Source of the DNA: Siphonodentalium dalli | Taxonomy: Eukaryota; Mollusca; Scaphopoda; Gadilida; Siphonodentaliidae | Length of the DNA stretch: 64,000 bases | Assembly (NCBI GenBank): GCA_032622095.1 | Contig: CP136064.1 | Span: 176,158,247-176,222,246, forward strand | Direction of reading: 5' to 3' | Part shown: positions 1 through 64,000 of the stretch, in pieces | How positions within the stretch are numbered: position 1 is the stretch's first letter | Layout of the letters: the number at the start of each line of letters is the position of its first letter | Translations under genes and position numbers: made by a program | Notes under the pieces: model-generated | Databases searched by the model: none | What the model saw: the letters and a program-made list of their open reading frames with translations, nothing else | Told to the model about the DNA's origin: nothing

Positions 1-120
1 GAGTATTGACAGTTAACTATTAAAAATTATAATCGATAAAGTATGTCTTTATTTAAAATCAGCAGAGGGTATTTTAATAATTCTTTGTTTTCTGGCTATT
101 TTCACCAAACCTGCAAATTG

Positions 121-297
121 TGTGTCTGTCATTTGCAGAATGAGGTAACCAGAGTGTGAATTTAGTGAAGCTATCACACATGGTGGGTGTAGCATCACCA
201 AACTCACCCTCTGGAGACCTAATTCTGCTTAGGCCTCAACTGCTATGGGAGACCTAGAATCAGATTGATGTTTCCCAGTTGATGTTTGTGATGTTCA
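121..297 (+). mobile_element. Palindromic transposon family D, copy 1
   Basis: Starts GTCTGTCATTTGCAGAATGA and turns back at about 190 through CATCACCAAACTCACCCTCT to ATTCTGCTTAGGCCTCAAC. The arms pair imperfectly. The asymmetric tail (GGAGACCTAGAATCAGATTG) recurs inverted at 49548-49610, which defines this family as about 180 bp. Confidence 0.6.
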
Positions 298-868
298 CCT
301 TTATCAATTGGCGATAAAACATAATATAATGGCTTGCTTCTTAGGTCTATCAGATCATGTTTGTGGCTGATGTACCAAAACTGGTTATTCACCTTTGAAT
401 TCTCAACGAGTCATGCCCTTATCGTATAATCAATCGATCGCGATTAAGTTTATTTAAGAAATAACTCTTTTCATTTGGTTTATGAAGTTATAACCGAAAA
501 GTTTGAAGACAAATTCTATAATGCACATAGCACGTTATAGTGAGGATTGTGAAGTGTTACCTTCAATTTTTTCTTTATAACTCATTAAATAAAAAGTTAT
601 TTCTTTAAATTAGTATATTTCCATAAAATCAACAAGTTCTTAGAAACATCAATTATTTCTTGGGAACAATCACATGTCAATCACACACAAAACTTTGTAT
701 TCATCACTTTCATTGGTCAGTCAGTTGACTCAACCGGGTTGGCATTTTTCCAAACCCGTTAGGGTTGCTGTCCTGAAAATAGTGTGCACACCTTTGCTAT
801 TTGATGTATAACCTTACTGCCTAATTATGCGATAACCAATTGTTTTACAGTATTCTGTGAATTGTCAG
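298..868. other. AT-rich spacer, nothing recognised
   Basis: No reading frame, inverted repeat or tandem pattern stood out between the family D and family B elements. Confidence 0.5.
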
Positions 869-1131
869 TTAACCCTTCCATGACTGAAGCCTCCTGAAAT
901 TTTGCAAACACACTGTGCCAATGCATTCTCTTTTATATGCCAGTCTCCCACAGGGAGCTTTGCATATATAAGAGAATACATTGGCTAAACAATATTTACC
1001 TTGACCTTGGAAGCCAGTACATTCTCTTATATATGCGAGGCTCCCTATGGGAGACTTGCATATATAGGATAATGCACTGGCACAGGATCTTTAATGCTAC
1101 ACCAGCGCCACTCCCATCATGAAAGGGTTTA
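869..1131 (+). mobile_element. Foldback transposon family B, copy 1
   Basis: Bounded by TTAACCCTTCCATGA and TCATGAAAGGGTTT. Inside are two hairpins built on ATTCTCTTATATATGCGAG and its complement, separated by a conserved CAATATTTACCTTGACCTTG spacer. Other copies are at 2719, 8906, 10141, 45482 and 56853. Confidence 0.75.
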
Positions 1132-1402
1132 AGATTCAATTATTGGGATATCTTTTCCCTGTCTATTAAATCAGCCTGTTACAGGATTTCGGGAATCGAC
1201 AGATTATAATTGAATTTTTGAAGTTAAATTGAAGTTTTTTACTATTATTCCGGATATGATAATGTTATATTGGATCGTTACTGATAATTGTTCCATTGTA
1301 TTGTATTTGTGTTCTTGTCTTGTAATTAATGTAAGTTCCAATATTTGGAACAAACTACCGGAAAGTTTTAATTTGTATATAGTGTATATATATTTTCTCA
1401 CG

Positions 1403-2152
1403 TACCTTACTCGTATTTAAATTCGCGCAGTACTATTTTTTGCTCAGATTTAAATTCGCGCACCATGCTGCGTGAATTCAAAACTGATAAACATATTTTA
1501 GGAAAGCTCCTGTGTTTGATGACAGTGTCAGTTCTTAATCGCTCCTAAAGATACGTGTGTGTAGTAAAGACCATCACGATGGACATTTACATCGAATAGA
1601 ACATAGCTGCCTTATAATTTTGTTGTGAAGATGGGTGTATATGATCCAAGTAATTATTCTGATATTTAAGCAGATATGTGGATCATTGAATTGAGCTCAA
1701 AAGTAAAACCAAAACCGAGTAGGCTGATGACTTCCAAAAAAAAATGGTTGCTGGTATTTTAAATAGTTGGGTTCACATAAATAACTAAAGACTGTTACAT
1801 GACCACTGCTCCACTCAATGCATGGTTGTGGGTATGAAGACGTGCTTTTGTGCACCTTCACTCTGAAATATGTGTGTTTTTACAAGCATTGAAACGTAGA
1901 AGACTATACAATTATTTATCGCTTTATATGCTTTAAATAAATGGTATTGAGCTTGGTTGTCCGAATATGAATATAATCACTCCAATCTTCCGTAATACAT
2001 GTATATGTAACTCACGAACATATAACCCTCTTATTTTCCCACGCGGTTTGGTATAAATTTAGGAGTCATACTATTTTTCGCTCAGTTTTAAATTTGCGCA
2101 CCGATGGGTGTGCGAAAAATAGCACTGCGCGAATTTAAATACGAGTAAGGTA
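1403..2152. mobile_element. 750 bp element with ~38 bp terminal inverted repeats
   Basis: TACCTTACTCGTATTTAAAT... at 1403 and its complement ending at 2152 agree over about 38 bp (through CGCGCAGT.CTATTTTT). Each end also carries a second, inner copy of the CAGTTTTAAATTTGCGCACC-type word. TA at both outer edges suggests a TA target duplication as in Tc1/mariner-type elements. No transposase frame inside: non-autonomous. Confidence 0.7.
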
Positions 2153-2224
2153 TCATGTATAATGGCTGAGAATAAAGCATTACTTACTTACTTTACTAAT
2201 CACTGGTATTTACTTATGTTTCAG

Positions 2225-2272
2225 ACAAGTCATTGGGAGAAGCATTTAGAAGAATGTCGCAGTTCAAGATAA
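2225..2272 (+). CDS. Possible terminal exon of an unknown gene (doubtful)
   Basis: An acceptor-like TTACTTATGTTTCAG is followed by a phase-0 reading TSHWEKHLEECRSSR and TAA. HWEKHLEEC resembles the H-x3-C half of a small C2HC/UBZ-type zinc finger, and the peptide does not look like random AT-rich translation. No companion exons were recognised upstream in the window, so this could equally be chance. Confidence 0.2.
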   Translation, partial: TSHWEKHLEECRSSR

Positions 2273-2664
2273 TATATCACCCAATCACCACAACAGAAAC
2301 ATTCTCTGTCATTGGTTGACTGTGCTATAAATCCTGCCCCTAAATGTGATAGTCACTGTTTGTCGTCTGTCATTGATGCATCTAGTTAACTCTGATCATT
2401 GTATTATATGAAGACATATATTTAGAAGTTATTGCCCCTAAGTTGTTATTATGATGAAAATATATTTGTTTCTCTGCAAATTATGTTTCAAGGATTATGA
2501 TTCAGATTGAACTTTTTTGTCATTTCATGATTTTGTGGAGAATTTAATCTATATGTTTGGTATATACATGTAAGATAGTGACTTCCACCGAATTAGTTAA
2601 GTTTGAATTGTTTCATTGACAGGATACCCAGGATCTTGAAATGCTGACTTGGGTAGGCATGATC

Positions 2665-2696
2665 TACAGTAATACCCTATTTAGGGCATTACTGTA
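2665..2696. mobile_element. Family A palindrome, minimal 32 bp form
   Basis: TACAGTAATACCCTATTTAG followed by GGCATTACTGTA: only the two terminal inverted repeats of family A, fused. Confidence 0.6.
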
Positions 2697-2718
2697 TGAA
2701 ACATGGTACCCGATGTGT

Positions 2719-2963
2719 TTAACCCTTCCATGAATTTTGTGAAACCATGTGCCAATTCATTCTCTTATATATGCGAGGCTCTCAGGGAGCCTCGTATATA
2801 CAAGAGAATACATTGGCCAAACAATATTTATCTTGAGCTTGTAAGCCAGTGCATTACCTTACATATACAAGGTTCCCTATGGGAGACTCACATATATAAG
2901 AGATTACATTGGCACAGGATCTTTAATGCTGCACCAGTGCGGCTCCCATCACGAAAGGGTTAA
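2719..2963 (+). mobile_element. Foldback transposon family B, copy 2
   Basis: TTAACCCTTCCATGA... to CACGAAAGGGTTAA, with both internal TATATATGCGAGGCTC hairpins and the CAATATTTATCTTGAGCTTG spacer. The open frame through it is a by-product of the hairpins. Confidence 0.75.
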
Positions 2964-3791
2964 ATCTCACAATTACAAGAATTTAAATATATTTTTATTT
3001 GGTTAAATAGGAGAATAATTTCGAACTTCGTCCAAAGAAATGAAAGCCCTATAACGGAACTGATGACAGAACATTACCAGCTGTAATCTTATTTTAGACT
3101 ATGACATGTAGCAGATATCATATTGGGAATAAGAAGAATTGTCTTTTATTTAGCTAATTAAACTGTTGGCATCGCCAAATAATGGTTTCAACTTGCTGTG
3201 ATTATATCCAAAAAAAGTGATAATAAATAAATAACTTTTATTTTAAAATTACATGAAGTGAGCATCACATGATCCCTCAATAAATTAAATTTGTTTAATA
3301 TGCCAGAAACATTGGCTTGACATGAAAAATCTATTCATATGTATAAGTTATGTTCTCATGTATGTTAAGCTGATGGCCAGCACTAGGCCTTCAATGTAAA
3401 ATTGCAGGAAAATTTGTTTACTGTGTCTGGCAAAAATAGAGAATAAAGATGTATTCAGGGTTACAGTTACAACAACAACATAACAAATTTAAATCGTTTT
3501 CTGTTTTGTTTTGCTGAAAAAAAAGGTTGCGAACCATGTACAACATATGAACTAGATCTATATTAAATACCGAAGAATATCATTTTGTTCATTTAAAATT
3601 AACAAAATAATTTTTGGGGTCCCTCTAAAATATCGAAACAATATCAAATAAATGCATCAAACAAAATAGTGTCTTCATGTACCACTCCTCGTTCCGGACA
3701 TTATTTTATACTATAAATAATGAACGAAAGATAAAATAGGTTTTGTAAAAACCCTGAATACATCTTTAATTGCAGGCTAAAAGGCAGACTT
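2964..3791. other. AT-rich spacer, nothing recognised
   Basis: AATAAATAAATAAC near 3225 could serve as a poly(A) signal for an upstream gene, but none is established. Confidence 0.4.
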
Positions 3792-4051
3792 TTAATCCTT
3801 TCTATACTAAATGGAATCTCCCAGTCAGTTAAAAAATGTACATCAGAATGGTCTACTATTCAGTTGGAGGGTTAAGGTGGTAAAAGCAGACGACAGGTAA
3901 ATAAAAGTGCAGTAGGAGCCCTATTTATTGAGGGAAACGTTTAGATAAAAAGTTCAACAAACGACAGTGGAACATATTAACTAAACTTATTATCTGAATA
4001 TTTCATATGGGATAACTACTCATCAATGATGCTTTAGTATAGAAAGGGTGA
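3792..4051 (+). mobile_element. TIR transposon family C, copy 1
   Basis: Begins TTAATCCTTTCTATACTAAA and ends TTTAGTATAGAAAGGGTGA. Internal landmarks are GTTTAGATAAAAAGTTCAAC and a TCATCAATGATG tail. Other copies are at 7987, 12074 and 56004. Confidence 0.65.
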
Positions 4052-4140
4052 AACCGGCGTGCAATTTCTAACACATTTTCAAGTGACTAAGCGAGTGACT
4101 TGATCATTTTAATTCAGTCATTTATGGAGTGTGTATCATG

Positions 4141-4356
4141 TACAGTAATGCCCTAAATAATCGACTCCTTAACCACAGCAGAATTATGGGTAATTTTTCA
4201 GGATTTAGTCGGAAATATGGCTTGTTGCCATTCATTGGAAAGCTCTCGGGGGAGCTTTCCGATGAATGGCAACAAGCCATATTTCCGACTAAATCCTGAA
4301 AAATTACCCATAATTCTGCTGTGGTTAAGGAGTCGATTATTTAGAGCATTACTGTA
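4141..4356. mobile_element. Family A palindromic transposon, full length
   Basis: 216 bp that folds along its whole length. The two ~107 bp arms differ at only about three positions, and the turn is at GCTCTCGGGGGAGC. It starts TACAGTAATGCCCTAA and ends in GAGCATTACTGTA. Ends in CAGT with flanking TA fit a Tc1/mariner/pogo-type non-autonomous element. Confidence 0.8.
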
Positions 4357-4358
4357 AA

Positions 4359-5293
4359 CAGGGTTCATACAGCTGCTTGAAACCTTGAAAGTACTTGAAT
4401 TGGACTTCACTGTATGCAGGCCTTGAAAAAACAGTTTTTCAGTAGGGTACTTGACAGTCTCTTTGAAAAGCCAATGAATATCCTAACGGATGTACGTCTC
4501 AAGAAGTGTCCATTATATTTCATTTCTATGACGACGTGGCATTCCCAACATGACGTACCGGTAATAAACCGTTTCCAAATATGGAGTGTATTTCTGACAT
4601 AGTAAATGTATGTGAGAATAGTAGTATTTAGAAATAGTTATAAATACAACAACATGATGTGAAAGATGAATCAGTCGTTGACTGATAAAAACTCGAAGAT
4701 GATGTCTCCTATATTGCGATGAGTAAAATGAATTATTGATATATCGCCTGTATTAAGTTTTCCAACAATAGTTGAGTTGCGTGGGGAAATTGTCGAATGC
4801 ATTGACCTCAGATCTGTGAAGTGATCTGTTATACCATAAACCAATAAAATCGCACATAGTCTGTGCCGCTCTCCAAATAAATGGAGGCAATCTCTTCAAA
4901 ACGGAACCTAATTATAATAGAGTTCTAGAGACGTACATCCGATATAGGATTTTCGCCAGCTTTCCAAAGAGACTGGATACTTGATAAGTGTTTGAATAAT
5001 AGTAATGGGAGGTTTAACTTCCCTAGATTGAGCCATGTTTTTTACTAAGACTAACAAGTTATATGAAATTGTTCTTTTTACAGTTAATTAATAAATGTTA
5101 TATTAATGGAAAATGTTACAATGCATACACTGTTGCATAAGCTAAGCTTGCAAATTTCATCCTTTTGTATGATGAATTCAATGAATTGTAAATGTGTGAC
5201 TATTGCAATTGTATTACCCTAAATCTGTGTTGAGTGCGGTCCTTGAAAATGCTTGTGGAATCCTAAGAAAGTCCTGGAAGTGTATGAATCCTG
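4359..5293. mobile_element. 935 bp hAT-like non-autonomous element
   Basis: CAGGGTTCATACAGCTGCTT on the left is mirrored by GTGTATGAATCCTG on the right. The flanking TGTAAA occurs on both sides. CAGGG termini are typical of hAT elements. An inner inverted pair (4450-4501 and about 4929-4986, around CGGATGTACGTCTC) makes an internal foldback. No transposase seen. It starts 3 bp after a family A palindrome. Confidence 0.55.
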
Positions 5294-6907
5294 TGTAAAT
5301 TTCTGAACCAACGAAGTATTTTCATCGAACACTGGCAAGAACCTATTCGCTCACATTCCTGAAACATTCCTCACTTCATTATTGTCTTTGTAAATAAACA
5401 GACAAATATTTATCATATCTTTGTAAATATCCAGATTACTATTTTTATGGAGTTACTATTTTTGTGCCTTGCTCAATTTCGTGATATTAATATATGTACA
5501 TCTCTGAGCTCATTCCATACATAATATCTGTCCTTAGTTCATCTTCATAATATTAGTATTTTATAATACATGTATATATTCTATTAAATAGGGCTACTTG
5601 TTTGGTTCATAAAGTTGTTGCACAATCAAGTTCATGTACCTGTAATATAATTATTCAATTCATTGTTCACAAATTTATGCTCTTATACTTTACGGTATCA
5701 ATTAGTACCATTGAGTGTTCTTAATGCTTCTATTACTGAATGGAATCTCCGATTCAGTTCTAAGCGTGTACATTGGAATAATCCATTCTTCATATGTATC
5801 CTTGATTGCAAATTATTTTTGGTTATTTCCAAAATAAATTATGTCTTTGATCGCAAAATATGTACAATTATTTCTAACATAAAATATCAATTAAAAATAA
5901 ATAAAACACATAAAGGAAACTAACGTGCTATTTATATCATTATGTATATTTTTTCACCCGAATCCTATCAGTGCTCAACATATCAAGACATTACACTAAA
6001 AGTAGATTATTCTACGCACAAATTGCAATATGAATTCCTTACAGTGGGCATTTTTTGAGTGTTTTAAATGAAATGTTTGTTTTTATGACTGTTTTTCATC
6101 GAGGCCACACATTCCACTGTCATTGAGAATCAGCACTTCTCCGATGATTAAAATTCAGATATCGAATCGGGACTTCTCCGGATGCTTGCCACCGGCACAT
6201 ATCATAGGTTCTCAAGTCGGTCGCGAGCTTAGTTTACAAGGCATTTCAGAAATGTCAGTGTGCATTTTGAAAGAAAGTAACATCACATTTCCGATTCTGT
6301 GGTTTTATTATTTATATATTCCGATTAAGTTTTCGTAATTTGTTTGCCATTAATCATTAATCCAGATGCGAGTTGAAATCAGGCAGACAGATTCGTGACG
6401 TGATCATGTGCCACTATTTAGCATCTATATGTACACCCACAATTGTGCATATTAATAGGGCACATATAGAGCTATATGTCCGATAGCACAATTAAACAGT
6501 TACCGATTGAACATAAAATTCTAGACAGCCTACGCCAGGCCATGTTTTGGATAGTTTGTCTACTGTACACTTTTTGACAATACCTAAGTGAACCAACCTG
6601 ATATTTTAAGGCAATAGGCATGTTGCGACAAATATGGCAGATGCATGAACGAAATTTCATCACTACAAATGTGTCAATGATAGGGTCAAATTTTATAATT
6701 TAATCGGGGTACTGATTTGTTGTCATCACTCCGGCGATATTGACATCAAATCGAATCTCAAATATTCACAGGGCCCTAACAAAAGATATACGTGTATGGG
6801 AAAAACTTTGACATAAGGGCTGCTTCTGGTTTTCATTTTTGACAATTTAATAAAAGAAAGACAATATCATAAGATTACATAGTCTTGCTCGATGTGGATA
6901 ATATTGT
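5294..6907. other. Spacer with only a possible family C fragment
   Basis: Apart from the 5713-5805 fragment I see no gene-like frame or repeat. Short open frames here lack family motifs. Confidence 0.4.
5713..5805 (+). repeat. Possible left fragment of a family C element
   Basis: ACTGAATGGAATCTCCGATT...CAGTTCTAAG.GTGTACATTGGAATAATCCATTC resembles the first ~90 bp of family C. No right end was found. Confidence 0.3.
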
Positions 6908-7128
6908 TATACAGTAATGCTGTAAATAATCGACTCCTTAACCACAGCAGAATTATGGGTAATTTTTCAGGATTTAGTCAGAAATATGGCTTGTTGCCAT
7001 TGATCGGAAAGCTCTCACTGAGCGCTCTCCGATGAATGGCAACAAGCCATATTTCCGACTAAATCCTGATAAATTACCCATAATTCTGCTGTGGTTAAGG
7101 AGTCGATTATTTACAGCATTACTGTATA
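6908..7128. mobile_element. Family A palindromic transposon, full length
   Basis: TATACAGTAATGCTGTAAAT to ATTTACAGCATTACTGTATA. The arms are near identical; the turn is at CTCTCACTGAGCGCTCT. The terminal CCC is replaced by CTG on both arms, so the two arms share the variant. Confidence 0.8.
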
Positions 7129-7623
7129 CCCATTCTTTGATATCCTGAAATTTTTGTTAAAATGTTTTCATAGATGGGGCTGGTTGGTATTGAAACACAA
7201 AAACTTTATCTCAATGACAGATGTAATGGATGGCCAAATTGTTTATTATATGACTAGCATTATTTGCACCATAATTTTAAATTATTATAAATATTCAGGA
7301 ATGAGGCATTGGTAATTTCATGGTTCATGGTATTCAGCATCTAATCACTTGGCTTTAAGGCCCAATTTATTCAAAAGTACTTCACACTAAGTATCTAAGA
7401 GTCACCTTATCAGTGAATGTTCAAAATTGAAAAAAAAAATTGCTTCATATATCGTTCATAGTAACTCAACAAGATGATGACAACTGAATTTGATAAGAGA
7501 GAAGGCCAATATTATCCAAGGCAAATGTTGATCTCTGTTAGGAGATCAATGTTTATAGTGTCTATAGTCTAGCCATATAATAAACCTTTTATTACTAGAG
7601 TTAAGTGAATTGTGTCTTCACAT

Positions 7624-7798
7624 TACAGTAATGCCCTAAGAAATCGACTCCTTAACCACAGCAGAATTATGGGTAACTTTTCAGGATTTAGTCGGAAATA
7701 TGGCTTGTTGCCATTCATCGGAAAGCTCTCCCCGAGAGCTTTCCGATGAGTGGCAACAAGCCATATTTCAGGAGTCGATTTCTTAGGGCATTACTGTA
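7624..7798. mobile_element. Family A palindrome with a deletion in the right arm
   Basis: The left arm is complete (TACAGTAATGCCCTAAGAAA). The right arm jumps from CAAGCCATATTTC straight to AGGAGTCGATTTCTTAGGG, losing about 44 bp. Confidence 0.75.
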
Positions 7799-7986
7799 CA
7801 TCCCATTGAGAAAGTGAGATTGTGGATAAGTTGCACTACCTGTGGCAGCCTATTTGACCCAGACTCTCATGGTCTCAACTGTATGAAGACCCATGTCATT
7901 TCATTCTAGTGATACTATGCTTGTATATATATATATGCATGTATGAACTCATTGGAAATTTTTGTGAGTTTTACCATATATTGTGA

Positions 7987-8242
7987 TTAACTCTTTCTAT
8001 ACTAAATGGATGCCCCCATCAATTTTAAAATAATAAATAGGAGTGGTCTATTTTCATTTGGAGGGGGTTCAGGATAAATTAGCAGATAACAGTATGATGA
8101 AAAGATAATGCAAGTGCAGAAAATTCATTTTCTTTGTTGGGGAACTGTTCAGATAATAAGTTCAACAAAACGACCCACTTGCTATCTGAACATTTCCTGA
8201 GGGAACTACTCACCAATGAGTATTTATTATAGAAAGGGTTAA
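7987..8242 (+). mobile_element. TIR transposon family C, copy 2
   Basis: TTAACTCTTTCTATACTAAA to TTATTATAGAAAGGGTTAA, with AGATAATAAGTTCAACAAAA inside. Confidence 0.7.
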
Positions 8243-8905
8243 TATATTATAGTAGTGTGATGAGTAGAATTATCAAGCAAACCATGTGGATAGATTGTAA
8301 CAATAATTATAGCATATTATTTAAGATGACCTTTTCATATAATTTGATGTACTCATTTCTGTTTAATTAACCCTATGTTCACTGATAGTGGATTGAAGGC
8401 AAGCATATCATTCATAAACATGCCTATATTAGCTGTGTACTGGTAAGTATGTATCAATATACAGAATATATATTTGCAATTGTTCAAACTGAACAAAAGA
8501 AAAAAAATATTATGAAAACTACTACTGTGAAACCAGTAAGTTCAGATGTCATTTTAATTTGTTGGTATTTTATTCAATTATTGTAATGATAATTGCAAGA
8601 AAAAGTACTCTGTTGAAAAGTTATGAAAGTTTCATCACATTGGTGTCTATCCCCTCTGCCCACCCGATGGCAAACCTAGATATCGCTAGAAATTTGCAGA
8701 AAGTCACATTTTTAGTTTAATATCATAAATATAAAGATTTTAAAATTAATTAAATGGAAATGTTTCAGAGTTTTATTCCTATTTTAGCCTTTAGAAACCA
8801 ACTTTCTGTTCTAAGGGTGTTTATATGCTGTGTTCTGTGATATTTATGGTGATGGGGACTAGATGTGATGAACAAGGGGTGTAAAATCAGACAATCCACC
8901 TCAAG
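8243..8905. other. AT-rich spacer, nothing recognised
   Basis: No supported feature. Confidence 0.5.
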
Positions 8906-9771
8906 GTAACCCTTACATGACTGGAGCTTCCCTATACCAATGCATTCTCTTTATATTTGAGTCTCCCATTGGGAGCCTCGCATATATAAGAGAATAAATT
9001 GGGCAAACAATATTTACCTTGACCATGTAAGCCAGTGCATTCTATTCTATATGCAAGGCTCCCTATGCATTGTTTGTATATTTCAATTTATTACTAATTG
9101 GCACAAAATCAGCTTTTTTCCCGATACCAATGGGCATCAAGGATGCAATGTTGAATTGTGAATTTTCCCACACGATGGATTTTTGATATACAGTAATGCC
9201 CTAAGTAATTGACCCCTTAAAGACCCCTTAAAGACATATTATGGACTTGTTCGGGTGCGTGAAACTGATAAGTTAGTACGCGGGTGCTATGCCAACTGTG
9301 AGAATGTACCATTCTACTAACATCACAGAAAAATCTCAAAGAAAGTCACCATACCACTCCATAGATATCATTGTCTGAACTACACATAATTGTAAATATT
9401 TACATCTTGATTCGGGACGCAACAATCAGCAATAAACTAACGCAAATTATTTCGCCATCGAGAGTTATTGCATTTAACTAATATACAAGAATGACGATGT
9501 GTGTGCTGTAAATTTTGGTTAATATTAGTTAAAATAACTACTTTGAGCAAGATTATTCTCCATTTCTATTTGATCGCCCTACCGGAGTGTTTCACATTAA
9601 GAAACTTAGGGCATTACTGTATTATTCTGCAGTCATGTCCATGTGGAATGACGCCAGAATTGCTGCAGTAACAATTTCTTCCGGGTCCGATGCAAAATCG
9701 ACCAGACAATAGATAAGAGAATGCACTGGCACAGGATTCTTAATGCGCAGCTCGCGTCATGAAAGGGTTAA
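8906..9771 (+). mobile_element. Foldback transposon family B, copy 3, split by an insertion
   Basis: The left part, 8906-9069 (GTAACCCTTACATGACTGGA to GAGGCTCCCTATG), and the right part, 9714-9771 (AAGAGAATGCACTGGCACAG to ATGAAAGGGTTAA), together make one family B element. The roughly 645 bp between them is foreign and includes the 433 bp element at 9189. Confidence 0.65.
9189..9621. mobile_element. 433 bp non-palindromic element with family A ends
   Basis: Ends TACAGTAATGCCCTAAG and CTTAGGGCATTACTGTA match family A, but the interior (GGACTTGTTCGGGTGCG..., GATTATTCTCCATTTC...) does not fold back. A related interior recurs inverted at 58622-58982. It may be closer to the parent element. It lies inside family B copy 3. 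Confidence 0.65.
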
Positions 9772-10140
9772 ACACATTTAATATTGCCCAAAACTGTCTG
9801 CTATCTCAAATATGGGATCACAGCAAAACCCACCTTTTTTGCTGGAAGGCCATCATAGTTTTGTCCCAAAAAAAAAAACTCTGTAATACATTCCGATTGT
9901 CATATCTTGAGATATTGGTTGCTATTTGATGTTCACACTGCTCAGCCGATTGGCAACATCTCTCTTTGTTCTGTATTAGCCTCTCAGTGCAATAAATGGC
10001 TTTTTTGACAATATATAGACATAAATAGGTCCTTAATTTTTGCAATATAATTATTATGGGAATAGAAGGAATATATCAACATTTGCATTTAGATGGATCA
10101 TCTGACAATTTCCTGTTTGGTGGCAATGTGACATGTGTTT

Positions 10141-10399
10141 CACACATTCATGACTGGAGCTTCCTGAAATTTTGCGAAAACCCTGTGCCAATGCATTCTC
10201 TTATATATGCGAGTCGCCCATAGGGCTCCTCACATATATAAGAGAAAAAATGTATTGGCCTAACAATATTTACCTTGACCTTGTAAGCCAGTGCATTCTG
10301 TTATATATACGAGGCTCCCTATGGGAGATTCTCATACATATGCACTGACACAGGATCTTTAATGCTGCATCAGCGCAGCTCCAGTCATGAAAGAGTTAA
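10141..10399 (+). mobile_element. Foldback transposon family B, copy 4
   Basis: TTCATGACTGGAGCTTCCTG through two TATATATGCGAG-type hairpins to CAGTCATGAAAGAGTTAA. The left TTAACCC terminus has mutated to CACACATTCATG. Confidence 0.7.
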
Positions 10400-10517
10400 A
10401 GCAGAAAAATAGTGTGCACCCACTCTAGTGTTGTCTAGTTAAACGACAACTCCATCATAGTCACTATCGTGATACCGGAGTTGAACTGGTCCATTCTGTA
10501 ATTCTTTACAATTGGCA

Positions 10518-10573
10518 TATACAGTAATACTCTAAATAATCGACAAGTCGATTATTTAAAGCATTACTGTATA
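10518..10573. mobile_element. Family A palindrome, 56 bp internally deleted form
   Basis: TATACAGTAATACTCTAAAT, then AATCGACAAGTCGATT at the centre, then ATTTAAAGCATTACTGTATA. Only the outer ~26 bp of each arm is kept. Confidence 0.7.
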
Positions 10574-12073
10574 TACACCAAATACTCAAAATGCTTCTGA
10601 TTCCCACTTGACATCAAGACAATCCATTAAATCAGAATGCCCATATTAAGTAATATTTTACGATCCCTTATCAGTTGGTGCATGTTATTTTTTTTTCTGA
10701 TTTGAACGCAAGTCATATTGCCAATAAACTAAACTGGAATCACCAGTATACCTCTTGGATAATTTATTTAAAGGGGTACTGTACATTAAATCTTGCCATT
10801 TATTGGACCATTTCCTATTATACTCAGCATAATATTTCCAACATTTGAGCCATGGATTATAATTACGATTTTGTTTACATCGTTTCATAGAGCAAATGAG
10901 AGTATTTCGCGCTCATCCATGGCTCAAAATTCATTCATTGTAGCATATATTCTGTTGAGTATAATATGAGATGATCCCATAAATGGCTGCATTTAATATA
11001 GAGTCCCCCTTTAATTGCAGAAAGTAAAGCCCTCTTGATGTTTGTATTTTGTCAAACAAGGCCAATTCACTGAGAGGCCTTCATTTGCACTGAGAGGCCG
11101 CCAACCGTTTTGGCAGTGTAGTGTTTGGAGCCTCTATTTGTGGAGACTCCTCTTCTTCATGTTCATATCTAGGTGCTCTAATTATGTTGGTTTACATTCC
11201 GTGCCATTTGTTTGCATATTATCAGTATTGTCCATTGGCAAAAAGTCGTTTTTACATGCTCAAAAACAAGAAATTTATTTTTATGACGAGAAAACAAAAA
11301 TTCCAAATTTTATTCAAAGAAATCCTAACATATTGTCTAACATATTGTGGAAACACATACTGGAAGTTCAATATTACATTTCTTTCTGAGTTTTTCTTAT
11401 ATTCTGCTAAATAGTAACCAAGAAAAACTTTTCATAAAGGAAGCTTATTTTCCTAGTATTACAGTGGAGAATTGTGGGGATATCTTCGCTTTTACTATTA
11501 GTACTGCATGATAAAAGTATCTCAGTATATAACATCCAATTGTTTGACATAACTATAATTTTTAACTATAATTTCAACAATGCTTACTTTCTATTTTTTT
11601 ATAATGCAGAACTTACCCACACATGAAGGGTATCAAATAATTGGTATTGAGTCTGTTAGTGCTGTAGGTTAGTATAGGATGCAATAAGTTTCCATAGGTT
11701 CAAGAATCTTTTAACTCCCTATCATTCAGATTGTATTTGCAGTTATAACTTCCAGTATGTTTTCCGATGCATGTATATTGAGCAGATTGTGTTTTCGTCT
11801 TTGTTGACAGCTTTAGTGTTAGTCTTTATGTGCCTTACGTTATGTATTTGTGAATTGTTTGTGTCCCTATTCATTACAGATGTACATATGGGACCCTATC
11901 ACTGTTAGTTTTTGATCATCCATAACAAATTAACTGATCATGAGTTGGATTATATTGTCAGATTTTGTTAACATAATCATAACTTGAGCTTGTTCAAAAG
12001 CTCCATAACATCATATATATATTCTGATGTAACTTTATTTTAAATTTGACACAGTTGCCTGGTTTGAGAATCA
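10574..12073. other. Spacer with two overlapping unassigned frames
   Basis: Frames at 11042-11389 and 11121-11414 overlap on the plus strand. The second has a hydrophobic stretch (YLGALIMLVYIPCHLFAYY) but matches no family I know. The base use is like the surroundings, so I do not call a gene. Confidence 0.35.
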
Positions 12074-12338
12074 TTAACCCTTGTTTCACTAAATCGATTC
12101 TCCCATTGGGTAATAATCATAAGCATTTGAATGGTCTATTAATTTTCTCAAGGGATATTCAGGAAATATAAGCTGACGTCAGATACTAATGCAGAAGGAT
12201 TCCCACAGGTGTCTTCATTGGTGGGAAATGTTCAAATAATAAGTTCAACAAATGGCCTATGGCTGTTTGTTGAACATATTAGCTGAACATATTCTAAGGG
12301 AACTATTCATCAATGAGTATTTAGTATAGAAATGTTAA
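12074..12338 (+). mobile_element. TIR transposon family C, copy 3
   Basis: TTAACCCTTGTTTCACTAAA to TTTAGTATAGAAATGTTAA, with the AATAATAAGTTCAACAAATG block and an inverted GTTTGTTGAACATATTA. Confidence 0.7.
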
Positions 12339-12687
12339 GATGGGTCAAAATTAGTATTATACACCATTGGAAAACTTATTTTGAAATACGTTGAATAGGC
12401 CCTAGTCTCTGCGTTGTTGGCACATAAGTGGCGAAAATATTTGTTAATATATATTCTACTATTTTTTTTAATTCAACAGCAAATTTTCAATTGTCAATCA
12501 CAGGTCACTGGCACTGAATTGGTCATAATACTAAAAGTACCTATATATAAGACAAGATTCCTAACTCTACGAATCGAGAATTTCCACATGTCCCTAACAA
12601 GTGGCCACAAATGCAATAATAGAGAAAATTATAAAATATAAAGTTAGAATAATCATATTCCTCCAACAATTCCCTACATTTTGATAT

Positions 12688-12893
12688 ATGGATCAATCAT
12701 GTTCGGTTAACGACAGCGGCGAAATCTTCCCTGAAACCATCAAGACTGGCAGAAAAACTTGGTCGAACAAGACTTTGTCCAGTCTCATAGCATTATACTG
12801 TATCAAGTTTTGTTTGACCACTTTTTTCGCCAGTCTCCCAATGGTTTCATGGGGGATATCATCTCCAGTACTAGCTCTACATGGTTGATCCAT
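12688..12893. repeat. ~206 bp imperfect palindrome
   Basis: TATGGATCAATCATGTTCGG on the left pairs with the complement of the right end (ATGTAGAGC...GGTTGATCCATAG) and with inner words CTGGC..AAAAA.TGGTC. Because it folds back, a 66-codon frame opens on each strand; neither looks like a protein. Confidence 0.6.
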
Positions 12894-13140
12894 AGATGAA
12901 ATTAAAGGGAATTATTCCAGGAATTCGATGGCTGTCCAGATATATTTCTTTTTCTAATAGTATTTCCATAATGATATGTTGTGTGACCGGAGTGAGTCAT
13001 GTTCGACCACTTTCTATGTCCGGTCTCCAGTGGTGTCTGATGCTTTCGTAGAAGATATATCCACTGCTGCTAGGTGCACATGGTTGACTCGGTATACCAA
13101 AATGAAGGGAATTATTCAAGGAATATGACTATTTGATTAC
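12831..13140 (+). repeat. Diverged direct duplication of the palindrome's right half
   Basis: The right half (CCAGTCTCCCAATGGT...ACATGGTTGATCC...AAAGGGAATTATTCCAGGAA) recurs at about 13016-13140 (CCGGTCTCCAGTGGTGTCTG...GCACATGGTTGACTC...GAAGGGAATTATTCAAGGAA). Spacing is about 185 bp. Confidence 0.55.
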
Positions 13141-14018
13141 TGTGTTTTGTTTTCATATATTGCTGTATTTCTGGCCATGGTATCGAGGACTTGTTGAAAT
13201 TCTACATTTTGGGAGTTAAAAAACCTTAAAATTGTCTTAAATATAGGTACTTTTTGTGTCATGATCAATGTGTTGTCAATAGCATCATTGATTCAGGGAA
13301 TTGCCAAATGTATTTCTCACTCGTAATGTTGTTGGAAACAAACAGATAGTAGAAACCATGTGAAAATCAGAATCACTAAACGTAACTAAAATTGTTTTAT
13401 CTTTCAACTGAACATTAATTACAAGTAACAGTATTATATACTTTACTAGCAACAATTCCTAACACAACCTGCATGACTTTATCTCTGTTATTTGCATGCT
13501 GCGGTAATTATTCTATTACACTCAGAAGTGCAGACTGCATTCCATATTTTAACATTGGATGACGACAATGACGTCATTTTGGTATACAAAATAAAATCTG
13601 GCTCAGACTTCACATAATGTATCTGTCATACCAATTTGCTGTCATTGTGGTTATATAAGCCACGGAGATATCAGGAGATCCGGTGGAGGTAATATTTATT
13701 TATTTTTCAGCTTATTTATTACGAGATAAGATGGAACTTGGGTCATTGTGTTCACAATTGGGAGGTATTTCCGATACTGATTTGATATGGCTGAGGGGTT
13801 CAAAAAGAGACATCCAGGTATCTTAATGTCCCACAATGTTGCTGGAAATAGCAATTTTGTCCCCACAACTATATAGCCATACAGCCTCAATTTAAGTGTG
13901 GTTTTCATAGGTACTCACATTCACACCGATAACAATAATTCATTAGTCGAGAATAAAATATGTCCTCCCACTCCATATTTCTGTTGGATGTAAATCTAGT
14001 AATTGATTTATATTGGCC
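13141..14018. other. Spacer, nothing recognised
   Basis: No gene-like frame and no clear repeat. Confidence 0.45.
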
Positions 14019-14118
14019 TTTCTGTAAAATTTCACATGCCAGACTGAACACAATTTCAGCATGTCAATTCGAAGAAAAAAAAATGCAGTAGAGTCTGTCA
14101 TGTGAAATTTTACAGAAA
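14019..14118. repeat. Inverted repeat with 26 bp arms
   Basis: TTTCTGTAAAATTTCACATG at 14019 and its complement ending at 14118 agree over about 25 of 26 bp, with a 48-base loop that contains a 9-A run. Function unknown; probably the core of a small foldback element. Confidence 0.55.
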
Positions 14119-14303
14119 CCATCACATTCTATCAAATTGTGGACTTGTTGGTTCGAAAGTATTATTTTTTATCGAGCAACACTGAATTTACAGTGATATA
14201 TTGTTATGACATTTTCTTTCCTGAAAACAGATTGAACACAGATGATATTGCTAACCTGAAACTGAGATTTGAGATAGGAGACTAAATTCTTAATACAGTT
14301 ATA

Positions 14304-14520
14304 TACAGTAATGCTCAAAATAATCGACTCCTTAACCACAGCAGAATTATGGGTAATTATTCAGGATTTAGTCGGAAATATGGCTTGTTGCCATTCATCG
14401 GAAAGCTCTCAGCAAGAGCTTTCCGATGAATGGCAACAAGCCATATTTCCGACTAAATCCTGAAAAATTACCCATAATTCTGCTGTGGTTAAGGAGTCGA
14501 TTATTTAGAGCATTACTGTA
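14304..14520. mobile_element. Family A palindromic transposon, full length
   Basis: TACAGTAATGCTCAAAATAA to TTTAGAGCATTACTGTA. Full arms and a CTCTCAGCAAGAGC turn. Confidence 0.8.
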
Positions 14521-15037
14521 GTTGATAAGAAATCGGCAATTTTGGTATGAAAATTGATAAATCAGTGCAAACAGGTTTGCTTTAGATCATTGAAGGTAAG
14601 CAACAATAATAGTGAATCAGCAAATTCTTAGTTGAAAGAGATGTTGGTAACATCTTTCATATTGTTTGAGACAGTTACATTTACGAAGTTAGTGATATTT
14701 AAATGGCCTTTTGTTTCCAATAATTTGCCACAACATGCATACATTGCATGCCTATGTAAGCACCATTGCTGCGAAGGTAGTGCTCAATTAAAGTAACAGA
14801 ACCGTTATGAGGGTATAAAACTCATTTAAAAGACTCATGTGAAGAACAGGTTAGTTCTTAGTAACCCTGTGTCACTAAAATACTTATAGGCACCATGCCC
14901 TAGACACTGGATTCAATACTTCCAAGAGGTTGCCATTTCCTCTTGCAGTAGATGAGGAATGTTACATCGTTATTGAATTGGTACTAATCCACTCTGTTAT
15001 AGACTGCTCACTCCCTTTGTGTCTGTGGGTGGGTGAC
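14521..15037. other. Spacer between two family A palindromes
   Basis: No supported feature. Confidence 0.45.
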
Positions 15038-15254
15038 TACAGTAATGCCTGAAGTATATGACCCTTTAACCACAGCAGAATTATGGGATTTTTTTCAGGA
15101 TTTAGTCAGAAATATGGCTTGTTGCCATTCATTGGAAAGCTCTCACCGAGAGCTTTCCGATGAATGGCAGCAAGCCATATTTTCGACAAAATCCTGAAAA
15201 CTTTCCCATAATTCTGCTGTGGTTTAGGGGTCAATTATTTAGGACATTACTGTA
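15038..15254. mobile_element. Family A palindromic transposon, full length, more diverged
   Basis: TACAGTAATGCCTGAAGTAT to TTTAGGACATTACTGTA. The arms carry more mismatches than the 4141 and 14304 copies, so this is probably an older insertion. Confidence 0.75.
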
Positions 15255-17135
15255 CTTTCCCAGTCTGATTGAGTCTGGGGTAGTTTATACCTTTTTTCCC
15301 CCCGAAACTTTACTTAAGAGTGATGTCTACTGACCTATACTGAATGGGAATTATCATTACTTTGCATAAAATATAACAGGATAGTGCTGTTATGACAATA
15401 GGAAAGTAAGCAAACCTTCTAAATCATCTTGCTTCAGTGCAAGACACATTTTAGAAGGATTTTTTTTAATAGAATTTTTTAATTCACAATTGGTTTTTAG
15501 ACAAATTTCTTGAAGTCTGATTTATATTTCCAACTCATTATCTGGATTGTGTTCAATCACATTAATTTAAATTGATCAGCTGGATCAATTCTGAGTTAAA
15601 TCTAACTGAAGATGGGTGCAGCATGGAATCATATCTTTATGTCTTTTGAACAGAGTGACATGATTGGCTTGAAAGGAAAACATGGAAGGCTTTGGAGAGA
15701 GAAAAAACATTGATATACTTAATATATTCCTATAAATTGAATTTTATAACAAAATGTTTTTATTCTTCCATTCTAAAAACAAATCACAAGCAACATAAAT
15801 ATGGGACTAATTATCAAAATCTTTTAATTTAAAATAAATTTTTAGAAATAGATTCTATCTAACTGTATGGTCTGTTTGTGAATGGTAGTTATCCTTTCAA
15901 TCTTATCATGTCGTCTGTTTTGCTGTAACTATTATGCTAAATCTTGATGCATCTTCAATTGAAAGCTTACTTATTGAAACTGATGGCTTACAAGAGAAGT
16001 CAGTCATGTTTTCAAATAATAATCATTGAAACCCTCCTTGTTTTTGAAATTACAAATTTTATCATGTTAAATATTAATAATAATTTTAATATAAATTCCC
16101 CAGTAATTTGGCTGTTATAATAGAGTATTTCATCTATTTATTTTGTGTTATTCTTTAGCATTTTATTCATAATAATGTCTTGATGTGATTGTCCATTAGC
16201 TGTTACTTGGTTAAACTTTTATTTAAGCTTGAAATTAAAGGTTTCTCATTCTAATTTTGTGTTTCTCTATTATCCATGAAAGAGGGATAAAAATTATGTT
16301 CATTTACCTTCATTCTATATTCCCGGGTACAAGAATGCTATCATCAGGGAAATTCAAAATATTAAAGATGCACAATCCAAATCAATGTTCCTAAATTAAT
16401 AATTCTTTGGCTTCGGGGGTAAACAAATATGTGATTCGAGGAACCACCCATCAAAGCTCAGAGTGATCAGATAACGATTTTTGAAATTTTTTATTTCTCA
16501 AAATGTGTACAATATTTGTGGCCCAGAATAAAGTCGTCACACCGAAGGTCTCGGATGAAGATGCAGATGAAGATGGATAACTCTAAAAAAAGTGGTATTA
16601 CATGTACAGTAATATTTCATTGAACAACATGTTGATAAATAACATGTTTTGGGAAATTTTATACCATAGTTGACCGCGGTTAGCAATATTTTGTTGTAAT
16701 AAACTAAATCTGATAACTAAAGCATATTTTGAAGAAATGTTGTAACTTGATGATATGGGGACCTTCTGATCGGATTGAGTATCTTTAAATAGCCTCAGAA
16801 AAAAGTATTTATCCACATTGTTTACATCATAATTGGTCTTTCATAGGATCTGATGGAAGGGTAGAAATAATGGCACAGATGAGACATAGCAAAACATGCT
16901 TTGATCATTATTATGCAGTTCCATGTGTTGGTCATCGACCCGCTATCCCATTTTCAATTCCACGAGCAATATTGTCTAATACAAAGGGTCCTAGTTTTAT
17001 TATTCGAATTAAACTAGTTTGTCATTCTTTGATCTAGTCTGGTAGATGGGTGGGTGACCTAGAATAAATTAGTAACAAGGCGGTTTTGGTATCATTCTGT
17101 GCGGTTTTGCCGTCATTCTCTGCCCGAGAGACAGA
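15255..17135. other. AT-rich spacer, nothing recognised
   Basis: GGCGGTTTTGGTATCATTC near 17080 resembles text at about 62450 (GCGGTTTTGGTGTCATTC), a trace of the dispersed repeat family. Otherwise featureless. Confidence 0.4.
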
Positions 17136-17603
17136 CAGTCATTAATTATACCCCCGCAATGAAGTTGTGGGGGGTGGGTATACTGGAATCAGCTCGTCTG
17201 TCGTCCGTGGACACAAATTTGTCTGGAGTTTTTCTCAGTCGTTTTGTGATCATTTTCCGTGAAACTTGGCACAGACATCAACCACTATGGGAACCTGTGC
17301 ACCTGCGATTATGACATCTGTTCGTCTTTTTTTGGTAGAGTTATCGCCCTTTTTCAACTTAGAAATTTTTCGCAACATGTATAATTTTGTCCGAGCTTTT
17401 ATATATACATTTTTAGGTCAATTTAAAAAAAACTTGTTACAGATATTTAGTACCATGGGAACCTGTGCACCCGCGATTATGACGTCTGTCTGACTTTTTT
17501 TTGTGGAGTTATCCCCCTTTTTCGACTTTATTTGCCACATGCATAATGTCCGAGCTTTTATTCCTACATTTTTATGTGTACCCATACCATGTATGGTACA
17601 CAT
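17136..17603 (+). mobile_element. Helentron-like element with ~169 bp tandem monomers, copy 1 (3' end lost)
   Basis: Starts with a TATACCCCCGCAATGAAG...GGTATACTGGAATCAGC hairpin head. Monomers are marked by CCTGTGCACCTGCGATTATG (17294 and 17462, 168 bp apart) and by GAGTTATC.CCCTTTTTC. It breaks off at a small palindrome, ATGTGTACC...GGTACACAT (17574-17600). No protein frame; the overlapping reading frames are repeat artefacts. Confidence 0.6.
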
Positions 17604-17699
17604 AATGCTGACGTCCGGATCAACCATCCACCGTTCGACCGTCTGTATGTCTGTCCATCTGTCCATAGACACTATCCGATTCGATTACTCGTGTTCAAA

Positions 17700-20100
17700 T
17701 TTTATTTAAATGTTTATGATGACACACTCCTCACCTGTATAGTTTTTGGTATCGATCGGTTGATCAGTTAAGAAATTATTAACACTTTGCATCCACACAT
17801 GGGCATGAGCTATCCAATGCTGTAACCTAAGTATTTTTTATCCGGTTGCGTTAATATTTTATATGTAGGTTTATAATGACACACCCTCACCTGTATAGTT
17901 TTTGGTATAGAATGGTTGATCGGTTTAGAAAATAATTAACCCTGCACACAAATGCTATCTGATGAATCTAAGTCAAACAATTTTCTTCTGATCTGCCTCA
18001 TATTTCTTAATTAGTTCTTTCTTAGCACGTTCTTCATCTGTATGGATTTTGGTATTGTTTAGTTAACCCTTTCCACTCTTGTTTTTAAATAGAATTCATC
18101 CAAGCCAGGATGACTTAAATATTTTTCATCTGATCAGCACCAAATCCTCACCCCAAAATACAGATCAAGTTTAAATTTGGGATTGATCCGCTATATTTTA
18201 ATAGTTATGGCCATTTATAATTCAAGTAGCTGATAATGTAATTAATACCTGTTTGCCACTGTAAGATTTGAAGAGAACTTCTCATCACACAGAGCCTGTC
18301 ATTGGTTTTAGTTTTGTTCAGCTGGACAGGAGATAGATAGCACATGACTAGCAGAGTCTGTTGATAAAATCTGTCAAAATATAATTAATGGATGGCTCTC
18401 TATTAGTTTTCTGTGCAATATTAAGTTAACCCCTTAGTTGAAACCGGTTCATTTAATAGTTAATGTACACTCAATAAGACACCTATTCTAAAAGAATAAA
18501 TTGGAATGGTCCATTGTTTTATTATACCCCCCGCAACGAAGTTGGGGGGGGGGGGTATACTGGAATCAGCTTGTCCGTCGTCTGTCCGTGAACACAAATT
18601 TGTCCGGAGTTTTTCTCAGTCGTTTTTTTTATCAATTTCCGTGAAACTTGGTACAGAGGTCTGTCGGACATTTTTGGTGGAGTTATCCCCCTTTTTCGAC
18701 TTAGAAATTTTTCGCAACATGTATAATTTTGTCCGAGCTTTTATTCCTACATTTTTAGGTCAATTTTTTTTAAACTTGGCACAGATATTTAGTACCATGT
18801 GAACCTGTGCACCTGCGATTATGACGTCTGTCCGACATTTTTTGGTGGAGTTATCCCCCTTTTTCGACTTAGAATTTTTTTTGCAACATGCATAATTTTG
18901 TCCGAGCTTTTATTCCTACATTTTTAGGTCAATGTTTTTTAATCTTGGTACTGATATTTAGTACCATGGGAACCTGTGCACCTGCGATTATGATGTCTGT
19001 CCGACTTTTTTTATGGAGTTATTCCCCTTTTTCGACTTAGAACATTTTCGCAACATGCATAATTTTGTCCGAGCCTTTATTCCTACATTTTTCGGTCAAT
19101 ATGTTTAAGATTAGGGTTAGGGTTGTGCACCTGCAATGGGAACTGTTATTTTATTATTTTAACTAAATGTTTACTGACATGTGAAACATCTTAGTATTTT
19201 AAAAACACGTGGGTATCCTTAGTCCCATTGGGACAGTCACACCTCTAGTTTGTAGGGATGCTTTACAGACATTGCTATTTATTGACATTGTTGTTGAACA
19301 GACACTGTATTTTAGAAATAAATTAACCCACCCATCCCATGGTTCCATCATATGATGTCATTGAAAATGATTAACCCTCTCAACACATATCGTCTTCTGA
19401 TGTTTTTCATCTGATCAATCTCCTATTCTATGTCCAGGTTGATGGTGATCCACTTTTCACTTGCATGTATTTTGGGATTAAAATTAACCCATTCCATAGA
19501 CACATGATATCTGATAGGCAGATATTAGATTATCTCTTTCACCTTGAGCCAGGTTCAGTAAGGATTTCTATAAGCCACCAATTGAAAATTCATCATTTGA
19601 GGAAATATCTTATTTTGAAATTCCCTCAATTGCATTTGGGCTGCAGGATAATAATGGTGCTGGTATTCTTGAGGGCTAAGTTGAGGCTGACTTATTGGTC
19701 AAATATTTTTCACCCGATCATGATGCATTCTTCACCTGTATATATTTTGGTATTGACTGAATGGTTTTGAAAATATTAACCCTACATATAGTAATATTTC
19801 TGCTGTTTACAGACATTGTATCTTTCCAATGATCAGCTTAGAATAAAATTAACCATAGATATACTGTATGCGATCCAATGTTATGACTCTAATATTTTCA
19901 ATTTGACCATTCTCATATCTCACCTTTAGTTATCTGACAATTCTGCATTCAAATATTGTATATCCAACCATTATCCAAATCATATCTAATATCAAGGTCT
20001 ATACACCCCTCACTTTTATAGATGTTCAGGAATTGGTTGGTCTCTAATCTCAATGATCCCATAACTTTTAATATGCAGCTAACACAACAACATAATATGT
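17700..20100 (+). repeat. Decayed satellite, ~150 bp period, interrupted by an element
   Basis: The phrase CTCACCTGTATAGTTTTTGG recurs near 17734, 17889, 18036 (as CTTCATCTGTATGGATTTTG) and 19733, each followed by a GGT...TTAACC section, with poorer copies to about 20060. Spacing is 147-155 bp. The 18522-19243 element splits the array. Confidence 0.45.
18522..19243 (+). mobile_element. Helentron-like element with ~169 bp monomers, copy 2 (both ends)
   Basis: The head TTATACCCCCCGCAACGAAG with a G-run partner is followed by three monomers (CCTGTGCACC at 18804 and 18973, 169 bp apart). The 3' part carries TTAGGGTTAGGG and ends in the hairpin GTCCCATTGGGAC. A head hairpin, a monomer core and a 3' hairpin suit a Helitron/Helentron-derived non-autonomous element. 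Confidence 0.65.
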
Positions 20101-20499
20101 TATGACTCAGGTTCCACTGTAAGAAGTAGATAAATAGAGTTATTATGATGTTATTTACTTAATTTTTTAACTATTATATCTTTAACAGCTATGGTGCGTC
20201 TGTCTGACTATGGTTGGGCATAATTAGCTTTATCACTCTATAACACATACATGTATCTGTGTTGGAGTGACCTAATAGGTTGAAATTGAATGCCATATAC
20301 ATGTTCCTAACTTCCTATTGTGTTTATATGAGCAAGTTGCCCAATAAGTTTGATTCCACAAGGGAACTATTAATTAGTAGTAAGCTGTTAATTGTTGAAA
20401 GTCTTACACTCATGAAAAGGTTGATGTAAAGATTTATGAAAATAGCTAATCACTATCGCCAATGTATGGTTAAACATCTGCCAATCGTGATCGGCCTCT

Positions 20500-20828
20500 C
20501 GTTAGGTCAATGTTATTGAAACTTACACAGATATTTAGTGCTATGTGAACCTGTGCACCTGCGATTATGATATATATCTGACTTTTTTGGTGCGCAGTTA
20601 TTCCGCTTTTTTTACTTAGAGCATTTTCGCAACATGCATAATTTTGTCCAAGCTTTTATTCCTACATTTTTCAGTCAATAGGTTTAGGATTAGGGGTTAC
20701 GTTGTGCACCTGCAATGGGAATCTGTTATTTTATTATTTTAACTAAATGTTTACTGACATGTGAAACCTCCTAGTGTTTTAAAAACATGGTGGGGGGGTA
20801 TCCTTAGTCCCATTGGGACAGTCACAAA
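20500..20828 (+). mobile_element. Helentron-like element, copy 3 (5'-truncated)
   Basis: One monomer (CCTGTGCACCTGCGATTATG near 20550), the conserved 3' segment (GTTGTGCACCTGCAATGGGA) and the terminal hairpin GTCCCATTGGGAC at about 20807-20819. The head is missing. Confidence 0.6.
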
Positions 20829-21702
20829 AATAGGTTAGAATTGTTTTCATAATTCGATGAGGGGGTGGAGTTTTGACCCCCTACTTTTATCAAAATTTCA
20901 TGACTGATTTAACATTAGTTGTAGATTATGTTTTTTAACCAACAGTCCATATGTTCCTACTTGAAGTCAGGTTAAACTGTTGGACCGAATTGGCCACAAA
21001 TTTTAACGTTATCGGGGATGTCAGGTTGGTAATGTTCCAAAGTTCGCGAGCTTGAAGTATCCATACCATTTGTAACATTCAACCTAACTGTGAACTTATA
21101 TATAGTAATGTGTATTCTTTAAAAAGAGTAAGAGGTTGGAGATATGTCAGTGGTGTGCAATTAGAAATTTCAAAATGGGAGCCCTGCTCATCTGAGAACA
21201 TCCAGCTATGTCCATGTTTAGAATTACATGTCTTAAGTGATTTTGTTACTATATGCATGTCTTAAGTGATTTTGTTAAGTACTGACTGTTGTAGTCTTCA
21301 GAGTCCCAGTCTTCACAGACTTTATAGTATGTTGAGCGACCCACAGTCATTGACTGTCTTGTTATAATATGCTCTTTCATTCAGCAAAATTAATGAGCTT
21401 TCAATATCGTATATTTCATAAAATGTTTTATTTGATGGGAGTATGGTATGAAAATTTAATTGCATATATGTTTTTACACGATAAATCAATTTTGGGAAAT
21501 AGTTGACTTTGTATTCCACGTGCATGCAGCTTCGAAAAGATCAGTGCGCTCTCAGGGTACGCAGTTATTCCATAATGGAAGTATTACCTTCAGTAATTAT
21601 CACAAGTCAGTATGTGGTCCTGTCGCGTGTTGGTTCTTTTCATAAAATGTCAGACAGAAACTTATCTTAAAGATATTAGTAAAAAACGTAACAATTCCAC
21701 TT
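20829..21702. other. Spacer, nothing recognised
   Basis: A short direct duplication of ATGTCTTAAGTGATTTTGTT occurs at about 21228 and 21257. No gene seen. Confidence 0.4.
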
Positions 21703-21957
21703 TCGGTCGCCATTTTGGCAGCCATATTGGACGGGGAGTTCCAATTTTGGGACACAAAGGTGGCGTTATGTCTTAGATTCACAAAAATATATACATGTGT
21801 ATACATATGACAAGATGTTCTCACTAGAATTGCACCAAGCTGACTTATAGGAAAATGGCAGCCATCTTGGACGCCATGTTGAATTACAAAAAAATGCTCA
21901 AAGCGGATTTTAGCGGATTTTTGGATATGTTATAGAGGATATATTCCTCTTCAAAAT
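21703..21957 (+). repeat. Dispersed ~270 bp repeat, copy 1
   Basis: GGTCGCCATTTTGGCAGCCA through ATATATACATGTGTATACAT to AAAGCGGATTTTAGCGGATT. The same order recurs inverted at 62455-62730. No coding potential. Confidence 0.6.
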
Positions 21958-22399
21958 GGTATACAAACCAACTTAGTCCAAATTTTTTCTAGGTCAAACC
22001 TGTTATCGACCAGACTAATTCTTCTCTGAAATAAGAGCTTCCATTTCCGACTGTCCTTCACAGCCGATTATCGGCACCGCGCGGCGGCGAGAAGGCAGTG
22101 AAACTTGGAGTCACATTCAAAGCAACATATAATGTTGGGTAATTTTTTTCTCTCCATCACAACCCACTACAGCACTTTTGTGGCTTTAACAGGAGCATGG
22201 CATGGTAATTACAGTAAAAACTACTATCAGGGACGTGGATAGAGGGTCTTCGTTGGAGGGTGCCAACCTTCAAGTTGGAATTTCCAACTGCACCCCCTTG
22301 TGGATCTTATGAACCAGGCGAAACTACCAAGTTCGTGTTGTACCAAATTGCAACCCAAATTGGTTTGAAATTTCCGAACTGCCATCTCACAGCTAGCGT

Positions 22400-23065
22400 T
22401 GACATTTGAAATCTAAACCTGAAAACTACAAAATCCTTGAACATAGAAGTCTAACTCCAGATAAATAAATTCAGGACTCAATTTTGTTAATTGATTAGCA
22501 GTTTTTAACTGGCCACCGGGCAGGGACCAAGAAACCTCGGCCACATTAGGAGAAAACTTTGAAATATGAACATGAAAACTGCAAAATCTTAGCATCTTAG
22601 TGAAAACTCCAGGTAAAATATGGCGTCAATTCAAACAAAAATAGATCAGCAGTTTTTAACTGGCCACGGGAGAGGGACTATGTATGACCCCTCGGCCGCA
22701 ATGCGAGAATATTTTGAAAACTGCAAAAATCCTAGCATCTAGAGGTCTAACTCCAGGCAAATTCAGACGTCGGTTTTTTTAATTGATTAGCAGTTTTTGA
22801 CTGGCCACCGGGCAGGAAACATGGCCCCTCAGCCCAAATGGGAACAAAATTGGAAATCTGAACATGAAAATTGTTAAATCCTAGCATCTAGAGATGTAAC
22901 TACAGGCAGATTAAGGCCTAGATTTTTTTTAATTAATTATCAGCTTTTGACTGCATGGCCACCGAGGAGGGATCAGAAGCCTCACTGAGATAACCAGTTG
23001 GAGAAAATTTGATAATCTGAACCTGAAAACTGCAAAATCCTAGCAGCTATAGACTAGCACCAAGC
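22400..23065 (+). repeat. Diverged tandem repeat, ~141-151 bp period, 4-5 units
   Basis: AGCAGTTTTTAACTGGCCAC recurs at about 22497, 22648, 22789 and 22940. Each is preceded by CTAACTCCAG and followed by CTGAAAACTGCAAAATCC-type text. The array is flanked by TTTCCAACTGCACCCCCT-type words on both sides. Confidence 0.6.
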
Positions 23066-24912
23066 TCTCCCAGTGTTGGAAATTTCCGACCTGACACCCC
23101 CTAAGGTTCGAAAATTTCCAACTGATAGCCATTTCAGTCCAAGATTTTGACCATGAAAATATATCACTGTGGTACCGGGTATACTGCATGGTATATTTAT
23201 AACAAATTGCCCACTAATTATTCGTTGGAAAAATAAAACTACGAGAACACTTTCAACCTATTGTTGGTGTGATATTTCCAACTATTGAAAATTTTGACCA
23301 CAGTTGGGGGGATGAGACACCCCCCCCCCCCCCCCCCTGCAATCACGTCTCTGACTGCTATAGCTTCCATGGTTTTCAACTGAAAATTTACTCTGAACTA
23401 AACTGGTATACCGTAATTTTATTAAATTCGAAAGAATCAACATCAATATAAGTAGTATACATGAATTCCAGCGTGACGGCCGGAATACCAAATTTTACGG
23501 AATTTCACTTTTCTGTGGCCTATAAAATCTAAAATTATGACCAGTAGGGTACCGCTTAAAATGAAAAACATTGTACATACTATACTAAGTTGTTTAGTTA
23601 TATACAATTATATGTGTGTTTAAGTATCATGAATCTCACTCTGGGTCAAATTGTGTCCGTGAACGTGGCGGAATCACCAAAAAAGTGCCATCAATATGAG
23701 GGTAGGTCCGTACTATTGAAGAACCCTGCTCATTCAGCCAAGCTGACCTGGAAAAAGTTCTCAATGAGCAAAGTAGATACATTATACTTGCAGAAAAAAG
23801 CCGCATTGTCACACACTTGTGTGTATATTACTAGTTAACTCGGTTTGTTCGCCGTGACGGAATCACACAACGGGCGTGACGGAATCACCGTGCGATTTTT
23901 TTAGCTATAGTTTTTTGTGTAACAAGTGCGGACATTGTCATAAAAGCATAAAACTTGGCACATGTGTATATTAGGTCCCACGTATTATTTTCAGATATGG
24001 GGGCAATCACGAAAATACTTTCCATGGCAACGGTTGCTATGCGACTGTTTTTACCTTAGAAACGGGTTATCGGTAGGGGTTAAACCGTCATTTTACTAAA
24101 ATATATGTGCAAAAAGGGGATACTATGGTAATTGAGGCAGATTGTGATATGGGAAATGTGACAAAAATAACATTTCCACACATGCCTCACTATTAACCTA
24201 GAATGACCCTTGAGCTGCTTGAAAATGATATTTTGGTTCATTTGACCTTATTTGGCAAAATATGAAAATATGCGTTGACTGCGCATGCGCGCATCATTGA
24301 TCCCAGTCACACAATATCTGGTGTTTAAGAGATTGTATAGTGAGGGCAATGACCATTCCAAAATATATTCATTGGATAGTAATAATGAAATACAGAAGAA
24401 GCAACAACATTCCCCGGTGACATGCTTATGATGCAAATACCCATTGTCGGTATCCATGGCCGCTTTTTCGTGGAATTCATGAGTAGGCCCTAAACAAAAT
24501 ATATAGGCCTATGTCACATGTGTTTTGAACATGTTATCCAGACATTTTATTTCAATAATGATAATATACCAGTACGGTACCATTGCAGAAACATGTTCAT
24601 GCGGTAGCCAGTGATTTCGACCCACTGTGACTTCGACCCAAAGTGATTTCATTTCCCAAATCTGATAGGGCCTACTTTAGAGGATGATCGAGCCTGACTA
24701 AAATTACGGGATTTCTGATCCGGAAAATAAGATACGTCAAAAAAATGTAACCTTACAAAATCGCAACTGAAAATCGGCTTATCGATTCAATCGTCAACCT
24801 CGTCGAATCGGCGGAAAGTACCGAGGAGTCCAAATGATATAAACGTTTTAATTCAACCCCACTGCCGGTTGACCGGTACCGACATCCACCGACGAAATAT
24901 TAAGCTGCAAAA
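23066..24912. other. Upstream flank of AIP
   Basis: Holds an 18-C run, a frame at 23590-23838 with no family match, GTGACGGAATCAC words repeated near 23640-23890, and the NRF1-type motif. Transcription start not identifiable. Confidence 0.4.
24280..24291 (+). promoter_or_regulatory. NRF1-type motif upstream of AIP
   Basis: TGCGCATGCGCG matches the NRF1 consensus YGCGCAYGCGCR, about 0.73 kb before the AIP start codon. Such palindromes mark many metazoan housekeeping promoters, but one site at this distance is weak evidence, and similar CGCATGCG words recur in repeats at 34-35 kb. Confidence 0.25.
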
Positions 24913-24961
24913 CAGAGTTCATTCCCCTGGCTACGCTATCTGCATAGGGGACTGAACTCTG
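24913..24961 (+). promoter_or_regulatory. Hairpin just upstream of the AIP start
   Basis: Arms 24913-24928 and 24946-24961 are inverted repeats matching at 15 of 16 positions (CAGAGTTCATTCCCCT and its partner), with a 17-base loop. It lies 57 bp before the AIP ATG and 12 bp before the upstream in-frame ATG, so it probably falls in the 5' UTR or core promoter. A structured leader or a binding site are both possible; function is inference. Confidence 0.5.
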
Positions 24962-25017
24962 CATGGAGTTTGATGGAGTATTTGTTATGTTTAGAGTTAC
25001 CGAACTTGAAACAGAGA

Positions 25018-25116
25018 ATGGCTGATCTTGTTTATAACCTACAAAAGCGTGGAATTTTGAAGAAAGTTTTGCACCCAGGAAGCAATGAATTACCAGAATA
25101 TGTAGACAATACGAAG
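25018..25116 (+). CDS. AIP: AIP exon 1 (start codon, residues 1-33)
   Basis: Begins at the ATG of MADLVYNL and ends in VDNTK followed by the donor GTAATG. The 33 codons match the usual AIP first coding exon, including the MAD start and the ELPEY.D.TK pattern, so this ATG is preferred. A second in-frame ATG lies 45 bp upstream at 24973 and would add 15 residues (MEYLLCLE...). Phase 0 donor. Confidence 0.93.
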
Positions 25117-28100
25117 GTAATGTTTAACTCCGTGGTTGCATTAATCGGGGCGCACATGCAGCGATATTTGTCGTTGTTGTTGTTGTTGGCATCATAATCA
25201 TCTGTAGCTGATTAATGTCACTGGTGCATTAACTGCTGGTGCTGTATTCACTAGGTGCTATACTCTGTATGTGTGACGTCTTCTATCTGGTAAGGGAGAG
25301 TTATATACATATATAAAATCATTGTTTAGACACTGATGCCTGAAGATCTGACAAAGTTGTGAACAAGTTTATGTCGAAGAAGTTCTGTATCTGCTGACAG
25401 TCCTTCGCATTGCCCGAGGAGAAGTTTTATTGTTTTGCCGCTGTCATTTATAGAATCCTGGAGTTGCGGACTTTCAGTGAGATCAGAAAACAGTATGTCC
25501 CTGTACCCTTGGTTTAAGCTGCAGTTGAGAATGTAGTGTAGTATAGTTCCTTGTTCACCACAAGAGCATTTCGGTGTGGCTACAAGATTCATTTTGAACA
25601 TATGCTCATTTAGGAGAGTGTGACCTAACTTGAGTCGGTTAACTTTCACCTCCGTGGCTCTGTCAGAGAATGAGAATTTGGTAGGCTTCATACCAGTTAT
25701 TGGAAACAATTCTTGAGTGTGCTGTGAAGTTTTACAAAGGTCCCACGAGGTTTGCCACTTACATTTAACAGAGTCCTTTATTGCATTTTTATGTTCTTTG
25801 AAAGAGTTCAGATTAGAGTGATCTGTGAAAGAAGCTTGCGGGACAGTAGAAGCTGCTTCTTTTGCTGCAATGTCTGCCAAATCATTACCCGTAATGTTAG
25901 TATGACCTCTCATCCATTTCAGAATAACCCTGGATCCCGTTTCATTAAAAATATCATTTATTAGAGAGTTACATGCACGAGTGTGATCTATGTGACCTTT
26001 ATAATAGTCTCGATTGTATATTGTCTGTAACGCACTTTTTGAGTCACTGATAACAATGGTTGCTACAGATAGCTTTTTTGTTTTGACAAACGATTTGGCA
26101 TATATTAGACCCAGTCTTAGTCCATAAAGTTCAGCATTGAGACTGTCATCAGAAGATTGAACAGGTTCACTTATGATAACCGGATCGCTGAGTAGGCCAC
26201 TAGTGTATATAACGGCAGCAGAACCACTGTGTCCATTATTTAGCACTGATCCGTCCGTAAAAATAATCAGGTCTTTTCCACCTGTGCTCTGTAGGAATTT
26301 ACAGTTATCATTACTTTCGATGTCTAGAGATGCTGCTTGAGATGTATTACTAGAGTTTGGTAAAGTTTCAGGAGTTGAGTAGATGGCGTAAGTGCAGAAA
26401 TCGTCACTTTCAGGGAGATATATTGGTTCTTTTTCTATAGAGCCGAGTTTGTTACCCAACAGATATTTTCCAAAGGAATAGAGTTTTGCCATGGGAGTGT
26501 CGCGGATTTCGCCCACAGAAAAACTGTTGATTATTGTGGAAATTTGTGTCAAAAACCATGAAAAAAATATTTACACCTCTATATATGTAATCTATAGTTT
26601 ATAGTATAGAGTTTCATATATTTCGTTGTTTTTGGCACAAATTTCCAACAACTTATTTCGGCACTGGCATGGGAAGTTGTACAGTCAGTCAGGGTATAGC
26701 TGATCATCGTGTATACGGGTCCCACTAAATACCAAGCAATACCAAGCAATACCAAGCAGTAGACAAATAATGAAAGTATAAGGTCGTAGTAGGTCATATA
26801 AGGTTATATGGACATGTTAATGGTTGTTTTAGTGAATATTATATGTATATTCTATCTATAAACCGCTAACAACTAATCCGACCGATATTAGCGTTTGATA
26901 ATTGCTGCTTGGTATATAGCGTAAATACCAAGCAGTAAGTCGACTGGCTGTAAAATCCAATTAGACACAATATCTCGTAAACACTAAACTCCCATCAGCT
27001 TTTATCCGGGCTTTGGACCGGCAGACATGGTCTGGCAGCTTTAAAGTTTTTTTGTGTCTAGAGCCTAGACATTGCACTTTTGTTGAGTGCTCATTTGTTT
27101 TTTATATGACACAACGTGCCCCTATGGTTTTGGTTTATAGTGCTTGTGATTTAGTTTTCACTCATGTTAGCACTCGAGCTCTTATCAGTCGAGACTCGGC
27201 ACAATTACCCCATTGAAGGGGAGTGTGTGTCTTTTGGCTAAGTACGTACGGTACTAATAGCATGTTATGTACAGTGTACTTATGCCACTTTCTGGCGTTT
27301 GTTTGATATTGTTCTTGTTTTTGAGGTTTTAACTCTCTTTTTCTGGCCTGGTTTTTTGGCTATTGCGGCTGTCTTGGGTATAGTCAACCGTCCGTCCGTC
27401 GAAGTTTGTATTGATGAACTGTCAAAAACGAAGTTTAACAGTCGGCGCAAACGTCGGTCACGTTGGTCTGTTGTCAAATTTACCCAAGTCTCATGGCGAA
27501 CACAAAGTGACTTTGCAGTGGGTGCAAGCATGAAGCTGCCAGCACCATACAAAGCACTTCTAACATCTCTGTGCTGGTCCATCACTATGTCTTGTAGTCT
27601 GTCAGTCAAGTCTGGTAACTTTAATACTTTCCATTCGTTCTCTAATTTTATTATGTTATTGAGACTCTCACAGTTGTTATTTGTCCAATGTTTAGGTATG
27701 ACTGTCTTGCATTTTTGTCTTGGTTCAAATACCTTTGTTTTCAATTTTGGCAACAAAGTTTCGGTCAAATACTTAATTTTATACACGTCCGAGATGTCAT
27801 TTTGTTGTTCGGTGTAATCGTCGCTGTCGTCAATCGTCAATAAACCGTTGTCTTTGGAAAATAGTCTTGTCATTACTTCATTAACTCGCTCTTTGCTTTC
27901 TTTTTTGCACATTTTAAACATAGCATTTTTTTTTAAATGAAGTGTGCATAAAGTATGTGTGGCAAATGTAAAAAAAAGGCCGTTGATCGCGTCATATCTT
28001 GAAGAGACCCGTCCATGTGAATGCGATTTTGTTTTATGCGCAAAAAATAATTTATTTACACAAAGTAATTGTTACTGGATCAGATGACACATCCCATAAA

Positions 28101-31100
28101 TGAAGTTAGCCATGTCGAGAATTATAGTTTCTATGTTGTTGTCAAGTTCGGCGGGTGAGTTAATTGGCTCACCACCCAGAAGCAGGGCTAACAGAGACAT
28201 ATCATCTCTAGAATCTATGTACTGAAAGGTCGAGAGACCAACCTCATCAAGAATGTGTTCCCAAAACGAATTCCGAAGGGCAAGTGAATTGGCTGCTGTA
28301 CAGTAACGAAGGGCGTGTAATATGTCATTCTGTATCCCGTTACCACAAGCGCGACACGTGCGATCATTAGAAAATGTAGTTCTGTTGAGCAGTAGAGCGA
28401 GATTTTTCAGAGCTTGCGACGCGCCAGGGTGCCTTTTCAGCAATGTCCAAATACTCCAAAATGACAGTGGATCATTGTGCACAATGCGAAACAAATCAAG
28501 TGATGTATCTCGGTCCACTGTAGTTTTCCATTGTATAACATAGTGTGACTGTACTGTTGATTTGCAGAGGTGCTTCCATGCTGATTTAGAAGGAAATTCG
28601 CCAGTCGCAACGAAAGTATCCAGATGCGCGTGCAGATTGTATTGCCGAAGTAACTGTGTAATGTCGGACACAAACCCTGTTGTCGCACGTCCGAAGAGGC
28701 TCAGCAAGAAGAATTTATATAAGAAAATTCGCAGTGGTTCCTGGTGCCCATCGGGAAGGTAAATTAGATCAGCGAGGAATGAATGTTTCGAGTGGCATAA
28801 GACCTAACAGGCTCATTGAAATAACAGTAGGAGTCCGAGTTGGGAGAGATTGTATATGCTTAACACACGAGCGATAAGCTTTCTCCATGCAGTAAACATT
28901 GGAATCTGTAGAGGTTGTCAGAATTTCACACCCATAGAGACATTTCGGCAGAACAATAGTTTTTAAAAGAGAGGTCATCGTGGGCGGAGTGCATTGTTTC
29001 GTGATATTTCTACCAGCAATTGCGAAGAATGTTTTTCTAAGCTTATCGGAAATATCAGAGGCCCTGGTATTACTGTTCTTGAACTTGCACTGTCTTATCC
29101 CTAAATGCACACAGTCTGTCGTCTCATGGAGCGTTTGGTCTCCGATAGACCAAGTTCTGTTGCTGCGCTCGTGTTGACGCCCCGACTCGTTGAATACAAC
29201 AACAAAACTTTTTGTGTTCGAGAACATAAATCGCCAATTCCGAGCATATGAATTGCATATATCGATGAGATTATCTAGACCAGCTTTTGATGTAGAAATC
29301 AAGGCGATATCGTCAGCAGTTGTTGGAGCAGTGCAGTTAACATGACCGACTAACAATCCTTCGTTCGTTGAACTGAGACGCGCTAGCAACTCGTTGATAA
29401 ATACAAGGTAGAAAAAAGGGGAAGTCACTTCCCCTTGTCTTGTTCCTTGCAGAATATCCACTGGTTTTGATAATGTGCCATTATACATCACTCGACTCGT
29501 GCAGTTATAGTGCATGTTGGAGACAATGCGTAGAATTTTGCCTTTAAAGCCGAGTTCATTGAGTTTCACCAAGAGGCCTTGATGCCAGACTCGGTCAAAA
29601 GCTTTCTGACTATCAAGAAAGCACACATATGCACGAGAGTTCATGTCAGCGGCGTAGCTTATTGACTCCTGCAGAATAAATGATGTCATCACACAGCTAA
29701 CGTTTTTCTGAAATCCGTGTTGAAGTGCGTTAGGGAAATCATCAAGACACTTATCACCTAGAAATCTGTTTAGGAGGATGCTCTCGAATGTTTTGTATAT
29801 CACCGGCAAAAGAGTTATTGCTCTGTAGCTATCCGGGATATGCTTGGGCTTCGGTGAACCTTTATATAAGGGAACGATTATTCCAATTTTTAGTGCTGGT
29901 GGTATCCACTCTAACGCCAAGATACCATTGAAAAGACGAAGGAGCAATGTCGAGAGCAGTTCACTTCCATGAACTAGATGTTCGTTAACCACATGATCGA
30001 TGCCACCAGACTTTTTCCGATGTGACCGGACCTCGATATGCACTGGACACACAAATAGCCCAAGGAAGATTTTCCGAAAAAATTGAATTCCTTACTTTTT
30101 AAATTCTCACACGGAAGGTGGAACCACTTGTCGCAGAGATCGCAGGCGATGCTTTTTATCTCGTGACATTCGTCACCACAAACTCCACACGGGTAACACG
30201 GTTTTGAAGACATACTGAACGTTTGAATATAATCAAATCGATGATAAGACTGAGGAAACTAGATCTCGTACTCCATTTATATATTTTTTTGACACTCATT
30301 ACTACTCTAAAGTGTCGTTTCATTAACCACTGCTTACTGTAATACCACAGGGAAACCAACTAATATCCCGTAAATACCACAGCGAAAGCCGACGACTCAG
30401 GTGTCTTATAATTATAAACTGCTTACTTTAATAACACAGCGAAGCCATCAGGCATCACACAATGGAGTAGAGCGACATTGTGATTAATTGGATTTTATCA
30501 CTGGCGCTGTATATACGCTATATACCAAGCACTAATTTACCAAGCAGTAATTACTGGCCGCTACCGTTTTGGCGTTTAATAAGTCGAAAATAGATAAAAA
30601 TATTAACTAAAACAACCATTAACATGTCCATATAACCTTATATGACCTTCTACAACCTTTTAATTTCCTTATTTGTTTACTGCTTGGTATTGCTTGGTAT
30701 TGCTTGGTATATAGTGGGACCGCGTGTATACAGTATAGCGGATCAGAAAGATGATGTTTCCGCAATAAAATCTCATTATTATTAATATTAATAAAAGTTG
30801 TGGCCATTCTTTTGTTGTAGTTTTATGAAGATACTTATTAAAATTTACCGTACAAAGTTACATTCGAATTGTACGTCGGCAACTTAATTTTTTAACATTT
30901 TCACGAAGCTGACTGAAAAATTCCGAAACGAAATTCGGCGAGTCGGGTCGTGAATATTTTTTTTATGAAAAAATTAAATGAAGTTGTGGATCAGCTACGC
31001 TAGTGGTAAGACTTTTATTTTGTTGTTCCATCATAATAATTCATGCTATAACAATTTCATTTTGATTGGTATACGTATTTCCCTTCATCTTGAACGTGTC

Positions 31101-34100
31101 CATTTGTTTTGCCTGCATGATCGAGTCATTAATAGCGGATCGCACATGCGCAGTAACCAGTAAAGTTAAAACGAAACTATTTTTAGAAAATGTAAACAAC
31201 TGGCATGCTCGTTTTCTGTGGGGTTTTCTGTTACTAAGTACATTAAAAGCTAGAGTTATTGTGCAAAAATATCTTCAAACTAGCTTGTTACAATACATCT
31301 TGTGCTAACAAGGTGTAAAAGTGAGATAGGAAGTGTAAAATTATTCATTGAAGCAAGTGATCCGCTACTGACAAAAGTGGTCCGCTACTGACCAATTTAC
31401 GCCTGTCAAACGATCTAATTTTCCGAAATAAAGGAGGACTTGGTAAAAATAATTCTACTTCCAAAGGAAGCAGTGTATACATGTCTATAAATATCAATGA
31501 AAAAATCCAGGAAATTCCTTTTAGTTGCAGAGAAATACGGGAAAAATTAAAAAGTGATTCGCTATACCCAGACTGACTGTAGTCCAACAAATTAGACGAT
31601 TCGGATTAAGACCTATTTTAATATTTGGACATTTATGTGGCCTTAATCCCTCATCGTCCAACCATGGGCGTGAAAAATTTGAACGCTACGAAGCCGCAAG
31701 ATTTATGTGGCAAGGGCATGCCCCTTTAACTTACACCACAGTCCTAGGAATCACTGTCCATGTAATATTAAATTTGATTAAAATATAACAAATAGATCTA
31801 GATATATTACCTCTACTGTACAGATATAAGTACAGTTAGGCAACATCAGATTTTGTTATTATGTAAACCATCATCTCATTGGCTGAAGACCACCCCCTGT
31901 GCTCTATCACTAAAACGAACAATTGGATTTTTCGTTAGAAACAAATGCATTTATCTCCCCACAATTGGCATGTGACAATTAAGTTAATTGTTCTTAATGC
32001 GCTCGTTGGGTCATATCAACTCTACCTGGTCTGAGTTGTACATAAATCGTGATTTTCCATCCAAATATCAGCATAAATTCACATTTATTGAATTGTTGAA
32101 AATCATTTTTAATGACGCACAGCAACTTCCGGTAGTGTCTCTCTTCAGTTCCTTATTACAATTACTTATTTAAAATTTGCAGCCAATCCCAGTACAAGTT
32201 ATCTCCCATTGCCTCTCTTGGGATGCGGAACTAACCGGGAGCTTGGGAATATAAAATTTGCTTTTACATCTCAAGGTATCAACCACCCCTAGGGCCCTAC
32301 TTGAAAATATATAGATATATTAGTTTGAGATGGTCATTTCTACATTTCTCTAGTAATGAGAATGAGTTAAAATGTGCACTTAGTAGTGTACAGCAGAGCC
32401 AGTTTTACCACACCCGACGTCTGTTTACTCACATCCGTAATCCCTTTTATTCGGATTATCACCGGGTGCGAATAAGTAAAATGGTATTTATAGAATGGAT
32501 ATGTTTTTCCAAAATCGTAAAGAATTCCACCGAGTTTGCACCTGAAGGAATATTCGAGTAACTAACAGCTATTTTCTTGTAAGTGGGTAAAGATACTAAC
32601 AATCTGAATACACCATTGTTTCAAGAAAAAAATACGGAATATTATGATATAAACTCAGAATTCGCGAATGTTTGTGTGGCATAAAAATTTGTACTCTGTA
32701 ATTTCTTGCAAATCATCTGCCAATGAAAATGCAGTATACAAACTTTTTACTTTCCAAACTGTTCTTTATATAACTACTAGCAGGTTAGCCCGCCACTGGC
32801 GTGCTTGGTCAGAAACATGACAATGTTTTATGTTTTGTTTGTGTTTTTCAATGAGATAATATTGGGTTTTTCAATATTTTACCCGATTTGACCTTGAATT
32901 GATCATTTTCAAGGTCAAGGTCATGTCGGGGTCACAATATATAATTTGTGGGTACCCGTTTGAAGGTTAAGACTGACCCGATGAAAAATTCCCCCGTTCC
33001 TAGGAACGACAGACATAAGAATGTTTCACACAATGCGACGTCGACGATCCCCGTGTGTTTTTACACTTATATACGAAGTTTGAGCTCACCTAGGGCGGAA
33101 AAACTTACCCGATCCGCGTTCTTAGGAACACAACACGCTCCGCGTTCTTAGGAACACAACACGCTCATGTCTATACACGCCCAGACCCAGAAGAGGTATG
33201 ATTTTTTTTAACCTGCCCGTGGCCATTGAGCAGCCCCTGACAGAGGTTGTCCACCCTTACGAGATGGTCAATAGTCCTCGCAAAGTTAATCCCGTCGTGA
33301 ACCCCATCCTCGCAAAGTGCGGACAGTCAATTAATCCCGTCGTGAACCCCAATAACCAACGCGACGTAATTTTGTTTGGTATCATGTGTTGCGTTCTAAA
33401 AATTGGAAAGCACTTGTTCCCGTATATCTCTCTGCATAATAAATTTCGAGCGATAACGTTGCGTTTGCGTAAATACGAAATTGTGAGTGTTGGTTTGTAA
33501 CCAGGATTTCTGAGAAGCATTATGCCTATATCCACACTAACTACCCCCCCCCCCCCCCCCCCTAAGCCCTGACCTAAGTGGCATACATACTATAACAATG
33601 ATGTTGTAAGAGTACTATGTCATCCAATAAATCTCCCCGCATAGGAAACCACTCAATGTTCCCGTATATCTCTCTGCAGATGCTAATAACGTTGAATGGT
33701 AAACAGACGCACTTTATAGCGATGCGTCAAAAACAAACGCTCATTAAATTATCACTTGATTCACCACCGCAGTGCCGTTTTTTGTGACTGAGATTGGAGA
33801 ACGGGTGCTGTGAGCTTCTCCAAAACGCGACCACGGCGGTGTCCGTGGGATTTTACACTTATATACGAAATTTGAGCTCGATGGGTGCAGTCGTTTTCGA
33901 TTCTATAAAGTACACACATATATATATACGGAAGTCTCAAAATATATAGTATAGCCGATGAGCCCGACGTTGTCCGGGCTATTCATCCGGGCTATTCAAA
34001 AACCAAATTTCAAGTCGTTAGCTCCACCCGTTTCCGAGATCTGGTCTGCGCATGCGCGAAGCTGGCGTCGCACGGGCTCGGCGACCCGATAAAATTCGTA

Positions 34101-37100
34101 TCCGGGGCAAGATACGTTCACATACCAAATTTCAAGTCGATAGCTCCACCTGTTCCCGAGATCTCGTCTGCGCATGCGCGAAGCTGGCGTCGCACGAGAT
34201 CGGCGACCCGATAAAATTCGTATCCGGGGCAAGATACATTCACATACCAAATTTCAAGTCGATAGCTCCATCCGTTTCCGAGATCTCGTCTGCGCATGCG
34301 CTGCACGGGCGTCGCACAGGCTCGCCAATACGACAACGTCCACCGCCTGGTCAAACTACACACACGTACCAAGTTTTGTCCCGATCGGTCGAGAATCTTA
34401 GATTTGTATTAATGACAAACATACAGACAAACATACAGACAGACAGACAAACAGACAGAGGTCTTCAAAATATATATGAGACTAGCCGATGAGCCCGACG
34501 TTGTCTGGGCTATTCAAAAACCAAATTTCAAGTCGATAGCTCTACCCAGCCCGAAATTTCAAGTCGATAGCTCTACCCGTTTCCGAGATCTGGTCTGCGC
34601 GAACCTGGCGTCGCACGGGCTCGGCGACCCGATAAAATTCGTATCCGGGGCAAGATACATTCACATACCAAATTTCAAGTCGATAGCTCCACCCGTTTCC
34701 GAGATCTCGTCTGCGCATGCGCGAAGCTGGTGTCGCACGGGCTTGGCGACCCGATAAAATTTGTATCTGGGGCAAGATACATTCACATAGCAAATTTCAA
34801 GTCGATAGCTCCACCCGTTTCCGAGATCTCGTCTGCGTATGCGCGAAGCGGGCGCCGCACGGGCTCGCCAATACGACAACGTCCACCGCCTGGTCAAACT
34901 ACACACACGTACCAAGTTTCGTCCCGATCGGTCGAGAATCGTAGATTTGTATAAATGACAGACAGACAGACAGACAAACAGACAGAGGTCTTCAAAATAT
35001 ATTATAGATAGATAATAACTAAATATAAAATATTGATTTAATATTATTAAATAATATTTTATTCAACTAACAGTGATTCCTAGGGACTGTGCTTACACTG
35101 TTCACGTCCAATGACACAAATAAAACCATAAATAAAAAACACTTACCTGTTGTTGGAATGTTTAGTATCATGACTGAACTAACTAGAATATTTTTTGTCA
35201 CTATTAATCCATTAAAATTTGATCAGAATACACACGTCAGAAATATCAACATCGTCTGCGTGAGCGACTACGCGCCGTATTGAGATTACGCGCATGCGTA
35301 AAGGATCAGAAATCATGGATTTTTTTTAGGCCACACCAAACTTATTTCGCAGTTTCATTGTTCCAGATCACGTAGGAGCAGGCTGATTTTTATAGACATT
35401 ATGGGATCTATATCCTTATAATTTTTCGGAGTGAATGATTTTTGTTCACATCTATATATTAAGTATATATGTAATAAGCGCTAGATAAAAAACGCTAACT
35501 GGCTGTCAAGCCACATACAGTACAAAGACGCAAGGAAAGCTATAGTGGATGGGTGTCAAGTAGGCCTTCAGTTTCAACAATTGGAAAGTATATGCCTAAC
35601 ATGTTGAATTTGTTTTGATATGCGAGTATTACTGTGGTCATATATTTAATGTGAAATTTGTAGTGATAAATCGAGATATATATAAACACATATATATATA
35701 TATAGCATCGTCGTCGAAAATTGCTAGAAGTTTCATAGCAGACATCTAAATGCGATTTTGGGCGCAATTTATTACCGGATGGGAATATATTCGCTGCCAC
35801 GTGGTCTTGTATTTTATACATATAAAAACGAGCTTCGCTTTGATAATTGAGAATGACACAGCTACGAAAATGCATATATGTGTACAAGTTCAATTATTCT
35901 ATATAATTTGTAGCCGCCACACAGATGTGATATTTGTAAGCTCTGTGTGCGCACAGGTACGATTTTAGTCGAGCGACTGAATGTGATTGGCTACTTCCAA
36001 TAAATAGTACGACTCGATCGTAGAAAATCAAAATTATTCGATTCTTTGCGAGGCCAATCGTGCGACAAAATGTCCTGCGATTTTCCACCGCACACGCTAC
36101 GATTTTACCTATATTTAGCCTATAATATAGGCGTAACCGGTGCCCGATATTTGTTGTACGATATATATCGCATCGTACTCGTGTGCGGCGCGCTTAAGGC
36201 ATGTTTAGGTTTTCCGTATCAATAATAATATTATATGTCGGCCGGTCTATTGTCAATTGTGTAATTTCCAATTTAACACAGTCAGGCAACTATTTTCGGT
36301 ACAGGCAACAGTCAGGCAACTATTTTCGGTACAATATACGTTTAAACACGTACACATATTCGCCGTATTAATGACCATATAATCTTTTAAACATATAATA
36401 GGATGACCATACTTACCATTACTACTGTAGAAAACATTAACACAACTGTTTATTTGAACGTTGATTTACCGTTTTCTCATTTTACTGGAAAAAGCGGTAA
36501 TAATCGATAACCATCGGAACGGCAGGATTTTTTTCTCGATGTCGATTATAAACAGGCAAACGAAAATATAGTCGAAGTGCCGTTTCAGTTAATCTGTTTA
36601 TCACTAGAAATGTGTTGGTTTTATGACAAAATATCGAACATAGACCTATATAATCCGGCTTTTGGTGACAATTTGGTCATAGTTTTCGACTTGTGAACAT
36701 TTCATGGGGCAGGTGGTCGTTGAATTCATCGATTACAACTGATTTACTTACACGAAAATCCACAGGAATACGAATATAATCCACATAAGTGACTAATAAT
36801 AATAACTATTACCCATGCATATCTTACTCTCGTCGAATCTTGACATACCGGGAAGCTTGAAAGACCAAGCATCAGGTTAACCGGTTAATCAATTTGAATT
36901 TCAAAACTAATAAAATAATTTCCATATCCCTTCAAATATTGTTTACTTAATTAAGAAAAGGCATCTTTATTTTTGGTACAAAAATATCAATGGTATAATT
37001 TTGATAAGAACACTTATATGATGAAAATGTCAACAAAACCGGACGAACAGACCCTTATTATTGTTATTTATCAAACAAACAACATTTGGCACTAATGTGC

Positions 37101-40100
37101 TATCTATAAATGCCAACAATTTGATCCAGTTGATATTTCCATATCTGCACGGCATATATTGATTTTCACGAGTAATCAATTTGTGTGGCCTTTATTATCG
37201 TCTGTATTTGAAAATGGTGATATGTTTTCGACTCCGAGATTAAACTAACAAATCTGTAATTCTGACAACGTTTATATCACAATCTATGTTTGAACATAAA
37301 AGAATACTATCTCCGCTACAGGTAAGACTCATGTATTTGTAGAAAATTTCAGATAGAATGGTATTTTGAAGGGGTTATATCGGTGTTCACTGGTGTTGAC
37401 CTGTTTCAAAATTCGTGCTAACTTGGCTTTCAGCTCTTTTATTAGACTAGAAGGGTTAAGATAATCGTAAATGTCCAAATATGAAAATATATCTTAACCC
37501 GAATAGTCTAATTTGTTGGACTAGGGAAGTTGGTACCGGTAGCCGAGACAGCCCTCACAATAGTTGGTGGACCCAACTAATCAAACAGACTTACAGAGCT
37601 AGACGCTCTCGATTAGTTGGGAAGTTGGATCTTCAATCACTACCCCCATGGGCTTTTCCATTATTATGAATGTTTCCCCCACATATAACATGCAAATATA
37701 GCAACATAAGTTACATAACAAACTTTTTTGTATTTGAGATTTTGTTGAAATATTTTGGGTATTGTAGTAATTTAGAACATAAACATAACCATTTGATTGA
37801 GTTTCATTAAATTGAATTGGTCTAAGTTAGAAAAATTGACTTTGAAAACATTTCAGTTTTAAGACATGAGAAATTCATATTTCGAGAAATGCTCCAATGT
37901 CGAACCTATGACATAGAACACACCAGGATTCACTCAGTTAGGTAATATTGTGTCCTTGTCTTACTTAAGGTTATATTCTGTTGAAATATGATGGAATTGA
38001 TTGAATTAATTGTCAGCAATGAATGTGCCATGAGCGGCAAGTGGCGGACAACATGAAAAAAAGGAAGAAAATTGCAACATTTTGCCAGAATGTATATATA
38101 TCTGGAAAGCAGCCTATAGAATGACACAGCATGCTGCAGCTAAGTTATGTGAATGACAATCCGGCTCACTTTATCGAATGTCCTTGATTTGATCTTGCTA
38201 ATATTGCCTTTCACTTTTCCAAGAATGTGAAGTTCAAAATGTATAACTTGCCTCTCCCTTATAATTACGGTAACTAAAAACTGTGTCCTCCTGAGCACCA
38301 TATATTGGAAATAAATGGGCATTGGGCTTGTTATTATGTTATCCTGATAGCATTCAGTCATACACTGTATGATAGTCCAGTGAGTGCAACCAACTTATTT
38401 TCTATAATATGTACTGTCACCACAGGCCTTCTAAACAGTGATTGAGATCTTAATAAATATAAATATAATGCATCTATTCTCCATCACTTTGTACAAGAAG
38501 TCCATTTATAGTAAGGTAAGTGGGCGGTATCTGGAGAAGTCAGCCCCCCACGGAGTCGGGCCCAAACGAAGACGTCCCTACGCGAAGTCGGCCCCATTAA
38601 TTAGAAGGGATTAAATCGGCTTAATTTTATTGAGGTAATTTTTATGTTGGCTAATTGTGAGGTCCTCAATTTTTGCAAAAATATATAATATGATATCACT
38701 CAATTATGGAATGTGTTCCGTTTAGCATGAGTACAGTATCAAATAAATGCATGATGAAGACTTTTAATTTAAAGGTAGACTCAGTTTACTATAGACCCTG
38801 CCTGACCAAGACTCAGAGCCCCATAAATGTTTGTGTTATAGCGACTGATGGTTCACTAAAGACCCACCCCTGTGCTCTACCACAACTGTTTAGAATGCCT
38901 GTCACTACAATACTTTACACATCACAGCTTTCAATGAGATTACATATATTATACATCCGAGCCTTGAAATAGTGTCTGTCATTTGCAGAATGAGGTCCCC
39001 AGAGGGCAAATTTAGTGATGCTAACCAGCATAGCGTGTTAGCATCACCAAATTCACCCTCTGGGGACCTCATTCTGCAAATGACAGGCACACGATTTCAA
39101 GGCTTGAATGCACACAGTATAATATATATAAACCACTTTTACTTATGTTATACATACAGTTTATATTCACATAATGTTATACTATTTTGTGTAAAATTAC
39201 ACTTTCAACGTGTTTATTGCTGCTAACAAAATAAAATATAATCTAACACCTGTAGCGATCAGCTGTTTTGACCAGGTACTTAGACCTGTGTGAAACTGAA
39301 ACTGATATAACGGTAATCACAACAATTGATAAGTTGTGTCGGAGACAATGGGAACAAGGCCATGGGACTCAGAATATACGTATTCAATGTTTAGCTTCAC
39401 CTACCACAAAATAAACAAGTGAAATATATTCTTATTATAGCTTTTGATTCGTAAAAAGCGTTCCGTTCGCGAAAACGACGTGCTTCAATGCTTCAGATCT
39501 CGATCTAAAGCGGAAGTGAGAACTATTCAGTGAAACGAACCCTTGCCATATTCGTTTGTCTATTTATAGCCACTATAAAATTTGGTTCGCCATTTACTTT
39601 TACCAGGTATTCTAGCGCGTGGCCGATGAGAGCGCAGCAGGTAAATCATTTTTTTTTTTCTGTCTCAAACATTACTTTTTATCCACGTGAACTTCGTTTA
39701 AACCCAATTACTGTGTCCGCCTAATTTTCGAAAAATTCTTTTATCATGTTCTAATTGATCCCGGTTATTTATTTGAGCACTAAATGATAGCTTATTTATT
39801 CGGATTTCGTTTTAGCGCGAAAACCAAAAAGATCTATCAAGATCAAGTGTCATGTGATTCCATAGATTGCAACACCCCACTCCGGTTCCTTGGTCGGGTC
39901 GCCTTTTTAGCTCAACTTTACTTTGTAAAGTTTGAGCTATTGCCATGGCTTTGTCGTCCGTCGTCTGTGTGTGCGTGTACGTAAGGCGTCAACAATGCAG
40001 TCTACAGGTCGTACCTTTGGTCGGATCATTATGAAATTTGTCATAGCTGTTGACATCAACATTTAGACCAGAATGATTAATTTTGGGGTCATTCGGTAAA

Positions 40101-43100
40101 AAAACATGGCCGCCAGTGGCCATCTTGCATTTCAAAATTCAATCCATTAGCACGGGCTACAGGGCGTACTGTTTGTCTGATCGTCATGAAATTTGTCATG
40201 GATGTTAATATTGACATGTAGATGGGAACGAGTAATTTTGGGGTCATTCGGCCAAAAAACATGGTCGCCAGCAGCCATCTTGGATTTTACTCTTTGTATG
40301 ACTAAATCCTTTAGCACGGGCTACAGGTCCTACTTTTAGTCTGATCATCATAAAATTTGTCAAGAATGTTAATAATCACATGTAGATGGGAACGAGTCAT
40401 TTTGGGGTCATTCGGCCGAAAAACATGGCCGCCAGCAGCCAACTTGGATTTTACTCTTTGTATGACTAAATCCTTTAGCACGGGCTACAGGTCGTACCTT
40501 TAGTCTGATCATCATAAAATTTGTCATGGCTATTGATATTGGAATGTAGATGGGAACGAGTCATTTTGGGGTCATTCGGACAAAAAACATGGCCGCCAGC
40601 GGCCATCTTGGATTTCAAAATTTAATCCATTAGCACGGGCCACAGGTCGTACTCTTTGTCTGATCATCATGAAATTTGTCATGGATGTTAATGTTGACAT
40701 GTAGATGGGAACGAGTAATTTTGGGGTTATTTGGCCAAAAAACATGGCAGCCATCTTGGATTTTACTCTTTGTATGACTAAATTCTTTAGCACGGGCTGC
40801 AGGTCGTACCTTTAGTCTGATCGTCATAAAATTTTTCATGGATGTTAACGATGACATGTAGATGGGAACGACTCATTTTGGGGTCATTCGGCCGAAAACA
40901 TGGCCGCCAGCAGCCATCTTGGATTTTACTTTTCTCTTCATGTCTATAAACTAGTATTAGACATTCAACTTTCCACATTCCTAATCGCTCCATAGACTGT
41001 AATACATTAAATTATTCCCTTTCCAAGTTGAGCTACAGTGTCATTGACACTTTCATTTTTAATACCGGAAGTCAGCTTATGAGCGACTTCTCGGGGGAGG
41101 TAATGTGGCTAGCAAATACAAACATTGCATATCAATTTTGTTGAAGACTAATCTGTTCTGAGTCAGTATCCACAAGCTACCCGACGAATAAAAATCAAAA
41201 TGTGACATTTGTAGCTGTTTAAAAAATACGTGGTAGACGGCTTGCCGAGGCGCTACTTCGGGAAAAATAGCCCCTCATTTCAATCACCAAATTCACTTGT
41301 AACTAGATGGTTTTGTCTGCTACCATTTAGTAATAAGGTCAATCGATAGTGACATATCACGAAGTCATTGTGCACAATACCTGGCTCTCGAAATATAATC
41401 CGAACTTTGAGAGAAATCCGAGACCGTTAATTTGTCAACATTTAAAACTTGATATGGAGTAAATTGACGGAACGGAAAAGCGGAACGAACTTAAACTATA
41501 TATATATATATTGTTGTCTCCAAACTCACTCATCGTGGTATCCATTGTTGTTATATGTGCTTTTAGTTTTAAATATATTTGAATCGAAAAAAAAAAACTC
41601 GTAACAAACAAGAACATGTTATAGCCGGAATCCAATTATGTTCGTTTATGTTCGTTCCGTCTCCGATTCCCGTTTCCTATTTTCACGGCTTTTTGCAAAT
41701 ACATAATGGCTGAAAGTTCGAAGCGGTAGAAATACGCTCTCGATTTATGTGAAGAATGACACGACTGACATCTGAATCATGCATTGAATTTGTCACCACA
41801 CTAGAAATGTACTAGAAGCTCTGATCTACAAGTATGTGGCAGTTTTGGTTGTTAAATAATATTTTTAGTGTGTGTTATCGCTGGTGAAAAGTCGAGTAAA
41901 TGTCCATACCAATGATTGGTGACGGAGTACTGATTTCAATGATATACCGACTGGACTTTTATAGAGCTATGCTCTGATAATAAAAGTCAGGTTTACGGAC
42001 TACCCTCACAATTGGCTACAGCATTTAGCAATCACTGATTGACTGAATCAGCAATGGTGAAGCAATTTGCTGAAGCAAACTTGGCCACCGGCAAAGGGTT
42101 GCCATAGTCAGGGACATATCCAGGCCGTTTTTCATACCGTTTACCGGTTTGGGCACCCAAACTCTAGGCACCCAAAATTTGTTTTTTTTAAATTTGGTCC
42201 CAATTCATATCATAACAAGATGCAAATTATTTATATATTTATACATATTGACATAAGACATTTAAGTTTACAAAAATGTTTAAGTTTAACAGTTGGAATC
42301 ATAATGTAAAAGTATGTTTGGCTTAATCTAGCTTTCATCTGTGAAAACTTCAAATAGTTTGTTATCATTCAGCCTTCAGACTTCAGTATTTCAATCAAAA
42401 ACAGTACAGGAACAGTGACAATTTGATCAAATAAACCTAGTTATCAGGTGGGATCTCATAACACCAAATGAAAAATTAACATAGAGATTAGTACTAATAG
42501 TAATTACCAACTTAATAGACATTGTTTCTGTACTAGTATATTATGTATGTTTCTCTCACTTGAATTTTAGAAAATAGCCTATTATATGAATTAAGAGTGA
42601 TAATGGTAAGTCTCATTTCAAGCAGGATAAGCATAATCCATTGAACCAAAAGATATCTGACAATAACTTATAAGCATTTCAAATCCTTGTGCTTTCTCGT
42701 TTGTTCTTGATCCATACATGTACATATCTAAAAAGTTCTAAAGTTATGGTTGAGAAACTTGATCAAATTGACCTCTCAGTAAAATTCAAAATACTGACTC
42801 AAAGAACCCTAGATTAGCTCTCAATGCAATGGATTTTCAAAAACATTCCAGGAGGAAGAACGTTTCCCCACCATCAGCAGGGGGTCACCCTCCCAACAGA
42901 CATTCAGGATATGCCTTCCGAATATCATTGCCCAAAACAGGTGTCTCCAAAAAATCCCTGGATTTTTCACTGCATAGTGGATTGCAAATAGCCAAACAAT
43001 CTGAATTAAGAGGGCTGCTGAGAGGTAGCAAACTGATCTCTAGCGGACTGGTGATCGCAACCTGTTGTTACCTGCAGGCCAGGGTATTTTGACAAAAATC

Positions 43101-46100
43101 ATAACTCGATCAGATCGATACCGGGTACCAAGTTTGTCATGCTGAAAAGTCTCAATCGAGATCACTGAATAAAGATCCGAATGCAAAATGTCAACTCCCC
43201 CCCATTACAACATTTGTCCAGGTATGTTGTCGTGGGTGCAGTAATCTGTCCAATCGGGTGCTGACATTAATGGCTGCGCCGTGTACAATGTTAACGCCTT
43301 GGTGTGTGCACTTTAAAGAACACTGCTGGAGTCACCACAGCATTATAAATAGAGTTTAATTTCCCGGGTCCCACATTCATTCCCATTTCCCGGGAATATG
43401 ATTTGTAGGAACCAGGAACGGGGAGCATTGTTAACACTTGCTATATCATACATCAGTGAACACCAACAGAACATAATTTCATTTAATTTGTCTACCATGG
43501 CGCATAGTGCAATATATATGTTAAATATCTGCAAATTATACATAGAGTGTGGGTATAGTTGACCACACTATACGTATTATCAATTGTGGCGATGTTGTGA
43601 ATACCCTTAATAATAGACCATTCTGCATACATGTGCACTTTTTGCTGATGTTGCATTCTAAATTCCGAGAGAGCAAATCGTTTCGTGTAAGTTGTGAGTC
43701 TTTTGAATGTCAGTGCAGACTGAAGAGTCCAGTTAGAAATTATAATATTATACTATATATTTCCAGCTTCCGATATAACATAGACTTAATTGTACAACAC
43801 AATGGCTACTTGTAGTAGTCGACAGAAATTGTCTCCTGTTTAGGTATACTTTGAATGTTTTCCAGACTCAGCAAACAAGGCTAAATGCATGACATGTTCC
43901 AAGTAACTCGCCATGTTTGGTGGATCTATAATACAGGTGGACTCAGCAAACATCTCCCTCTTGTTCATAACATATCACCGAAGAGCTCATAACATATCAC
44001 TAAACAGTATTATAAATGAGAACACAAATCTGATGGAATTATATATAGACTGTTTCTTTTGTATTCTCTTTTAGTTCAACCCTGCAGGCATCCTCCCCTT
44101 TCTCTTGACACTTATTGTTTCAGCATCCTGGTTATAGCCTTTTTCTATATCTTTAAACCTAATTTAAAGGAATATGATCCTGAAAAAAATATTTTATTTG
44201 GCCTCAGTAGATAACTAAATGTTTTTAACTTGCTTTTGATGCCACACTTCATTATGAACTCATGTCCATAAAAATGCACATTCAGTAAGATTCATTTAGA
44301 AATTATACAGGTTAAAATTTTGAATTACGAATAAAAATATTGATATATTCATTTATTCAACATTTAAAAAAAAATTATGAATCTATTAATGCACTGAAAT
44401 TGTTAAAAATAATTAGCATTGGAGCATGTGGTCACATATTCTTCATAGCCATGCCTCTTTAACACCACACTTGATCATAATAAAATAGTGGCTTTGTCAA
44501 TGGCTGCAATGTTTCGAATAAAAAAAAATAAAACTTAAAATAATTTAGCTGATTATATTCTAACCTTTTTTGCATTTTCAGACTTATATGCTTTTCTCCA
44601 ACATGTAATGTAAATAAATAAAATATTGTGATGCTTCCAGGTCCTTTTCCATTATAAGACAACAAAATGTGATGATGATCGGACGGTACTGGATGATAGC
44701 CGAAATCATGAGAAGCCTATGGAACTCATTATTGGTAAAAAGTTCAAGCTTGAAGTCTGGGAAGAGTGTATAAAGACTATGAAAGCCAAGGAAGTGGCTG
44801 AATTTCTTGCCGAAAGTGAGGTAGGGCAAAAATTTAAATTGTGTTTGTTTGCCAGCTCCTAGCACAACGTTCCCACGCGCGACACACGTTTACTCATATG
44901 ATATTGGGGAAATCCCCAGGTTTCGAGCTTATAAAGCCCACTCTCTACCTATCCAAGAAAAAGCTCCCTACTGCAAAAAATATATCACTGATTAAAAAGA
45001 ATTTTTTTTTTTTTGTTCAGCCATAGATTTCACAAATGTTATATAAGTTATCAGTTTCGATGAATAACTGAAAATACTATTATTAATTGGTTTGAAGATA
45101 ATGTATTTATCTGATATGATCATAGATATGATATCTTATAGACAAAATTCAGGTTGAAAATGAAGAAAATAATATATATATCAATATATATTAGATAAGA
45201 TAAGATAAGATAAATTTTATTTAAAAGTCGGAGGTATTTAAACATATTACAAACACAAGCTCTGAAGAGCTTTTGAACGACTATAAAACAAATACATAAA
45301 TTAAAAACATACATAGCACAGGGTAGCATATCAATTTTATTTTATGCAAATTAAAATAAGTTGAACAATAGTTTTAAAAAAAGATGACCGACTTACCCAA
45401 ACTTTTTATATTGGGTAGGGAATGGGTTAACAAAGATTTTAATAATAGCGGCCTAAATCAATGTTTGAAAGCGAATCATGTATAACATTTTAACTTTCTG
45501 AAATTTTGCGAAAACCCTGTACAAATGCATTCTCTTACATATGCGAGTACCCCATAGGGGAGCCTCGCATATATAAGAGAGTGTATTGGCCTAACAATAT
45601 TTACCCTGACCTTGTAAGCCAGTGCATTCTCAAATTTCTCTTATATATGCAAGTCTCCCTATCACTGGCACAGGATCGATAATGCTGCACCAGCACAGTT
45701 CCCATCACGAAAGGGTTACAAAATGAGGACAACAATTTTATTCCAGGCTCAGGAATTTAGTGTTGAGTGTGATATGAAAAACTGAGAACCTAATTTTGAA
45801 AGCAGAGATCGGTGTAAATGTATCATTTCACAAATGGAATTGATATAATACCAGTATATGAATGTTTATAAAAATAGTCACATCCACTAAAACCACCATA
45901 AACAGAAAGAATATTATATAATAGACAGATGTTCTTATACCAATAATAAATATCGCATACATGTAGATTGCATGTTAGTCTTGTCATGTTTGTACCCTTT
46001 GTTATGTAAACAAACATAAAACAAGTTATGTTATGATTGTTTATAGAGAAACGCTCGGAACTATCGTATCTTTCAATGAAAATGTTCCATCACGCTGTGG

Positions 46101-49100
46101 AATGCGTAGCTAAAATGATTGGCACAATCAATAATCGCATTCAAATCACACCAAATTTTATTTTAATTGACCCGTTCTACCTGTTGTCAGTTCAAAATGA
46201 AGCTAATCTTTGTTACTTCATGATTGGGAAACGATCAGACAGAAAACGTGTACATAATATAACTGTTCTCGCAAAGAGATGAGTATTTTTCAATCCAGTT
46301 AGTATTTTCTCATAACCTATATCTGAAAAATCGTGACTCATCTTATAAACAACCCACTGCGCTTTTTGCAAGAAACTAAACAGCAGTCGACCTGTATTTT
46401 CTCGGACACAAAATGTGTTTTGTGAATAATATCACATTCATATCATCATTATGCTATACTATTAGTATATTCTTGAGGAAATTATCATAATTTGATAATG
46501 TTATTTCTAAATAATAACCTACAACTAAGGCCACCCGTCCATTAAAATATTACTTTCATGGCAATTAGTAGTCCATCTAGAAGTACCTCAAAATATTTGC
46601 ACTAGGTGTGTATTTGCTTTTTGAGGATTGGAAACTTGATTATATGTACTATAATCTTTTCAGCACACTGCTTCATATCCTATCATTTCTAAAGATTTAC
46701 GGAAAATCTTCTGGAAGGATGGTCCGAAGCCTAAAGAAACACCACATTGCTGTGGCATGATGTCAATAGCCGATCAGGGAACCGGATATCCGGATCTGGA
46801 TGAACTGCTCAAATCTCCACAACCTCTCGTCTTCACACTGGGTAAACATGATCATTCATACAGTGAGGGTATCAGCTAGGTGAAAATAAATTATATCTGT
46901 TGGGAGACACCACAACCGATGGGTGACTATCGCGAGAAATATGGGTTTTTGTCATTGAAATGTAGCCATTTCCTTGCACCTAATGCCCGTTTTATAAGTC
47001 GAGGTGGACATGGGATGTGCCAGCCTAATTAGTGTGAAAATGACAAAGTCCAAGACAGTTCGAATGGAGCACGACGTCTAAAACCAACTGGCTTGTCAGA
47101 ATTTCTCTGGTATGACACGTGCTACATGTCTGTGGCTCAACGCTGTTTTATACGACATGCTAAACACGGGTCGCGCCAATATGATTCAGCGAAAATCACT
47201 CCCCATTAATGATTTAGGACCCCTTTGGTGTAGAGCATGCTCAGTTTGAAGTGTTTGGCTTCATTACGTCATCACTGAGTCATCCTAGCATGACCCGCAT
47301 GTTGGATGAAACAGCGTCGGGCCACAGACGTGTTGGCTCTTGGCCGTTGTCAATATACATTGAAGGCAATGGTACGATACTACGGGTACATGCATGTATT
47401 GACTGACAAAGGACATTTCATGAAATTTGGGAGTAATAATGAGGGCCAGTTTATAGTACATTTTTAGACACTATCATGGCATATTTTTGTGAACTTCCCA
47501 AGAAGGGAAATGTTAATAGCAGATGTTATTTTGTATTACAAATGCTAAAATGGTTCGATATATACGTTTACGGCACGTGCCAGCTGGCTCGACTTATAAA
47601 TCAAACAAATGTAACACGTGCTAGAGACGCGCCAATGTCGACCAAGCAAAGGTAGCATGACCTGTGTTTGCGCAATGTATAAAACGGGCCCGAGCTAATA
47701 GGAAATCTACCCCTGCAAGTAGTGTCTGTCATTCGCAGAATGAGGTTCCCAGAGGGTGAATATAGTGATGCTATCCCACACATTGGACTGGCATCACCAA
47801 ATTCACCTTCTGGGGACCTCATTCTGCTTATGCCTCATCTTCTGGGAAATATCTATAGTCTAAAATTAACATTGTTTTTTGTTACTTTTTCCCTTCTGGG
47901 AAGTTTCTATATCCCCTAATTTGCAGAAGATAAAACACACACCTATTCTACAACATTAACAATTTAATGAAATACAATATGTTATTTACAGATATAACTA
48001 TTAGTGTTTATATACAGGGTTTCCGCCAGGGGGATATTAATGAGTCCGTATTGGGGAAACACATAACGCGACGGGATGACCATGGTTCGTCCTGTCGGGC
48101 GAAAATTTTGTTCTTTGACACGGCAAAGTAGCCATTTCCTTGCACCTGAGTGTCCCACAAAGCAATCCAAAGCTACGTGTATTATGCAAGTCGATCATTT
48201 CCGTAAATTCCGTGGGTGCATTAATTCTGTTGATGGTATCCAAATAATTAATCATGTAATTACGTACGTATAAGACTGCCGTCTGATTGAAGACTATATA
48301 AATGAACGAGCTACGAGTTACAGTGTTTACACATTTATAACTTACAATTCCAACAGGTATAATGAATATAAACACTAAAAAGTATCTACGCATTGACCAA
48401 TAATACCTAGCAAGGAGAATTGAATAAAGTATTTCTTAGAATTTCAAGTAGCGTCCGTGAAAATAAAACTGACAGGATTATATATTCTGTCAATCGTAAA
48501 ACTATTTGTGCGCTGTGACGTCATACTGCAGGGTTTGTCTGCAGGAGATATTTATAGCGGCGAAATACGAATGGTAGCGAAATCTTTCACTCGGAACATG
48601 TAGCTTGTTCAATAGTCTTTATTGGCTAACAACTGACAACCGCAGCTATAGAACAGAGTTTTAGCCAACGTTTTATAAAATATAATTGAGTTTTGGTGGG
48701 AAAAGTGAATATGTGCGTCGTTGATTGTGCTTGGGGACCCAGGCGGGATAAGGAAACTATTATTGACCGTACTTTGACCTATCTTCATATTGGGGGGGGG
48801 GGGGGGTGGGGTATGTGTTTGTGTTTATCCTCTGTGCATGTAATATGTCTCAAATGAATGGTGTTGTTACTATGAATTCCCGCTATAAAGACTGATTTGG
48901 GACAGGTTCCGTATTATTGTGAAATAAATCACTTTGGGATTTTGTTGAGTATGCATGGCAATATACGCATAATAATCAACACACGTAGAGAATCACATGT
49001 ATTTTTCAGGAACTTCACTTAAATCGAACTCAAAACAAATGATAATATAGCAATATATTAGATAAATGATCAACATTGAGTGTGCATTAAAATGTCCCGA

Positions 49101-50264
49101 CTCAGCAATTGGGTGTTATTTGATTCAATTATGTAATCGTACGATAGCACGGGGTCTTCGAGCCTGAGTAGTTTCATCCATGGAATCCCGTGCACAAAAA
49201 TATCCGTACTCAACAGTCCGGCATTCTTTGATGTTACCGCGACATGTATTACGCTGTATCTAATGTCGCTATTTCACCAGTGTTCTGTTTAACCCCCGAC
49301 CTCCCGTTGCAGCCGGTTTTTTTTACGACATATTGCTCTGACGTTTGATACATGCATGAATCAAACAGATCATCTGCGAGGGGAATGGGTCCGTGTGACG
49401 GACCCGCAGCCGGTCTGGCGGAAACCCTGTTATATATGTCTGTTCATTTGTGTTCAATGTTATGTTACATGTATTTATGGATTACGTTGAAATGATAATT
49501 CCAATAAAAGAGATTTGAAAATTGATAATCGAGGTGACTAATGGGTGAGAATCACCAACTTCAACTGGGGAACTTAAATCTGATCATAGGTCTCCAATAG
49601 CTGTTGAGGCCTAAGCAAAGTGAGTTTACCAGAGGGTGAGTTTGGTGATGCTAGTCCACCGTGTGGGATAGTGTCACTAAATTCACCCTCTGGGGACCTC
49701 ATTCTGCAAATGACACACTATTTGCAGACTTTAACTTACCAAGCCTGACATTGGTCGAATAAGGTGCATAACAATGTACTATGATAATAATAATAATTGT
49801 GCTCATATAGCGCGTATCCCCAATAGTATATAATACCAGATGGGCCCCAAGAGCTTCACATTATTACCCCAGCTGTTGAGAAATGCCGAGTCTTATTACT
49901 GCTGCCATTTTACAGGCGCTTAACTAGAGTGGCTTACACTTACCCAACAACCAGGTCCCTATTTCTCATCTAGGTATGACAAAGCAAGCACAATACAACT
50001 GTCCTTGCCAAAAGGTCACAACATGGCACAAGATTTGTTCAGCATGTGGCTCTATACAGAACAAACACCACTTAATCCGACCAAGCCACTTTTGCAGAGA
50101 CGATAGTCCACTGGCGGCCGCGAACTCACACCAGTGCGTCAACACCATTACAAGTCCGACACTCTAACCACTGGGCTACCACTTCCACAATACTCATTCT
50201 GACCCAAAACCAAGCCTACCCTTTTAGGATTTGTCTCTCTCTACTTATTGGGATCTATTATTGT

Positions 50265-50299
<35 letters not shown>

Positions 50300-53200
50300 A
50301 TTTCAGGCGACTATAGAAATGAGCTGCATCCGTTATAGAAATGAGCTGGACCGTTATTGAAATGTGCTGTGCCCGTTTGTCTGGCAATTTTTCTGTCCGT
50401 TTGTCCGAAACTGTACGGATCAAGTTTTCATTATGTACATGAGTAATATGCATAACAAATAAAAGTATAATGAATGTAAATATGAGCAGGGAATACATTT
50501 ATATGAATCATAATATAAACTTTTATGTCAAAATTGCAGAGATTCTCAAGGTTGAAGTTCCTGGTTCCTATGAGAAGGAAATATGGACTCTGAATGAAAA
50601 GGAAATGACTGAGAAAATTCCTACTTTGAAGGAGCGAGGCAACAAGTTCTTTTCTGAGAAGGATTATTCTCAGGCTGCAGAGCTCTACTCCCAGGCTCTC
50701 GGTATCCTGGAGCAGCTTTCAATGAGGTTGGTTCATAAAAGATCAATTCTTTGATCTTCTTTCAAGGGGCCCCCTTCATAGACTCAGTCGGTAATCTTGC
50801 ATAAACATTAACCCTTTCAACACTCTCTCCCTGCACAGAGTATATATATATATATGTTAGTAATGTTGTAAATGCATTATCTACCTGAAACTTCACGTGT
50901 ATGTTCCTGGTATAGCTGTGATAATTATAAGATAGGTAAGTATCGTCAAGCGGTCACTGCTTAAATGTTGCTAGGCAACTATCCGGTATTCATATGAAAT
51001 GAAATCCAAGATGGCCACTGGCGGCCACGTTTTTTTGCCAAATGACCCCAAAATGACATTTTCCCATCTACATTTCAAGTCAACAGCCATGACAAATTCC
51101 ATAGTGATCCGATCAAAGGTATGACATGTACTAGTAGCCCATGCTAATAGAAAAGCTAGTTTCATACATCAATTTACTCATATTCCCAGTTTCTATCGTC
51201 CTCTATTTGTAAGTTCACAATCATACTATTATTAATCTTTCAGAGAGAAGCCACACGCCGAGGAGTGGGACAAGTTTGAGGATGATAAAGTTCCATTCTT
51301 GCTCAATCTATCTCAATGTCAGCTGTACGATAAAGATTTCTACAAAGTTATAGACCACACATCTAAGGTGCTCGAGCGTCATCCAGGTAAGTAGATAACA
51401 TGGTTCGCGATGGCCATTTTTCAAAAACTTAAAATATACCCCCCTCCCTGTAACAAAGTTATGGGGGTGAGGTATATATATATATATATTTAGGAATCAT
51501 CTTGTCCATCTGGCCGTCTGTCTGTCAACCCAACTTTGTCCGAGCTTGTATTCCAACATTTTTCAGTTAATTTTTGTAAATCTACCATATTTACCAGGTA
51601 AAACTAATTCTGACTTGTAACTACAAAATTGTACCTGCCAATGACAGGCAGACAGATATACATTTCAATCCCTAGCTGGAAGTTACAAGCCATATTTCCG
51701 ACTAAATCCTGAAAAGTTACCCATAATTCTGCTGTAGTTAAGAGTCGATTACTTAGGGCATTACTGTATCACAGTAAATCTCTTAGCTGATATGAAATTT
51801 TCTTGATTGAGTTTCTTGATTGAAATTTTCTTGATTGAGTTCTCCTTCTATGTATGCTCCAAACGTTTACGCTCGGATTTCTTTTCTAAAAATAGCCAAT
51901 AAAATTGTCCCGCGGAGTGTGATAAGAAATTCTAAATAAAATTTATATTAATTGACAGAAACTTTTCAGTATAATTTATACCCAGGAATCTAAATAAAAT
52001 TATACAATTACAATGTAATGTGGATGGGGTTGTTGTGAAATTAGTGGTCGAGCGGTCTGTGTAATAATTCTAGTGTCTGACGTAAAACATGATTTTTGAA
52101 TGTTCTTGGATCTCTATTGTGATGTTAACTAGTGATTTCTAGGACCCTTGATAAAGGTTCACAATCTGATTTAAACTTAGTACGTAAAATAGATACTAGC
52201 AGAGCTTGAAAATATACATTACACATTGGTCTGACCAATACTGGAATATGCCTTCCCTGTGTGGGATAACTGCCCTAATTATCTTAGTGATGACATTGAA
52301 AAGGTTCAGTACGAAATGGCCCGAATTGTAAAAGGTGCAACCATCAGTACGAGTAACACTCGTCTTTTATCAGAAACTGGCTGGGAACTCCTCTCCTCAT
52401 GTTGTAGAAAACACAAGCTATGTCAATTTTTTTAAATGATACGTGGAACTGCTCCCATCGATTTTAAGAAATTATTTACGACCAATCCAGGCAAATAATT
52501 CCAGATATAACTTCAGATTTGAACAGATAAGACTACTCTCGAATATGAACTATGACTATTATATGGATTCTTTCTTACCAGCTGCAATTACTGAATGGAA
52601 CAAACTGCCGGAAACTACAAAGGGCAGCAGTACAATCGAAGACTTCAAAAAGGAACTCAACAGTGACAATATACGTCCACCTGCATATTTTTATCATAGT
52701 AAATGCCGTAAATCTCATATCCTTCATACCCGGTTAAGACTGAACTGCAGCCACCTGAGTTGTGACCTGACAGACAATCATGTAAAAAAAATTCCCCTTC
52801 TGTTTATGTGGGGAACTTGAGACAACTTACCACTATCTCTTTGAATGTACATTTTATCAAGAGCCCAGAAGAGAACTATATGATTCTCTACCCAATGTTG
52901 TCCTATCTGAGAATACTCTATTGCGGGGATCAAGGGAGCTTAGCCTCTGCGAAAACAAACAAATATTTAATGCAGTACAGACATATATTATGAGAACAAA
53001 AAGATTCCCATGATTTGTAAGGGTAACAAATTGCTTTGGATTCTGGCCACGTTATGCGGCAGCAAGATATCCCCCAAAATATATGTAGCACTAAATGCCT
53101 TCCGGTAATGATTATTTTGTATATTACTTACTTGCTATTAGCCTGCATATACGTGAAATGATTCCACATGAAGGATGCTCCGAAATTTACAGTGAACACC

Positions 53201-56200
53201 CTTCAAATAGGAATTGTCCTGTTTCGGGTTAGTGCTGCTGAATATGTACTTGTTTTCACGAAAGATATATATTCCACGACATACTTTGATTATAAACACT
53301 CGTAGCCGTGTGTGTTTGTTTAATTACTTTTTGACGGATAGAACCAGTTAACAGCCAATGTGATTGACCCCCTCCCATGGCTCCTGACGCATGCATCTTA
53401 CTATGGACGAGCACTCTCCCTACATCATGCTATCCCTAACACTATCTTCTTCCTTTTTCCATCCTTAACTCAAATTTAGTTATATATCTCCACTTCTCCT
53501 AAACCATTATTTCAATCCCTTCCCATCTGATCGATACCCTCCCTCACTTATTGGGGAAGCGACATGTCACCAAAGAGGAGAAGACTTCACATAAGCACTC
53601 GGGCTTGTTGTCTGATCCTCATTTCCAAAATTAACTCTTATATTTTGTATATTTATGTCATCTTTAAATTATGTTATTTGTCTGGATTTGGAAATAAAAA
53701 ATATGTTTACATCAATCTGATTTAATTTAATATTAACAAGCATCGTAACTGTGATATAAAAGGCTACATTAAAAGAGACCCAGTGACAACATGACCAAAT
53801 ATCCAGAAACAGATAAACCGTTGAGATGCTGCCATAGCAACCTCATGCTGTGAGAGTGGCCTTGGCCTGAAGAAGCATGTCAGCAGATCATATATGCAAT
53901 GTAAATACATGATTGCAGATGAAATGAAGGATGAATTACATTAAAATACGACAATATTATGAAGAATTACTGAATACAAACAAAATATATGATAAATAGG
54001 AATTGGGTTAGGTGATACATGTAATTATGTGATTTATAATGAAATTAACGACATATAAGTAAAATGAAAACAATGCAACAACGGAGTGTTAGTAGCCTGG
54101 CTACGATAACGACCTAAATTAATGAGATTTTTAGATAAAAATTATTAAGAATAAAAGAAGTAAGAATAATATAAGTACCAAAATAATATCAGTTTAGAAT
54201 AATGTAGCCAAATTACAATAACATAATTTTTATAAAACTCAATTTCAAGACTACACATTCCTTTTTCTTTGAATAAAACATAGACAAAAGTGAAGATTAG
54301 TGCTGAAACAGTTGACCTATTTTTGTAGCCGCGACATGTAACTGGATCATAACCGGATATCTGCTATATTCAACCTATGACTTTACACTCATTATTTACA
54401 CCATAATATGTACCAATATATCATCATAATTTGATTTATTAACTGTATGGCAAACTCTCGTAATATTTACACAGACAGACCTTGTATTAAACAAATGTAA
54501 ATCACCAAACATGAACGGTAAAAAGCCATGTGTTGACAACTTGACATATGACACATTGAACTAAAACTCGTATTGTTTATAAATGGACGTGTCATGGTCG
54601 ACCTGTTTGTATTGCAGTCGTGACTGCTACCGAACTTGTTACCGCTCTCATTTGGGAAGAATATGTGTGACCTATATATATTTTCATACATGGCAATTGT
54701 GGCAGCTTTTTATTGTCATTATAGCAATTGCAGGACTGGGCGAATATTAGGTCATGTGACTCAGGCATTCTAACTACTGGGTGTTCTTCGGCGATTTGAG
54801 ATGCATAGGATGATTGACGACAGATAAACACAATTATGAAGTTTCATGAACTTTATGTAGTTAACAAATGAAAATAAAAAAATCAGCTGAAAACCTGCTG
54901 AAAACAGTGTTTTGAGTTAGAACCTAATAAAATGCTGAGAATTAGGATGATCCAAATGAGTCCGACTGCATGGAAACACCACTTCGATCATCGGAAATTT
55001 CAGGGCGACTTGAACTTCACCCAGCTATAAAATTATGTGAAGTGAGCAAGAATAGGGAGACTTCTTCACCCACGTCGCCCTCTCGGCTGGTCCCTGCTTC
55101 GATGCGAGTTCATTGGAACTTCATTCACTCAAACTCAGTAATGTTAGAAGTATAGACCATGCATATGTATATAGGGTTCTACATTTTTCTGAAATGCGCC
55201 CAGAAATCTGATTTACGCAGTTCTTGAGTATCCATGATACCATCTAATAGTAGTGTGTAGGAGAGTAGATGTCAAATAACCAGGCCATACTGTATTGAAA
55301 ACGATTGCATTGATCTTTGCCGATGACTCAGTGCACGTGTTTCCTCGGACATCGGAACATCAAAGACGACGTCATGCATCTTTGATGTAAAGCCGCCAAA
55401 GCCAGACTATGTAACTTGCCATTCATGGAAGACTCTTGATCTCGCACCAGATTTTGACTTTTAATATACGTAATTTTGACTGTATAGCCCTCTGAGTGAT
55501 AAAGTTTGTTGCAAAATTGATAAAGTACAAGTGTTTAAAAGCTACTGTTATCAGTCTCATGCTGATTAAGGACTGAATACATTAGTTTTTGTCATTGGCA
55601 TCGTGTGCATGTATTAATTACATAGCGGTTAACCGTTTTTTTGTAGTTCAACCGGTTGTCGATGGTAGCCCGTTGTCAACCAGATATCCATTTCAGCACT
55701 AGTGTAGATTATGTATATTATTTGTCTATAACGGCATAATAAAATAGTTTATGCCTGCAAAATATATTAATCAAAATGACGTGCCTTGATGGTGAGTGCT
55801 AACAAGATAGAGTTCTCCATGTTGCGATGTTCCGAATGCGCCTGAAGTTTCTGTTCTAAAAATAGCCCATAAAACTGTCCCGAAGGGTTGTATTATACCA
55901 GAAAAAATCTAAATGAAATCAATATTAATTGATAGAAACATATCCGGACAGGTGTCTTCGTTCCCATTTATTATTTTATACCTGGAAACTGTATAAAACT
56001 TGTAAGGACCCTTTCTTGACTAAATGGATTCTCCCACCTAGTTATAAAGTATACATTGTAATGGTCCATTCTTAATCTGGAAGAATAACCAAGAAATAGA
56101 TGCAGACAACAGACAGGCACAAAGATTATACAAGTGCAGAAGTATTCCCATTCATCAGCCCTCAAAATTAGCTATGACAAAAAGATAATGGCCATAGAAA

Positions 56201-56662
56201 ATTCTGTAGAAGCCAATATTGAATTTCATGAAATTCTTACTTTTTTTTTTAAAGAAACGCTGTAGATTAGTAGAAGATATTTCAAAGACTGTATTCATTG
56301 GTGGGAAACTGTCAGATAATAAGTTCAACAAACGGCCTACGGCTTTTTCGTTCATGAAAATTTTTCAGATAATAATTTCAACAAACGGCCTATTATCAAT
56401 TGCGGCTTTATTATCTGAACAATGATTATATGGTAAAGAAAGGGTTAATATTACTCTTTCAGATAATGTCAAAGCACTGTATCGGCGAGCCAAAGCTCAT
56501 GTCGGAGCATGGAATCCCGAGGAAGCAAAAGCAGATTTCCATCGCGCCATGGAGCTTGATCCGTCCCTAACTAAAAATGTCACCAAAGAACTACACAATC
56601 TGGCCGAACTGGAAAATGAAAAGAAAAACGAGGACAGTAAGAAATTGAAAGGAATGTTCTGA
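25018..56662 (+). CDS. AIP: AIP, AH-receptor-interacting protein (six exons)
   Basis: Joining 25018-25116, 44641-44820, 46664-46841, 50540-50726, 51244-51386 and 56463-56662 gives 987 bp: 328 codons plus TGA, with every junction GT/AG and in phase. The product starts MADLVYNLQKRG and carries the FKBP-like hallmark MELIIGKKFKL (about residues 60-70), a HCCG motif (about 119-122) and a TPR region (about residues 175-300) with CQLY, ALYRRAKAH and the MELDPSL turn. AIP is an immunophilin-like co-chaperone: its N-terminal FKBP-type domain lacks strong isomerase activity, and its TPR domain and C-terminal helix bind the HSP90 EEVD tail and clients such as the aryl hydrocarbon receptor in the cytosol. 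Human AIP has 330 residues and, as I recall, the same 99 bp and 180 bp coding lengths for exons 1 and 2. The C-terminus (KLKGMF) is shorter than the human one. Intron 1 is 19,524 bp and full of transposons. Family assignment is strong; expression is not shown. Confidence 0.94.
25326..26552 (-). CDS. RNase H protein of a non-LTR retrotransposon (5'-truncated)
   Basis: Uninterrupted 408-codon frame. An RNase H fold runs from about residue 93 to 235: IFTDGS (D100), LNAELYGL (E141), VISDSKSAL (D170) and GHTNITGNDLAD (D227), so all four acidic catalytic residues are present. A C-terminal finger, C329-x-C331...H339-x4-C344, is typical of the 3' end of RNase H-bearing LINE ORF2 proteins of the I/Jockey type. 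No reverse transcriptase lies upstream; the frame begins near 26552, and the TIR element begins about 140 bp further on. It sits in AIP intron 1, antisense, 210 bp from exon 1. Most likely a 5'-truncated LINE insertion young enough to have no stops; a stand-alone domesticated RNase H gene is a remote alternative. Confidence 0.8.
   Translation of the reverse strand: MTQISTIINSFSVGEIRDTPMAKLYSFGKYLLGNKLGSIEKEPIYLPESDDFCTYAIYSTPETLPNSSNTSQAASLDIESNDNCKFLQSTGGKDLIIFTDGSVLNNGHSGSAAVIYTSGLLSDPVIISEPVQSSDDSLNAELYGLRLGLIYAKSFVKTKKLSVATIVISDSKSALQTIYNRDYYKGHIDHTRACNSLINDIFNETGSRVILKWMRGHTNITGNDLADIAAKEAASTVPQASFTDHSNLNSFKEHKNAIKDSVKCKWQTSWDLCKTSQHTQELFPITGMKPTKFSFSDRATEVKVNRLKLGHTLLNEHMFKMNLVATPKCSCGEQGTILHYILNCSLNQGYRDILFSDLTESPQLQDSINDSGKTIKLLLGQCEGLSADTELLRHKLVHNFVRSSGISV
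26707..26976 (+). repeat. Left terminal inverted repeat of the ~4.0 kb element
   Basis: Begins near TCGTGTATACGGGTCCCAC. It contains three ATACCAAGCA units, then a block ending in AATGGTTGTTTTAGT, then a TGCTTGGTATATAGCG palindromic section, and ends near CCAATTAGACACAATAT. All of these recur inverted at the right end. Confidence 0.75.
27280..28071 (-). pseudogene. MULE-type transposase, C-terminal fragment
   Basis: Open frame of 263 codons, read in the same frame as the preceding reverse-transcriptase C-terminus and separated from it only by the TAA at 28072-28074. It shows YDAINGLFFTFATHTLCTLH, then LKKN, which resembles the LC..HLKKN motif of MULE transposases. Further on come HWTNNNCESLNNIIK, QHRDVRSALYGAGSFML and a lysine-rich tail. 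The N-terminal half with the first catalytic aspartate is missing. The family call rests on motif resemblance from memory. Its C-terminus faces the left TIR. Confidence 0.6.
28769..30052 (-). pseudogene. Reverse transcriptase domain (frame 2 of the retrotransposon ORF)
   Basis: 427-codon frame. KKSGGIDHVVNEHL, IIVPLYKG and SYRAITLLPVIYKTFE are RT motifs 0-2. FLDSQKAFD (D147) is motif A, QGTRQGEVTSP is motif B, and TADD (D247, D248) is motif C. It ends LETFIPR at a premature stop; the downstream frame continues the protein, so the stop reflects a frameshift. Confidence 0.8.
30040..30213 (-). pseudogene. PHD-finger N-terminus of the retrotransposon ORF
   Basis: Starts MSSKPCYPCGVCGDEC and contains CDLCDKWFHLPC and YLCVQC, giving all eight zinc ligands of a PHD finger. 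The frame runs on for about 20 residues and stops at 29974, while the RT frame takes over at about 30050. It is the part of the ORF nearest the right TIR. Confidence 0.7.
30466..30732 (-). repeat. Right terminal inverted repeat of the ~4.0 kb element
   Basis: Read on the minus strand it repeats the left terminus: GGTCCCACTATATACCAAGC, the triple ATACCAAGCA, GTCATATAAGGTTATATGG, and later AAAATCCAATTAATCACAAT. The middle third is more diverged than the outer part. Confidence 0.75.
30746..31580. other. AIP intron 1, nothing recognised
   Basis: Immediately right of the ~4.0 kb TIR element. No continuation of the RNase H LINE is visible here. Confidence 0.4.
31581..31661. mobile_element. Short palindromic element, copy 1
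   Basis: AGTCCAACAAATTAGACGAT...GGATTAAGACC...GGCCTTAATCC. It folds on itself and is the inverted relative of 37441-37524. Confidence 0.5.
31662..33938. other. AIP intron 1, local duplications only
   Basis: Contains the 26 bp duplication, a 19-C run, and ACACTTATATACGAA.TTTGAGCTC words at about 33061 and 33854 that hint at a decayed relative of the adjacent 122 bp-monomer elements. Confidence 0.4.
33115..33168 (+). repeat. 26 bp tandem duplication
   Basis: CCGCGTTCTTAGGAACACAA then CACGCT is present twice in a row. A nearby pair (AATCCCGTCGTGAACCCC at about 33287 and 33332) is a second local duplication. Confidence 0.65.
33939..34479 (+). mobile_element. Element with 122 bp tandem monomers, copy 1
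   Basis: The head AGCCGATGAGCCCGACGTTG is followed by monomers marked by TTTCCGAGATCTCGTCTGCG at 34031, 34153 and 34275, exactly 122 bp apart. The tail runs from GATCGGTCGAGAATC through an (ACAG)n tract to GAGGTCTTCAAAATATATAT. Overlapping open frames on both strands follow the monomer phase and are not genes. This is the pearl/Helentron-associated style of architecture. Confidence 0.65.
34484..35009 (+). mobile_element. Element with 122 bp tandem monomers, copy 2
   Basis: Same head (AGCCGATGAGCCCGACGTTG) and tail as the copy just upstream. Monomers begin near 34581, 34697 and 34819; the first is shortened to 116 bp by loss of a GCATGC word. The two copies are separated by only a few bases. 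Confidence 0.65.
35943..36101. mobile_element. Possible ~160 bp inverted-repeat element
   Basis: TGTGTGCG...GTACGATTTTAGTCGAGCGA...GTGATTGGC on the left and GGCCAATCGTGCGACAAAAT...GCGATTTTCCACCGCACACG on the right are rough inverted relatives. The alignment needs gaps. Confidence 0.35.
36281..36340 (+). repeat. 30 bp tandem duplication
   Basis: GTCAGGCAACTATTTTCGGT followed by ACA occurs at 36281 and 36311, a recent-looking direct duplication. Confidence 0.7.
36341..37440. other. AIP intron 1, nothing recognised
   Basis: No supported feature. Confidence 0.45.
37441..37524. mobile_element. Short palindromic element, copy 2
   Basis: ATTAGACTAGAAGGGTTAAG...TATCTTAACCCGAATAGTCT. The arms pair over about 23 bp, and it is inverted relative to the 31581 copy with about 80% agreement. 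The pair could also be read as termini of a 5.9 kb element, but each copy being a palindrome makes two separate insertions more likely. Confidence 0.5.
37525..38960. other. AIP intron 1, nothing recognised
   Basis: A short GC-richer stretch near 38520-38600 stands out from the AT-rich surroundings but has no frame or repeat I can name. Confidence 0.4.
38961..39103. mobile_element. Palindromic transposon family D, copy 2 (complete foldback)
   Basis: GCCTTGAAAT...TCTGTCATTTGCAGAATGAG on the left is mirrored by CTCATTCTGCAAATGACAGG...ATTTCAAGGC on the right, with about 65-base arms and a short centre around GCATAGCGTGTTAGC. In AIP intron 1. Confidence 0.7.
39104..39903. other. AIP intron 1, nothing recognised
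   Basis: No supported feature between the family D foldback and the pearl-like element. Confidence 0.4.
39904..41060 (+). mobile_element. Pearl-like element with ~155/164 bp monomers, copy 1 (AIP intron 1)
   Basis: The head TTTAGCTCAACTTTACTTTG forms a hairpin with AAAGTTTGAGCT. About six monomers follow, marked by TTTGGGGTCATTCGG at roughly 40083, 40238, 40402, 40566, 40721 and 40878. The tail TTCCAAGTTGAGCTACAGTG ends with the hairpin GTGTCATTGACAC. Conserved arms around a tandem-repeat core are the defining layout of pearl elements of bivalves, now grouped with Helentrons. No coding capacity. Confidence 0.7.
41061..44640. other. 3' part of AIP intron 1, nothing recognised
   Basis: Contains a (TA)n stretch near 41500. 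A frame at 42829-43092 shows no family motif. The intron ends with a modest polypyrimidine tract and TTCCAG. Confidence 0.4.
44641..44820 (+). CDS. AIP: AIP exon 2 (FKBP-like domain core)
   Basis: The acceptor TTCCAG sits immediately before 44641 and the donor GTAGGG begins at 44821. The 60 codons carry FHYKT, TVLDDSR, the strongly conserved MELIIGKKFKL and VWEECIKTM. Phase 0 on both sides. The 180 bp length equals that of human AIP exon 2 as I recall it. Confidence 0.95.
45194..45213 (+). repeat. (AGATA)n microsatellite
   Basis: AGATAAGATAAGATAAGATA, four units, in AIP intron 2. Confidence 0.8.
45482..45719 (+). mobile_element. Foldback transposon family B, copy 5 (AIP intron 2)
   Basis: CATTTTAACTTTCTGAAATT through ATGCGAGTACCCCATAGGGG hairpins to ATCACGAAAGGGTTA. 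The second hairpin has lost most of one arm. Confidence 0.7.
45720..46663. other. AIP intron 2, one unassigned frame
   Basis: The frame 46037-46282 (plus) encodes 81 residues with no recognised motif. It could be an unused or alternative exon, but AIP homology runs directly from exon 2 to exon 3 without it. Confidence 0.35.
46664..46841 (+). CDS. AIP: AIP exon 3 (end of FKBP-like domain)
   Basis: The acceptor is CTTTTCAG and the donor GTAAAC. It encodes HTASYPIISKDLRKI, then HCCGM and DLDELLKSPQPLVFTL, matching the AIP segment around the HCCG motif. It ends in phase 1: the last base joins AG of exon 4 to give the Glu of E-I-L-K-V. Confidence 0.93.
47122..47339. mobile_element. ~218 bp foldback element in AIP intron 3
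   Basis: CTACATGTCTGTGGCTCAAC, GCTGTTTTATACGACATGC on the left pairs with the complement of ATGTTGGATGAAACAGCGTC, GGGCCACAGACGTGTTGG on the right. The arms are about 45 bp with several mismatches. Confidence 0.5.
47720..47840 (+). mobile_element. Palindromic transposon family D, copy 3
   Basis: AGTGTCTGTCATTCGCAGAA through GGCATCACCAAATTCACC to GGGGACCTCATTCTGCTTAT. Same family as at 121, 38961 and 49548. In AIP intron 3. Confidence 0.65.
48015..49429. mobile_element. 1.4 kb hAT-like non-autonomous element in AIP intron 3
   Basis: CAGGGTTTCCGCCAG at 48015 and its exact complement CTGGCGGAAACCCTG ending at 49429. Both are flanked by TTATATA, which would be a target duplication (7 bp seen; hAT usually makes 8). 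It carries a 15-base G run at 48792-48806. No coding frame resembling a transposase. Confidence 0.6.
49548..49726 (-). mobile_element. Palindromic transposon family D, copy 4
   Basis: Reverse orientation of the 121-297 copy, with the asymmetric tail first (GGTCTCCAATAGCTGTTGAG) and the CTCATTCTGCAAATGACA end on the right. In AIP intron 3, just upstream of the SINE. Confidence 0.65.
49781..50193 (-). mobile_element. tRNA-derived SINE in AIP intron 3
   Basis: On the minus strand the right end reads GGAAGTGGTAGCCCAGTGGT then TAGAGTGTCGGACTTGTAAT, where TAGCCCAGTGG is a pol III A box. About 35 bases on, GTGTGAGTTCGCGGCC stands at the B box position. The 3' end reads GCGCTATATGAGCACAATTA and finishes in an (ATT)n tail (49784-49796). 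Length about 410 bp. A structural tRNA is excluded because the acceptor and anticodon arms do not pair. Confidence 0.7.
50266..50299 (+). repeat. 34-base C run
   Basis: Uninterrupted cytosines in AIP intron 3. Other long G/C runs are at 23320-23337 (C), 33544-33562 (C) and 48792-48806 (G). Lengths of such runs are unreliable in sequencing. Confidence 0.85.
50540..50726 (+). CDS. AIP: AIP exon 4 (linker and first TPR)
   Basis: The acceptor is ATTGCAG and the donor GTTGGT. It reads EILKVEVPGSYEKEIW, then KIPTLKERGNKFFSEKDYSQ, then AAELYSQALGILEQLSM. The GNKFF....Y..AAELYSQAL pattern is the first TPR. It ends in phase 2 (AG), completed by the first base of exon 5 to Arg. Confidence 0.94.
50997..51158 (-). 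repeat. Single pearl-type monomer in AIP intron 4
   Basis: Read on the minus strand: TAGCATGGGCTACTAGTACA, ATTTGTCATGGCTGTTGACT, CATTTTGGGGTCATTTGGC, GGCCACTGGCGGCCACG on plus. One monomer without head or tail, sitting between exons 4 and 5. Confidence 0.65.
51244..51386 (+). CDS. AIP: AIP exon 5 (second TPR)
   Basis: The acceptor is CTTTCAG and the donor is the strong GTAAGT. It encodes EKPHAEEWDKFEDDKVPFLL, then NLSQCQLYDKDFYKVIDHTS and KVLERHP, matching the AIP segment with LLLNYCQC and the following Y..VLDHC helix. It ends in phase 1. Confidence 0.94.
51435..51575 (+). mobile_element. Helentron-like element, copy 4 (fragment, AIP intron 5)
   Basis: The head ATACCCCCCTCCCTGTAACA...GGGGGTGAGGTATAT is followed by GGAATCATCTTGTCC and a truncated monomer (TTTGTCCGAGCTTGTATTCC). 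No 3' hairpin. Confidence 0.5.
51685..51768. mobile_element. Family A half element (right arm only)
   Basis: ACAAGCCATATTTCCGACTA through CCATAATTCTGCTG to TTAGGGCATTACTGTA. The left arm is missing. In AIP intron 5, 300 bp after exon 5. Confidence 0.7.
51839..52005 (+). repeat. Direct repeat, intron 5 left copy
   Basis: GTTCTCC...TTCTAAAAATAGCC.ATAAAA.TGTCCCG...TATTAATTGA.AGAAAC...TATACC.GGAA. The same order recurs at 55812-55999. Confidence 0.5.
52232..53013 (+). pseudogene. 3' remnant of a LINE reverse transcriptase in AIP intron 5
   Basis: Starts in PILEYAFPVWDN and continues through MARIVKGATIST and SETGWELLSSCCRKHKLCQF to a frameshift and stop near 52435. It resumes with MIRGTAPIDF, SFLPAAITEWNKLPETTKGS and KKIPLLFM, and after another frameshift ends GELETTYHYLFECTF...MRTKRFP with TGA at 53011-53013. 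RPILEYA..VW, a FLPA.I.EWN.LP block and a terminal C...H....C finger are usual in the last quarter of LINE ORF2 proteins. Same strand as AIP, 5'-truncated and at least twice frameshifted. Confidence 0.75.
53014..55811. other. AIP intron 5, nothing recognised
   Basis: Spacer between the LINE remnant and the right direct repeat. No gene-like frame or tandem pattern found. Confidence 0.4.
55812..55999 (+). repeat. Direct repeat, intron 5 right copy
   Basis: Same order of words as 51839-52005, roughly two-thirds identical by eye, same orientation, about 4.0 kb apart. The interval holds the LINE remnant. LTR-like in arrangement, but no LTR-retrotransposon genes lie between. Confidence 0.5.
56004..56448 (+). 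mobile_element. TIR transposon family C, copy 4, abutting AIP exon 6
   Basis: Starts near AAGGACCCTTTCTTGACTAA and ends GGTAAAGAAAGGGTTAA at 56448, about 15 bp before exon 6. Longer than its relatives: the GATAATAAGTTCAACAAACG block is duplicated, and about 110 bp of unrelated sequence is present. Confidence 0.6.
56463..56662 (+). CDS. AIP: AIP exon 6 (third TPR, C-terminus, stop)
   Basis: The acceptor TTACTCTTTCAG precedes 56463. It encodes DNVKALYRRAKAHVGAWNPE, then EAKADFHRAMELDPSLTKNV, then a charged helix ending KKLKGMF and TGA at 56660-56662. The DNVKA...R.KAH...WN..EA..DF pattern is the hallmark third TPR of AIP. A palindromic transposon ends only about 15 bp upstream of this exon, so the polypyrimidine tract is squeezed against the insertion. 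Confidence 0.95.
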
Positions 56663-56751
56663 TGAATATCTACCATAGATGAGCACAGATCAAAAGATGG
56701 GCATTTTATTCTACACCTGTTCAAGTCTGATTATAATTTGCTGAATGGTTT

Positions 56752-56784
56752 AGGTCAAAATGACCTACTAGGTCAAAATGACCT
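56752..56784 (+). promoter_or_regulatory. Two palindromic nuclear-receptor-type sites 3' of AIP
   Basis: AGGTCAAAATGACCT occurs twice, at 56752-56766 and 56770-56784, each a perfect inverted pair of AGGTCA half-sites with a 3-base spacer (IR3, the oestrogen-response-element geometry). A further AGGTCA half-site is at 56803-56808. They begin 90 bp after the AIP stop codon, so they lie in or just beyond the 3' UTR. Whether a receptor binds is unknown; they may simply be a short duplicated palindrome. Confidence 0.4.
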
Positions 56785-56852
56785 ACACAATCATGATTGG
56801 GTAGGTCATTCTGAAATTTAGTAGCTAAAAAAAGTGGGGAATTCTCACAAGC

Positions 56853-57136
56853 TTAACCTTTACATGACTGCACCTTCCTGAAATTTTGCGAAAACCCTGT
56901 GCCAATGCATTCTCTTATATATGCGAGTCTGCCATATGGAGCCTCGCATATATAAGAGAATACATTGGCCTAACAATATTTATTTTCACCTTGTAAGCCA
57001 GTGCATTTGCCCATACATGTATATGCAAAGTTGTGGTAAATATTGTTTGGCCAATGTATTCTCTTATATATAAAAGAATGCTTTGGCACAGGGTTTTCGC
57101 AAAATTACAGGAAGCTCCAGTCATGGAAGGGTTAAA
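56853..57136. mobile_element. Foldback transposon family B, copy 6, with two left ends
   Basis: Starts TTAACCTTTACATGACTG and ends CAGTCATGGAAGGGTTAA. Both ends carry the left-type segment (TTTTGCGAAAACCCTGTGCC and its complement), so this copy is a head-to-head inverted dimer. About 190 bp after the AIP stop codon. Confidence 0.7.
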
Positions 57137-57182
57137 AGCAGAAATATTATTATCATAACTTGTCATTCCTTCATCATATAGT

Positions 57183-57364
57183 TACAGTAATGCCCTAAAT
57201 AATCAACTGCTTAACCACAGCAGAATTATGGGTAATTTTTCAGGATTTAGTCGGAAATATGGCTTGTTGCCATTCATCGGAAAGCCATATTTCTGACAAA
57301 ATCCTGAAAAATTACCCATAATTCTGCTGTGGTTAAGGAGTCAATTATTTAGGGCATTACTGTA
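57183..57364. mobile_element. Family A palindrome lacking the central turn
   Basis: TACAGTAATGCCCTAAATAA to TTTAGGGCATTACTGTA. The region around the hairpin turn is deleted, joining CATCGGAAAG directly to CCATATTTCTGACAAA. Confidence 0.75.
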
Positions 57365-57819
57365 TATCTAAAACACTTACGGCATTTTGTCCTACACAAA
57401 CTCATTTTAAATTTTGTTTAGGACAATGTCCTTGACCGAACGCTTATTATCAGACTTGAACCTGTTGGCTCAAAATAAACCTGACTAAGGCATAGACATG
57501 TTTTATATGCAGAGTCTGAATATTTGCCATCAGATTCACTACAATAATTACATGTCCTACCTCTTTGTGTTGTAACATGCAGTATTTTTGACATATTAAC
57601 TTGCAATTCTCCAAAACTGCTCTCAACACTGGATCCACATAATTAGACCTATGTATTATGTACACAGTGGTTTTGTTCTTTTGTGTTACCAATGTACAAA
57701 TGATCCCCAGATTTATAAATTTGGGTTATTCTGTTGTCAAGATATCAAATGTCAGTTTGTCCAAGGTAATGGAAGGCATCTCCCACAGAAATAAATCAAC
57801 ATACTTTGAACTGCTGTAT
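57365..57819. other. Downstream flank of AIP, possible poly(A) signals
   Basis: No AATAAA lies in the first 500 bp after the AIP stop. Candidates are at 57474-57479 and near 57790, beyond two transposon insertions, so the true 3' end cannot be fixed from sequence. Confidence 0.3.
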
Positions 57820-58312
57820 GTAAATCAGTAGATCATGCCATGAATCTCAGCTCTATCTAATGCCATTAGAGATCATATTCCACCAGTACAAAACCTTGGA
57901 ACTTTTTGAAGTTTTGACAGGGAACCTTATAAAGTAAAAAAATAACAGGGAACATATTTCTTAGTTAGTACCTGTTCCTTAATAATGTACTTCACTGTAG
58001 TTGAAGGTCCCAACACGAAATTTCATAATTTAAGTGACTTTGTGAGCGATTTTGCTTTGCGTCACTTACAATTATTTAACTTATTCTGGGTAATTAATTT
58101 GATGTTTATTGTGATATCGGCTCATAAAAGTCACAGAAAAACAACACACAATTTTTAGTTGGGACCTTTACCTATAGTGAAGTACATTATATAGGAAGAG
58201 GTGACAACTGCGTTATGTTTTTGACTTTATAAGGTTCCCTGTCAAAACTTTAAAAAGTTCCCAGGTTTTGTAATGGTGGAATATGATTTCATGGCATGAT
58301 CTAGTAAATCAG
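57820..58312. mobile_element. ~490 bp foldback element downstream of AIP
   Basis: AGATCATGCCATGA..., ATCATATTCCACCA, GAAGTTTTGACAGGGAACCT, AATGTACTTCACT and GGTCCCAAC on the left all recur inverted on the right (58150-58306). The arms are about 150-190 bp, around a centre that is not palindromic. Confidence 0.7.
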
Positions 58313-58621
58313 TGGCTAAAGATTTTCATGGGGAAATGAAATCCGGTGGCATATATTCCAGACCTGAAACTTGTGGCATTTCATTTGAGCTTCATCTCAT
58401 GAGATTTTTCATATTTCAGCTGTATCTCCTTAAGTAGCATTCAGACGAATATTTGCATTGGTCCGTATGTTGCATTGACACAATCTGTTGTCTGCGTTAA
58501 ACCGTTTATACGTATGCGTACATTGCATTATAACATTGAGCTTCCGATTAATAATTGCAGCTAATAAGATCGCTGTTAGAATAAATGCAATATTGCAAAT
58601 CAATCTATCTGTATTAAATTA

Positions 58622-58982
58622 AAGTGATGTGAAACACTCAGGTAGGGTGATCAAATAGAAATGTAGAATAATCTTGCTCAAAGTAGTTATTTTTACGAAT
58701 ATAAATCCAAATTTACAATACACCGTCATTCTTATATATCAATTAAATTCAATGACTCTCGGTGTCGAAATCATTTGCATTCATTTATCGCCGTTTGTTT
58801 CGTCCCTAATCGAGATGTAAATATTTACAGTTGCGCATTGTTCAGGTGATGTTTTCTATGTAGTGGTGTGATCAATTTCATTGAGATTTTCGGCAATGTT
58901 AGTAGAATTTTACATCCCCCCAGTTGGCACAACGCCTGAGTACTAACTTATCAGTTTAATTCACCCGAACAAGTCCATACTA
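58622..58982 (-). mobile_element. Copy of the 433 bp element interior, ends lost
   Basis: GTGATGTGAAACACTCAGGT...ACTAACTTATCAGTTTAA...CCCGAACAAGTCCAT is the reverse complement of the interior of 9189-9621. The CAGTAATGCCC termini are not recognisable. Confidence 0.55.
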
Positions 58983-59384
58983 TGTCTTCAATTCTGCGAT
59001 AATGTCAACCCTGTCAAATCCCAACAAATAACTCTTTATTGACATATTATAAAATAACATGATGTTCACATCACAGCTGTCTGAATGCCCTAGTGTTATT
59101 GTCTGTAATTCAATTCCAAAGCAATGTATGCAACAGACTCGTCTGAACACTACTTTAGAACTGAAACTTACCTCCACCCCTTCACATTGACAGAGATTGT
59201 AGTTGGGTCCTACTAACTCAGTGAAGTTACTCTGGGTAAGTTAGCTTGATGATCACTTTCCAATTCTGGTATCATCTGTGTTATCGATAGTTGTTATCAT
59301 AAAATTCACCCGTATTATGTGTTGTCATTGTTTTTTATATATTTATTTGGTTGTTACAGAATAAATTGAACTTTAAACATGTAG

Positions 59385-62323
59385 CTTTTTAGCTCAACTT
59401 TACTTTGTAAAGTTTGAGCTATTGCCATGGCTTTGTCGTCCGTCGTCCGTGTGTACGTGTGTACGTGTGCGCGTGTGTGCGTGTGTGCGTGTGTACGTAA
59501 GGCGTCAACAATAGAGGCTACAGGTCGTACCTTTGATCGGATTATTATGAAATTTGTCATAGCTGTTGACATCAACATTTGTACCGGAATGATTCATTTT
59601 GGGGTCATTCGGAAAAAAAACATGGCCGCCAGCGGCCATCTTAGATTTCAAAATTCAATCCATTAGCACGGGCTACAGGCCGTACTGTTCGTCTGATCGT
59701 CATGAAATTTGTCATGGATGTTAATATTGACATGTAGATGGGAACGAGTAATTTTGGGGTCATTCGGCCAAAAAACATGGCCGCCAGCAGCCATCTTCGA
59801 TTTTACTCTTTGCATGACTAAATCCTTTAGCACGGGCTACAGGTCGTACCTTTAGTCAGATCATCATAAAATTTGTCATGGATGTTAACAATGACATGTA
59901 GATGGGAATGAGTCATTTTTGGGTTATTCGGGCAAAAAACATGGCCGCCAGCAGCCATCTTGGATTTTACTCTTTGTATGACTAAATCCTTTAGCACGGG
60001 CTACAGGTCATACCTTTAGTCTGATAATCATGAAATTTGTCATGGTTGTTGAAATTGGAATGTAGATGGGAACGAGTCATTTTGGGGTCATTCGGACAAA
60101 AAACATGGCCGCCAGTGGCCATCTTTGTTTTCAAAATTCAATCCATTAGCACGGGCCACAGGTTGCACTGTTCGTCTGATCATCATGAAATTTGTCATGG
60201 ATGTTAATATTGACATGTAGATGGGAACGCGTTATTTTGGGGTCAATCGGCCCAAAAATATGGCCGCCAGCAGCCATCTTGGATTTTACTCTTTGTATGA
60301 CTAAATTCTTTAGCACGGGCTACAGGTCGTACCTTTAGTCTGATCATCATAAAATTTGTCATGGATGTTAACAATGACATGTAGATTGGAACGAGTCATT
60401 TTGGGGTCATTCGGCCAAAAAACATGGCCGCCAGCAGCCGTCTTGGATTTTACTCTTTGCATGACTAAATCCTTTAGCACGGGCTACAGGTCCTACTTTT
60501 AGTCTGATCATCATAAAATTTGTCAATAATGTTAATAATCACATGTAGATGGGAACGAGTCATTTTGGGGTCATTCGGCCAAAAAACATGGCCGCCAGCA
60601 GCCATCTTGGATTTTACTCTTTGTATGACTAAATCCTTTAGCACGGGCTACAGGTCGCACCTTTAGTCTGATCATCATAAAATTTGTCATGTAGTCTGAT
60701 CATCATAAAATTTGTCATGGCTGTTGATATTGGAATGTAGATGGGAACGAGTCATTTTGGGGTCATTCGGACAAAAAACATGGCCGCCAGCGGCCATCTT
60801 GGATTTCAAAATTTAATCCATTAGCACGGGCCACAGGTCGTACTGTTTGTCTGATCATCATGAAATTTGTCATGGATGATAATATTGACATGTAGATGGG
60901 AACGAGTAATTTTGGGGTCATTCGGCCAAAAAACATGGTCGCCAGCAGCCATCTTGGATTTTACTCTTTGTATGACTAAATCCTTTAGCACAGGCTACAG
61001 GTCGTACATTTAGTCTGATTATCATAAAATTTGTCATGGCTGTTGAAATTGGAATGTAGATGGGAACGAGTCATTTTGGGGTCATTCGGACTAAAAACAT
61101 GGCCGCCAGCAGCCATCTTGCATTTAAAAATTTAATCCATTAGCACGGGCCACAGTTAGTACTGTTCGTCTGATCATCATGAAATTTGTCTTGGATGTTA
61201 ATATTGACATGTAGATGGGAACGAGTACTTTTGGGGTCATTTGGCCGAAAAACATGGCCGCCAGCAGCCATCTTGGATTTCACTCTTTGTATGACTAAAT
61301 CCTTTAGCACGGGCTACAGGTTGTATGTTTAGTCTGATCATCATAAAATTTGTCATGAATGTTAATAATGACATGTAGATGGGAACGAGTCATTTTGGGG
61401 TCATTCGGCCAAAAAACATGGCCGCCAGCAGCCATCTTGGATTTTACTCTTTGTATGACTAAATCCTTTAGCACGGGCTACAGGTCGTACCTTTAGTCTG
61501 ATCATCATAAAATTTTTCATGGCTGTTGAAATTGGAATGTAAATGGGAACGAGTCATTTTGGGGTCATTCGGACAAAAAACATGGCCGCTAGCAGCCATC
61601 TTGGATTTCAAAATTTAATCCATTAGCACGGGCCACAGGTCGTACTGTTCGTCTGATCATCATGAAATTTGTCATGGATGTTAATATTGACATGTAGATG
61701 GGAACGAGTAATTTTGGGGTCAATCGGCCAAAAAACATGGTCGCCAGCAGCCATCTTGGATTTTACTCTTTGTATGACTAAATCCTTTAGCACGGGCTAC
61801 AGGTTGTACCTTTAGTCTGATCATCATAAAATTTGTCATGAATGTTAATAATGACATGTAGATGGGAACGAGTCATTTTGGGGTCATTTGGCCAAAAAAC
61901 ATGGCCGCCAGCAGCCAACTTGGATTTTACTCTTTGTATGACTAAATCCTTTACCACGGGCTACAGGTCGTACCTTTAGTCTGATTTCGGGGTCATTCAG
62001 ACAAAAAACATGGCCGCCAGTGGCCATCTTGGATTTCAAAATTTAATCCATTAGCACGGGCCACAGGTCGTACCTTTAGTCTGATCGTCATAAAATTTGT
62101 CATTGATGTTAACGATGACATGTAGTTGGGAACGACTCATTTTGGGGTCATTCGGCTGAAAACATGGCCGCCAGCAGCCATCTTGGATTTTACTGTTCTC
62201 TTCATGTCTATAAACTAGTATTAGACATTCAACTTTCCACATTCCTAATCGCTCCATTGACTGTAATATATTAAATTATTCCCTTTCCAAGTTGAGCTAC
62301 AGTGTCATTGACACTTTCATTTT
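59385..62323 (+). mobile_element. Pearl-like element with ~17 monomers, copy 2
   Basis: Same head, a (GT)n-rich spacer (59446-59507) and the same tail as 39904-41060, but about 17 monomers between them. Three monomer types can be told apart: A (TTCAAAATTCAATCC...ATGGATGTTAATATTGACA), B (CTTTGTATGACTAAATCC...GTTAACAATGACA) and C (GGCTGTTGAAATTGGAATG...CATTCGGACAAAAAAC). They mostly follow the order A-B-C, a ~480 bp higher-order unit. One monomer near 61.98 kb is truncated. Confidence 0.75.
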
Positions 62324-62454
62324 ATTACACACCCACTAATTTTAAACTCCTGTATTCAACATAATGACTGTCATTGAATAAATAGAACCCATTCAGTCTC
62401 ATGGTAGTGTGGTCGTCGGAGGGTTAGACCCAGAAGAAATTGGTAAAGAAGCGG

Positions 62455-62730
62455 TTTTGGTGTCATTCGACGCGGGAGAATCTCGTGTATAACATATCCA
62501 AAATCCGCTAAAATCCGCTTTGGGGAAAATTCAGGATCCAAGATGGCGTCCAACATGGCTGCCGTTAGTCAAAAGATACTCTGACTGAGATTAATTCGAT
62601 TATAGTGAGAACAAATGTTGTCATATGTATACAATGTATATATTTCTGCAAAGGTAAAATATTGTGACACCTGTTTATGACACAAATGGAACCCCTCGTC
62701 CCAGATGGCCGCCAAAATGGCGGCCTAAAC
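62455..62730 (-). repeat. Dispersed ~270 bp repeat, copy 2
   Basis: Reverse complement of 21703-21957 with good agreement, including AATCCGCTAAAATCCGCTTT, CCAAGATGGCGTCCAACATG and GATGGCCGCCAAAATGGC. The sequence beyond it to about 63.6 kb repeats ATGGC-type and GCGGTATGAAATT-type words and may belong to the same larger family. Confidence 0.6.
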
Positions 62731-62735
62731 TCGAA

Positions 62736-64000
62736 CATTTGAAGTTTTTGCTAATATCTTAAAGATCAATTCCCCTGTTGTTAGATAATGGTTCAGATTG
62801 GCGACTTTGTTTAGTCTTATTCATGATAATTCAGCATTGGAGCAATGAAAGATACCATAAATGGGATCCCAGACTCATCTACACCCTCAAAAATTCGATT
62901 TTACAGAACGCGGTATAAAATTCCACAAAAATCGCCATTGGGATTAGTCATATATCAACAAGAAATGGACAGAACTGCACAATGTATTAAAGTTGGGCAT
63001 ACCAATATCTATGAATACTCTAATTCAATGAAACCATAATGGCGCTTTGTCTCAAAATGGGGTGAATTTTTTTTTGGAAAATGGCAGATATTGATCAGTG
63101 TCGTTCAATCCATTATAAGTAGTGGTTGATGAATAAAATTGACTAAATAAATACGAATGTATACCTCTTTATGATGCCATTAATATGCTAGCTCTGTGTA
63201 AAAACTTAAACATCAGTACCAAAAATGACTGCCAAAATGGCCACCCGATGTGAAAAATACTATTTTCTATCACTTCTGTTTATCACTTATTGCTCTCTGA
63301 ACTGGGAAACAATGGGTATATTCTTTCAATGATCGTATCAACTGATCATTCCAGCAATGACATGTCTAATCGATTAGATCATAGTTTACTCCGGTCCTTC
63401 ACTAATAAGTTATAACGAATGCGGTATGAAATTTAACCAAAATCAACTTTGGGGTTCTGGTCACATTTGATATTTAGGGATGAGCAGATCTTGTCTACAA
63501 AATAATTGAGCGTTTCTTTTATTTGTGAACATTCCATCTCAAATAGACCAAAAGAAACAATACATTTTATCTAATATGGCTTCCAAAAATAAAAAATGGT
63601 AGACTCTGCCCAGCTTATCATATAATGGAAGTTGTGAGTGGTGGATGCAGTTGATAGTTGGCTAATATACATGTATGTGGCTCATATACATCAAAACTAT
63701 TTTTTTCAATCTGTTGGTGGCTTCCCGTGGGTTGACAAAATCGCGACGCATCAGTGCTATAATGTCGTAACTCAATTATGGCGGAAATGAGTATTTGATA
63801 ACCATTCGAATCGTGAGAAAAAATCCAATCCGATGGGCCAAACTCTTTTTGCATTGGATGACAAATATTCGCACAACCAGAAAAAGCAAATGTCGTATCT
63901 CCAGCGATCTTTACAATTATTCGTGCTATGAGGTCGTATGTCCAACAGCAGCCAATCGGACGCTTCAGGTTGTCCACGTGACTTCTGTTTTGTGTTTGTG
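62736..64000. other. 3' edge of window, repeat-like text
   Basis: ATGGC-rich and GCGGTATGAAATT-type phrases recur, suggesting old copies of the dispersed repeat family. A 119-codon minus-strand frame (63618-63977) has no family motif and is not called. Confidence 0.35.

Follow-up and report, generated by a model that had tools for sequence, protein, structure and literature searches.

A locus in the window, the whole 64-kb stretch of DNA that was analyzed, resembles metazoan Mutator-like DNA transposons (MULEs) in its long terminal inverted repeats (TIRs), a flanking direct repeat and a stretch of Mutator/IS256-like transposase that carries C-x2-H, W and E. However, the transposase was represented there by a C-terminal fragment alone, and the direct repeat was an imperfect 13-bp one instead of the 8–11 bp target site duplication given for MULEs in the available part of PMC6446971. 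The groups MULE-Mollusca and Phantom in that part of the paper were leads only for a group assignment, and no TIRs are recorded for MULE-Mollusca in its table.

PHD-bearing LINEs of the CR1/L2 lineages (the single-ORF L2_4 and CR1_6 in the available text of PMC4120745) share with the locus a PHD finger of the MLL/Pygopus kind upstream of the reverse transcriptase (RT), a C-terminal knuckle, and a C-terminal region that gives no match to RNase H. The LINE part analyzed here differed in its two frame changes and in leaving no room for an endonuclease; the likeness is one of features. The available part of PMC11203168 makes no mention of a PHD finger.

Retrotransposons within coding MULEs, with the transposase gene broken as in our locus, are described for plants in the accessible sections of PMC3903597. 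Nested insertions were found in 191 of 530 candidate coding MULEs of maize and in 195 of 476 of rice, and 107 of these 195 were highly similar to each other. Such insertions are common in plant coding MULEs, and this was counted in favor of nesting. Those in maize involved mostly LTR retrotransposons, whereas here the retrotransposon is a LINE and the N-terminal half of the MULE is missing. In animal Pack-TIRs (PMC8277862, in the excerpt available), foreign DNA between two TIRs also replaces the transposase interior, but the cargo here is another transposon and is known from a single copy. The locus most likely represents ordinary nesting, that is, a dead MULE with a decayed and shortened LINE inside it.

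Terminal repeats and transposase fragment

The inverted termini and an outer direct repeat bracketed PHD-finger, RT and Mutator/IS256-like transposase sequences, all of which were placed on the minus strand by sequence and profile searches. The outer features and the transposase were as follows:

26694–26706, plus strand: left copy of the flanking direct repeat, GTATAGCTGATCA, a putative target site duplication of 13 bp
26707–26974, plus strand: left TIR, from alignment, with 10-bp internal repeats AATACCAAGC
27283–28020, minus strand: C-terminal fragment of a Mutator/IS256-like transposase, from profile matches and motifs, the start at 28020 being a guess
30474–30732, minus strand: right TIR, from alignment
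30733–30745, plus strand: right copy of the direct repeat, GTATAGCGGATCA, with 1 mismatch

The TIRs showed 79.2% identity over an alignment of 269 (26709–26974 with 30731–30474), and a stretch of 123 bp was 93% identical (26718–26840 with 30599–30721). The local alignment score was 269, compared with a maximum of 33 among 300 single-base shuffles, and the length of about 260 bp agrees with the long TIRs of MULEs. The direct repeat was identical at 12 of 13 positions (26694–26706 and 30733–30745), and when 2985 pairs of 30-bp stretches were drawn at random from the window at distances of 3.2–4.8 kb, a single pair showed an equal run. With one mismatch, the putative duplication exceeded the MULE range, the exact edge of the TIR being uncertain. 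Both the inverted termini of about 270 bp and the near-perfect 13-bp repeat of the original prediction were recovered.

The transposase ORF was open from 28071, and its family matches began at 27975 and 27972. The best match was Transposase_mut in one library (E 0.0038; 16.6 bits vs. a cut-off of 21; profile positions 244–350 of 379) and the IS256 family in the second (E 0.0017; 17.4 bits vs. a cut-off of 150; 206–311 of 338), and both covered the same stretch near the C-terminus. These scores lie below the curated cut-offs, and by sequence the fragment is called Mutator/IS256-like. C-x2-H (27948–27937), W (27687–27685) and E (27669–27667) were present, with residue roles taken from the available part of PMC5225508; W and E were separated by 6 residues, compared with 18 in Muta1. 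The first catalytic Asp was not found in the fragment, and the second was not recognized at the expected place. No solved structure matched the fragment up to E 1, and its predicted structure was unusable (mean pLDDT 36.7). The TIRs and this fragment would belong to one MULE.

At least 170–210 residues or so were missing from the transposase N-terminus, as estimated from bacterial family profiles. Only 260 bp separated the right terminus from the PHD start codon, which ruled out a whole N-terminus at that position. A short piece of it may lie there; the Pfam scan covered the longest minus-strand ORF of the interval (67 aa, 30156–30359) and gave no match up to E 1. Two features were noted in this interval:

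30284–30473, minus strand: 190-bp stretch from the right terminus to the PHD region, with imperfect repeats of 52 nt at a spacing of 89
30248–30283, minus strand: possible core promoter, TATATAAA (from 30283) with an initiator-like TCAGTC (30253–30248)

The 190-bp stretch could be LINE 5′ UTR or MULE subterminal DNA. Compared with the reversed left TIR, positions 30252–30470 scored 30, which was reached by 0 of 300 simple shuffles (best 28); the other three comparisons with the TIRs did not exceed chance, their scores being equaled in 193, 285, and 132 of the 300 shuffles. The TATA/initiator pattern, which was defined from the site itself, occurred at 4 distinct places on both strands of the window, this one included.

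PHD finger and reverse transcriptase

The coding parts assigned to the LINE were as follows:

30040–30213, minus strand: PHD finger, from a profile match, with a start codon at 30213
28772–30025, minus strand: LINE RT, with RVT_1 and LINE-1 ORF2 matches, FLDSQKAFDRV from 29620 and ADD within TTADDIAL from 29323
28075–28803, minus strand: LINE C-terminal part, in a frame different from that of the RT, with CRACG from 28356

The RT was recognized by RVT_1 in a profile search (E 1.8e-25, match beginning at 29851) and by LINE-1 ORF2 (beginning at 30019). It matched 10 solved sequences, R2 and LINE-1 enzymes among them, as expected of a non-LTR RT. The C-x2-C...H...C pattern that includes CRACG is presumably a knuckle, and the C-terminal part had no relevant Pfam match. 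Two ORFs of different transposon classes on the same strand between the TIRs had been proposed, one of them a joint PHD/RT ORF. The domains and the strand were confirmed, but the transposase is a fragment, and the PHD/LINE part consists of three ORFs (PHD, 29977–30258; RT, 28772–30091; C-terminus, 28075–28803). The frame changed at both joins, from PHD to RT and, within 28772–28803, from RT to C-terminus, which ruled out a single PHD-RT ORF.

A neighboring LINE with RNase H was observed at 25329–26570 on the minus strand. Its continuation across the element was unsupported, and the ORFs rightward to 32500 were not RT-like by eye.

The PHD finger (E 1.3e-6) had MLL PHD3 and Pygopus 1 as its best solved matches, 2vpb and 3lqh among them. 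These two entries were top hits for LINE PHDs in the available part of PMC4120745, where single-ORF LINEs with an N-terminal PHD are also described. The finger ended about 20 nt before the LINE-1-like stretch and 189 bp before the RVT_1 match, so an endonuclease could not fit between the two domains; the apurinic-type endonuclease of PHD-bearing LINEs is absent from this decayed copy. Third-position GC of the finger was 0.517 (58 codons only). When 58-codon windows were taken, this value fell inside the 2.5–97.5 percentile range for the RT (0.34–0.55) and above those for the transposase (0.33–0.47) and the LINE C-terminus (0.36–0.50). Upstream of the RT, as in PHD-bearing LINEs, the finger probably belongs to the LINE.

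Another explanation is that the PHD exon was the MULE's own N-terminus, with a MULE TATA/initiator just inside the TIR. Only a 5′-truncated LINE, from RT to tail, would then be nested, and one deletion or truncation would have joined the two. This would be more economical, with one loss vs. two; because the MULE N-terminal half is missing, ownership by the LINE requires losses of both the MULE N-terminus and the LINE endonuclease part. The possible TATA/initiator pair lies between TIR and PHD, PHD fingers are listed for the MULE outgroup Rehavkus (PMC6446971, available part), and 5′ truncation is frequent among bivalve LINEs according to the accessible text of PMC10294476. However, the finger resembled the MLL/Pygopus kind reported in LINEs, in a comparison made with solved structures; its third-position GC was LINE-like over those few codons; and the table of PMC6446971 has no zinc finger for MULE-Mollusca. 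Ownership by the MULE is considered improbable, and the finger is treated below as part of the LINE.

LINE 3′ end and proposed order of events

The LINE and transposase parts were joined by one short feature:

28027–28074, minus strand: LINE stop, AATAAA and A-rich 11-mer ATAAAACAAAA, probably a short 3′ UTR with a worn tail

As had been proposed, the LINE ended in TAA (28074–28072) and the same frame was open into the transposase from 28071. A meaningful in-frame fusion of RT and transposase was ruled out, since the LINE stop intervenes and a shared frame has a one-in-three chance. The poly(A) junction, previously described as not obvious, was not wholly lacking: AATAAA (28056–28051) and the A-rich 11-mer (28037–28027) follow the stop and precede the transposase homology. 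With its stop, AATAAA and short A-rich run, the LINE 3′ end looks genuine, which favors insertion of the LINE into the MULE. No LINE target duplication was found between 27960–28085 and 30000–30480. The two stretches had no exact 8-mer in common (shuffle mean 1.27) and shared three 7-mers; allowing 1–3 mismatches revealed nothing longer.

The original prediction left two alternatives, a LINE inserted into a MULE or a TIR element that mobilized a LINE as cargo. The former is the better one and is favored here, but the missing N-terminal half of the MULE and the missing LINE target duplication mean that a further deletion must be assumed for simple nesting, or else capture by gap repair. In the scenario that we regard as fairly probable, a MULE with long inverted termini would have inserted at the locus and made the direct repeat. 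A PHD-bearing LINE would then have inserted in the middle of the transposase gene, in the same orientation, via target-primed reverse transcription, and its 3′ end would thereby adjoin the C-terminal transposase coding region. The endonuclease part of the LINE would have been absent already on arrival or lost afterwards, and the N-terminal half of the MULE would have been removed by deletion during or after the LINE insertion.

Capture by gap repair would involve a template switch to a LINE during repair of a break in the MULE, with two LINE pieces (the PHD, and the RT to the 3′ end) replacing the N-terminal half, as in the formation of Pack-TIRs, which are documented in animals (PMC8277862, available part). 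It would account jointly for the loss of half of the MULE, the lack of a LINE target duplication and the PHD-RT join without endonuclease. However, a random piece need not end at a LINE stop, AATAAA and A-rich run. We consider this capture unlikely and retain LINE insertion followed or accompanied by deletion.

Search for further copies and meaning of the locus

A composite TIR element multiplying with the LINE as cargo would agree with the single orientation of both parts between TIRs that a direct repeat brackets, and with coding stretches that are long and largely open. However, this claim gained no positive evidence. Both coding parts are defective, and a complete enzyme can no longer be produced from either the MULE or the LINE. 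No second copy of the element was found in the window. The other collections, in which the source genome is not known to be included and which are a weak test, yielded no real copy of the RT, transposase and LINE C-terminus proteins (viral contigs), no copy of the transposase (genome contigs, phages, and plasmids) and no further TIR from TIR words (genome and viral contigs). We regard such a composite element as very improbable.

Two matches in viral contigs were rejected as chance. One was a protein match of 28% over ~113 residues, with nearby ORFs that look unrelated by eye and an empty whole-record search; the other was a 20-base internal repeat word whose exact match reached 21 bases and was accompanied by no other TIR sequence.

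Least probable of all would be a family of TIR elements in which a PHD-RT segment derived from a LINE lies behind the MULE's own promoter and is multiplied with it, so that a DNA transposon both spreads and expresses a retrotransposon RT. As read here, the locus adds another decayed pair of nested transposons to a region rich in repeats, probably in an animal genome, and matters little. If it were true that several copies share the junction, the locus would represent a DNA transposon that carries a reverse transcriptase along as it spreads, and would bear on the exchange of parts between transposon classes.

Termini of the element and other repeats

The inverted termini of the original prediction were confirmed. 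They comprised a single ungapped pair of 123 bp (93%) and reached 79.2% across an alignment of 269, and the local alignment score was 269, compared with a maximum of 33 in 300 single-base shuffles. The termini were bracketed by a direct repeat:

26694–26706, left copy of the flanking direct repeat, GTATAGCTGATCA
30733–30745, right copy of the flanking direct repeat, GTATAGCGGATCA

An equal run was found in 1 of 2985 random pairs of 30-bp stretches lying 3.2–4.8 kb apart within the window. The two termini were the sole occurrences of the TIR word TCATATAAGGTTATATGGACAT in the window (≤3 mismatches), and the interior of the element had no further copy in the window self-comparison at E 1e-5. Among viral_contigs, genome_contigs, phages, and plasmids, collections in which copies of an animal transposon are unlikely, the scans gave no usable relative.

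On the left, the element was adjoined by a short inverted repeat (26537–26568 and 26616–26647; 32 nt, 84%, 47 nt spacing). A short way outside the left direct repeat lay the C-terminal part of a second LINE (25329–26570, minus strand) with RNase H (PF00075, E 5.3e-12), and no RT upstream of it was seen in the ORF list. The ORFs at 52440–53010 (plus strand) resembled a LINE C-terminus by eye and had no Pfam match. Tandem arrays of a 164-bp unit at 59516–61985 and 40002–40930 both showed a higher period of 319 bp, with one of 483 bp in the former only, and their best-matching parts were ~90% alike; this satellite presumably resembles those of bivalves. A 122-bp tandem repeat formed two arrays (33994–34324 and 34554–34867), each followed by a GACA run. 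The ~220-bp elements at 4134–4356, 6908–7128, 14301–14527, 15036–15257, and 57182–57367, with mutual matches of 73–96% in both orientations, were palindromic and MITE-like. Two coding stretches on the plus strand (50443–50751 and 56426–56659) had TPR matches below the curated cut-offs (best TPR_2, E 5.8e-6); they are perhaps exons of a single host gene, possibly AIP-like. The window contained no Rfam match at gathering scores and no tRNA gene (ARAGORN, bacterial code).

Transposase fragment

The top matches of the transposase fragment were Transposase_mut in Pfam (E 0.0038, profile 244–350 of 379) and the IS256 family in NCBIfam (E 0.0017, profile 206–311 of 338), both under the curated cut-offs. 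The runner-up matches, Vac14 (E 0.01) and MobP3 (E 0.036), indicated that chance level was close to these values. Three features were located in this stretch:

27948–27937, minus strand, C-x2-H
27687–27685, minus strand, W
27669–27667, minus strand, E

In Muta1, the corresponding conserved residues are H307, W401, and E419, with the second Asp at 283 (PMC5225508). By this spacing, the second Asp would be expected ~24 residues ahead of the H, at ~28011, near the LINE–transposase junction. That place was occupied by S-H-G-R (28020–28009), and the nearest Asp was six residues downstream (residue 27 of the open frame), so the second Asp may be shifted or mutated. The distance from H to W was 84 residues, compared with 94 in Muta1, and that from W to E was 6 instead of 18, a poor fit. 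The second Asp and E are 120–135 residues apart in 8 of 12 arthropod MULE families and 151–214 in the rest (PMC13359780). In the fragment, the E stood at position 135 of the open frame, and the 120–135 spacing would accordingly place the second Asp at the very edge of this frame. Ahead of the fragment, ~170–210 or more residues were absent, as estimated from two bacterial profiles. These residues could not be accommodated between the PHD start and the right terminus, an interval of 260 bp whose largest ORF on the minus strand, of 67 aa, had no Pfam match.

The LINE and the PHD finger

Read on the minus strand, the right terminus was followed by ~190 bp of unassigned sequence containing imperfect repeats and then by a motif pair:

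30283 and 30253–30248, minus strand, TATATAAA / TCAGTC pair, by motif pattern

This was one of four distinct places with such a pair when both strands of the window were counted, the pattern having been picked post hoc with the site already seen. The PHD finger was opened by an ATG at 30213 (match 30189–30040, minus strand, E 1.3e-6), and a LINE-1 ORF2-like stretch started at 30019, ~20 nt past the PHD and in a different frame. The RVT_1 match started at 29851 (E 1.8e-25). Among solved structures, the RT best matched 8gh6, a reverse-transcriptase-like protein, and proteins of R2 retrotransposons. The RT frame shifted within 28772–28803; the C-terminal part that continued from this shift carried a C/H knuckle and terminated at a TAA (28074–28072). 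AATAAA and an A-rich 11-mer came next, and then the transposase fragment, open without a stop down to 27283.

The best solved matches of the PHD were MLL PHD3 and Pygopus 1. PHDs of LINEs from the CR1 and L2 lineages reportedly match Pygopus and MLL PHD structures, with 2vpb, 3zpv, and 3lqh among the top hits (PMC4120745); the identities of these entries were taken from the solved-structure search made here. The third-position GC of the PHD (58 codons only) was inside the RT range, above the transposase range, and slightly above the LINE C-terminus. The other explanation is that the PHD was the MULE's own, which would require one loss fewer, and Rehavkus, the outgroup of MULEs, bears a PHD (PMC6446971). 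On a comparison that covered solved structures and published LINE PHDs, we favour the LINE as the probable owner of the PHD.

Probable nesting of the LINE in the MULE

In target-primed reverse transcription, an inserted LINE retains its true 3′ end, and the stop, AATAAA, and A-rich run agreed with such an end. No LINE target duplication was found (0 common 8-mers, compared with a mean of 1.27 in shuffles). This and the missing N-terminal half of the MULE transposase indicated that simple nesting is insufficient by itself. The added step might be a deletion, during LINE insertion or afterwards; alternatively, it might be gap-repair capture, as in Pack-TIR elements, which carry captured foreign DNA. 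For a LINE mobilised as cargo of a MULE, the other option of the original prediction, no report was found among the literature matches listed, a small search that leaves absence unproven. Nested insertions are frequent in candidate coding MULEs, with 191 of 530 in maize and 195 of 476 in rice, and 107 of the 195 in rice were highly similar to one another (PMC3903597). Both MULEs and LINEs are present in mollusc genomes (PMC10294476). The structure is real and of an ordinary kind: a decayed LINE within a decayed MULE.
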